Origin: Zygnema cylindricum
Taxonomy: Eukaryota; Streptophyta; Zygnematophyceae; Zygnematales; Zygnemataceae
Assembly (NCBI GenBank): GCA_037447655.1
Contig: JBBHKE010002729.1
Coordinates: forward strand, 330,346 to 394,345
Direction of reading: 5' to 3'
Length of the DNA stretch: 64,000 nt
This document shows positions 1 to 64,000 of the stretch, one piece after another; positions within the stretch are counted from its first letter, which is position 1; the number at the start of each line of letters is the position of its first letter. Below the pieces are notes generated by a model. It saw nothing but the letters and a program-made list of their open reading frames with translations. It did not search any database and was not told where the DNA came from. The translations under genes and the position numbers were made by a program.

Positions 1-839
1 GATGCACTAACTCCCTTTTAAAAAGCCAAAAATCCATCTTTTCGAATAAATCCTTTGAAAAGAAGGGAGGCAAGCCTATGTTTGTTTTGACTTTTTTTGC
101 ATGGTAAAATTAAGGGCTACGCCGCTTCTAAACCATGGTCCCTAATTCTTTTAAAGTCATTTGTTAAATTATTCCATTTCTTCTTACATTCATTCCATTC
201 TCGCTTAACCCCTTTCTTTTTTATTACACTAAAAATCTCCCCCCATTTTCAACATTACTCCCAAATTTAGTTTTTACACTTGCCTCTGGTTGATGTATTG
301 TTCTTCTTCTTTTGCTTCACTTCACGCGTCCATCTCGTACAATCCCTACTAACGTTTTGGGTTTTAGGCGTACAATTTTTTTTCTTAGAGTTCCCTTGTT
401 TTCTGTCGTTTTCCACGTTGTTAGAGAATGATGTGGAGGTGTGGTTTGAATAGAGATAAAAATGGGAAATGTTGGTTGAATTTGAGGTGTGTTCATTGAA
501 GTAGGTGGAGTCGCAGTGTAATTTGTGTTGTTGACACGCTCGTTCCTGTTATTGGTGTTATTGGTGTGTAGAGGCCAGAAATTTCGCATTTTATTTCTTG
601 AGATATTACTTGTCAGGGATGTTATAGAGACGAAAAGTGATTTTTTAGGCTCTTTATTCATTTCGTCTTACAAATCGACAATACTTTGCATCAGAAAGCA
701 TATAAAGCTGCAAATAATCCTACAACTAGCACGAAGCAATCTGTCATTTGCAAGTTATACAACTACACAATCCACCACATGTACAACAATACATACATAT
801 CAGCCAACTACATATCTGCCACCTACACATTTCTACATT
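1..839. other. AT-rich intergenic DNA, no gene seen
   Basis: Low-GC sequence with homopolymer runs. Two overlapping open frames on opposite strands near 317-1034 show no recognisable domain and use biased, repeat-like codons. I see no RNA gene, splice structure or transposon end here. Confidence 0.5.
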
Positions 840-1045
840 TTAGATACACATTTGTGCACATTACTGCACACGTTTCTGCACGTTCGTACTCACATTTTTG
901 CACATTTTGGCACATTTTTGCACATTTGTGCACACATTTTTGCAAACATTTTTGCACATTTTTGCTTACATTTTAGCACGTTTCTGCACATTTTTGCACA
1001 CATTTTTGCACATTTTTGCAAAGATATCTGCTAATTTGTGCACAT
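840..1045. repeat. Minisatellite, about 12-bp unit (cacatttttgca type)
   Basis: A run of imperfect units of the form cacatttttgca or cacatttgtgca repeats for about 200 bp. It opens all three forward frames into His/Phe/Ala/Thr-rich translations, which explains the apparent coding potential. No conserved protein is implied. Confidence 0.85.
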
Positions 1046-3029
1046 TTCCTGTTGTACAGGTATATATTTTTACCATCTAAATGAAGCATTACATTTTTGG
1101 CAATTTATTATTTGCTGAATGAAGCAACAACTATAGATGTAGATGTAGCAATAGCAGTAGCAGGATGTAGCAATAGCAGTAGCAGGTGCTTGCTGAACAG
1201 TAGGACCGTATAGTTTTTTGAGTAGAAAATGTAGAGAATAATGAAGAAACGTCGGTTTACTTCAATAGAAAGAGAATAAAGAGAAAAAATGACTAAAAGT
1301 GAAATAGAAAAAATGACTATATACGAATACTAAATAATTATTATTATGTATTGTTTAGTATATAAATGGGAAAAAATGTTATATATACCTTTCTTCACTT
1401 CTCGAGCTCCTGAATTGCTATGGCCACACATGCCAAAAAAAGTCGAATTCGTCCAATTCCTTCTAACTGCTGTCCCAAAAAAACGAAAAGAAAGGTCATT
1501 ATACACAATCTCTATCATATTTAAGAAGAAAACATAATTAGGAGCGAATATTAGTCGCATTCCTCAATGAAATTTAGGCCAAAAAACATAAACACACGAG
1601 GGAATTAGTGTCGTTACTCTACCAATTTTTTAAAAAAAAACATAAAATAAAAGCGTTTTTGAATGCTTTTTTTGTACTGTGGAATTGAAAACTGCATCAG
1701 AGATTGCACAAATTACTTAGAGGAAAAAAAATGCAAAATAATAAATCAATGGAAAGAAAAAGTATAAGAAAAAATTAGAAAATTAAATGAAACTTAAGAC
1801 GATACCGAATAAAGAAAAAATGGCAAAAAAATTATTAGACGCGAAATGTTAATTACGCCTCTTAAGGCTTTGAAAATTGGAGATTAGGGCAGTTGACTTT
1901 AGGAAATTGCACAGTTTAGAGAGTAGTTTTAACAAATATGATAAAACAAAAGATTAAAAGGAAAAAATTGGACAAAAAAGAGAGAAAAATTACAAGATTT
2001 TGCGAGAAAAATCAATGAGACAATGAGGGGATTAAAGGAAAAAAACACGAAGAGGAAATAATCAATGGACAAAAAAGGAATAATAAAGAAAAAAATAAAA
2101 AAACGCTAACGGGAGAAAGTTAAAAATAAAGAAAAAATAAAAGTAAAAGAACCTAAAATGTAAAAAATGACATTTCAGCTCATAAATTTAGGTTTCAGGG
2201 TGAATTCGCCTAGGTTAGAGAGTAGTTTTGTGAAAAAATGGTGAAACGAGAAATAGAAAGAGAATTATTGAACATTAAAAAAAGATAAAGATAAGATTTT
2301 GCGGCAAAAAGGACGACCAAAAAAATGAGGAGGAAATGAATGAATGAAAAAAACTAAAGAAATAAAGAAGAACAAAAAAAAATAACATGCAGGAATAATA
2401 AACAAAGAATTAAAAAAATAATAAGACACTTAATATAAATAACAAATAAAGACCTTTTTCTGTCGATCAAAAAACCGCTCTTGTTATATTATCTCCTAGC
2501 AAGCGCTACGCCAACTCCATATATTGCTTGTGAGAATACATGAGTTATAAAGTGCGGGGTACCGTGACAGTGGAAGTGGGAGACAGCGTGCAATAGTGGG
2601 AGAGAAACTACTCGCGGGATTTCACCTTGGGCAAAATGACTGGCTACAAAATACCCCTAGAAAAAAAAAATCGACGTACGGGTCACAACGCGACAAAATA
2701 TGTTTTTTCTGTTCTCCCAAAAAAATTCACACTCGTGTGGCGCGTGCGTGGTTCATTTTGAATTTGCTGTTTGGGCGGTACTTGAACTAAAATCACCCCC
2801 TCGAGGTGATTTTGGATGAAGTTTTTTTTTGGGCTGGATTCTCTTGCCCGAGGGTCGAAAAGGGGAAAACGCCAAAATGCGTTCACATGACGACAAACAC
2901 GGCGTACATCCAAAGTATGAATTGACGTTTACATTAATTTGGTGAAAATGTTTTTTTCATACTGCTAAAGTTTTTTTCACAGTTCTTTGAATTTTAGGGC
3001 AAAAAGATAGAGAAAAGTAGATACTTTAA
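1046..3029. other. A-rich intergenic DNA with degenerate repeats
   Basis: No gene is supported. The stretch holds a 22-bp unit duplicated head to tail at about 1142-1185. It also holds a degenerate direct repeat of about 300 bp: 1900-2035 and 2205-2345 share a block containing gttagagagtagtttt-like sequence followed by an agattttgcg-like block. A short hairpin lies at 2789-2813 (9-bp arms AAAATCACC and GGTGATTTT, 7-nt loop). The rest is A-rich low-complexity sequence. Confidence 0.5.
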
Positions 3030-3235
3030 TACATGAGGACGTACCCTTACTCAAAAGTAGTTAATAGTCTGGAACGTAGTATATGGATGACAACCATTAA
3101 TGATGAGATGGCTTCCATTATAAAAACAAACACATTGGAGCTGGTGCATTGTCCTCCGGACAAAAAGCCGATATGATGCAAGTGGGTATTTAAGTTCAAA
3201 CTCAATCCGGATATTACTATCGAGGAGTGTACGCT
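3030..3235 (+). mobile_element. Ty1/copia reverse-transcriptase scrap (oldest layer)
   Basis: Forward translation gives a broken copy of the linker and start of the copia RT, including a KWVFKFKLNPD-like stretch and an ELVHCPPDKKP-like stretch. It is collinear with positions about 7985-8120 of the complete element downstream. It contains frameshifts and stops and ends abruptly where LTR-like sequence begins. I infer an old copia element into which the next element inserted, or a truncated neighbour. Confidence 0.6.
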
Positions 3236-4208
3236 ACCCCACATACAGAATACCGCGCATTTGTTTCGACGGCGAAACCAATACCAAGCAATTATTTTCG
3301 ACGGCTAGAATTAAAAGTCGATCTTGATAGAATAGCGGCGATAGATGTCAAGATCCCGGAATGGATGTTTTGGCATTTTTTGGTCATCGCCATGACAAGT
3401 GGCACGTGGCACAACCGCATTGGCTTGCGGCATCTCCGGACTATACGGGAACAAATCCGGATATGGCAAGCGTCGACATTTTCCTCATGCCGTACAATGG
3501 CCGTATAGAAAGTACTTCGACACTTGTACTTTACGCTTCGACACAATAATCTGATTAGTGCCGTACCCTAGTAGTATAGGGTTTAGAGAGGGAATTATGA
3601 CTTCAAAAATTTGGTAGGTAGACCCTCTCTCCCAGAGAGCTTGTGTACAAAAGGTCAACTTTGACCATTCATAGCTTACTGCTCAAGGGAGCAAATTCAG
3701 AGATTCTTTTTGCTATTGACTCAGAGGAGTTTTGTCTTCACAAGGGTCATGTTGCTCAAATTTTTCATCTAACAGGGTGGCATTTATTCTTGTGGAAACT
3801 CAAAGGGGTCAGGGTTATAATAAGGGCTTCGTTTCAACTACCTACTATGAGGACCAATGAAGGTCTCAGAGTTGCACGTTATAGGCCCACCCTCTAGGGT
3901 GCCCATATTTAATGGAATAGGCTTCATATATTGGGAAAGTATGATGACAATGGCTCTATTTCAAAAGAGGTTTTGGGGGATAGATAGTAGACGAGTGAGG
4001 TGTCTATCTAACTCAGCCATTCCTCCTAGGTTTCGGGGAAGCACGTCTACAAAAAAAGCAGATCCAGCTCCACCACAGCATTCGGAAGACAAGGAGAGCA
4101 TTGTGATGGAAAAAGAGAAAGACAAGGAGACAGTTACACAAATAGCAAAATTTATCGCAACCAGTTTAACGTTCATGTCACCTATTTCGAGGAATGAGGA
4201 GAATGATG

Positions 4209-5181
4209 TGTTGAAATCAATAGATTTAGAGGGTATTTTCTAAGTCTAAATAAATTAAGTAAATGCGCAAGCAGTGTGCCTCGACTTTCTCTCTTTAGCC
4301 CCCATACTTGTTGTAGTCACTGAAGGTGAGAGAGAGTGGTGGAGCCATGGCTACCTTAGCTACACAGGTACAATTGTAGGGTGATATAAGTCACTCTTAA
4401 CAAAAAGATTGAGTCCAACAGGACTCGATCTTCAACTGGCAACGCTAGGCGTAGCCGTCAACTTTAACCGGCCAGTTAATGAAGTTCGTTAGAGTATATA
4501 GGGTTTGATTGTTATTTAAACATTGTTAACGAACCTTTATCCAATTAACCTAATTAGAGATAAAAAGCATAAAGACTTGTTGTAACATAGTGCAAACAAA
4601 GACCCGCACAAAACAAATGTACCGGACATTTGTTTTAACGACTAATATTTAAAGTTCTTTTAAATCCGACAGCACGCATCATCCCCGATACCCAAGAATG
4701 GCCGCTTTGGTGGTTTTTAGGCGTGACATGGCCTTGCACCATAATTGCACGATATAATTGTAGAGGAGGAATCCCGGAAAGCATGAGAACAAGTCTAGAG
4801 GAGACAGACGTCTACTCCATGACCTTGCCATACACAGGCCGTACGGAAAGGACATTGGCCATAGTACCTTTTTGTACTGTACAGTTCTATGATTGGTTCG
4901 TACATCACTAGATAGGGGTTGTGAGAGGGGTTTGGAACTTTGAGGATTAAGGAGGTAGGCGCCTCTCTCTTAATGAACTTGTATAAATATTGATATCTTT
5001 GCCATTTGATAATTAATCACCTAGTTAGGCATTTTAAGTGATTCTTCTTGGTGCGGACTCAGGGGAGTCCAGACTGCACAAGGGTGCAGTCAAATTGTCT
5101 ATTTGCTTGCTTGGGTAGCAGGGGTCGTAGTTGAAGAAGACCTTCTAAATTTTGCTGTCCAATGGGGGACTTAAAATTGCA
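4209..5181 (+). repeat. 5' LTR of nested copia element
   Basis: Starts TG (TGTTGAAATC) and by alignment with the 3' copy ends in TTGCA, a normal TG...CA form. It differs from the 3' LTR by many substitutions and small indels, indicating an old insertion. It holds an antisense tRNA-like block near 4407-4475. No clear primer-binding site for the usual initiator Met-tRNA (TGGTATCAGAGC) follows. Confidence 0.75.
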
Positions 5182-6267
5182 AGTTATGGGCCCACCATCT
5201 GCGGTGCCCATCTTGAATGGATATTGGTCATTTATTGGGAAGCCATGATGGTAAGGACTTTGTGTGAAAAACGATACTGGGGTATTGTCAATGGACAAGT
5301 GAAACGTCTATCTCAAGAAATCCCACCAAGGTTTAGTGGTGTGAGGTTTTTAACAGCACCATCTGCCCCAACGGAGGAGGTAGACGACGGGGACAACAGT
5401 GTGTTCAAAAAGGGGAAAGGGAAGGAGACACCTCTCACTCCTATCGCCACGGCATCAAGAGCGCTGGCCGTGAAGACTGAGGAAACTGATATTCAAACTT
5501 GGGAATGAAAAAACATGGTTGCCTGGCATTTCATTTTGAGGCACCTCACTCAAGCTTTAGCAACCTCTCATCTTCATATTCTTAAGGCCGAGGAGTTGTG
5601 GGTGACTTTAGTGGAGATCTATAGAATTTGTACTATTCAACAGCTTGAGTTGGCCGAGCAAAGGCTAGGGGATTACGCTTACATAAGGGGAAAAATGTTG
5701 GATTACTGTAATAACCTCTCTTGTTTGTATATAAAGATGGAAAGTGCCGCATGGACAAGTACAATGAAGATGAAAGTCAACACTCTCATCATAATGTTGC
5801 TAGATGAATATGAGAACATAGTGTACCGAGTGTAGGGAATGGATGACAGTTCTTTGAAGTGGAAAATAATGCTTAAGATGATACTCGTGCAGGAGAACAC
5901 TATTGAGATTCACAGAGGAGGAAAGAGCGTTCAAGCTCTAGTTGCCAGAACAGACCAGTGGGTGAACGAGTCGAGGAAGCTGTACGGTAACATCAAAGGA
6001 GAGAAAGATCAATCTGGAGGACGAAAGCCCCCAAAGGGTCTTTGTCATTTCTACAAAAAATTGGGACACTTCATAGCAGATTGCACTAAGGTGTCGGAGT
6101 TGAGGCTCCAAGAGAACCGTGGAGGGGGCTCTTCCAGAGGAAAGAAGAAAAAACTTGTGGTCACACAAGTGAACGGGGAGACCAGCGAGGACGTGGTCTT
6201 TGAGGAGGAGAATGGGGAGCTATTTTTTGACGAAAATTTGGAGGAGAGGGAGATCCCTCAAAAATAG
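5162..6267 (+). pseudogene. copia gag (nested element), broken
   Basis: The gag reading begins with an ATG at 5162 that by alignment lies inside the last 20 bp of the LTR, and its frame shifts within the first 30 codons. Further pieces lie at 5152-5508, 5515-5835 and 5839-6267, separated by in-frame stops. The middle piece carries the HFILRHLTQ-type capsid region. The last piece carries one zinc knuckle in which the second cysteine of CX2CX4HX4C is a tyrosine (CHFYKKLGHFIADC). Such a protein would coat element RNA in the intact ancestor. Confidence 0.75.
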
Positions 6268-7533
6268 AAGCGTGTTATTGAAGCCATTTAGGAAGCTCCA
6301 TAAGAAGGATAGATCATCGATTTACGTGCATCCATGCATATGTGTCGTGATAAGCATCTCTTTACCAAACTAAAAAAGATCCATAATGTAGAGATAGAGT
6401 ATGGGGTTTGGAGAGTAGTTACTACAAATCTAGTGGATCCGATAGATTTGAAAGTCTTATTGAAGGGTAAAACTTCTATATTCACTTTCTCACATGTAAT
6501 CCACATTCCTTCGCTGAGAAAAAATCTTATCTCTACCTTTATGTTAGATGATAAGGAGTTTGATACCTTTACTAGAAATGGAGTTTTCACAATTAAGTAT
6601 GGGGATGAAGTCTACTTCACAGCAGATAACGGTAGCGAATGAATGTTTGGGATTAACCTGAGTAATGAAAAGAAGAATGCATATTATATTGGTGTCCCGA
6701 ACTTGATGATGTGGCATAAGAGGTTGGGGCATGTGCATTTTGATAGGCTGAGGGAAATGAAAAAGCTTCGTGTAGTAGACAGCATTCAGTTTGAGGATAA
6801 TGAAATTATAGATGATTGAAGTGGTTGTGCTCAAGGTAAGGCTCACAAACTACCCTTCCCCAAAAGTGCCACATATAGAGGTTAGAAAGTACTAGATCTG
6901 GTCCACACAGATATCTGCTGACTGGCAAAAGTACCTTGCGTCAAAGGGAAAAGGTTTATGTAGACATTCACTGATAATTGGTCCAAATACTCTACATTCT
7001 ACTTTCTAAAAACAAAGCTTAAAACACAAACTTACTTCAAAGAATATAAATCCTGGAGTGAGAAATTGCATGGAACCCCAATTAAGAGAATAAGAAGTGA
7101 TAATGGGGGAGAATATACCTCTAACCAGTTGAACGAATACTTCAGGGATGAGGGAGTTCAGCATCACAAAACAGTACCGAAAAATCCAGAATAAAATTGG
7201 GTAGCTGAGAGGTTGAACCTGACTCTAGGAGATAGTGTACAAAGTATGTTAGCCGACAAGAAGATAGGAAAAAGGTTTTGGGCAAAAGCCATAAACTTTG
7301 CTAACTACATTAAGAATAGAGTCCTTACTACAGCCGTGAAAGGAATGATACCTTATGAGAGATGTGTTGGAAGGAAACCAAATATTTCTCACCTTAAAGT
7401 ATTTGGCAGTCAATTTTACAGCCTTGACACAGATAAGAAAAATTGGAAACTAGATGCTAAAGGGAAACTAGGGTATTTTGTGGGATATGATGAAGATGTT
7501 AAGGGATATAGAGTGTATGACATAGTTAAATAA
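6268..7533 (+). pseudogene. copia protease and integrase (nested element), broken
   Basis: The protease active-site triplet, normally DSG, reads D-L-R at about 6320 (the related host copy still has DSGAS at about 11345). The integrase region follows, with the HHCC zinc-binding HKRLGHVHFDRL start at about 6717, the DLVHTD aspartate at about 6897, the SDNGGEY aspartate at about 7097 and a decayed NWVAER region at about 7197. Stops interrupt it at several points. The last piece (7213-7533) is the copia integrase C-terminal region with a KVFGS-like motif. Confidence 0.8.
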
Positions 7534-7563
7534 TATATCATTCTGGTAAAGCACCTAGTTGTC

Positions 7564-9525
7564 ATGGATGAACGAAAGTCATTTGATCCCTTCAACTATA
7601 CCAAGAAGATAAAAATCAGTTTTGAGTCCGAGAGTGAGAAGGACTCGGATCTTCTCAAAGGGGACATGAGGGAAAACGTGATTGCAGATTCAAGGGAGAT
7701 CCAAGATAGAACAGATACACCGGAATCTTCTCATATTCCTATACACTCCGAGTAGACAGAGGAGGAGGAGCTACAACCAACTTCCATAGATAAGCGAGCC
7801 TATGACACAGTGAGGAGGAACCCGAGACTTCCTTTCATTCCTACTTCGGACTTGGAGGGAGGACAAAAAATCAGCAAAAGACTACAGGAAAAGAAGGCTA
7901 CTCACGAGGTAACTAAGCTATCTCATCCTAATGAGCCTCACTCATACTCAAAGGCAATGAACAGTCCTAAGAAAGATAGATGGGCTAGAGCCATAAATGA
8001 TAAGATGGCCTCCATCCTAGAAGAAAATACTTAGGAGCTAGTGGACTGTCCTCCGCACCGACAAACCGATTGGGTACAAATGGGTGTTTAAACTAAAGCT
8101 CAACCCAGATAATACCATAGAGAGATATAAGGCTCGGTTGGTAGCAAAGGGGTTCACCCAAAAAGAAGGGATAGATTATGAGGAGACTTTTGCTACATTG
8201 GTTTCGTTCCCATCACTAAGAATTCTCCTCAGTCTAGGGACAGCGGAAGACATGCAAATACATCAAATGGATATAAAGACCACTTTCCTCAATGGTGATC
8301 TAGAGGAAGAAATCTTTATGCGGCAACCAGAGGGGTTTGTAGAGGAAGGAGAGGAGAGCAAAGTCTGCAGACTCATAAAGTCTTTATATGGTCCAAAGCA
8401 GGCTCCCAGACAATGGAATAAGAAACTAGATGAGTTTCTCACCAGTCTCCGATATATTCAGATCTGTTCTAACCATTCTATTTATATGTTTGAATATGAG
8501 AATGGTGTTATTTTCATTGCAATTTATGTGGATGATTTGTTGGTGTTAAGTAAATCCATGGAAAATATCAATAAGTTAAAGAAAGATCTTAGAAGCATAT
8601 TTGACATGAAGGATTTAGGGGAGGCAAAATATATTCTAGGAATTCAAATGGAAAGAGATAGAGGAAAAAGGATTATCAAACTTACTCAGAAAGAAGCTAT
8701 AAGAAATATGCTTGAGAAATTCCAAATGGAAAAGGCAAATTGTTGTACCACTCCCATGGACTTGAATAAAGTAAGTGATGGGAGTGTAGAAGGAGGATTC
8801 ATAATCTTAGATGATTAGATGAGTCTAGAAAAGAGACAATTTATGAATTCTATTCCTTACGGGCAAGTTGTAGGAAGCTTAATCTATTTTATGAATGTAC
8901 TAGACCAAACATAGCGGTAGCAGTTGGAGTCCTCAGTAGAAGTCTTAATGATCGTAGGAAGAGAGATTCGGAGGCAACCAAGAGAGTCATGAGATATCTC
9001 GTGGGAACAAGGGATTTATGGTTGCATTTAGGAGGGGAGCACAATGACATCACTACTTTGAGTGATGTTAGTTATGGAGATGCCCCTATGAGAAGATGCA
9101 CTTCAGGGTATGTGTTGTATGTGGGAAAATGTGCTTGCTGTTGGAGTAGCAAGCAACAAAAGGTGGTCGCTCAGTCCACTATAGAGGCTGAGTATATGGC
9201 CTCTTTCTCAACTGTGAAAGAATGTATGTGGGTCAAATCTTCGTTACAAGAAGTGATGTATATGAAAGAGGGAGTGCATGAAGTGTTCTGTGATAATCAA
9301 GCTGCCATTGCAATAAAAGCCAATCCAAAAAATCAATTTAATGCTAAATATATGGACATAAGATTAAGTTTTGTGAGGGAAAAGATTGAAAAAATAATAA
9401 TGAATCTTGTGTATACAGCTGAAAGGGAAATGGTGGCTGATATGATGACCAAACTTGTGCCATCTCCCACGTTAAAATATTGTACAGAAAAATGTGGACT
9501 AAAAGAGAAACTAAAATTAGCCTAG
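7564..9525 (+). pseudogene. copia reverse transcriptase and RNase H (nested element), broken
   Basis: Open pieces at 7564-7755, 7810-8034, 8084-8818 and 8989-9525 together span the integrase-RT linker, RT and RNase H. The RT piece contains RLVAKGFTQKEGIDYEETF, the QMDIKTTFLNGDLEEE region and the catalytic YVDDLLVL at about 8526-8549. The RNase H piece contains WSSKQQ, STIEAEYMA and CDNQAA motifs. Stops after codon 74 of the second piece and near 8818-8985 break the frame. This is diagnostic of Ty1/copia. The ancestor would have copied element RNA to DNA. Confidence 0.88.
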
Positions 9526-9538
9526 AAAATAAAAGGAG

Positions 9539-10519
9539 TGTTGAAATCAATAGATTTAGAGGGTATTTTCTAGGTCTCAATAGATTAAGTAAAAGCGCCA
9601 GCTTCTCTCTCTAGCCCCCATACTTGTTGTAGACATTGAAAGTTAGAGAGAGTGGTGGAGCCATCGCTGCCTTAGCTACACAGACAAGACTGTAGAGTGA
9701 TGTAAGTCCCTCTTAACAAAAAGGTTGAGTCTGGCAGGACTCGAACCTTCAACCGGCAGAGCTAGACGTAGCCGTTAGCTCTAACCAGTCTGTCGTAGAA
9801 GTTCATTAGAGTATATAGGGTTTTATTGTTATTTAAACATTGCTAAAGAACCTTAATCCAATAAACGGAATTAGAGATAACAAGCATAGAGACTCGTTGT
9901 AATATAGTGTGAACAAAGACCGGCTCGAAACAAATGTACCATACATTTGTTTTAACGACTAATATTAAAAGGCACTTTAGATCCGATGGGACGCATCAAC
10001 GCCGACACCTTGGAATGGCCACTTTGGCAGTTTTTGGGCATGACATGACTTCGCGCCACGTGGCACGATAGAATTGGAAAGCAAGAATCTCCGTAAGCAT
10101 GGGAACATATCCAAAGGAGACAGACGTCTACTCCATGGCCCTGTCATACATAGGCCGTACGGAAAGTACATCAGCCATAGTACCTTTTTGTACTATACAG
10201 TTTTCTGATTGGTTCATACACTAGTAGATAAGGGTTGTGAGAGGGGTTTAGGACTTAGAGGATTGACGAGGTAGCCGCCTCTCTCCCAATGAGCTTGTAA
10301 AAATATTGGCATCTTTGCCACTTGATAATTAATCGCATGGTTGGGCGTATTCAGTGATTCTTCTTGCTGCGCACTCAAGCGAGTCTTGACTGCAGACGGG
10401 TGCAGTCACATTGTCTATTTGCCTGCTTGGGTTGTACCGGTTGTAGTTGAAGAAGGGTAAGTCAAAAAATATCTAAAGCTTTTTGAATTTTGTAATCTAA
10501 TGGGGGACATAGAATTCTA
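9539..10519 (+). repeat. 3' LTR of nested copia element
   Basis: Direct-repeat partner of the 5' LTR, beginning TGTTGAAATC right after a purine tract. Alignment with the 5' copy extends through AATGGGGGAC to position 10519, where TGATG, the target-site duplication, follows. It contains an extra insertion of about 28 bp near 10455-10485 relative to the 5' copy. Confidence 0.75.
9724..9794 (-). other. tRNA-like sequence inside the LTR (antisense)
   Basis: On the minus strand this block has a D-arm-like CAGACTGGTTAGAGC (9778-9792). About 30 nt further on comes a perfect pol III B box GGTTCGAGTCC (9737-9747). The 5' LTR has the same block at about 4407-4475 with a damaged B box. The 5' acceptor half does not pair with the 3' acceptor half, so this is a tRNA relic or captured promoter rather than a functional tRNA. 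No anticodon can be assigned safely. Confidence 0.5.
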
Positions 10520-10524
10520 TGATG

Positions 10525-12236
10525 TTAGTACTAACTACAACAATACGGCGGCATAACACTTCATTCTCCGCCATCTTACTCAAGGACTTTCATCTCCTTT
10601 CGCAGGTGGAAAGGGCATCCAATTTGTGGATTGTCCTCATAGAGATGTATCTGAGTGGTAGTATTCAGCAACAACATTTGGCTGATTAAAAGAAAGATGC
10701 ATATGCATACAAAGGGAGGAAAATGCTAGACTTTTGTAATGAGCTTGCAACCCTTTTCATGAAACTAGAGACTGTTGGTCACGTCGAAACAGAAAAGATG
10801 ACGGTTAACTTCCTGCTCATAAAGTTAGCCGATGACTATGAAAACATAGTTAACCGTGTGGAAGATTTGCTCGACTCTAAGTGAATTTGGAATTCTGTGG
10901 TAAGGATGATTCTCATTGAGAGAATACAATAGAGATGTGGAGGCGAGGGAAGAGAGGACAAGCTTTGGCAACAAGAACTGATTTGAGGAGCAAGGATCGT
11001 AGATAAATCAGTAGGAAACTATAGAGGAGGAGGACAAAAAACTTTGTCAAATGAATCTGGACCGAGGGTCTTAAAGGGGTTATGTCACTTTTTCAACAAA
11101 TCAGAACACTATATGGCAGAATGTAATAAGCTAATCGAACTTCGGTTAAAAGAAGGGCAAACAAATGGACCCCCGAGAGGAAAGAAAAAGGCCCTTGTGA
11201 CACAGGTACATGAGGCGGAATCCGAGGACGAGGACAATGAGCTCCAATTGGATGAGGAGTTGGAGGCGAAAAACGAGGTCGAAATTCCACGAAAGCAAAA
11301 ATGTACTTTTAGTGGATTTAAAGGTGAAGCAAGCTAGATTGTAGATTCAGGTGCCTCCATGCACATATGTTAAGATAAACACCTGTTCACTATGATAAGA
11401 AATATTCCCACCGTAGAGATAGAGTATGGGGATGGGAGGATAGTCATTGCTACTCTTGTAGGATCGGTATATCAAAAGTATAAGTAGAAGGAAAGACATC
11501 CATAGTTATATTCTCTGATGTATTGTTTATTCCGGAGCTGAACAAAAACCTCATCTCTACATCTATATTATATGATAATGGTTTTGATACTACCACTAGG
11601 AAAGGCGTCTTTAATGCTAGTTTTGAGGAGGAATTTTATTTCACTGCTGAAAAAGGTAGCCAAAGTGATGTTTAGCCAAAAGGATGTTTAAGCTGATTTT
11701 AAGCAAAGGAAACAAGAAAATTTATTATGTTGGTGTTCATGATACAATGTTGTGGCATAAGAGGCTTAGGCATGTGAATCTAGATTTGTTAAGAGAGATG
11801 AAAAAAAATGGGAGTAGTGGACTGGATTCAGTTCAATGAGAGTGAGAATCTAGGTGATTGTAATGGATTTGCTCAAGGTAAAGCACACAGGTCACCCTTC
11901 CCAAAAATTGCCACCTATAAAAGAGAAAAGATTCTAGATTTAGTACACACAGATATTTGGGGACCGCCCAAAGTGCCTTTACTGGGGGAAGATATTTATG
12001 ATGACTATCACCGATGATTGGTCTCGTTATTCCACGGTGAATTTTTAGAAAAATAAGTCAGAGGCTTAGGAATGTTTTAGACAATATAAGGCATGGAGTG
12101 AAAAACTCCATGAAACCCCAATCAATAAAGTAAAGAGTGACAATGGTGTAGAGTATACCTCTAACCAGTTTGAGGATTTTCTGAGGGACGATGGAGTACA
12201 ACACAAAAATTCAGTTCAAAAAAACGCGGAACAAAA
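10525..12236 (+). pseudogene. Host copia element: gag end, protease, integrase remnants
   Basis: Gag resumes after the target-site duplication with an HFILRHLTQ-type stretch, then a zinc knuckle (about 11085) whose second cysteine is phenylalanine (CHFFNKSEHYMAEC). An intact-looking protease motif DSGASMHIC follows at about 11345. The integrase HHCC region lies at about 11757-11880, DLVHTDIW at about 11938, and an SDNGVEY-like aspartate at about 12140. Multiple stops and frameshifts are present. It ends at about 12236 within the integrase core, with no RT. Confidence 0.75.
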
Positions 12237-13594
12237 TGTTGTCCATAGCCTATTTCAGCCATGGATTACTCAAGGAAAACACCCACAGACTACCCCAAAA
12301 CAGTTGTGTTTAAGACAACATAGATTACTCCACAATATATAAAAGCACCTCAAACTGCTCCAGTATGTAGAATGTACTCAACACTATAACCTCCCAAAGG
12401 TAGAGCCTGATCCACAAATGAATTTAAAAGATATGAGCTCCAAAGTTTCCTAAAAACTTCTGACAGCTTATCAAACAAACCAAGTAAATCTCTCACACAA
12501 TTCTACAAAAACAGCAGAACAAAATGAAACTACACAACCATATAGTTTCTATATCCTAAAACATCCACACAAAGTTTCATATCAAGATATCAATCAGAGT
12601 GATCACACTGACAGGTCAAAGATGCAAAAAAACAGTCTGCCATTACTTTGATAAACTCAGCTGATACTAAAAAATAAATTAAGTCCTACATTTTATGCTT
12701 ACATAGCTATCTACTGAGCCTTGCACTAATCAAGGTACTACACCTGTAACTAAGTACTGTACCCTAATAAAATCACTGTACGTCAACGGTACGTCTACTC
12801 TACCGGAAGTACGTCCATAACCCTAATTGTAACTTTTATCATATTTCAACAATGTAACACTAAAAACTAGATAACTACATACAAATTAATGTTGTTTCAG
12901 ATATTTACAGATAGTGGCCGTACATACATTGTGCCGCTTGCTTGGTAAGCAATTGGCGAATCTGTCCAAATTACTGTAACCGTCCGTACTAGTCAATTCT
13001 GAATTCACGGATCGTCGTAAGATGTAAAGTAAATCTTCGTGATGGACGACACGCGTCTGTTCACCCTTGGCAATCACTTGATCGCTAAGAGTGGTTTGTA
13101 AGTTCACGATGCCTTGCGGGTGCAGGCGCGTTTCAGGATAGTTGTTGATCGTTTAGAGGCTACGTGAGTGGATTGGGTTCACCTGGACCTAATTGTATTG
13201 AGCATTTGCACTGTCCACGCTTTCTATGCTTGCCATCTGGCCGTGAGTGGCCTTGTGTTTTTCTTGTTGTCTGTTTGGCGTGGAATTTTATTGTTAGATC
13301 TGGCCGTTGGTGGCCTTGGATAGAACTATTTTCTGCCTGTGGAGCTTTAGATCTGCACCTCCGGGTGTTTGTTTAGCAAGTTTCTGCCTTTATAGATCTG
13401 GCCCTTTGGCCTTGCCCACTCGTTTGCAGGGTAGAGGTTTCGGTAAAAGCGGCCTCTTGACTAGATCTGGCCATCGTGGCCTTGTTAGAGACTGTTTGAG
13501 ATTGTTGCTTATGTATGTGGTATGGTTTAGCATTTGTTACACCTCGTATAGGGCGTATCCATTAGCAAATTAGCTTGTTATCTCAGTCATTTTT
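12237..13594 (+). other. Probable LTR/leader of the gypsy-type element
   Basis: The copia integrase stops abruptly at a TGTTGTCC sequence (12237), a plausible LTR start. The next 1.36 kb has no coding signature and leads into a gypsy gag. No second LTR copy is present in the window, so LTR status is inference. Between 13225 and 13490 a motif of the form (AGA)TCTGGCC-N(3-6)-GGCCTTG recurs four times. No standard primer-binding site was identified before the gag ATG at 13595. Confidence 0.4.
13225..13490 (+). repeat. Four spaced TCTGGCC...GGCCTTG motifs
   Basis: Near-identical motifs occur at about 13226, 13298, 13393 and 13463. Each has two GGCC cores a few bases apart, so each could fold into a small stem. 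They lie in the presumed 5' LTR or untranslated leader of the gypsy-type element. They could be transcription-factor sites or RNA packaging stems. The function is unknown. Confidence 0.55.
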
Positions 13595-14890
13595 ATGCCC
13601 ACTGATTGGGAGAATCTTGACCACTCATACTGATCTACACGTAGTGGTGGAACTTTCCGTTCATCAAATTTTGATCAATTGAATTTATCAAATTTGGTTC
13701 CTTTAACGTTAAGTCCTTTAATCAAATCTAGAGCGTCTTCTACTCGTTCAGATTTAACCACTCTCTCATCTTTGTCATCCATTATTTCCACGCTATTTGT
13801 GGAAGAGGTTGATAACCAAAGGGAACCCTATTTAGATTTTCTTTCTTTTTGGTCTCCGTTAGCACCGATTCAGGCTTTGAATTTGACTAACTCGTCTCTT
13901 TTGATGGCCTCCACATCGGAGGGTACTCTTGGTAAAATTCAATTATGCTTTTCCGGAATGAAAGATACCATGAGTTTATCTCATTTTCGAAAGCTATTCA
14001 ACACCGAAATGCGAGATCTAGCTTTCCGTTATCAAGATTGATTTGACATGCGTGTCGTTTTCTCCCTTCTCGGGCGTTACCTTCACGGGTTCGCCCTTAC
14101 TTTATATTCCCGCTTGTATGATGGCATACTTGCGATGACCGAATATTCTCCACAGTTTGCTGGAATGCCTGAGGTAATAGGTCAAGCAGAAATCCCTTAT
14201 CAAGCTGTTATTCTCGAGGTCTTAGATGCGCTTGGCAATGTTCTTTGCCCAGCTGTGGCGGAGGTTCCCCAACAATATGCTATTGCAGCCCAAGCCGCCG
14301 TCCCGGCACGACCCGGGATGACTATTCCGTTACGAGACCCTCTCATCATAATGTTTAATTTGTTACAAGAGGAGTACCGCATGCAAAATCTTGACCAAGT
14401 TAAAAAATTAATGAATTTTGAGCGTAAACCGAGCGAAACTGCCCCCGCTTTACGAGCTCGCATGGAGACCTTACGGGAAGCATTACCCGATCTGATATCA
14501 GATGCCGAAGCTGTCCAGAAGTTTGTTGGACAGTTTCCTTTCCAGTCAAATAAATTTATTCAAAGCCATCTTACCCAAACATACGGTCTCCAATTTACGT
14601 TTGAACATGCAGCTCGATACGCTGTAGAATACGAGATGACGAATTGTTGGTGGGAGGCCCACAATCGACCAAAAGCCCCTCAAAGAGAACCTAACCCTTT
14701 CAATTCACCAAATCCTCGTAACTTGGGGCCGAATAATCGGCCACCAAGGGTCCCAGCTATGGGAACCCCACCAAATTAACCATCTAATCGGATTTGTTTC
14801 CGATGTGGCAAGACCGGGCATGATGCTCGGATGTGCCCGGATAGATCTGCGACCTGTACACAGTGCAAACAGACTGGCCACTTTGTGTAT
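13595..14890 (+). pseudogene. gypsy-type gag with two CCHC zinc knuckles
   Basis: One forward frame starting at ATG 13595 runs through gag. It is interrupted in frame by TGA at 13631, TGA at 14039 and TAA at 14777. The 14048-14779 section is a Retrotrans_gag-like capsid, helical, with a FVGQFPFQSNKFIQSHL-type segment. Two canonical knuckles follow: CFRCGKTGHDARMC (about 14800-14841) and CTQCKQTGHFVYRC (about 14855-14896). The interrupting stops stay in one frame, so the ancestor had a single long polyprotein. Capsid and nucleocapsid roles are by family. Confidence 0.75.
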
Positions 14891-16240
14891 CGTTGTCACA
14901 TCAAAAACCCTGAATTTTCATATCAAAATCAGATTCGAAATGGTGGCATACCGGCTAGATCTGCCAAAATAGTCCAACCTGTTAAAGAGTCAGAGAAAAA
15001 CTCTCCACCTAAAGTGTCTCGGAGAGAAAAAGAGAGAGAGGAAATGCAAACTCAAATGGCCGCTATGATCAAAGACCAATTTGCAGCCTTTATGGCTCAA
15101 ATGAAACCGCCTACTCACCTAACTGGTATGGCTCGTACAGTTGTCCATCTTCCCACGCTAGCAGGTCGAGTTTTACGAGATTCAACCATTCAAAAGCGGG
15201 CAACCACGTTTGACAAGGGGACAGTTGATCACAATCGCAAGGGTAAACAGTCTAGCACACGTCTACCATTATCATTTTCCAAAGAAACCGCGACCAATTT
15301 GCCCGAAACAGCTTCCACCATCACGGCGGAAGCACTCACTATTCTTGACCGCTCCATTCAAGACAGCCATAGGGTTAAGGAAAGATTATGCATTTTGTCT
15401 ACTATGATTTCCGATTCACCCAACCTAAAATCTACGGTGACATCCATCCCATTTGCAGCATTACTGGCTTTACAAATGAACCGTAATTTTGATGCTCTTA
15501 GGCCTATCTCTACCGACGAGCGCAATTTACTTGACCCACACATCAATTTTTTAGATAATGGGAAGGGTGCATTTTCAGTCAATGGTGTCCTACCGTCATT
15601 ACCACTTATGGACACGAGTGCAAAACCAGTTATTTTGGGGTCATCTTTTGCACTGAAACTAGGTCTGACAGCTGATAAACTTCAGTCCACTTCCACACGT
15701 TTAGTCACCTCAGCGGGAACAACCGAACCAGTTTTGGGCATTACGAAGGATCCACCCTGTTTTAGGTTTCAAAATGGTACAGAATCTGATTTTGCGGAAG
15801 TTCGTGTACACGCATTGGTCACCAAATGTAGTGATTACGTGTGTTTAGTAGGGCAAGATGTGATTTTCAGAGTAGGAGGCGACGTTGATATGTACGATCA
15901 GACTTTTTCCTACCGTCCTACCAATTATCCGGAAAAGAAAATTTGTCTCCCTCTAATTTCAGCACGCCAATCCATGCCCATTATGGCTCACGCAGCCCAA
16001 TCTGTCCCTGCTTATTCCGGTAATTCGGTAGGATTTGAAATTTTTCATTATCTTTCCGCAGAGGAAATTCTGCCCGATAGTCCTTCTTTGCCTGAAATTT
16101 TTGATAATCTAGGTTTTGTTATCGATTCTCACGAGTTCGATCACATCTACAAACACACAATTCAGATTCCTTTATCGCGGGTTCCACCTCTGCCTCTTAT
16201 TTCTATAGATCTTTCTGGATTTTTTCCCATTAATTGGAAA
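14891..16240 (+). pseudogene. gypsy-type protease region of the polyprotein
   Basis: This continues in frame from the zinc knuckles. A basic, low-complexity linker (residues rich in K, E, R near 14980-15060) is followed by a retropepsin-like fold at about 15590-15890. There the sequence MDTSAKPVILG resembles the D[ST]GA-x-VILG active site, with serine in place of the glycine. GQDVIFRVGG at about 15850 resembles the second conserved region, where LG.D and related forms are usual. There are no stops in this section. The alignment is by eye only, so the protease call is moderate. Confidence 0.55.
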
Positions 16241-17471
16241 CCAATTCAGGTAAAACCTCATCAAGATGGTCTAGTCATTTTAGACCTATTCGCAGGCATA
16301 GGTACCTCTCTACTCTCATGCCTTCGCAACGAATTACCTATCAAGCACTACTACTCAGTTGACACTGACCCTTTAGCTCGGAAAGCCCAAACACATCACT
16401 CTAATCTTTTACACGGACAATATCCACATCTTTTCCCTAAATCTGCCTTTGCTCACATGCATACAGCACTACCTCAAGATATTCGTTTGATAGGAAACCA
16501 ACACCTTCTCGATGTGGAACCAATCGATCTTCTCTTTGCCGGTTGGGAGTGTCAGGAATGTCGGTTGGGAGTGTCAGGAATGTCACGAGCAGGCAAAGGT
16601 CTCGGCTTAGCTGATCCCCGCACAAAATTATTCTTTGAATTACTTCGTATCAAGCATTTTTTGCAATCTTTCGATCGCCCATTGGGATCTATTCTGGAAA
16701 ACGTGGCAGCCTATGACGATCCTTGACCTACAGTGTTAGCTGATTACAAGCAGATAGAAGCATTAATTGGTCCTCCACTTATCATTGATGCCGCTTGTCA
16801 CAGGTCGTTAGCTCATCGGGTTCGATCTAAATGGACCAACTTGATTGATATTGGACGCCTTAGAGAAGGAAATCTTTTTGTCAAACCTCCTTTTACAGAT
16901 ATTCAGACTGCACTTCTTCCTTTTCACAAAGTCCAAACCTCTTCCTTTTCACAAAGTCCAAACCTGTCTGCAGCCTGATCACCCACCGAATTACAACATT
17001 AACGTCTCAGGCCAACCACTCAAAGTTCTCCCCACGGGTTCGATCTAAATGGACCAACTTGATTGATATTGGACGCCTTAGAGAAGGAAATATTTTTGTC
17101 AAACCTCCTTTTACAGATATTCATACTGCACTTCTTCCTTTTCACAAAGTCCAAACCTGTCTGCAGCCTGATCACCCACCGAATTACAACATTAACGTCT
17201 CAGGCCAACCACTCAAAGTTCTCCCCACTCCAAAGTTCTCCCCACTCCAGTGTCTTATCCACACTCTCACGCTTTCTCTGGTGATGGGCCCGGCCTGCTC
17301 AGAAATATTCACACAGGCGGCCTAGATGAACGTAGAGCCATAGAACGAGAACACCTTATGCATTTCCTTCCCAACACTACGGCTGCCCATGGTCTCACAG
17401 AACGACAGCGCTGCATCCTTTTAGGTCGTGTCATGGACCCTCAATCCCTCTCATTTGTCTTAGGCATCTGA
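16241..17471 (+). pseudogene. Cytosine-5 DNA methyltransferase domain within the gypsy polyprotein
   Basis: In frame with gag and protease, a C5-MTase core appears in the usual, non-permuted order. Motif I is LDLFAGIGTSLL (about 16280). Motif II has an acidic SVDTDP. Motif IV is LLFAGWECQEC (about 16530-16561), with glutamate where the proline of Pro-Cys is usual. Then come GKGLGLADPRTKLFFE, motif VI ENV at 16697-16705, a TGA stop at 16724-16726, and an IDAACHRSLAHRVRSKW stretch like the motif IX/X region of DNMT3-type enzymes. A C-terminal piece ending TERQRCILLGR lies in another frame at 17250-17471. The order excludes a DRM-type permuted enzyme. The domain would methylate cytosine in DNA. 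This copy is broken by the stop, a 22-nt repeat and a 218-bp repeat. I infer that the domain belonged to the element. Confidence 0.82.
16818..17235 (+). repeat. 218-bp tandem duplication in the methyltransferase tail
   Basis: Sequence from about 16817 (GGGTTCGATCTAAATGGACC) restarts at about 17036 with very high identity and runs to the CTCCCCAC shared at about 17030 and 17230. The first copy also carries an extra internal repeat of about 25 bp (CCTTTTCACAAAGTCCAAACCT twice, 16918-16965). Together these move the downstream coding sequence into another frame. Confidence 0.85.
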
Positions 17472-17814
17472 TTTGCAACAGGTCGTTACGCACAAACCCA
17501 TCCGTCTCAACCAGCTCAGGGGGGGGAATGCATCATCAATTTCTAAACACATACCTACACGATCTCCGGTCACCCTTAGGGGGACACCTTCTCAATTTCC
17601 CCTCTTTCCATCCCCTATAAAACCTTCTCTAGATGTCACAATCTACGATTTCTTGAACCCTAGCCACATGTCATGGTCCATTCCGGCATATACTGCTGCC
17701 CAATCTGCTCCCTCTAGTCGTATGTCAACACCTCCTCACAGGACTCCTTTCTTACTCGCAGGTGGCACCATTGGACAAACTGCTTACAGGAAACACCGGT
17801 TGGTTACTCATTAG

Positions 17815-18515
17815 GTCAGTCACTTATCGCGGATGAACAGCTAGCTTTTTCACAAGCCATGGAAGCAATGACGATTAAAGGTTCGGAATCTCCTAAATGG
17901 AAATTTGGCTCTAATCTCTCTCAATCTGAACATGATCTACTGAACGAAGCGATTCTCTAGAATATCGACGCTTTTGCTTTCTCTATGAATGATCTTGGTC
18001 GCCATACCACCTATAAAATGTCTATAGATCCGTAAGACGATCGTCCCATTTTCAAGCTGAAACACCGCTTATCTGAAACGGAATGGGAATTAGTGGATCA
18101 ACGCTGCGCTGAATTAGAGGAAGCTGGCCTTATTTATCGGTCGGATTCTACTTTTGCCGCACCCACTGTCATGCCCAGAAAAAAAGATGCCGAAGGAAAC
18201 TTTACTGATCGCAGGATGTGCGGCGATTACCGTGAACTCAATGCTAGAACGATACAAGATCGACATCCAATGCCATTGGCCGAAGAAATATTTGATCATG
18301 TAGGAGGCGCTAAATATTTCAGTATTCTGGATTTACGACAAGGCTTTAACCAGATTGAAATAGAGGAGAAGGATAGGCATAAAACCGCCTTTTGGGGTAG
18401 TGATGGTCGTTAGGAGTGGTGTGTCATGCCTTTTGGACTTAAGAACGCCCCCGCAGTTTTTCAAAAAGTAATGGATTCAGTTTTAGGTGCCCCCACACCG
18501 AATATAGTGTGGAGG
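17815..18515 (+). pseudogene. gypsy-type reverse transcriptase, 5' part only
   Basis: The frame contains typical Ty3/gypsy RT blocks: PIFKLKHRLSETEW, EEAGLIYRSDSTFAAPTV, RMCGDYRELNARTIQDRHPMP, YFSILDLRQGFNQIEIEEKD, KTAFWG and WCVMPFGLKNAPAVFQKVMD. In-frame stops occur at 17958 (TAG), 18033 (TAA) and 18411 (TAG). Similarity ends at about 18515, before the YxDD catalytic block. No RNase H, integrase or 3' LTR was found. The chromosomal sequence after 18515 is unrelated and G-rich. Confidence 0.85.
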
Positions 18516-20432
18516 ATATCCATTTGGCGATACATCGAAAGCGGAGACAGATGAGACACAAGCAGGGTAGGGAGGGGAGGAGAGGATGATAGGAGGGGCA
18601 CCGGTGGGTAAAACATTGTTAGTGTTGAGTACCAGTGGCCTCAATTATCGCCATAAACGTAAAAAAAAATCGATTTTTTTTCGCCCTTCCCCCCCCACCC
18701 CACCTCTTCTTCCTATTGCGATAACTCTATACTTTTCTGTACTTTTTATGTACTTTAGTCGTACTGCAGTACCGTACGGCCCCTCCCACCACCCCAAATT
18801 TGTTGGTCCTGGAGAAGTATATCTGCCCCCCTCACCGTTCTATAACATTTATTCGATAATATATTTAACAATATCGGATTTATATATATTAAAGCTCTAT
18901 TTTGGTACTTCACTTGCATGGAATATGGGAGAAGGGTGTGGCAAAAGGGCAGGAGGGGAGGGAAAGGGGAGGGAGAGGGGAGAAGGGAGAGGGGGGAGAA
19001 GAGAGGGGAGAGGGAAGCCCATAACCGATCAATCATACCCTTGATAGTTTTTTCTTTCTTCCAAAAAAAAACGAATCCAATTGAAGGTGAAATTTATAAA
19101 TCTAAATATAAATATGAATGTGCAATACAAATTTATACATGAATCTGAATTTATTGCACATAAATTTATGCAATAGTTATGAATCGAAAACACAACTTTA
19201 TTGGTGTAGATCTCTACTTTTCCACATATTCAAATCATTTCTCAAGTTTCAAAAACTCGATTAAATTAGGATACTATTTAAATTATTTTCCGAGTTACAA
19301 AAACTTAATTAAATTAGGATGCTATGGGTTGTTATTGCCAAATCTCATAAGAAGCACCAATTTTACAATACGAAGTAAAAAAAAAAATCTCTTTGTTTTT
19401 GTTTCATTTGCTCTCTTTTCCCTTTTTAGGTTTTTTTTAGTTGCTTCTATCTACATTCGGTTTTTCACTTTCGCTTATTCCTTTCATTTTTTGTTCCCAA
19501 TGTGTATATTTATAAAGTATTTAAATATAATAATCTAATATGTTATAAAATGGTTTACCTCCGTGCTTTCTTATTGAAGTCTTATTACTATATATGATCC
19601 AACAGGTGCTTACAGGTAATCGATGCGAAGGTGCTTTTTTAGCAAAATAACTAGTTAAAAGGAAAAAGAAAAAGGAAAAATAACAAACAAAAGTGAGTGA
19701 AAAACTGGATGGTTTTTCATTAAAATAAGAAAGAAAGTGGAAAATAAGTGATTTTAGGGAAGGTCCAGTGAGACATTGTACAAATAGTGTGTGAAAAAAA
19801 TATAAAATTTCAGAATTCCTGAGAATATTACACTTTTGTTAAGCATTCCCATCGAGAATTTCAGGCGTCGTTCTTTCTATTTTTCCTTTTTTTTTCGAAG
19901 TACTAAAATGAAGGAAAAAGGTAAACTATGTATACAGCAAAAAATACCTTAAACATTGTATGAAAATTTAACGACTTTCCATAACCCTTTTCCTCTCCCT
20001 CTTCCTCTCCCTCTCCCTCCCTCGCCCACTCCCTCTCCCTCTCCGATGTCCTTTTTTCTGTATTCCTTTTTCACCTAAGCACTAAATGAAGGAAAGCAGG
20101 GTAGACTACATAGCAAAAGCTATAGTATACACAGTACAAAAAAAAAGTGTATAGTTTAATTTCGTAATTTAAAACAATTGCACAAAATCAGTCGCTAACT
20201 TTTTAGACGACTGTGAAACAAGAAAAAACTTTTTATCAGATGGATTAATTATACAAAACTGTAACTTTTTCCTACCTTTCAATTCACCTCTCTCTATCTT
20301 TCTACTTTTGCACATGTGAAATTTATACTTAATCAGCTAATTAATTCATCACAACCATATAGCTTTATTCTACCTCTCTACCTTTTTTCCGTTTTCTGAC
20401 GCGTTTTTGATAAAGCTTATGATCATTACCTT
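18516..20432. other. Intergenic DNA, no gene seen
   Basis: A G-rich block (about 18550-19015, purine-rich on the plus strand) is followed by AT-rich DNA. An imperfect direct repeat of about 60 bp lies at about 19235-19325 (shared CAAAAAC...TTAAATTAGGAT). A pyrimidine tract of ctccct units lies at 19985-20045. Open frames here are repeat artefacts. The last 100 bp may be the 3' UTR of the SIP gene. Confidence 0.5.
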
Positions 20433-20745
20433 CTAAGATGTTTTCTTTTTGCCACTGTTCTCTTCTTCCTTAGGTTTAGTTGTCTCCTTTTCTAATTTTT
20501 CACCAGTCTTAGGCTTAATTTCTGCCGGTTTCTCCTTTGTCGCAGGTCGAATAAAATTTCCGAAAACAATAGCCGCGAGAATCGTACCGATTACGGGAGC
20601 CAACCAGTACACATAGAAATGCTCCGGATTCGAGTGCTCATTTCTCAAATACGCCCAAGCAAATGCCTGCAAGCCAACGAAAACTCAAGCATCTTGATTC
20701 AACACACATTATTTGCCCTTCACTGCCTCTCTGTCCATCTCTATC

Positions 20746-20817
<72 letters not shown>

Positions 20818-23800
20818 TCTCTGCCCGGCTTATTTGCATATGCAACTGCTATTTCCGTTGCTTCTCTACCTCCAAAACAGACAAAGGCTTCCATTCTTTT
20901 CACAAGTCTTAAACACGTTGGTAATGATTAGCGATACTATAGTCAGCAAAGTCAGGTGATCATACGATCGGAAATTTCTCACGTTTTACTCACAAACATG
21001 TGAGCAATTCTACACTTTGTACAGATTTTTTGAGTAATTGGGTGCGTACTGTTACTCAAAACTGGACTTCGCTCAAAACATGAATTTTTTTTAATACTGT
21101 AATCACCCTCTTTAATTTGTTCTCCCTCTCCCTCTCCCATTGTATCAAAATCCTTACCATGGTTGGGTTCATAGCTGGGCCAGTATATGGGGCTCCAACC
21201 ACTATACAGGAAAGAACTCCTGTAATAAGAAGAGCTGACCGAAGTGCAAAACTTTTTGGTCCGGCAAGAATGCACCATAAAACCACTACATTGACGGCAA
21301 AAGTAAGCAAAATTTCTGCGATTATCGCTGTTTGTAAATCGACTCCGTGACCTATTTTCGGTCCTCCAAGAGTATGTTTATAAGCTTCTGGCATCACCTC
21401 TGTAATTGCCCGGGCACCTAAAATCGAACCAGCTACCTGGTTGTTGCACACAGAAACACAAAAAACACACAGGACCATCCATAAAACACAAAAAAACACT
21501 ATAGTTGTCAAACCTTGTTAAAGCTTTTTGTCCTTTGTTGTTTAAATTCAAACTGGTTTAAGAAATACCCATGCTGATGGATTGGTTCAGCTTTACTGAT
21601 CAATATTTTTTTGTTTTAAGATCTCGTGTTTCTGTTATGACATACACACTGCATTTTGATTTTATATTTTCGTCTTATATGATTAAGATCAGAACATGTT
21701 TCTATAAATTTATGAACATATGTGGGTCGGTTTCTAAACCAATTACCATTGAAATATAAATTTACGTTTCATTGATTCCATATTTGAGTCGTTTTAAATG
21801 AGGATATATCAAAACTAGCATACAAACTATTTTGATTTACTTCTTGTGTGATTATTTGAATTAAGTTATTTTGAAATCGTTCAATCTGTTTACCAAGTGC
21901 GATATTAATTGTATGCAACGAGGATTCATTTAGACGTTGAAAAGCTAGCTCAAAAGTGTCAGATTTATTAATTGTTTGTGGGTAATCATTAACGGATCTG
22001 GTTTCAGCTAAGTTTCAATAGTGGTCACAATTAGAAGACATCAGTTCATTTATATACAATAGTTTTATTTGAAAGGATAAATATCCCATGTTTTATGTAC
22101 AGTATCTGTAGACATAAAGATAACAAGCAGCTAAAAGTAAACTGTAAAGAACTCAAATTGCAAATTGAAAATCTCAAGAAATTGCAAAAAACATTAACAT
22201 ATTCCAGTAGACGCACAAAGGATATTCGACTTGCATTAGTTTGCCACGTTTCTGGTCATGTTACGTGATATTTGACCGAAACATGACTAAAAACATGCAA
22301 GTGAGAATATGTGTCCTGATATTTTAATTGCAAGGAAAATTACGAACAAAATGACATACTCTGGTAGATACACTGATATTTTACATGAATTGAAATTACG
22401 AACAAAAGCATACCTTCTCTCCCTTCCCTCCCTCCCTTAATTACCTGCACCGGAATCGTGATATCCATGGCAAGGTTTAACTCATTGCCTTCTCCCAGTC
22501 CCTCTCTCTCTCCCTCCCTCCCTCCCCTTCCTTCCTTCCTCAAGCACTTGAATCGGAATCATAATTCCCTCGCTCATCCCTCCCTCTCCTCTCTTCCTCC
22601 CTCAAGCACTTGCATCAAAATCTTTATTCCCTCTCTCCCTCCCTCTCCCTCCCTCCTTCCCTTCCCTCCCCCCCTCTCCCTCCCTTATGTACCTGCACCG
22701 GAATCTTGATTCCCATGGCAAGAATGGACTCATTGCCTTCTCCCAGCCAATAGTTGGCAAGATTTGAAGTCGGATTGAAAGAAGCGCCTCCCATGGCATC
22801 TGTCAGAGCTCCAAACACCATAAGGTGTACTGCTATTACAGACTGCAGGAGAAAAAAAGCGAAAAATACGTTAAGAAAAAAAGAAGAAAAAGTGCAAAAA
22901 AAGTGAGAAAAAAGCGGAAAGTTAAGGAAGTTAAATTATGCTTGAAGATGAAACGATGCCATAATGGACCGCAAGAGAAAAAACAGTGATGAAAAAAGTT
23001 GAAAGGAAAGTGAAAAAAAGAAAAACTATGAAATTATGTTTGGAGATGAAGACAATGCTATTACGGACTGCAAGAGAAAAAAGTGAAAAAACAGTGAAAA
23101 AAAAGCTGAAAGAAAAGTGAAAAAAAAAGCTGAAAGAAAAGTGAAAAAAAAAAGCTAGATGTTCGGAGATGAAGACAATGCCACTACAGAGTGCAAGAAA
23201 AAAAAAATAATAAGAAAGTGAAAAAAAAAGTTCACAAGCAAGTATGAAATTGTGTTTGGAGACGAAGACAATGCTATTACGGACTGCGAAAGAAAAGAAA
23301 GTGGAAAAAAAAGTGAAAAAAAAGAGTGAAAAAAAAGAGTGAAAAATAATGTGGAAAACAAAAAATGGAAAGAATTGTGAAAAACAAGCAAGTATGAACT
23401 TATGGCTGGAGATGGAGTCAATGGTGTTACAGACTGCGAGAGAAAAAAACGAAAAAAGTGAAAAACTAAAGCAAGTAGGGAATTATGTTCGTAGATGAAA
23501 ACACTGCTATCACAGATTGCAAAATGAAAGAGGAAGTGAAAAAAACGGAAAAAAAATGAAAGAAAAAACGGTGAAAATAGTGATAAAAGTGAAGAAAAAA
23601 AAATGAAAAAAAAGTGAAAAAAAAGCGAAAGGAAATGAACTACTGATATTACAGACTGAAAAAAAAAATGGAAAAAAGGTAAAAAAAAAAAAAGTGAAAA
23701 CATTGCTATTGCAGACTGGAAGAAAATAATTGAAATGTGAAAAAAAAAAAAAGACGTGAAGAAATACAACTGCAATAGCTTCTTTGATGCCAAAAAAAGC

Positions 23801-24606
23801 CTCCAAAAAAATTGCGTCCAAAAACATTCCACGAAAACGAGTTTTGAAGTAACACTGAAAAACTTCTACTTATACTTTTCTAGTGATAAATAAACAAACA
23901 TTCAATTGGATGGACCTTCACTGCAGGTTGGCAGAAACTTTGAAGATTCAACCGTTTAGATCCCTCCATTTTTTCAGAAAATTCACAAGAAGAGAAAATT
24001 AAATAACAGAGCTTAAACAATTTAAAAAAAAACTTCATACGATATTTTCTAATTTTAATATTTTACGAAAAATCAGGAGGTATCTTGTGCGTTCATTTTT
24101 GCTTCCGGAAACTGACCAGAAGCAAGAAAAGATTTAAAGAGTCGTCTCCACCAAAATAAGGACCTAAAATCATTGCTGTTGCTCCAGCAGTAGATCCAAT
24201 AAACATAAAAAGGAAACTGCAAAAAAAAAAAATAGAGAAAAAGATGGAGTCAGTGGCTGAAGGCAATCCAGATAAAAAACTCAACCACATTAAATAAAAC
24301 TTGACTGCAATAAATAAAACTAAAACAAAACTTAACCGGAATACATAATACTTAAATGCAATACATAAATTAAGCTAAAAATTTAATCATAGTACATAAA
24401 AATTGACTGCAATAGATAAAACTTAAGTGCATTGTATAAAATTTGACCAGAAATTAACCACAACACATAAAACTTAACCGTAATCCATAATATTTTGTTG
24501 CCAGAAACTGTGGCAAGTCTGGAAAAGCGATGATGATAATGATGACGTAGCATTACCTTAAAATGCCATCCTTGACAGCGCTTCTGAGAATCCCGGCTTC
24601 TGCCAT
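20433..24606 (-). CDS. SIP1: SIP-type aquaporin (small basic intrinsic protein), five exons
   Basis: Spliced on the minus strand: 24606-24557, 24216-24117, 22842-22693, 21436-21158 and 20666-20433, giving 270 residues with every junction in phase and GT-AG. It is a major intrinsic protein of the SIP group, which in plants are ER-membrane channels. The first pore box is NPT in GGASFNPTSN (exon 3), as in SIP1. Exon 4 carries EVMPEAYKHTLGGP and GAPYTGPAMNPT. Exon 5 carries AFAWAYLRN, FYVYWLAPVIG and a lysine-rich tail (EKPAEIKPKTGE to GKKKTS). The second box also reads NPT, not NPA, with Thr-Met before the splice. The start ATG is preceded by GCTGCC and opens MAEAGILRSAVKDG, similar to SIP N-termini. 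Introns 2 and 3 are enlarged by copies of the exon 3 borders. Substrate and activity are not deducible. Confidence 0.9.
20737..20822. repeat. (CT)n microsatellite in SIP intron 4
   Basis: About 80 bp of CT dinucleotides with a few CC interruptions on the plus strand, GA on the sense strand of the SIP gene. It lies just upstream of exon 5. Confidence 0.95.
22370..22692 (-). repeat. Tandem copies of the exon 3 donor region (SIP intron 3)
   Basis: The exon 3 end reads ATTCCGGTGCAG|GTACATAAGG on the sense strand. A long copy at about 22434-22490 repeats some 50 nt of exon 3 plus donor (ATTCCGGTGCAG|GTAATTAAGG). Shorter copies lie near 22535-22575 (GATTCCGATTCAA|GTGCTTGAGG) and 22598-22640. The spacers are (GGGA)n-like. 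They duplicate the junction rather than the whole exon. Confidence 0.8.
22855..23830 (-). repeat. Tandem copies of the exon 3 acceptor region (SIP intron 2)
   Basis: The true acceptor (22843) reads CTGCAG|TCTGTAATAGCAGT on the sense strand. At least eight related blocks follow upstream at about 22965, 23055, 23175, 23270, 23420, 23505, 23645 and 23705, with a weaker one near 23780. Each consists of a T-rich tract, an acceptor-like CAG or its relic, and a TCYGTAATAGCA-like exon start. Spacing is about 60-140 bp. Several keep an intact AG, for example TTGCAG|TCCGTAATAGC near 23055. Confidence 0.85.
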
Positions 24607-26619
24607 GGCAGCTTGCACTAAGAACCTTTCCCGCTCTTTTAAAAACTTTGACTTGTCTCTCTCTCTCCCCTATTCCTCTCCCTCTCTCTCTCACTCCCGC
24701 CTCCCTATCGACCTTTTCCTCTCCACAAAAAATGGCGTCACACTGTAGCAAAGATGACGATTTCTCTCGCTCACTTGAAAACGTGTGACGTGACCGACAT
24801 TTTACTCTCCTAGCCTCCTCTCAATTTTATGCACTGTTCAAAGAGTTTTCTGCAGTAAGCCCTGAAAAGGTGATAAATTGGTATTGCAGTATACGCATTG
24901 GCATTACTGGCCAGTAAAAATTGAGATTTATTAAGCCAGTAATCGTCTTAATCGTACAGGAGACTGTACAAATCGTACAGCTTTTAGTACGAAAGGCGAG
25001 GATTACTGGCCATTGACGCTCGTTATTGAACAGAATGGCTTTAAAGTGCGAAACATTGTGTCTATACTATACGTAATATGTGCGTACTATTCGCGTAGCC
25101 TCATAGTGCGGCTTTACGAACATTAAAAAATCTGCCTAAAAACGTAATATACTACAGTACAGTACAGTAATATGACCTCATTTTCCGCACTTTATAAAGA
25201 AGCCGTCAAAGCGCATAGATGGGCCACAACGGCACAAAGTTATTTGGAAGGGGCTTCCTTTCACGTGAGTTGAGGAAATTACGATCATAGGCAATCCACT
25301 GGAAATAGTATTCATTGTAGCGGTTTTAACTTCCATTACAATAACGTGGCTTCAAGACGTAGTGTGGCTCATATAAATCATTACTAGCGCATTTTGTGTA
25401 TCACGTGAGTCCACGTAGGATGTACTGTACTTTTCTACGACTCGCTCTGAAACGTAAAAGAGTGCGCGTATTCTTGAGCTGCAACCTGTGGGAGGACCAC
25501 AAAAGCAGCGTCCTCCAAAGCGTGCCCTACGGTCGGTTCCTCGGAGCGCCCCCTCGTTGAAATTGAGTCCGCTACGGACGCGCAAGGTGGTCGTCGAGGA
25601 CGCTGCATTATTGGCACTGCCACTGCCACACCTGCACACCGACATTGCCGCAAATAGTAAAGGACACTTGTCAGTCAGTGGGATGCCTGCTGACGACAAC
25701 TGAGGCTTCCTCCAATAGGAATAGTCCAAATTATCAGCGATCGAAACTGTAAGCATTCTCAAAGGGCTTGGTGCAATGTACGGACACGAGGATTCTTGCC
25801 GGACGGGTAATGATCGCATTACGCGTGGCAATTTTTTTAGCTGAAACCACGTGGTAGCCTCTGGACGGCAACAATTGCTGCTGAACCAGCATGTAGAGCG
25901 CAAGGAGATACCGTATACAGTATAAGGTACAGTAATGTAGTTCTGTACTTTACTGTACTGTAGTGAAGTCCGCTGTAGCGACACGTCCAGTCTCCGTCGC
26001 GAGAAGCCCAGGATGCATCCATATAGTGCTTAGTATGAGGAATTTAAATGTCATAGGGCACCTATTCATTTAGAACCTGAGCTCTATTTAGCAGTGCACA
26101 ATGTAACGTAGGGTACAGTCAACCGGCTGTACAAATGGTGTACGATCGCATCAAGGACTCTGTCGTGCCCAACGATCAGATCAGCTTACTAACCACAAGT
26201 TTTTTCCAAAATATCGAGCTTGCGCCATCTGTAATCTTCTGAAAATGTGATCCTCTGGAATTGTTTGAGCAAGATTCCGCCTCGAACCAGATTCTTCTCC
26301 ATGGTTCACGGCGTACCACACACGTCCTCTCCTAATTCGTCGCAGAAATCCTTACCTACGTGTACGACCACAGACGACCTTTTCCTTTATGTACCTGGTA
26401 TTCCCAGCGAGCTTTCTGATATACACTATATTTAAAGTTGACACATTCATTTTAAAGTGCCATCCTTTAGGTTTAAAAATACATCGAATTGAGTTTCCTG
26501 ATGCGTTTCTGGACCATGGTCTCTGTGGATCGTCAGCGTCCACACGGATCCATAGCACGATCAAAGGCATAGCGCATTAATATGCGATTCGCTGATTCTT
26601 CATGCTGACGTATAACACG
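24607..26619. other. Intergenic DNA between SIP (-) and PRXIIE (+), divergent
   Basis: This holds the 5' flanks of both genes. No conserved gene was recognised. A 210-codon minus-strand open frame (25352-25984) lacks a recognisable domain. Several GTACAGTAC-rich clusters occur, for example at 25150-25170 and 25900-25975. Promoter elements could not be assigned. Confidence 0.45.
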
Positions 26620-27045
26620 AGGAATGCGTCATATTAAAATAAATCCGTATCATTTCTGTACTTTCGGATACAAACTTGTGCGCTTCCTTGGAAGGCTTGA
26701 ACAAAAACGTGCGGTTCAAAGCTGTTGCAGAAATGCAGTGCATTGAATAGTGTAGGTGAATCTGTCATGTCATGGAAATTCATATCATTCTGTGTACTTT
26801 CAGGTACAAATCACTCTTGCAAGCTTCATTTGCAATGACGTGTGTGATTCATATCCTGAAATATAACAAGGTACATTGAATAGTAAGGGAAATCCGTCAT
26901 ATCGTGGAAATTCCGACCAATTTGTGCTGCTTTGGGGTACAAACACTTATAACTCTTGCAAGCTTTCTTCATAAAGTACAATGACGTGTGGCTGAAGTGA
27001 AAGTTGTTGCTGAAACGTAGGAAGTGAAGATTTTTTCAGTCGTCT
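26620..27045 (+). repeat. Three imperfect ~130-bp tandem repeats upstream of PRXIIE
   Basis: Units start near 26625, 26760 and 26890. They share the blocks (TCC)GTCATATxxTGGAAATTC, ATTTSTGTACTTTCxGGTACAAA and ACTCTTGCAAGCTT...AATGACGTGTG. The last unit ends about 50 bp before the PRXIIE start codon, so the array occupies the promoter/5' UTR. The repeated TGACGTG is an ACGT-core element of the bZIP-binding type. Regulation is inference. Confidence 0.65.
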
Positions 27046-27069
27046 GATTGTACAAACACTCCAGCAGCC

Positions 27070-28584
27070 ATGGCATCTTTCACTGCAAATATTGTTCGAG
27101 CTCCCTTGTCTCCCTTTGCTTCAGCAGTTGCTCCTCTCAGGAGAGCTTATCCTTCCTCTCAAAGAGCTCTCTTCTTTCCATCCTTCTCAGGACTCAGTTC
27201 CTCTCCTAAGCTCAGTGAAGGCCCAGTGAAGCGTGCTACTTTTAGCGCTTCTACTTCAGTAGCTAACAGCAGAACTTTTAGAACGACAGCAGTTGCTATG
27301 GCGAGCTCTACAGTTTCGGTTGGAAGTACTCTTCCTGACGCTGACCTCTCTTACTTCGATAAGGAGGGAAATCTGCAGACTGTCTCCATCAGTCAGCTGA
27401 CAAAGGTCCTACATTGTCTCTATTATTTTTGTGGTTGACGTTTTCTTACTAGTTTTAGTGGAAAACTACTTGTGTAACTATGTTGAGACTGGTGTATTAG
27501 ACTGGTTTAATGTATTCCATGATAAATGTGTATGCCGAAGCATTTGTATTCGGTTGATGAATTTTATTTTATACGTAATAAATTTCAGTAGACTGAACTA
27601 ATGTGTCGTTTGCAGCAGATGTGCACTTCTTAAATTATTTTGTTTGCCTGCACAAATGTGTACACCGTGCATCGTTATTAGTGTTATTAACTCTAATTTG
27701 GGTTCTTAAAATCTTGATTTTTTTCTCCAATTAGTATGCATGATTTTCGAAATTAAATTAGCAACGCTATTTAAGGACGTGGACTATAATCTGCCACGTT
27801 TCTGGCACTAAATTAGAATCAATAACGCTATTTTTTTTTTAACGCTATTTAAACTTTGACACTAATAACGATGCGCGGTGTAGCATGTAGTTGGCAGATG
27901 CATTGCGTTTGATGAAATGTTTCTATTTTCTGATTAAACATACACTGGCGTATAAACAGCAAGTCTTACGATTGTGGAAATTGCTATATTCTTCTTCATT
28001 TTTTTGTTTACCTCTATCATGCATTTTAGTATCTATCATATAACTCCAAGGTTTGAATACGTATGGGCAGCCTATACGCATTTTACACGTTTTTATGAAA
28101 TTCGCCCAAGTTGCGCGCGTAAGGAATTACATGTAGAGTAAAATGTTTTTAACTATGATCTAACACAATTTGCATACTTTTGACTTTTGATGTTCAGGGC
28201 AAGAAGGTGGTCCTATTTGCAGTCCCAGGTGCCTTCACTCCAACATGCTCCCAGAAGCATCTTCCTGCCTTCATCGAGAAAGCAGAAGAACTGACATCTA
28301 AGGGGATTGACAGCATTGCCTGTGTCTCGGTCAATGACGCCTTTGTTATGCGAGCTTGGGGAGAAACTGTCAATGCGGGTGACAAAGTGATGTTACTGGC
28401 TGATGGCAGTGCTGCTTTTACAAAGGCACTTGGTGTTCAGTTGGACCTTACAGACAAAGGATTGGGAATTCGTTCCCGCCGGTATGCTTTATTGGCTGAT
28501 GATGGTGTTGTGAAGTCTCTCAACTTGGAGGAGGGAGGCGCATTCACCATCAGTGGTCCTGATGAAATTTTGGCTGCTCTTTAA
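27070..28584 (+). CDS. PRXIIE: Plastid type-II peroxiredoxin E, two exons
   Basis: Exons 27070-27405 and 28198-28584 (GT-AG, phase 0) encode 240 residues. A thiol peroxidase reducing H2O2 and alkyl hydroperoxides in the plastid stroma is expected. Residues 1 to about 76 are Ser/Ala/Arg-rich with few acidic residues, fitting a transit peptide; the mature part starts near [20 protein letters not shown]. The peroxidatic cysteine lies in [10 protein letters not shown] and a second cysteine 25 residues later in [10 protein letters not shown], the spacing of atypical two-Cys type II enzymes. The protein ends [18 protein letters not shown], a family hallmark. The start context is good (GCAGCCATGGC). 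The intron carries a complete MITE (27661-27882). Confidence 0.95.
27661..27882. mobile_element. MITE in the PRXIIE intron, TIR about 24 bp
   Basis: The left end TACACCGTGCATCGTTATTA and its inverted copy at the right end (through 27882) match over about 24 bp with one mismatch. TA at both extremities suggests TA target-site duplication. The interior shares a CATAATCTGCCAC...GGCACTAAATTAGAAT block with the element at 55982-56182. No coding capacity. Confidence 0.85.
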
Positions 28585-31472
28585 ATCTACTAAATTTTGT
28601 GGAAGACAAATGTAGTGGTTTATCCAGAGATTTTATACTTGTTCAGTGCATCACACTGACATTTTTGGTAGGAAAAAAAATGTTGAATTAGTGGTGAGTG
28701 TGAGGGCTAGTGAAGTGTATTTGCCTTTTGTTCACTCATCATAAATGCTCAGGTAAATATTGTATGAAGTGGTTGTGGCGTTCAGCACTTAATCTGGCAG
28801 TTTCATAACTCCAAAAAAGAAAGGAAATCTAGAAGGCATGGGAACTGAAAGGAAATCTAGAAGGCATGGGAACTAAGTTTTTTTTTACGACTCCTAAAAT
28901 GTATTTTACTTGGCTGTACATCGTACGTCTTTTTTATTCTGTTGAAAACAGAGGATTTCAGGTTCTTTCATATGAAGGTTTTTACCGTCTGCATGCAAAC
29001 GGCATGCATAATTTTTTTAGTGTTTTCATGATATCACTTTTGAGTAATGTTTGTGTTTTTTCTACACTGTGTTTTAATGTTATATGATGGTTAGTGTAAT
29101 TGTAAAGAAGATGAATTTTGTGATTACTCTTGATTAAATGGCTCATGACATTCACACAGTTGCGTATCTGTGATGAACGGGTTGAATGCCACTCCTATTG
29201 TATTTTTAAGGTGAGTTTATCTTTCTTTATACTAGTGATTTTTTTTCCTTTTTCAATTAACATATAAAATGTACTTTCACTTCATTTTACCATCCTTCCT
29301 GCATGCTTTTTTTGAAATGCCAAACAAGCAGTTGCACGCATGCCTCTGTTTTTTTTACCTATTTGCTTATTTATTCTTCATTAATGTTTCATAAGTAAAG
29401 GTTTTCTATATCTTAGTAATTATTATGTTCTCTCTAATTTCTTAACAAATAGCCACGAACTTTAAATTTACTGGCCATTATTCTTATTTGCTAGCTGGAA
29501 ATGAGTTTAGTATGTATGGTTTGTCCACTTGTACAAACAATCAGCGTTTAACTTACGGAAAGTTAACGTAACTCTTAACGTAATTTTGACTCAAGGATAT
29601 TATTAAAGCTGGCTTTCCTAGGAAGGTGAGAGGAAGGGGGCACTACTGTATTCTTTCTAAAGGACTATCTTTGGAATCTTCTCCTTTTCGTGACGGTATG
29701 GTTTGTTAATAGTGTAACTTATTGTCGGATTCTCCAGTATGGTGATTTTGTGTCGTTTTATAAGGGAATTTTATTCCAGGAAAGGTAAACAAGGAAAACT
29801 ATCCGGCCGGTTATTGTGGTTCATATCAAATTTCTATTTCTATTTCTATGATCATAGTAGTTGTGATAAACATATAGACATCGAACAAAAGAGTTCAGTA
29901 ATTTTCAGCAAATGGTTCACTGAATATTGTGTGAGAGTCGGTGTCAAATCGGTAATATGTGAAATGATTTCCCGTCTTGGAAATTTTGTGGGATTACTTT
30001 TCCGACAAAACTTTTTCTGTGTGAAATGCTGCCCAATTGTAGACTCGGTACTGAATCTCTGCGCATGTTATTCCGTTATTAGTTTCTTTTCTATGGTTAT
30101 CAGATCTAGAATTAAGTCTGGCACCCAATGCCAAAACAAACAAAAGCGGGAGCTTAGAGACTGGCTGAAATTGTCGAAAACCAACTCAAGTAACCAATTT
30201 ATTTTCTGTTCCATAATCTTTACCTTGCTTGCTTTAATTCAGGATGATGGTAATGTTGCTTTTTGAATATTTTCTTTGTAAGATTTTGGAAATAGGGAAA
30301 ACAAATTGCAGTCCATTGTTAGGCTAGAGCATCTTTTACCATCTTTTAGGAATGCACAGTTTCCTGATTTCCCAAATTTCAAACAGCTGAGTACATACAA
30401 CGGAGATCAATAGACAGGAAAATCAGTATAAAACAGGAAATGCATAAAAAATTAAACAAACTTAAAAAGGAAAACATGCCATACACATACACACTAAAAG
30501 GTGAACTTGATCGAAACATTGACAGATTTTGCTTGATATCCCAACATCTTACAAGCAAACTGGTGTTTTTATAAATGCATAAATCAATTACAGATTTCAC
30601 ATTCTGTTAGAGCATTTAGATTTTGACTTGCTGATCGTGAGGGAGAAAAGAAACAAGATTATATTAATAATTGTGAAAGCTCCCCTGTCGTGTTGTTTAC
30701 AAGCCATCAAAGTTTGAATCATATAGTGGTTAGAAATCTGAGTCATGTCATTAGAGTAGACTATTGTACAAAGCAATACACCCTTTCAATAAGCTTAATC
30801 TCTGTCTTCTTTTCTACCTATATTATCTATATTTTGTTTATGCACGTTCTATATATATATATGCCAATCCTTTATGCATGCATTCAAGTTCACTGGAATA
30901 CAAATTTCAAAATATAATTGACAGGGAAGGAATTTCTGTTCCATTATTTCTTTTGCGTAAATGGAAGACTAAAATAGTTGAATTCAGGTAAACCGGGAAC
31001 TTTCACAATCTTTTATTAGACAAATTTTGTTGACATGTCCGGCAAAAAGAGTAAGCAAATAAGCACCAAAGACAGTTCAAAGGGAAGAGAAAAAAGAGAG
31101 AGAGAGAGAGAGAACAAGCTAACAAAACAAGCGAGTGAAATGAAACGTATATTTTCCAAATTACATTATTTTCTCCTCTTAGCAAGCTAACTGAACAAGA
31201 GTTTTGACTTACATATGGAAAAAAAATTTCGAACCCAACATAAAAATGACGTAAATCTCACTAAAAACATTTTTGTTACTAAAAAGTTAAGCTCTCTATC
31301 CTGATTGGTAAACCCTTCGAAAAAAGTATCCCTACTTATTCTAAATCCCCTCTTTTCTTCACGAAAAAAAAAAAGAGAAGGTAATCAGGAAAAACCTAAA
31401 TCCTTAATCAGCATTCACCAGACCGGAGAACTGAAACAGAACTGAAAAAAAAACAAGGAACTCCCTCATACA
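28585..31472. other. 3' flanks and intergenic DNA (PRXIIE and SEC14, convergent)
   Basis: The first few hundred bases are probably PRXIIE 3' UTR. A 28-bp direct tandem duplication lies at 28819-28874 (GAAAGGAAATCTAGAAGG...). A 175-codon ATG frame at 29739-30266 has no recognisable domain and ordinary AT-rich composition. Nothing else could be assigned. Confidence 0.45.
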
Positions 31473-37472
<6,000 letters not shown>

Positions 37473-39454
37473 GGCAGTTCACTGCTTGGCAGGAGAATCA
37501 TAGGTGTCACAGTAACGGCATGTCACGCCGTACAGCTCGACGAATTTGTTAATATTAGGGTACGGTACGGCAGTGCCACGTGGCATATTCGGCCGTACAT
37601 ATATACGGTAAGAGCAAATGCCCATTTTAACAGAGGGCCCTTCGTTAGCTGAAAAAAGTTACCGCGAGCACTTTTCCCCCCTCCCAAACAAAAAACCGAC
37701 CAATAGGATTGTGTTATTCGGACCATTATTACTGTACTGTATATCGTAAAAGCCTAAAGTTTTTTCGCCAATTTCATCAATTTCTGAACGTGCGCACGGT
37801 GTCTGATTCCGGTTTGAAGACAGCCAATTAATTGAAAAGGTAAGATCCTTATCTTTGCATCGCAACCGTCAGATTAATAATCTGAAAAGTATGCATAAAG
37901 TGAAAATGTGATTTTAGTGGTGAAAAAACATTGACGCTAAAAAGTAATAACTATACCGTACAATACTGTACTGTAGACAGTGTACTGAGAACTTTTTAAA
38001 ACACGTTAAAAAAAAAGGGCGTAATTTATTTCGTGTCGCACGTTATTCTGAACGGCATTATACTACACCGTGAATCGCTATTAGGGCTAATGTTTTTTTC
38101 GTCTCTTAGGGTGTGTCCCCATGTGCATAAGTAAGGGTTTTTTCCTGTCGTTTTGCTGTAAAACTTAGCGCCGTACTGCCTAAGTTGCAACCGTACGAAG
38201 GAATCGCAAAAAAAAATCGTCCGGCGGCGTGCGCTGTACTATGATGATACGTCAGATTCATACGTTCGTACAAGAGTGTGCACAACGCACACACATACAG
38301 TATGTCTACTGTGCGCGAGTTTTGTGCCAAGTTTTGTGCGCCTACCAAAGGCCTACCATAAAAACGCCTACTTTTGAACTATGCTTTGTATAATTTGAAA
38401 CATTTCAAGTACTAATATAAAATTTAAGTTGATGGCATTAATGCCAAACTTTCTGATCGTCGCTTTCTCAAAAAATTTCCCCCCGAATTTTGTTTCAGGG
38501 CGTGACATTGTCACGAGAAGGTGCTGACACATAGTTGGAGAGTGGAAGAAAAATAGATCTGAGGGCGTCCAAGAGAAATAGGTTGGCGTCTATAAAAACA
38601 GCAACAATATCACTATTCTTACTCGAGATTATTCCTATCTAACCATTTTCAGTCAAATCCGAGTTACCGAGTCTTACCAGAAAAACAAAACAAACATCCC
38701 TTTCCTTATATGTGAAACATGTGATTACCTGTGACAAATGTCACATGCCTACAAAGATGTCAAAACAAAACTTCGAGCTCATAATTGTTGGTTTTTGCAT
38801 CGGCAATGTCGACAATAATGAGAAGTTTAATAAAAATCGAATTAATAACAATTGGAGTTAAAACAAATAAACCTATGGTGAACAACCTTGACCATGTTGA
38901 CAAAACACAATACCTACAGGTTAAAATATGTGGACCTACTAATAGGAATGAAGCACTTATATATCTACAACAGTAGTTCATTATAACAAATTGGCCTCCG
39001 AAGAAAAAATCCCCTTTGCCTGCCCTAATTCACTATACAAGCCTGGATTTCAACAGGTCCCTAATCAGTTAATACTATTCTGTTACTAATAATAGTGTTG
39101 CGAAGGCTATCTCAACTTCAATTTGGTCGTTGACACTGCATATTTTGTCGCCCGTTTAACATAAAAATATGTAATAAAACAGTTCCCTCGACATGTTTTC
39201 TCATAATCACGACGTCAACAGCTTTTCAGCACATATTTCAAAATGGCACTAAGGTTTTTTTCTCACTTGATTTAGCCCTCCTGGAGCAATGGTATTTTCA
39301 ATTTTGCGTACGCTTTTCAAAAAAAAGACCGAAAATTTGCACCGGAAAATCGCTTCAGAGTTTCGAAGCGAATCTTAGACTTTGTGCCACTATCACATAC
39401 GGAATACAAAGGAATGGCTCCTCCTGCAAACATGACAGGAAACCATACAACAAA

Positions 39455-39665
39455 AGACAGTAGAAGTGAGGATTACAAAGCATAAACTGCTTGAGGAAAA
39501 ACAGCAGAAGAGAGGATAGCATAAAATGCTTCAGAAAAAACATCTGAAGAGAGGATTTACAAAGCATAAAATGCTGAAGGAAAGACAACAGCAGTGAAGA
39601 CTACAAATCATAAAATGCTTGGGGGCAAACATGAAGAGACAATTGCAAAGCATACAATAACATGC
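39455..39665. repeat. ~50-bp imperfect tandem repeat (about 4-5 units)
   Basis: Units share AGTGAGGATTACAAAGCATA and AAATGCTTGAGGAAAAAC blocks (each with substitutions), in head-to-tail order. Non-coding. Confidence 0.75.
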
Positions 39666-40284
39666 CTAACAACAGAAAATGAAACGAAGACCCTATGCAT
39701 ACAATAGCTCACATGTACCAAAAAATCGGAAACTCTATATGTAGTTTCCCCAAACTATTCAAAAAGATCATAAAATACGCGTATAGTACCGGGTCACCAC
39801 GTATAGTGTTCCCAATTGTTTTCACACATTTAAATTATAATCCATATCCCCTTCCCTCAAAGTTCCCAAAAGAAAGTGGGAAGACTTACCAGTTATCTTA
39901 CGCACAAAAAAATTGTTATCTTTGTCAAATAAGAGCACTTATGCAGTTGATTACCACATGTGTCTGATGGAAGGACGAATGTAACTGATAATCCCTACGG
40001 AGAATGGAAAGGATCGCACACAAAAAATCCTCTGACAGTGCACGATCCTCGGAGAAAAAAAAAAAACTGAGTAAAAGCTGTCTTGGAGCCTTGGTCCGAG
40101 AAAAAAAGCGTTGACCAAAAAAGCGCTGACCTATCGGGTCATATGTTGCTGATATCAAAAACCAGCGACATATACATGGTAGTGATATATGATGGCGGTT
40201 CTTGCAATTTTGCCTTCCCGTCCTTGGTATTTCCACCTCAACAAGTCCCCTTTAAGCTCATTGCGAACAAATGGAATTGCGAAA

Positions 40285-40455
40285 CAAAGTGGAAAAGTCT
40301 CTACTCAAGTGGAAAGTTCTCTTCTGAAGTGGAAAATCTCAAGTGGAAAAGTCACCACTGAAGTGGAAACGTCCCTACTCAAGACGTCTCAAGTGGAAAA
40401 GTTCCTACTGAAGTGGAGAAGTCTCTACTCAAGTGGGAAATTCTTTACTCAAATA
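40285..40455. repeat. ~20-bp tandem repeat just downstream of the PPR stop codon
   Basis: Units of the form AAGTGGAAAAGTCTCTACTC repeat about eight times with variation. They end a few bases before the PPR gene's stop, so they would lie in its 3' UTR. Confidence 0.8.
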
Positions 40456-40460
40456 TTGCG

Positions 40461-43400
40461 TCATTTAAAATCCTTTCCCAGGGCAAGATTTCGAGCATAT
40501 GATGCTCGACTCCGGAGTCCTGCTCTCTCATAAGCACACATCACAAATTCCCACGTTTGGGATGACGGACGAAATCGTCTTTCTCTCATCAACTCTATTG
40601 TGTCCTCCATTTTCCCCAAAAGCCCAGCATTGCTGTAGGCTACAACCAAATTATCAAAGTCTTTCTTTTGAAGAGAAAACCCAGCTGTTATCATTTCACA
40701 AACTGAATGCTCCATGCGGTCAATCAGGCCACTTCTTCCGTATTCCAAAATGAGGATTTCGAAAATTAAATGGGTAAAAGGACAGCCCTCTATAGCCATA
40801 ACCTGCCGAATTCGTTCTATTCCTGCTATTAAGCCCCGTCTCCCATAAGCCCTTAGGACAGAAGCATAAACAGTTGCGTCAGGTTGACAACCAATGGCTC
40901 TCATAAAACGCAAAGTGGTATCCATTTTTGTACAATCACCATGGTTCCCAAAGCCTGTTATAAGGGCAGTGAATGTTAACTTGTCGGGTTCAATACCTAA
41001 ATTACACATTTCTGTGAATACTGCCTCCATTTCTGCAACTCTTCCCAATTGACTCTCGACACAAATCATCTCGGTATATAAGGCGGTGTCCTTTTTGCAC
41101 TTGTTTATGGTCAACTCTTCCCAAGTTTCTGCAACTTTACGAAAGAGACCACAAATACGATAAGCGTGGACTAGCACCGTGTATGTGACCCCATCTGGAG
41201 TAAGACCTTTTTGACGCATTGTTTCCAATATCTTTTCCATTGATTGAATATCACCTGTCTTTCCAAAAGCAGAAATGAGCGTATTAAACACAACAATGTT
41301 TGGTTTGCAATCTGTTTCTAACATTCTCTCAAACAATTCCTTTGCCTCCTGTAGACGACCAGCTTTGGTTAATGTCATCAATATTGCTCCGTACGTCACA
41401 ACGGTGGGCCTCAATGGTGAATTTGATGCCTGCATCCTTCGAAAAACTTCTACAGCTTTGTCTGTTTCTCCAGCACGTCCCAACGCAGTAATGATAGCGT
41501 TGTACGGTGGAGCATCAATTACACAGCCAGAGGCTTGCATGTCATCTAGGAGAAGAAAACATTGTTTTATCATCTTGCCACGTCCAAGAATTGTCAACAT
41601 CATTGTATAATGGTGCACGTTAGGGGAATAAGGGTTCCTTTTGCGCCACCATTGCCACACCTGTAAAAACACATGCAATATACGGGAAAAAATACATCTT
41701 CATTTTGTGGATCTTTGGCAAAGAATACGTTAACATATGCAATTTACTTCCAAGTCCTAGACATTTTAATGTTACCAAGCAAGGACAAGTGCAACATCTA
41801 CAAAACATTGCATCTTCATTTCCAAGATTTTTGGCAAAGAACACATTAAGATGTGCAATTAATTTGAAGACTTCGCCAGTTTGATCATAGTTTCAAAGTG
41901 CAAAAATGCGTGGAATTGGTATATCTGGTAACCTCGTGTTATACATGTATTATAGGGGGTTATCGCATATAATACTGGTATATGTGGGGCAACCACATAT
42001 ATTGTTTTCATACATTTTCGCACTTTAATACTATGATCTTAATGTTGCCTAGTAGGCCAAATCTCTAAGGAGATAGAGAAGCATGATTCATCTTTAGGTA
42101 TTGTGGCTTTACTCAATATGGAGTTACAAAGAAAGGTGGTAGTAGCTTTCACGTCTTCCATTGTGTGAAGAATTATGAAAGCACAGCCTCACCTATCATT
42201 GAAAACAACGTTTGATGCTATTCAGAGGACATGATAAGATCACAAGGCAATACGACGCCCTTCGCTAATAGAGTTACTGAAATATTGGCGTTAACAATTT
42301 ATCGGAATCAGCTACACTAAATTAAGTGTTGCCACATGGTCCAATGTAGGGAACTTAAACGACTAGTGCCACTGACAATAATTTATGATTTTGAGTCAAA
42401 AAACACGCACCCAAGTTAGAATGCCCATAGGAATGAAAGTTAACAACATTAATTTGGTCTAGACTTTTTCACCAAAAAATCATAATATTAAAGGAGTGCA
42501 CTACACATCGCCATGTCTCCCCTCAATGAATTCGTATTATACATTCTAATTCAGCATTGACTCTAACACTTCATTTACACTAAAAGGATGGACAGTGTAG
42601 CTATCTTAACGGGAGATATAGCCCCTTCCAGCTTGCCATAAACTACAGCGTGAATAGTTATTAGAGTAAACAAATTAATAGCGTGGGGTTTATATAAGTG
42701 TTATTAATTCTAATTCAATTCTAAATGACATGGCTGATTCTGAAACTGTTTAAAGAATAAGTGTTAAGAGAAAACAATTAGTGTCATAAACACTCTTTCA
42801 GGTTTGAGGGGTAAAATTTAGGCGCACTGATATTGTGTCATTAACGCTAATAACAATACACAGAGTACACTGCCCATCGCTATTAGTGAAAAAAAAATAT
42901 TGGTTTTGAATCGAAATTAGTACCAATCATACTGATTTAACACACACTTAAATAGTAAAATTAAAAAAACACCATTTTATGGTTTTTGGGGAAAAAAAGT
43001 CGCGACTGCATTGATATTAACACTAATAGAGATGGGCCATAAAAACCTTAAAATTTCAAGGCAAACACTACTTACATTGCTCTACAACAAAGAGACACAA
43101 ATGCTCTTTAGGAGTTGTCTTGCAAAACAGGATTGTAGGGTTTTTAACACTTTCTTAAGGATTTTAAGGATTGTAGCAGTTGTCTTGCACAACAAAATTG
43201 TGGGTTTTTCTACGGTTTTCCAGGGGTTGCTAGAATTGTAAGTGTTATCTTTCGGAAAAAATTGTAGAGCTTCTAGAGTTTTTTTAGGGTTTTTTGGATT
43301 TTAGGATTGTAGAAGTTGACTTGCAGTGTACACCATGTACCGCTATTAACACTAATGTTTTTTTCACCACATATTGATTGGAGACCGCCAATCAAAAGGG

Positions 43401-45417
43401 GAGAACCTTACCTTGAAATCGCAAACGTCGATTAACAACCCGGCAAGTGTGCATCAAAGAAAGATAATTTAGTGGTGAAAATAACATTATACTAATAGCG
43501 GTACACGGTGAAGCAAGCTGGCAAAATGCTGTCCGTGAATGATGGAAAAGACATTGATCTCTCTCTCTCTCTCTCTCTCTCTCTTTCGAGAGAGAGAGAG
43601 AGAAGGGGAGGGAGAGAGGGAGAAGAAGGAGAGAGACGGGAGAGACGAAAGAGAAGACAGAATTTTAGGGTTTTTGCGTGGCCTACTGTGCAAACAATAC
43701 CTGGCAGACAAAATTAATTATTTTATTATTTATCATCATTACCATATGAAAATCAAAAATTAAATTAGCGTTGATGCATTCTACAGTGATATAAACAATG
43801 ATAGAACTTTACTGACATGGAGAGGGGGAGAGGAAGGAAGAGGGTGGGAAGGGGAAAACAGTGGAGGACAGGCAGGGGAGAGTGAGGGGAACTGGAGGAG
43901 GGGAGAGTGGAAGGAGGGAGAAGAGTGAATGGCAGTCAGAAGGGGAGAGAGGGCAGTCAGAGGGGGAGGGAAGAGGTGGAGGGAAGAGGGTGGAGGGGAA
44001 GGGAGAGAGGAAGAAGGAGATGAGAGGGAGAGGGAGAGGGAGAAGTGAGGGAGAGGGAGAAGTGAGGGAGAGGGGGTGGGGATGCAAAAATGCAGAAAAC
44101 AAGTCAAAGTTCAACTAAAAATCAGAAGAAACAAAGGAGAAACTTTTTTATGATTTTATGAGGGCTTTAAATTCGAAGGTTCACTAAGGTTTTTCAGGGT
44201 TTTTAATGCTCTTCAGGATTTTCGAAGGGATTCCTAGGGTTTTTTAAGGAATTTTCAGGGATTTTCAGGGATTTCAGGGTTTTTTTAGGAATTTTTAAGG
44301 TTTGGTGAAGAACTGCCTGCAGGGAGCTCCCAATAATTCATAAGACCCTCAAGTTTTTTAAGGGTTTTAAGAGTGTTACGAGATTAATTTTGGGGTTTTC
44401 AAGGGTTTGAAGTACCTGCAGGGCCACCTTAGGCCGTTTTAATAGGCCTAATTCGCGGAGAAGCGCCATTATCTCCCAATCATTCATATATTTTCCAGGC
44501 GATACCATTCCATCCATTACGTCAGCAACACCAGCTGCGCTAGCGGCAGACACTAACTCCCGTACAGCTGTCCGTACATTCAAATTCCGTACGTCTGTCC
44601 GTACATTTAACTTACGTACACCTGTCCTTGCTGTCGAATTCCCAGTCTGTGTCGGTTTTGTTTCTCCGATTGAAGGCTCTTTGTCGACGATAGACGCACC
44701 ATCTTCTTCTTCTACTTCTTCTTCTTCTTTTTCTTCTTCTTTTTGTTTTCCATAAAATTGAATGTGAGAAACTATATTGATTGTAGTTTTTTGTGTTCTC
44801 TTTTCTGATACACATACTCTGGCGTCTAATTTGGCGCATTCTAGGTCTGTATCATCTTCCCTACCTTTTTCCGTAAAGGTTGTTCCCGTGGAGGACAATG
44901 GATTAGTGATAAACTTTTTGTCCTTCTCCTCCTCCTCCTCCTTTTCCTTTTCCTTTTCCTCCATTCGAATTTCGGTAGAATTCTGTTTTTGTTTTGGTTG
45001 AGAAGCTCTTCCAAAACTGCGGCCATTCGGAAACCTTCTCACCTCCACTTGCTCTGCTTCTCCATTTTTTTTTCCTTTCTGCGGCTCTCCCTCTCCAGTG
45101 ACATACTTGTTGTGGCGCAAGGGGCTTGACTTCCACGACGGCCATTTCCAAGAAACTTCCTGCCGCTTAGGTGTTCTCGAAACAACTACTGTAGCCTGTT
45201 CCATAGAGCAGCGTAATGGCATAAAGCAGCGTAACGGCATAGAACAAGGTGACGGCATAGAATAAGGTAACGGCAAAGAGCAACGTAACGGCATAGAACA
45301 GCGTGATGACGTAGAACAGAGTGATAATGGCTGGAAGGTGCTGGAGGAAGAAAAAGAGAATGAAACATGGCGGACATATCCATCGCAGAGAGCGCAGAGA
45401 GATATACTGGCTTGCAT
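40461..45417 (-). CDS. P-class pentatricopeptide repeat protein, two exons
   Basis: Exons 45417-44416 and 41660-40461 join in phase 0 to 733 residues. P-class PPR proteins bind organellar RNA one base per repeat and act in processing, stability or translation. Exon 2 is almost wholly PPR motifs (about eleven), for example PYNAIITALGRAGETDKAVE, VTYGAILMTLTKAGRLQEAK and VVFNTLISAFGKTG. It opens with VWQWWRKR, which follows RPKVALQ at the end of exon 1, a common PPR entry. The N-terminus (MQASISLCALC...) is Ser/Cys/Arg-rich with almost no acidic residues and may be an organellar transit peptide. The middle of exon 1 is a highly charged linker with KEKEEEEEKDK and EEKEEEEVEEE runs. I do not recognise a named orthologue. 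The 2.75 kb intron contains three MITEs. No DYW or E domain is present. Confidence 0.88.
41665..41880 (-). repeat. Tandem copy of the exon 2 acceptor region (PPR intron)
   Basis: Blocks of about 117 bp beginning CATCTTCATTT...TTTGGCAAAGAA recur at about 41694 and 41811. The second is preceded by GTGCAACATCTACAAAACA, which resembles the true acceptor zone CCACACCTGTAAAAACA. The sense-strand relic reads TTTTGTAG|ATGTTG, against the true TTTTTACAG|GTGTGG. Confidence 0.6.
42644..42867. mobile_element. MITE in the PPR intron
   Basis: Ends TACAGCGTGAATAGTTATTAG and CTAATAACAATACACAGAGTA are diverged inverted copies. The interior has AGTGTTATTAATTCTAATTC, shared with other family members. It directly abuts the next element. 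Confidence 0.6.
42870..43037. mobile_element. MITE with GCCCATCGCTATTAG ends (subfamily B), PPR intron
   Basis: Left end CTGCCCATCGCTATTAGTG is matched by CACTAATAGAGATGGGCC at the right. The inner sequence mentions ACACACTTAAATAG and runs of A/T. No coding capacity. Confidence 0.7.
43329..43511. mobile_element. MITE in the PPR intron, TACACCATGTACCGC ends
   Basis: Inverted ends TACACCATGTACCGCTATTA and TAATAGCGGTACACGGTG match with few differences. The centre carries a GATTGG...CCAATC-type block shared with members at 55251 and 46040-46200. Confidence 0.8.
43557..43605. repeat. (CT)n-TTCGA-(GA)n inverted dinucleotide repeat
   Basis: A run of about 12 CT units turns directly into GA units around TTCGA, a near-perfect hairpin within the PPR intron. 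Confidence 0.9.
43815..44085. repeat. Purine-rich low-complexity tract, PPR intron
   Basis: G/A-rich sequence (GGGGAG, GGGAGA, GAAGTGAG units) of about 270 bp within the PPR intron. Its open frames on both strands are compositional artefacts. Confidence 0.85.
44307..44415 (-). repeat. Copy of the exon 1 donor (PPR intron)
   Basis: The true donor reads CCCTGCAG|GTACTTC in the sense direction. About 100 bp into the intron, GCTCCCTGCAG|GCAGTTC repeats the exon end and donor, with GC in place of GT. Confidence 0.5.
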
Positions 45418-45573
45418 GGAAAAAGGAAAGGTTAAGGGGGAAAATATCTTCAATTCAAGCAGCTATGATTTATAGGTTTATAGACCAGCTGCTCTGGTGC
45501 TTTTTCTCAGGTTTTACAAACGGTATGGTATGCCATCGAATTTTATGGTACAGTATAGTACAGTACTGTACAG

Positions 45574-45812
45574 TACACCGTGTATCGCTATTAGTAGTGT
45601 TGGGTATCGGGTAGATTCATATCGCGATAATCTCGATATTCGATATATCGAATATCGATCGAGGAGGATCCTCGATATATCGTACCGAGACCAACATAAA
45701 TTATCGCGATATATATCGCAAAAATTTCGTGTCCGTACAGGCAGAGTACGGAAAACCGTACGAAAAATCGTACGGAGAATCGTACGAAAAATCGTACGGA
45801 TTTGTGCTCAGT

Positions 45813-45844
<32 letters not shown>

Positions 45845-46238
45845 TTTTTTGAAAAAAAAAATTTTCATATTCGATATATCGTCAATACGATATATCGGCG
45901 ATATATCGGCGATATATCGCGATAATTTGAAATTCGATATATCGAAGCGATATATCGAATATCGGGTACATGAAATTCGATATATATCGAATATCGGCAA
46001 TGGGTCCTCGATACCCAACACTAGCTATTAGAGTATTAGTGTTAATGTTATTTTTGTCACTTAAAACATCTTTTCTCCGTACACGTTTGTCGGTTTATGG
46101 ATCTGACGGTTGCGATTGCAAGCTAAGAATCTCATCTTTCGATTGGTGGTCTTTATGTGAAAATCGGACAAGTGTGTACGGAGAAAAGATGTTTTAAGTG
46201 GCGAAAAAATCATTAGCACTAATAGCGATACGCGATAT
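45574..46238. mobile_element. MITE (CACCGTGTATCGCTATTAG family), split by another element
   Basis: Left end TACACCGTGTATCGCTATTAG (45574-45594) and right end CTAATAGCGATACGCGATATA (to about 46238) are inverted partners. The interior right half (46032-46220) contains an inner inverted repeat, AAACATCTTTTCTCCGTACAC against its complement near 46172-46196. The left half is interrupted after GCTATTAG. Confidence 0.8.
45595..46023. mobile_element. hAT-like MITE with 8-bp target-site duplication
   Basis: It is 429 bp with a perfect 15-bp terminal inverted repeat TAGTGTTGGGTATCG / CGATACCCAACACTA, flanked by perfect 8-bp GCTATTAG (45587-45594 and 46024-46031). An 8-bp duplication and a TIR of YAGNGTTGGG form are typical of the hAT superfamily. 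The interior is dense with CGATATATCG palindromes, a short CGTACG-containing array and a G run of about 30. No transposase. Confidence 0.9.
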
Positions 46239-46655
46239 ACTGTACTGCACTGTACAGTATGCCATCGTATTTGTTTAATAACGTCAGGATCAAAAATTGG
46301 AGACGCTACAGTATATGTGGCTTACCCGTATTATTTGTGCGTGAATTTGTTTTATCGTGTAAAATACGATTATTGTACGATTAAAATCACATTACAGTAC
46401 AGCACTGTACCATTATTAATTTATTATCTATTAATAATTCGGTTATATGTATCTGCACGGAATTTCGCACGCAATTTATACAGTTTTGGAAACTCCTATT
46501 TTTGTGCGGATTCACGAAATGTCCAAATGGCTTCTTCATTAAATTTTGATTCTTTTTTGCAACTTTTGAAACGTTCACGCGAGCTATCCACGTCAGATTT
46601 TTGCTCCTCTCGATTCTTTTTCTTCGATTCGATTCTTTCCCTTCGATTCTCAGCC

Positions 46656-49600
46656 ATGGCTCTCGTGCTTCTGTGCGGCCAGCCTTGCAGCGGTAAAAGC
46701 ACCGTCGCCCGCCTGATTGCAGATGCCCTAGCGTCTCCCTCGTCGAATGTAGTTATTATAGACGAAACGTCCTTGAGTGCTGACAGCAAACTTTGTTATG
46801 AAGGTAAGGTTTTGCAACCCTAAAAACAATAAAAAACGCTACGCTACGTTTTCCATGTGGTTTTGTAAGAAATTTCCATAAGGTTTTACAAGAAATATCA
46901 TGAAATTCAGAGAAGGTGCCTATGTTAGTTTGGAATCTTGCACAAATGTTGAATTTAATCATCATTCTTGCAGGCTAGGAATATATGGATAATTACACTG
47001 TCACTGTGTTAGACATTTTTAGGGCACTCAAACGTATTTAGCTTATTTTTCAATCGTTGAATTCTTAAGGTCTTCAATTATATTGTCGACTGTTAGATTT
47101 TTTCTAGAATGGAGCAACTAATGGCGATGGGCGTGAAAGCTTCCGATGCGAGTGGTGAAAGAAAAAGTAAATCAAGTTTTTTATGAGGTTAACAAAGTGG
47201 TGATTGAGACAAATTAGATGGTTATGTTGGAAGAGTTCATATGTGCGAAAACAATTGGAAACTCTTAATGTGGTTACAACACGAGTATTACACCGTATAG
47301 TACACGTATAATATAGGGTAGCCACAGCGTCCAATCGATTTCTTACATTTTAACTATGTTGTCAAGTCCGTCATGTTGTGGCAATAATTGTGTTCCTCTA
47401 AAGAAATCATTGTAGTGCATTCTGATTAAATTGTCTACTCAAATTGTATTTGCACTTAAAATGCAAGTAATAACTTTATAAGAGTCATAATATTAATGTT
47501 TAATTAAAGAGGAGAGTCACGATGTAGTTTGAAATAAGTCGTGAAGCCGCTTTTGGTATTCAGGTGCATATAAAAGAGAAACCATTCTCTACACCGCCCA
47601 TCGCTATTAGAGTTACTGAATCGTTAGTGTTGACACTTTATTAGAATTAACTGCACTAAATTAGTTCTGCCGCTGGCTCATTGTGGACCAGTTAACTAAA
47701 TAGTGTTATAATAGTGTTTTTTTAATTTTGGGTCAAAATAACACTCACACGAATTAGAGTAATTGAAGTCAAACAATGGGCTGAATAGCCGCTTATCTGT
47801 TTCTTTGGTCTATGATTATTTCTTGACTAAAAGAGAGCTCTCCTAAATCATTGTGAGCAGTACCTAGCTGCTTATCTCCTTTCTTTTTATCTCGTTCATA
47901 GTTGCTTCTTGACTAAAGAGACATGTCAAGGTTGTCCTCGCCTTTTCAGATATGCCACGAGAGAAGAACCTTCGTGGAGTTTTAAGATCGGCTGTTGATC
48001 GGGCTGTGAGCAAGGAACGCATTGTGATTGTGGATTCCCTCAATAACATCAAGGTTCTTCTTTCTATTTTCAGTTTTTGTTCAAATTTTCTGTGTGATTT
48101 AATGGAATTTCTGGAGGATTCCAAAATCCTCCACTGCGTGCATTATTATGGTCGAGACCCTCGCTAAGTTTAAGGCTGGATTCAACTGGATATTTGTTGA
48201 AGCTTCGTCCAGGGGCATAACTAACGGATTTTATTTTGCTTATCCATTTTTGTTTATCCATTAAGTTTTTAGCTACATATAGTGAGGTTTATTCCTACTC
48301 GTTGGCCTTTATTCTTGGCCAAATATTATGTGGTCTGAAGGTTTTTAGAGGGCTTTGGAAGGGTTTTGAGAGTATTGTTAAGGCGGTTCACTGCAGGGCT
48401 ATCGGTATGAACTATGGTGTTTGGCGAGAGCAGCAGGCACACTATACTCTCTGGTGAGCCAGTATGTCTCATTCTATTTTTATCACCAGGTTGTCTGAAC
48501 GTTTGTGACCTTTTATCAATTGTTTGATATGTACGTTCATTAATTGTGTATGTATGTTTATTAATTGTCTGGTGTGGTGATCATTGTACTCTCTGGTGAG
48601 CCGGTATGTCTCATTTAATTCTATCACCAGGTTGTTTGGACTTTTGTGTACGTTTGTTAATTGTGTGATGTGTGGAGATGTACACCGCCTATTGCTATTA
48701 GAGTTAGTGAATTATTAGCGTCAACACTTTATTAGAATTAGCTACACTTAAGTATGTTTTCCCCCGCGGATCGTTATGCGCCACTTGCCTAAACAGTGTT
48801 GTTAACACTAATTTATGGTTTTGGGTAAATAAAAGCACTCACTTTAATTAGAGTGATGAACTCTCAGAGGATGGGCAGTGTACCTTCTGTCTGCCTTAAA
48901 CGGTCTCAACATGTAATACTGTTTATACCAGCAATATGTTTAACTCTTGTTGAATTGGAGGAATTTAAAAACTGATAATTAACAATGTAGTAAAACTTAT
49001 TGTTAACAAGATACTCTTGTTGAATTAGAGAAATTTAGGTACATCGCAGTCTCCTTGTTAAAATCTATTATTAACAATATAGTAAACTTATTATTAACAC
49101 GATACTCTTTTTGAACTGGAGGAATATAGGTCCATTGTCACGTAACTGCGGAAACTGCGAGAGCTTGGAATGCTCAACGCCTTGAAAAAGGAGAAACTGC
49201 TTACCCTCCTCCCATGTGAGATCAGCCTCCCATTCTTTTGGCCACTAGCAAATCTTCACTGCTCACTGGATTAAGAATGTTCTATAAATAAATATTATAT
49301 TTAAATATTTTGAAGTAACATTTTGAAATCTTATTCAGACTGCCTGACTTTAGGAATGGACACTATGGTTGGGGAGTGAAAGGTGGCAGCATGGAAGACT
49401 TGTTGAGGCGTTTTGAGACACCTAAGAAACACAATCGTTGGGATTCTCCCTTATTTGAGATATACCCTGGTCAAGGTTTGTCTTTTCTCCAGACCACATT
49501 GTGTGTCTTGTTTGCTTTGTACTTGTCAAAGTGGGATGTATCTCTGTTTAAAGATTCCATTATGTTTGCTATTCCTTATCAAAGTGAGGTTTTATCTATA

Positions 49601-51558
49601 CGGAAAATAATTGTCTTGTTTGCTATTCCTTATCAAAGTGAGGTTTTATCTATACTGAAAATAATTGTCTTGTTTGCTATTCCTTGTCAAGTGAGGATAT
49701 ATCGGAAAATTCCGTTTTTTTTACTATTCCTCTTCAAATTGAGGTGTTTCCGTATTGGAAAATAGCCCTCTTGTTTGCTAATTCCTTGTCAGAGTGAGGT
49801 GTATCTGCATTGAAAAATTCCGTTTTTTTTGCTATTCTTTCGCAAAGTTATGCATATCTATATCGAAAAACTCCATTTTTTTGCTATTCCTTGTCAAAGT
49901 GATCAAAAAAATGCTGTTTTGTTTGTTATTCCTTTCAAAGTGGCATGTATCTGTATTGTCTTACACTCGGGATTTGTTGGTTGCAGATACACAAGAAAGA
50001 GTCTCAGAGGTGGTGGCCGATGTAGTGACATTTGTCACATCAGCCAAAGAGGGCGGAGCAACGGGTCCCCGAAATTTGCAACCAACAATGGCAACACAGA
50101 ACGTCAGTTATTTCTCTAAAAGAGAGGAGGGGAGGGGAGGGGAGTTAAGGATTGAGAGCTGAAGGGATAGGTGGGAAGAGGGTAGCTGGAAAGGAATCAT
50201 TTGGCTTTTTTCTCGGCTTATTATGTGGAAAGAATAATAATAATATAATACTAGTAAGATTATACTACACTGCTTATAGTAGTTAGTCGAGGTTGTGTAG
50301 GCAAGATTATATGTGTTAAGTAATGTTTGTGCAAGTTTCATTTGTGATGTTGACAGATAAGACAAAACCTCCTGTTCTATAAATTACTGGCTCCTTTTTT
50401 TTATTTTGTTTGCAGGTTTGTCTGCTTTCCTTTTGAAAATCGCGATAGGTGTTTGTCAGTATTATTGGCCGAGACTTGTGACTATTTGACCTATGTCTTT
50501 TGAACTTATAATGGTTAAACTGTATTTTCAAATTAGTAATGGAAGAAATTGGGACTGTTTGTCACCGCAGGCCAAGGTGTCGGATACCAATCGACTATAT
50601 GAGATGGACCGCGCCACACAGGCAAGTTTTTTTAGTTTGTCCTTTTAGTTCTCTTAGTTTGTGTGCTTTTAGTTTCCTTTAGTTTCTGTGTCCTTTCAGT
50701 TTCTTTATTAGGCACTTTATTAGACTTAACCACAGTAAAATATGTACTGCTACATGGCTCATTACGAGCCCCACTTAACCATATAGTGTTTTTAACACTA
50801 ATTTGTGATTTTGGATAAACTAAAGACACGCAAGTGAATTAGAGCGAGGAACTCTAATGGCGACTGGCAGTAGAGTTTTGCAGTTTTGTAACCTTTATAT
50901 TCAAACCTACAATATATTAAGAGCTGATGAGATATTTTGATATTGCCTCAGGAGGTAATAAATGTTCTTATGGAGGCACAAACGGCTTCAGGAGGATCAC
51001 CAGCTGGAGATGTTCATTTTGGTAATGCCTTACCTTCGATATCCTTTTTTCTCACATATTTTTAAAGAAAAATGATTATCTTTTTCAAATTGCTCCCAGT
51101 ATGTAAATAGTTGTGTTGGGCTTTCTATAGCTCCTGGTTCAAGGTCATTTTCTTTCTCCTACTACTTTCATGCAACGGAAATAGAGAAATAAAACGAAGT
51201 TGGAAAGAACCTTAAGAACCCATCGATTTAAAAAATCTAACAACTTCAATTCTTTAACATCTTAAAAACTTTAGAACCTTCAAAACTTTAACAACTTCAA
51301 AGTCTCAAAAACTTTAACAATTTGAAAACTGTAATAATGTTAAAGAATCGTAGGAGTTTTTTGCAATTCTTAACGGAATAATAGCACATGTATTTGAATC
51401 GATCCGTGGGATTACCGGAATTACGACGACTTCGGCGTACTTTTTTAAAGTTGACAAGTCACAGCTCTATTATTGGTCCTCCTCCCTCGACCGATATTAT
51501 CTCCTCAAAGCGAATGTTTTTAGACTACCTGACGAGAGAAATCGCCACAGGAACTTGA
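46656..51558 (+). CDS. KTI12: KTI12/DRL1-type Elongator-associated P-loop protein, nine exons
   Basis: Exons 46656-46803, 47950-48053, 48397-48453, 49130-49215, 49339-49475, 49987-50102, 50571-50621, 50952-51038 and 51388-51558 give 318 residues with all phases matching, near the usual family length of about 300. KTI12 is a P-loop ATPase-like partner of the Elongator complex, needed for tRNA wobble-uridine modification (plant DRL1/ELO4). The start MALVLLCGQPCSGKST gives a P-loop at residues 8-16. Further family blocks are MPREKNLRG, RIVIVDSLNNIKGYRYELWC, LLRRFETPKKHNRWDSPLFE, LQPTMATQ, DTNRLYEMDRATQEVINVL and VGLPELRRLRRTFLKL near the end. An in-frame ATG lies 43 codons upstream, but family alignment favours 46656. 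Intron 7 is GC-AG and intron 8 AT-AC. Introns 1, 3 and 7 hold MITEs. Confidence 0.93.
47590..47784. mobile_element. MITE subfamily B, KTI12 intron 1
   Basis: Left end TACACCGCCCATCGCTATTAG. The interior has ACACTTTATTAGAATTAACT, GCTCATTGTGGACC and ACTCACACGAATTAGAGT. The right end is degenerate (CAAACAATGGGCTG). Closely related to the copies at 48681 and 50700. Confidence 0.75.
48440..48640 (+). repeat. Tandem copy of the exon 3 donor (KTI12 intron 3)
   Basis: The exon 3 end TACTCTCTG|GTGAGCCAGTATGTCTCATT recurs about 135 bp downstream as TACTCTCTG|GTGAGCCGGTATGTCTCATT (near 48588). It is followed in both by an ATCACCAGGTTGT block. Confidence 0.85.
48681..48892. mobile_element. MITE subfamily B, KTI12 intron 3
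   Basis: Left end TACACCGCCTATTGCTATTAG, right end AGAGGATGGGCAGTGTA (inverse TACACTGCCCATCCTCT). TA at both extremities. The interior is like the copy at 47590. Confidence 0.8.
48935..49145 (+). repeat. Tandem copies of the exon 4 acceptor (KTI12 intron 3)
   Basis: The true acceptor zone ACTCTTTTTGAACTGGAGGAATATAG|GTCCATTGTCAC is preceded by two copies: ACTCTTGTTGAATTAGAGAAATTTAG|GTACATCGCAG (49012-49050) and ACTCTTGTTGAATTGGAGGAATTTAAA (about 48945). An intervening AACAATRTAGTAAACTTATT block is also repeated. Confidence 0.8.
49490..49965 (+). repeat. 54-60-bp tandem repeats with GTGAGG cores (KTI12 intron 5)
   Basis: About eight head-to-tail units share TTGTTTGCTATTCCTTRTCAAA followed by GTGAGGTTTTATCTAT-like sequence. 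Two adjacent units near 49567 and 49621 are almost identical and exactly 54 bp apart. Each unit contains CAAAGTGAGG, which matches a donor consensus and resembles the exon 5 end CCTGGTCAAG|GTTTGTC. Confidence 0.8.
50700..50875. mobile_element. MITE relic, subfamily B, KTI12 intron 7
   Basis: The interior sequence CACTTTATTAGACTTAACCA, GGCTCATTACGAGCCC and AACACTAATTTGTGATTTTG matches the subfamily. The left end is missing, and the right end GAACTCTAATGGCGACTGGCAG is degenerate. Confidence 0.6.
51039..51387 (+). other. U12-type AT-AC intron (KTI12 intron 8)
   Basis: The intron starts ATATCCTTTT, the U12 5' consensus. ATTCTTAAC at 51366-51374 matches the U12 branch site, placed 14 nt before the 3' end. 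It ends GCAC before ATG TAT TTG. Splicing here keeps phase 0 and gives GNALPS|MYLNRSVGLPEL, which aligns with the KTI12 family without gap. GT-AG alternatives at G|GTAATG break the frame. Confidence 0.85.
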
Positions 51559-51796
51559 GAAATGACAAAGGTTTTTTTAGGGGTTTATAGGGTTTTTATT
51601 AGTGTTTTTTTTCTCTTAGGATTTGCTAGTGAGGTTTTGGATGGGAACAACGCCTAAAGTATATTTTGTTTGTATGTAGGAGGTACTCTGAATTGTACTT
51701 TCTTCTGGGTAAAATAAAGGAGGAGATTTGCGATGTTAAGTCAACTTTTATGCTGTTGATTTTGACTGATTGTTCTGTTAATTTTATGGATTTCAA

Positions 51797-51909
51797 TGCC
51801 TCTTTCTCTCCCCCTTTTCCTCTGCTCTCTCTCTCCCCTCTCTCTCTCTCCACTCTCTCTCTCTCCCATCTCTCTCTCTGCCCACTCCCCCTCCTGCCCC
51901 CTCTCTCTT

Positions 51910-51953
<44 letters not shown>

Positions 51954-52035
51954 CTCCCCCCCCTCCCCCCTCTCTCCTCTCTTTCTCTGCCCTCTCTCCC
52001 TCTGCCTTCTTTCCCTCCCTCCCTCTCCCTGGCTC
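51797..52035. repeat. (CT)n / CCCTCT low-complexity tract
   Basis: Pyrimidine-rich on the plus strand, about 240 bp, lying beyond the KTI12 stop codon. Apparent Leu/Ser and Arg/Glu proteins on either strand are artefacts. Confidence 0.95.
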
Positions 52036-53051
52036 TCCTATGACCACCAAAGTTGTTATATTGGCACTTCGACAAGTTGACAGAATTTGACATTGTCGAT
52101 GAAAGCTCGAATTTGATTTGTCGTTGCAAATTTGCATTGTCGTTACTAATCCTCTTCATAATAAGTTTTTTTATACTTATTGCTTATTTTAGTATTCAAA
52201 TATAGACATGACGTTACAGCTCTAAGCTCTGGAGAAATTACGCGTTTGGGAGACTCATGTAACTTATCCTTATAAATTTTCTCTACAGAGTTCTCCTACA
52301 TTCAAAAATTCCCACAAAATTGCAGAATGATGTAAGACTACAATAGTGTATTATAGTATGTCAAGAGGAGCATAAAAAAAAGAGAGAGAGAGAAAGAGGA
52401 AAAGAAAGAGAAAGAGAAATAGAGAAAAAGAAAGATTGAAGAGAAATAGTGTGGGATGACTGACTCTGAAAGCAGTATGTATATTTAATTCTTATGAAAT
52501 GGCAAGAAGAAATGGAAAGAGATGTTTAGTTATCATGGTAGAACACAAACATGAAAAAAAGGTAGGATGGCACCACAATCTATTGTGTACACTTGGGTGT
52601 TCACGAGTCGAGTTGTTTAAAAAATATTGCAATAAGGTTCCCGCAATTAAATAAATTGAATAATTCCAAAAATAAAATACTCATTACAGCAAAACAAGAA
52701 ATCAAATAACTCCAAAAACGAAATACTCATTACAGCAAAACAAGAAATCGAATAACTCCAAAAACGAAATACTCATGACACAGCAAATTACTTCAAATTC
52801 ATTTCAAAGCTCCTTCAAACATTAACCTCTGCTCTAAATACATATTTGAGCTCATCTGTACCACCACATGAAGAGCCCATAACTTAAGCCCGTAAACAGG
52901 TGTCAAGGAAGTAAAAACTGCTAATTTCTCAATCTTCAGAATGGTTACTAATCCCGCTAGAAATTTTAGTAATACATTTACAAATACAAGTTCTCTCATT
53001 CAAAGAACTAAAACTAATCATTCAATATACCAGACGCAGCTTAAAACCAGA

Positions 53052-53471
53052 CACCATAATTCTTTCACACCAGAAATACTGTTACGTCAATTTAAATTAA
53101 GATCCTGAAACTTTACAGAGAATTTTTATTAAGTCAAAGGACACAGGAGTAACGGCAATTAAAATAGGAACTGTACAGTAGACAGATTATTGCCTACTGA
53201 CATACTTTAATGATCCAGAAAACTATCCAATATTTCATATCCAATATTCAATATTTTAAAATTTTGTTTCAAATCAAAATTAGTGAAGACCATGTGTAAC
53301 CATAATTCTTTCACACCAGAAATACTGTTACTTCAATTTTAATTAAGATCCTGAAACTGTACAGAAAATTTTTATTAAGTCATAGGACACAGGATTAACG
53401 GCAATTAAAATAATAACTGTACAGTAGACAGATAATCGCCTACTGACATACTTTAATGATCCGGAAAACTC
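53052..53471. repeat. Direct duplication of ~170 bp downstream of psaF
   Basis: Blocks at 53052-53224 and 53299-53471 are offset by 247 bp and about 95 percent alike by eye. Both begin ACCATAATTCTTTCACACCA and end TTTAATGATCCxGAAAACT. They are separated by a segment that recurs again at about 53827. Confidence 0.85.
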
Positions 53472-54355
53472 TCTGATAAAACATCTAAATGCCTAAATTC
53501 CCAAATATAACCAGACAAGCTTCGTGAGTAAAACAAAAACAAAGACAAAAAAAAGTAGATAATAAAGTAAAAATATTGATCTGCCAGCATGGTAAGCAGC
53601 TTCGATTAGATTGCTAACTGCAAACAAAATACTTTTGAATCAGTAAAAACATTTCAAATTAGTTTGAAAGTGCCTTTAACACTGACTTCCGCAAATCATT
53701 ACACTCAGGATTCAAATTGAAAAGAAAAGTTAAAATGTGTAAGATTTAAAAAACGATCCACATCTAGAACCAAAACAGTTCGGCAAAATACCAAAAGCCT
53801 CACAATGTAGCCCAGAAGCAAGTTTCAATATTTGATATCCAATATTCAATATTTTAAAATTTTGTTTCAAATCAAAATTAGTGAAGACCATGTGTCATAG
53901 AAGAAATATAAAAAAAAAGCGTAACATCAACACAATGAAGTTTTCTATTATCCTAGGTATTGCCTCCAAATCAGAATCAAAAAGAAAAACAAGTCACACA
54001 TACAAAAAAAAATGAAGGTCGAAAGTAACGCATGAAATGAGTCGCTTAGCTTCTCATTGAAATTTCAGGCAATTATTGTAACACGAGATTTTCTCTACGA
54101 AAATTAGGGCAATGTACATAAATAAGGCTGCAAAAAAAGCAGCCTGACAGCAAAAAACTCACTAATCTAAAAAGCAGTCTTTGATTATTTGACAAATACG
54201 ACAAAACAGCTGAAGATTTCAGCTCCCATCTACTTTGCCAATATCTGATATACAGACTTAAAAAAAAATCTTTTCAGAAAACTTCCAAAAGCTTTCAAAT
54301 AATACAAAAGCTTTCAAATACTTCCAAAACCTTTCTTCCTTTTCTAGTTGCTAAC

Positions 54356-55087
54356 TTAACGAGGAGAGACGGTGATGTTAGCGTCAGATTCAACCAACTT
54401 TCCGTTCCTAAACTCACTAACGGCAGCCAAAGGCCATGTGAATCCCTTAGACATGATGCCTAAAGCAAGCGGAACATCGATGATAATCTCCTTCTCAGTA
54501 GGTTTTGCCTCAGTTTTAATGGCCTGGATGTAAGCTCGTCCAACCCATCCGATCCATCCAGTAATGTAAAGGAAGACGATTCCTGGATACACAAACTCTC
54601 CAAGATGAGCTTGGTCTCCATCCACAATCAAGTGAGGAAGACCATCAGTTCCGCAAAGAAGTCCCTGCTTTCCGTAGTAGTCAAACCTCCTGTTTGTCTT
54701 CTCAATGGTTGCCTTCAAGGCAAGAGCTGGAGCACTGTCAGCTGAGTAAAGCTTGAGTCTCTTCTCAAGCTTCTTAACCTCAGCCTTCTTAACCTTAGCA
54801 AAGGCCTTGGAGTCCTTGCAAGGAGTAAGTCCGGCTACGTCAGCCATGGCGGATTCAGGGATGGAGGTGCTGACGACAGCAGCAAGAGCGAGAGCAGTTG
54901 CAACCTTGCCAACCTGAGCAGCCATGGATTCATCCTTCTTCTCAGCAGCTGAGCAGACAGTCCTGGAAGCCACCTGCTTCACAAACATGGAAGCCTTGGT
55001 GGAAGACAAGGACTGGAGAGAGCTCAAGTCCTTTGAGACAGCTGTCAAAGGAGACACGATGTTGGCAGCCATGGTTACGGATGCCAT
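54356..55087 (-). CDS. PSAF: Photosystem I reaction centre subunit III (PsaF), plastid precursor
   Basis: An uninterrupted frame of 243 residues. PsaF sits on the lumenal side of photosystem I and docks plastocyanin or cytochrome c6. Residues 1 to about 80 form a bipartite targeting sequence: a Ser/Thr/Lys-rich stromal part ([14 protein letters not shown]...) and then a hydrophobic thylakoid-transfer part ([21 protein letters not shown]), with a cut expected after AMA. The mature protein begins [16 protein letters not shown]. The lysine-rich helix ([17 protein letters not shown]) is the donor-binding feature of green PsaF. Further hallmarks are [20 protein letters not shown], the membrane stretch [15 protein letters not shown] and [11 protein letters not shown]. 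Start choice: CACAATGGCATCC; a second ATG lies five codons on. No intron in the coding part. Confidence 0.97.
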
Positions 55088-55250
55088 TGTGGAGTACTAA
55101 GGAAGAAGGAAGAAGAAGATGAAGCTGAGCAAAGAATGTTAAGGGAAACTGTGAAACTGATCAATATTTGAAAGAGGGAGGATTCTTGTGTTGTAGTGCT
55201 GCTGGTGTTAGGGTTCTTTTCTCGATATTTATCGATACGCTACAGGTCAG

Positions 55251-55468
55251 TACACCGTGTATCGCTATTAGTGTTAAATTGTTAATGATATTTTGTAGCC
55301 AATAATACAGCTTTTCTCCGTGCACACCTGTTGAATTGTTCATCCGTTGAAAAAAAAGATTCTCGCCTTTTGATTGGCGGTTTTCACGAGAAATCGGACG
55401 TGTGTGCACGAAAAAAAATGTTTTGATTGGAGAAATGAATATTAACCCTCACAGCGATACACAGTGTA
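55251..55468. mobile_element. MITE upstream of psaF
   Basis: Ends TACACCGTGTATCGCTATTAG and (inverse) TACACTGTGTATCGCTGTGAG; TA at both ends. It carries an inner inverted pair CTTTTCTCCGTGCACAC / GTGTGTGCACGAAAAAA and a GATTGGCGG block. It starts about 164 bp upstream of the psaF start codon, so it lies in the promoter. Confidence 0.85.
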
Positions 55469-55981
55469 GCGTATCGCCAGTATTTTAACAGCTACTTCAG
55501 TTTACGATACACTATTCGTAGCGCGCTACGCTACGCTACAATAAAGTATGCATAGTACTGTTTCCGTACGCACTATGTATCAGAATGGGAGAAAAAGCTA
55601 AACCCGCCAATCGTCGGCAATTTTCTATTTGCCCAAGCCAATCACAACGCGAAAGAATCGATAAGATGGAGATTGCGGCGACATTCGCTTTTTCGCTTTT
55701 TGAGGTTGGGTGACGGCCGGTGAAAAAGTCAGCTACTCGCTGCTAGTCTGTAGATGGTAACGGTACTATTGAAGTTCATCTTGGCCGTTAAAATTAGATC
55801 TGACGGGTGAAGAAATCTTCAAACGCCATCCACAGTTAGCCTAGATCTTCAGTTTCTCGAAGGAGATTGGTGCACAAGAGATCGCCCACCAAACTCTGGG
55901 CTTTTTGATTTGACGGCAGAAAAATCTGAAGTTAGCGGTCGTCGTGACGACCGTCGAATTGGTCCCTATGAATTTCAGACC

Positions 55982-56182
55982 ACACCTTGAATCGTTATTA
56001 GCCTTATGTACTCTATATCGGCACCCCAAAATTTTGACATTGATACCTTAAATAGAATAAATTACACCATTTAAGGAAGCGGACCATAATCTGCCACATC
56101 TATTGGCACTAAATTAGAATGAATGACGCTATTTTTTTCTTTACACTAATAATTTCTATACGCTAATAACGATTCAAGGTGT
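55982..56182. mobile_element. MITE with perfect 20-bp TIR
   Basis: ACACCTTGAATCGTTATTAG at the left is exactly inverted at the right (ending 56182). It shares GGACCATAATCTGCCACAT and GGCACTAAATTAGAAT with the copy in the PRXIIE intron. Confidence 0.88.
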
Positions 56183-56410
56183 ACCAGATACCGTATCCAC
56201 CGCCTCTTCGGAGATTTTTGGCCGTTCGATTTTAATTTCTGCTCATCATTTGTGACCGTCAGGCATGCGTCAAAGCCTCAAAGGCGTTAAATTCAAACAT
56301 GATAATTCGTTTATCCTAGTAACGTACAAATAATCTTCTTTTGTCGTTTTCTTCGTAAAAGGCTAAAAGCCAAAAAGCGTGCTGACCTTTACGGTACAGG
56401 TAAGGTTCGT

Positions 56411-56460
56411 TACAGTACTGTACTGTACTGTACTGTACTGTACTATACAGTACAGTACTA
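56411..56460. repeat. (TACTG)n pentanucleotide, palindromic
   Basis: TACTG units on the plus strand turn into TACAG units at the right, making GTACAGTAC/GTACTGTAC palindromes. Similar short clusters sit at 25150, 25950, 37980, 45560, 46250 and 46400. Confidence 0.9.
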
Positions 56461-56627
56461 CACTCCCCGTCGCAGCTATAGTTAGGCACCCTAACTCGAG
56501 TGAGTGATTATTTCACCAAAAAACTCAATAAGTGGCTCATACTGAGCCACGTGGCAAAACAAAGGTGAAATCCAATGAAGCTTTTGCGGTAATTCTGTAG
56601 TTCACTAACTCTAATGAAGGCGGTGTA
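56459..56627. mobile_element. MITE subfamily B relic
   Basis: Ends TACACTCCCCGTCGCAGCTA and (inverse of right end) TACACCGCCTTCATTAGAGT. The interior GGCTCATACTGAGCCACGTGGCA resembles the GGCTCATTxxGxxCC block of other copies. Confidence 0.65.
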
Positions 56628-57712
56628 GCTTATTATTATCTTTGTACTAAATGCATGAAGCTTTACACTAAGAGATAATAAAAACTTGACATTGTGAACC
56701 GAATAGCCAATGCAATATATGAATAATAAAAATACAAAAAATACTAAGAAAAATAAAAACAAATAAATATATGATAATACAATACACCAATACTGCATCT
56801 TCTTCAACGAAAGCATGGCTACAACTAAACTAGGATCATCCATAAACCACGAGTGTTTACAGATATCTTTTAAAAAAAGTAAATAAGTACAAAATAACCT
56901 TTTCAAAAAAAAATATAAAAAATGAATAGACAAAGATCCCATTCTTGATAAATCCTCTTTTATTACTAGAGCACAAAAGGACAAAAACAAACACAAAGGA
57001 TAAAACGTGATAAACCTGCCATAATTTTTTTTCATAATTATTATTAATTATATTAGCATGATTTTTAAAATTGATGCTTGTCTTTTTCGACTTTTCAATT
57101 ACACAAAGACATGGCTTTTGCTTTTTTTGCAAGGATAAAACTTTGTAAAGGTTAAAACTAAACATTCTACCACCAATAATAAAAGCAAAATAAATCTCCA
57201 CGAAAATAATAATAACAATAATAAAAATTTGTCATGCTTATTTTTTTTCGCTATTTACACCACTTTCCAGTCACTGTTTGTACAATGCTTTTACATTCTT
57301 TTTCTATTATTACTATTACTAACAATAATAATTGTTATTATTGTTGTCATTATTATTATTAATTATTACTACTGTCGTTATTACCATTATTATTATTTTG
57401 GGCTACTTAGTATTTTAAGTACTTAACAGAAAAGTTATGCATCTTTCCTCAAAAAAACGAACCTTGTGCTTGTTAAAAAAAAAAGGAAAAAAAAAAGACC
57501 ACACACGCACCCACATTTACCATTCCTCACCAAATGCTTTATTTTTTTTTACTGTAAACAAAAGATTTATTGATTCTTTCTTCAAAAACTGTTCATTTTG
57601 CCTTCAAAAAGAAAACGGAAAAAAAGGGAGAGCTAACAAGCCTCGTAAAGAAAGGGAAGGAAAAAAACAGGGAAAATGGAAGAAAAAAAAAGAAAGAAAA
57701 ATAAATGTTCTA

Positions 57713-58768
57713 TCATAACAATGAGACATTTTCAGTTTCGTTTCGAAAAAGACATCCGAAAACTGTATTATAAAAATCTTTTCCATATACCCATTTTCCA
57801 GAATCGGGTCCAGTAACGACTTTCATATCATACTTTGACGCCCGAGTGCAATCCGGGCAGTATGTAACCTGACCGGAAAAAAAAGGAAAAGAAGGGGATT
57901 TAAAAAATATATTAAAAAAAGGGAAATGAAGAAGCAAAGGGAAAAGAAAAATAATAAGAAAAGGAAAAAGAAAAAAGAAAAAAAAGGGAAAAGGAAAAAC
58001 GGAAAAAGAAAGGAAAACGAAAACGAAAAGTATTTGCTAGAAAGATGAAACTACAAGAAAGTAGAAAAGATTAAAAACAAGCATAAAAATGAAAAGACTA
58101 AGAATAATCGAGAGCAGTAAAAAACTAACAATTAAAAAAATATATAAAAAAAAACGCTATTACTGATTCACAATGTACTAACCATTATACCTCGTTTAAT
58201 CAATATTAAGTTATCATAAATAATAATTCTATTACTAGATTGTGGTTTTTTATAAAGTGGATTTACGTGACAAAAAAAAAACCACAAAACTAATAACAAT
58301 ATATGGTATACTTTCCTTTCTCACCTCCAAGAGTTTTGGCTCCATATTGGAGTCCAACATCACATCCACACCATAGATTGCCCGAGAAATTTCTGTTCCC
58401 GTTTCCGTTACCGTTTCCGTTTGCATTTCCGGATGAATCGCAACGGCTCCACGGAAAAGTTGCCTCAACATGGAACGAACCCGATTCTCGATATCGGTCC
58501 ATTGGACTGCAATTGATTAAGATTAAACGAGAAAGAGGGAGAAGATGAGAAGAAAAAGTAGACAAGGAAGAGAGAAGAAGATGAGAAGAAAGAAGAAGAA
58601 GGAAGAAAGAGGAAGAAGGAGGAAGAAGGAAGAAGAAGAAAGAAGAAGAAGAAGAAGATGAAGAAAGAAGAAGAAAGACGAAGAAGAAAGAAGAAGAGAA
58701 GAGAGAAAAGAAGAAGAAAGAAGAAGAAGAGAAGAGTGAGGAAGAAGACGAAGAAGATTTAGTTTAGA

Positions 58769-58830
<62 letters not shown>

Positions 58831-58850
58831 AGGGAGGGAGGAGAGAAAGA

Positions 58851-58881
<31 letters not shown>

Positions 58882-59562
58882 GGAGGGAGAGAGAAGGAGA
58901 GAGAGGGGGGGAGGGGAGGGGGGAAGGAAAGGGGGATTGGAGGGCTGTCCAGTCTTTCCATTCTCTTGCGTGTCTCTCCCTCTCCTCTCTCCCCTCTCCC
59001 CGCTCCTCCCCTCTCCCCTATCCCCTCTCGCCCCTCTCTCCCCTCTCTCCCTTCTTCCCTTTCTTTCTCTTCTTTCGTTTTTTCCTCTTCTTTCCCCTCT
59101 CCCCTCTCCCCCCTATCTCCCCTCGCTCCCCTCCCTCCCCTCTCTCGCCCCTTTTCTCTCTCTCTTCCTCCTCTCTTCTCACTCCCCTCTCCCATCTCCC
59201 TCTTCCTCTCCATCTCTTCCTCCCCTTTTCTCCCTCGCGTTCTTTCCCTCTCTCTCACCCTCCCTATCTCCCCTCAAAAACATATTATTGAGCAGAAATA
59301 ATGTGAAAAAAAAAGGAAACATATTCGACAAAAAGTATGAAAAAAAATATTGATTTCAAATTAGACAATATCTGAAAGAAAAAAAAAAAAAAAAAAAAAA
59401 ATAATAATGAAAAAAAAAAAAAAAAAAAAAAAAAAGAAAAAAAAAACAAAAAAAAAAAAAAAACAAAAAAAAAAAAAAAAAAAAACAAAAAATAAAAAAA
59501 AAAAAAAAAAAAAAAAAAACAAAAAAAAAAAAAAAAATAAACAAAAAAAAAAAAGAAGAAAA

Positions 59563-59594
<32 letters not shown>

Positions 59595-60811
59595 AAAAAA
59601 AAAAAAAAGGAAAGGGAAAAAAAAAAAAAAGGGAAAAAGAGAGTGCAAAAAGAGGAGAAAAAAAAAAAAAAAAGGACAATGAAAAGAAAAGGAGAAAAAA
59701 ACAAACCATGACAGTGAAATGGGTTTCGAAATCTTGAAAAGTTTTTTCCTCCAAACAAAAGTTTTTGTTCGAAATTCTTGCCTAGAAAGCCAAAAAAATG
59801 AAAAAAAATGGAAAAATAAAAGGGAATGAAAAAGAGAAATAAAAATCAAACAAATGAAACAAAAAAAGAGAAAAAACAACTTAAAAATCAATCGAAATGT
59901 AAAAAATACATACACAATAGTAATACCGTTTTTTTACCATTCCCTCATGTTTTTCCCCTAATTTGTCCTTTTCTGCTTTTGTTTTCCTTTCCTGTCCTTT
60001 CCTGTCTGTCATTTTTCTTTTAGTTTTCCCTTTAATGTCTTTTTCTCTCTTTGTCCCAAAAGACGCTTTTTATTCCTTCCCCATATTTTTCTGTTTTTTC
60101 TTTTCCTATTCACACCACTTACCAAAAGACGTTTTTTTCTCTTTTTTATCATTTTCTGTTTTTGTCTCAAACCCAAAGGACGTCTTCCTTCCTATTTGTC
60201 TTTTCCGTTGTTTACCACTTAACCAAATAACATTTTTCCTTTGCTTGACTTTTTCTGTTTTTTGTCTTTGTTTATCTTTCTTTGTTAGGTTTCCCGTTTT
60301 GTCTGTATGTTTTTGTCCTTTTTCCAATTTTGTCTTTTTCCTGTTTTTGTCTTCATTTTTGTCCTTTTCTGTTTTTTACTTTTCTTTTTTTTAATTTTCC
60401 GTTTTTATTATCTTTTTCTATTTTTTTGTCTCTTACCCAAAAGACGTGATGGAGACAAGCCTCAAACGGTTTCAAATTTCGAATCAAAACCAAAAACCTC
60501 AAATCAAATTTTTTCCCCTTAAACAAAGCCGGTCGAGAAATATATTTTTGGGCGATTTTGGGACCCGTTTCGATTAATCGAATTATTTGCGGTAAAAAAG
60601 AAACCACATTTGTATCCAAACTTCGAGCCATATTCCACGGCTTTACGATCCATAAATTGTCTTTTTCCACTTCGTCTATTGTTTCTTTTTTGTCTTTTTC
60701 TCTGTTTTGAAAATCGCCGATAAAGGGGGATAATTGGGTTTCCAGATTATATGTGGTTTGGAACCAGGGGGGGCGGCCGTAAGCCTAAGAAAAAAGAAAG
60801 GGATAAAGGGA

Positions 60812-60867
<56 letters not shown>

Positions 60868-61151
60868 GGGGAGGAAGAAGGATAAAGGATAAAGGATTGG
60901 AAAAATAAAGGAAAATTTCATTCGCAAAAACAGAGAGAGGGAGGGAGGGAAAGAGAGAGAAACAGAGAGAGACAGATAGAGAGAGAGAGAAAGAGAAAGA
61001 GAGAGAAAAGAGAGAGTGAGAGAGAAAGATAGAGAGAGGGGGAGAAAGAGAAAGAGAGCAAATAAGAGTGATAGGGAGAGAAACGGAAAGAGAAAGAGAA
61101 AATGAGAGAGCACGCGAGAGTGAGAAAAATCGAGAGAGAGAAAAAGAGAGC

Positions 61152-61189
<38 letters not shown>

Positions 61190-61929
61190 CTGTTGTATAG
61201 TGTGCGCCAAATGGTGCTTCATCACAAAACACGCTTCGAATGGAAACTGATTTACGACCACATGTGGCTTCAATTTTGTCTTATTGCGAAAGTCCTCATC
61301 AATTTGGATGGTAGTGAAGATGACGTCAGCATCAGAAGGATCCTCCACTGAGCCCATTTGTACCCCATTTTGACCTCCCTTTTAAGGCATCTTATTTATA
61401 CTTCTTTATATACTACTTAAAAATCAGTCGTATGTTATTTATACCCCATTAATTTACTATTTATAAACCAGTCCTATACCATTTATAACTTGTTTAAATA
61501 CTATTTATCAGTGAACAAAAATAAGATAGTACCTTTTTTTTTTAAGTACAAAATAGATTATTAGTTTGTATTTGGTATAAAACATACAAGTCCTATACTC
61601 TCTCAACTCTCCCTCCCCCTCTCTCTCCCACTCCGTGTCCCTCTCCCTCTTCCCGTCCCCCTCTCCCCCTTCTCTCCCTTTTCTCTCCCCCTCTCCCTTC
61701 CCTCTCCCCCCCTCTCCCCCCTCTCTCCCTTTTCTCTCCCCCTCTCTTCCCTTCTTCCTTTCCTCCTCCACTACCTCCCTCCCTCCCTCCCTCCACACCT
61801 CCCTCCCTTTCCCCCCCCTACCTTTGTAAATATACACATAGATCATATATATACACATACATATACATATGTATATATGTGCATATATATAAACCATAAA
61901 TATACATAAACATATATATAAACCATATG

Positions 61930-61966
<37 letters not shown>

Positions 61967-62222
61967 ACATAATACATATACATATATGTACATATATATT
62001 GCCATTTACATCACAAGTATATTTTGGGTTTTTCCTTTTACCAAATGTGAAGTCGGAGCGAGTGAGAAATTCGTGAACTGCATCGATATCTGAAAAAACT
62101 TTTAAAATTTCGTTTTCGAGGATCAAAGGTTTTTTAACTTCGGCGGTTGAAAAAGACAAAAAAGATTCGTCATCTAGCAAAACTTTTCCTGCGCCGATTT
62201 TTTGCCAGAAATCTTCAAAGGC
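57713..62222 (-). CDS. TTLL12: Tubulin-tyrosine ligase-like protein, TTLL12 type (partial model)
   Basis: Sense exons found: 62222-62042, 61347-61190, 60784-60437, 59781-59707, 58506-58325 and 57868-57713 (stop TGA). The first four join in phase; the exon between 59707 and 58506 was not resolved. TTL-fold hallmarks are DPSDADVIF, NQFPFEACFVMKHHLA, YGRPPWFQTTYNLETQLSPFIGDF, LWIVKPWNMARSLDTN, ETGPKIAQKYISRPALFKGKKFDLRFLVLIRN (split over lysine and arginine ATP-site residues), FETHFTVM, IYGVDVMLDSNMEPKLLE, then VTYCPDCTRASKYD and GCLFRNETENVSLL. TTLL12 proteins are the TTL-family member kept in plants; a tubulin-modifying role is not well settled. The 5' part (upstream of 62222, expected SET-like region) is missing or beyond the window. 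Confidence 0.85.
58575..58935. repeat. GAA/AGAAG and (GA)n tracts, TTLL12 intron
   Basis: About 180 bp of GAAGAA-like units are followed by a pure (GA)n run (58770-58828), a short (GT)n and more GA. Intronic on the minus-strand gene. Confidence 0.95.
58950..59275. repeat. CCCTCT-rich pyrimidine tract, TTLL12 intron
   Basis: Plus-strand pyrimidine tract adjoining the purine tract, so the two could pair as a long imperfect hairpin. Any exon of the missing TTLL12 linker would have to lie in or next to it. I found none with confidence. Confidence 0.85.
59375..59695. repeat. Near-pure poly(A) tract of ~320 bp, TTLL12 intron
   Basis: A almost without interruption on the plus strand (poly-U in the sense RNA), lying downstream of the 59707 donor. 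It yields artificial poly-Lys and poly-Phe frames. Confidence 0.97.
60805..61187. repeat. (GA)n-rich tract filling a TTLL12 intron
   Basis: GA repeats at 60812-60864 and 61158-61187 with AGAGAA/AGAGAG variants between them. They nearly fill the intron from donor 61189 to acceptor 60785, leaving the donor directly beside a pure GA run. Confidence 0.95.
61600..61995. repeat. CCCTCT tract and (TA)n/(CATA)n block, TTLL12 intron
   Basis: A pyrimidine-rich stretch (61600-61820) is followed by TATATACATA-type repeats with a pure (TA)n and (TG)n segment (61930-61966). Confidence 0.95.
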
Positions 62223-62981
62223 CTGTTTTCAAAAAAAAAAAAAAAAAAAAGGGGAAAGGAAAAAGAAAAAAAAGTCTTAAAAAAATAAAGGTGATGGAAA
62301 AAAAAAAAAGTAGAGAACGAGAACAAAAGACAAAAAGAAAAAAGAAACAAAACAGGAAAAAAAGAAAAATAATGAAAAAAAAAAAACAACAACAAACAAA
62401 CAAACAAAAAGACGGGAACAAAAAAAACAAGAAAAAAGAGAAATGGGAAAAAAAAGAAAAAAAAAGTGAGGGGAGGGGGGAGGGAGGGAGGTAGGCGAAA
62501 GAATTATACAACGTCCATCCTCTCTCCCTCTCTCCCACCATCCCTCTCCATTTCACTCCCTCTCCCCATCCCTCCCTCTCCCTTAAAATTTCAATCACAT
62601 TTTTTTTTTTACTTTTTTTTTTACCTTTTCTTTTCATTTTCAATTTTTCTTTACACAATTTACAATTTCATTTATTTCCTATTGTTATTTTTTTAAACCT
62701 GCTGGAAAAAAAAATTGGAGTTCAAAACCTTTCTGTAACTCAAGAAATGACGGAAAATTACAAAAAAATACGAAAAATTACAGAAAATTACAGAAAATTA
62801 CAGAAATTTAATAAAAAAAAGTGACATTAAATTATTTCACAATTTTTCCACATTTTGTTCTTTTCTTTTGCTTTTTTTTACTACAAAAAAAAAAGAGGGG
62901 AGATTTCAGTCCAAATAACTTAAACAAAAAAAAAATAATGAATATGACAACTTAAAAAAAAAAAATGGACATAAAGACGAG

Positions 62982-63021
<40 letters not shown>

Positions 63022-64000
63022 AACAAAAAAATAAGAGATCATTTCGAAAAATACAAGAGAGAAAAGATTTTGGACAAAAAAAAAAGAACATAAAAATGTT
63101 ACAAGTAAATAAAACTTGTCCTATTAGAGCTGTGTGTTAGGTCTTGTAAAATTTTTGTTTTGTAGCGAAAAAAAATACAAGGATGTTACAGGTTTGTCTT
63201 GTTAGAGATGTGAAAAAAGTACGGATTTCTAGCATTTTTGTCTTGTAGCGACAATATAAAAAGATGAAAAAAATGGGAAAGAGACGAGGATGTAATTGTT
63301 AGGGACATGAACAGTACGGATTTGTCATTTTTGCCTTGTAGAGACAATAAGGTACGAGGATGTTGAAATTTTGTCCAGTTAGAGATGTGAATAGTATGGA
63401 TTTCTAACATTTTTGTCTTGTAGGGACAAAAAAAAAGAGGAAAAAAAATGGGAAAAGAAGAGCATGTAAATATTTTCCCTTGTTAGTGACATGAAAAGTA
63501 CGGATTTGTAACACTTTTGTCTTGTTGTGACAATAAAATACGAGGATGTAAAATTTTTGTTCGGTTAGAAAAGTGAAAAGTACGAATTTGGGAGAAACTA
63601 ATTTTAGAATTGAAGTTTAGGACAGGATAAAGATTTTAAAGGAGACTAAATATAGTTTCAAAGGGAAAGCATTTCTGAGCTGTCCTTCTTAACTTTGTCT
63701 TTTCTCCCTATTCCAATTTCCGTTTTCCGTTTTCCATTTTCCATTGTCCGTTTTTCAATTCTCCGTTTTCCATTTGCCATTATCTATTTTTCATTTTCCA
63801 TTTTTATTTTTTTTAAACTAAAAAAAAATAAAAAATGGGTACAAAACCTCGTGGTTGGTCGGGGAGATGGTTTTAAATCCCACTCGTCCCTTGCCCATGA
63901 ATTATATTTTTCACATTTTCCACGTTATTTTTTTCTAATTTTTCACATTCTTCACATTCTTCACATTTTTCGCATCTTTTAATATTTGGAGAGAGAGAGA
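62223..64000. other. A-rich DNA 5' of the first recognised TTLL12 exon
   Basis: By position this is intron sequence upstream of the exon at 62222. It holds poly(A) runs (62231-62250, 62980-63016). Imperfect repeats of about 75-110 bp lie between 63120 and 63590, with a shared TTTTTGTCTTGTAGxGACAAxAA block and a GTTAGRGAxRTGAAxAGTACGGATTT block. A (TTTTCCxTTTTCC)n-like stretch lies at 63715-63805. A 60-bp non-repetitive island at 63838-63900 could be an exon, but this is unproven. Confidence 0.45.

Follow-up and report, generated by a model that had tools for sequence, protein, structure and literature searches.

Elements of a multi-copy Ty3/gypsy family in the alga Zygnema cylindricum encode a polyprotein in the order Gag-CCHC-protease-DNMT3-RT-RNase H-integrase-PHD, and we consider it probable (roughly 0.6) that these elements methylate their own new DNA and that the PHD finger guides their integration. 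The window, i.e., the whole stretch of 64,000 nucleotides analysed, contains one damaged member of this family among the following features.

4208-10455: copia-type element, with an RVT_2 frame at 8042-8818 and a 0.93-kb direct repeat (4208-5139 and 9538-10455, 83%)
13056-18481, + strand: Ty3/gypsy internal fragment (blastn against sister loci L009, L010, L016 and L019)
13664-14779, + strand: gag-coding region (translation; tblastn with the Gag part of L010)
14039-14041 and 14777-14779, + strand: stops in gag (translation)
14780-16726, + strand: open frame of 648 aa with CCHC knuckle, protease and 5' part of the methyltransferase
15575-15742, + strand: aspartic protease (PF13650, E 0.014, weak and below the cut-off; tblastn with the protease part of L010)
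16265-17471, + strand: DNMT3-type cytosine methyltransferase, interrupted by a stop and disrupted by tandem duplications (PF00145; tblastn with database protein P0001)
16283-16315, + strand: motif I, DLFAGIGTSLL
16537-16558 and 16559-16580, + strand: 22-bp tandem duplication
16541-16555, + strand: motif IV, GWECQ, inside the 22-bp tandem duplication 16537-16580
16697-16705, + strand: motif VI, ENV
16724-16726, + strand: TGA that cuts the methyltransferase and ends the 648-aa frame
16811-16834, + strand: AHRVRSKW, which we take to be motif VIII, in the same frame 3' of the TGA
16817-17035 and 17035-17228, + strand: tandem duplication in the target-recognition part, pieces 98-99% alike
17330-17471, + strand: C-terminal block EREHLMHF...ERQRCILLGRVMDPQSLSFVLG, with its stop at 17469-17471 (tblastn with P0001)
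17748-18481, + strand: start of RT (RVT_1, PF00078, E 3.2e-7), cut off near 18481 (blastn)
18411-18413, + strand: TAG that cuts the RT frame
20400-22850, - strand: aquaporin-like exons with introns (by eye)
40461-41699, - strand: PPR-repeat protein (Pfam)

A sequence-only reading of the window had proposed a Ty3/gypsy element carrying its own cytosine-5 methyltransferase between protease and RT. The domain is confirmed, as PF00145 (DNA_methylase) matches the translation of 16241-16726 at 30.3 bits (cut-off 22, E 3.7e-7), and so is its position, which is visible in the fragment and within the complete order of sister copy L010. The claim of a common frame with gag and protease holds in part: motifs I, IV and VI do share the 648-aa frame with the CCHC knuckle and the protease, but gag is interrupted by two stops and the methyltransferase by the TGA. 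Likewise, the string AGWECQEC assigned to motif IV contains the genuine GWECQ but extends into the 22-bp duplication. AHRVRSKW, previously taken for a motif IX/X-like sequence, aligns with AHRARYFW of DNMT3 and presumably represents motif VIII; the IX/X-like block is found further on, at about 17330-17471, in a frame different from that of motifs I-VIII. The proposed end point, 17471, is exactly the stop after this last conserved block. The terminal repeats of sister copies L009, L010, L016 and L019 have no blastn match at the fragment. No DNA match to the window was found in plasmid sequences, and no tRNA or Rfam match within it. The PPR-repeat gene and the aquaporin-like exons hint at an alga of the plant lineage as host. 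The window copy is a dead internal fragment without a working enzyme of its own.

In a protein search P0001 matches the protease tail and the methyltransferase of the window together. When the window's own assembly (352.8 Mb, 2689 contigs) was searched with it, 2123 first-look candidates were reduced to 85 scored sister copies. The GWECQG codon pattern has 164 exact matches in the same genome and its reversed control none. Since P0001 covers protease tail and domain and sister copies are numerous, the methyltransferase match is more than chance; the PF00145 score and P0001 rule out a chance motif match. Many sister copies contain stops and one was inserted recently. L010 is a single open frame of 2395 aa encoding Gag-CCHC, protease, methyltransferase, RT, RNase H, integrase and PHD finger, in which Pfam domains are matched at residues 449 (zf-CCHC), 708 (protease, below the cut-off), 942 (DNA_methylase, PF00145, 44.4 bits), 1496 (RVT_1), 1712 (RNase H), 1962 (H2C2) and 2035 (rve), with the PHD finger at 2338-2382. 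Its RT-RNase H-integrase order with a DDE integrase is that of Ty3/gypsy; the window copy stops in RT. The divergent copy L028 displays the L010-type order across several frames.

A census of RT in the same genome bears on whether the domain belongs to the family. There are 92 scored RT places, of which 53 were examined for the methyltransferase: its body lies upstream at 49 and only its C-terminal part at 4. With the profile match in place and the domain, or a remnant of it, at all 53 of these places, neither result that would have overturned the sequence-only reading was obtained. A same-strand methyltransferase place lies upstream of 41 of the 92, the places compared being the 85 scored copies and 16 from 100 listed motif places. 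Among the first 12 of the other 51, the body was found in 8, and L045 retains only residues 252-299 of 325. L051-L053 have nothing in the 801 bp upstream; a longer stretch reveals the last 20-32 methyltransferase residues behind non-coding sequence. These three copies (and L045), with their C-terminal remnant, are perhaps a non-autonomous subfamily. The filler sequences of L052 and L053 are partly similar. That a piece of host methyltransferase was inserted by chance into the window copy only has virtually no probability: no point in its favour was found, and it is ruled out by the numerous sister copies with the domain, in this genome and among database proteins.

The gag-protease-methyltransferase-RT order expected of sister copies is intact in L010. 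In 4 of the 5 copies whose flanks were examined (L010/L029/L030, L016/L035/L036, L012/L037/L038 and L009/L033/L034), direct repeats are arranged as A-coding-B-A-B in place of two ordinary LTRs. The B|A junction is the palindromic GACAGCTGTC in all four, the outer ends are TGTC and GACA, and the first B is preceded by a G run. A|B junctions vary by a few bases. Two copies have perfect 4-bp target duplications (TTGG, CCCT), and three of four bases agree in the other two. L010 encodes an rve DDE integrase, and no tyrosine recombinase of the DIRS type was identified. Reverse transcription may produce linear DNA with B-A repeats, whose ends would be joined into a circle; the DDE integrase would then open this two-repeat circle at the internal palindrome. 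Such an opening would account for both the DIRS-like split repeats and the 4-bp target duplications.

The motif order had been likened to that of DNMT1 and DNMT3. The succession I-IV-VI-VIII is indeed as in DNMT3, but profile and fold favour DNMT3 over DNMT1. A PDB profile search with E up to 0.01 places DNMT3A/B/C at the top of 57 rows, followed by DRM, with the tRNA enzyme DNMT2 far below DNMT3; DNMT1 and CMT are not among these rows, which is not by itself an exclusion. The structural model predicts a DNMT3-type fold with unpermuted motif order. Profile and fold therefore point to a domain of DNMT3 type rather than of the broader DNMT1/DNMT3 type. It shares fold, motif order, motif VIII and C-terminal block with the catalytic domain of DNMT3A/DNMT3B, but at 20-25% identity and with ECQ where DNMT3 has PCN; the element also lacks their ADD and PWWP, and its PHD finger occupies another place in the polyprotein.

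Purifying selection acts on the domain. The six copies in which both regions are open gave 15 pairs, of which 9 were saturated and 1 nearly identical; in the 5 pairs kept (dS 0.1-1.5, at least 80 codons; dS is saturated between subfamilies), dN/dS is 0.16-0.22 for the methyltransferase versus 0.07-0.10 for RT, the methyltransferase being less strictly held. The catalytic Cys of motif IV and the Glu of ENV are present in 56 of 56 proteins, and each of the 52 whose sequence covers the second Arg position has the motif VIII Arg pair. Glu replaces the Pro of the canonical PCQ motif (ECQ) in 45 of the 56. This substitution, together with the lack of methylation by the Klebsormidium nitens Gypsy domain in yeast, where DNMT3B failed too and from which the authors draw no conclusion (PMC5890265), would suit a domain that has ceased to be an enzyme and instead binds nucleic acid or SAM as a component of the particle. 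We find this unlikely, given the conserved catalytic residues and the natural occurrence of PCQ relatives, one of them (L028) in the same genome.

Residues 900-1330 of the L010 frame, used as the query of a protein search, retrieved 46 proteins with lengths of 1326-3625 aa; precomputed Pfam assigns RVT_1 to 39 of them and a PHD finger to 34. An organism is given for only three, namely Haematococcus lacustris (Chlorophyta) for two and Closterium sp. NIES-54 (Streptophyta) for one, so the spread is established for two species only; horizontal transfer or contamination is possible behind the occurrence in Haematococcus and Closterium. Two layouts were distinguished. In layout I the methyltransferase precedes RT (7 proteins with RT including the L010 frame, and 3 more whose record is without RT; P0001, P0003 and P0004 were assigned by protease-methyltransferase order alone). 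In layout II, represented by 36 proteins, it lies between RNase H and integrase. A search for a viral source gave 73 pattern stretches in viral contigs, none of them a relative. The last protein search returned 9 element-like matches or fragments beyond P0001 (P0057 being weak) and 3 of bacterial type (by eye), with no cellular DNMT3 among the matches.

A branch with 100/100 support separates the two layouts in the unrooted pol tree as well as in the unrooted methyltransferase tree. Of the 43 proteins that have both methyltransferase and integrase, the pol tree comprises the 36 whose RT plus RNase H span 300-420 residues; the methyltransferase tree has 51 rows, 46 of them labelled, leaving out P0044 and P0053-P0060 (short, partial or bacterial). 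In a quick methyltransferase tree layout II had required 6 changes, owing to other labels on five fragments and on P0044; P0044, a Haematococcus record without RT, is almost the same as P0013, and the careful tree omits it and leaves the five fragments uncounted. Two gypsy lineages could each have captured a methyltransferase, the two enzymes being related, instead of one capture and a move giving rise to both layouts. The different position in the polyprotein fits separate captures, as does the fact that a tree rooted with cellular DNMT3 was not possible, but we consider them rather unlikely, since the PHD finger (36 of 38 proteins with enough sequence, i.e., at least 130 residues behind the integrase) is present in both layouts, ECQ is frequent in both and the two trees divide at the same place. 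The two proteins without a PHD finger, P0005 and P0012, are sisters in the tree.

In P0010, from about residue 1987, and in 22 other layout II proteins, a further domain follows the PHD finger. It is possibly an amino-type methyltransferase: a PDB profile search puts a ribosomal protein on top (E 0.0048), with methyltransferases appearing only from E 0.087 onwards, Foldseek returned nothing below 0.001, and amino-methyltransferases are favoured by a VIA second look alone. Capture once and a later move can be extended to a broader scenario, to which we give a little less than even odds: an old green-lineage Ty3/gypsy clade that acquired a DNMT3 writer and a PHD reader before the clade split, moved the writer once (protease|RT versus RNase H|integrase), possesses the ECQ site, gained in layout II an amino-type (N6A- or N4C-like) methyltransferase behind the PHD finger, and uses a DDE integrase that opens the circle at GACAGCTGTC.

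A transposon that carries the type of enzyme that hosts use for transposon silencing calls for an explanation. Whereas domain order, DNMT3-type fold, catalytic residues, selection, recent insertion and common branching come from the data, we infer function as follows. The methyltransferase would methylate cytosines of the element's own new DNA, either cDNA or a fresh insertion; the new copy would thereby be silent and host-like, causing less damage to the host and suffering less attack from it. The PHD finger, of the type that reads the unmodified H3 tail, would steer the integrase to chromatin without H3K4 methylation, a role similar to that of the chromodomain in chromoviruses. In L010, Pfam matches up to E 0.1 include no chromodomain, and the PHD finger stands in its stead.

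CpG depletion, the deamination trace predicted from self-methylation, was not found in the fragment or in 18 sister loci. The window fragment has an observed/expected CpG ratio of 0.82 and its methyltransferase part one of 0.67, compared with 0.72 for the whole window and 0.50 for the neighbouring copia region; the sister loci give 0.65-0.91 for the methyltransferase and 0.68-1.03 for RT-integrase, in fixed windows that may fall partly outside the element in some decayed copies. We count this result against self-methylation, along with the K. nitens yeast experiment, the Glu of motif IV and the weaker constraint relative to RT. The missing depletion is also what favours an enzyme active on another target, either RNA or, in trans, the DNA or chromatin of the host, that alters host methylation and does not mark the element; high copy number could permit action in trans, a possibility raised for Symbiodinium (PMC5890265). 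Such a target seems unlikely to us, as fusion to gag-pol suggests action inside the particle and DNMT2 ranks far below DNMT3 in the profile search. Self-methylation with PHD-guided integration is the reading we favour.

The sequence-only reading rightly suspected that the class was already known: KnitGypsy-Dnmt3 of K. nitens is a published member (de Mendoza et al. 2018, PMC5890265). None of the 46 database proteins bears that name. Compared on the published text, the two share Gypsy domains, an unrearranged DNMT3-type domain in Pol and purifying selection, and the DIRS-like repeats of its Fig. 4 legend correspond to the A-coding-B-A-B of our sister copies. The PHD finger, the ECQ motif, the two layouts and the Haematococcus and Closterium relatives are features found here beside those of KnitGypsy-Dnmt3; 'PHD' does not occur in the main text of that paper. 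SymbioDIRS-Dnmt3 and SymbioLINE-Dnmt of Symbiodinium are likewise retrotransposons with a cytosine methyltransferase, which SymbioDIRS-Dnmt3 also carries in Pol beside RT, but they are DIRS elements with a tyrosine recombinase or LINEs, unlike the DDE integrase elements described here (PMC5890265). Chromoviruses have the same Ty3/gypsy order with a chromatin reader behind the integrase, but the reader is a chromodomain instead of a PHD finger, and the additional methyltransferase is particular to the present polyprotein (PMC6317226). Non-chromovirus gypsy elements were not reported in the algae of that survey, according to its text.

The PHD finger behind the integrase, Glu for Pro in motif IV, the second layout and the split terminal repeats were all absent from the sequence-only reading. 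Searches of the open-licence PMC literature showed no mention of the PHD finger, the Haematococcus and Closterium relatives, the two layouts, ECQ or the second domain of layout II. The element class is known; within the open-licence literature searched, we found no description of a polyprotein combining reader and writer, of the two layouts or of the ECQ site. Many copies, selection, two layouts, relatives in Chlorophyta and Streptophyta and a reader beside the writer together permit a testable comparison, in which pol is related and writer position and active-site residue differ. Such elements can also inflate PHD and DNMT gene counts in algal genome annotation. According to a preprint, Zygnema cf. 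cylindricum SAG 698-1a has at least nine times as many PHD proteins as the other Zygnema strains considered there (PMC9915684), an expansion that elements of this type could have caused.

Many short tandem duplications occur in and outside the element of the window, at 16537-16580, 16817-17228, 19227-19322, 49504-49902 and 53053-53470.
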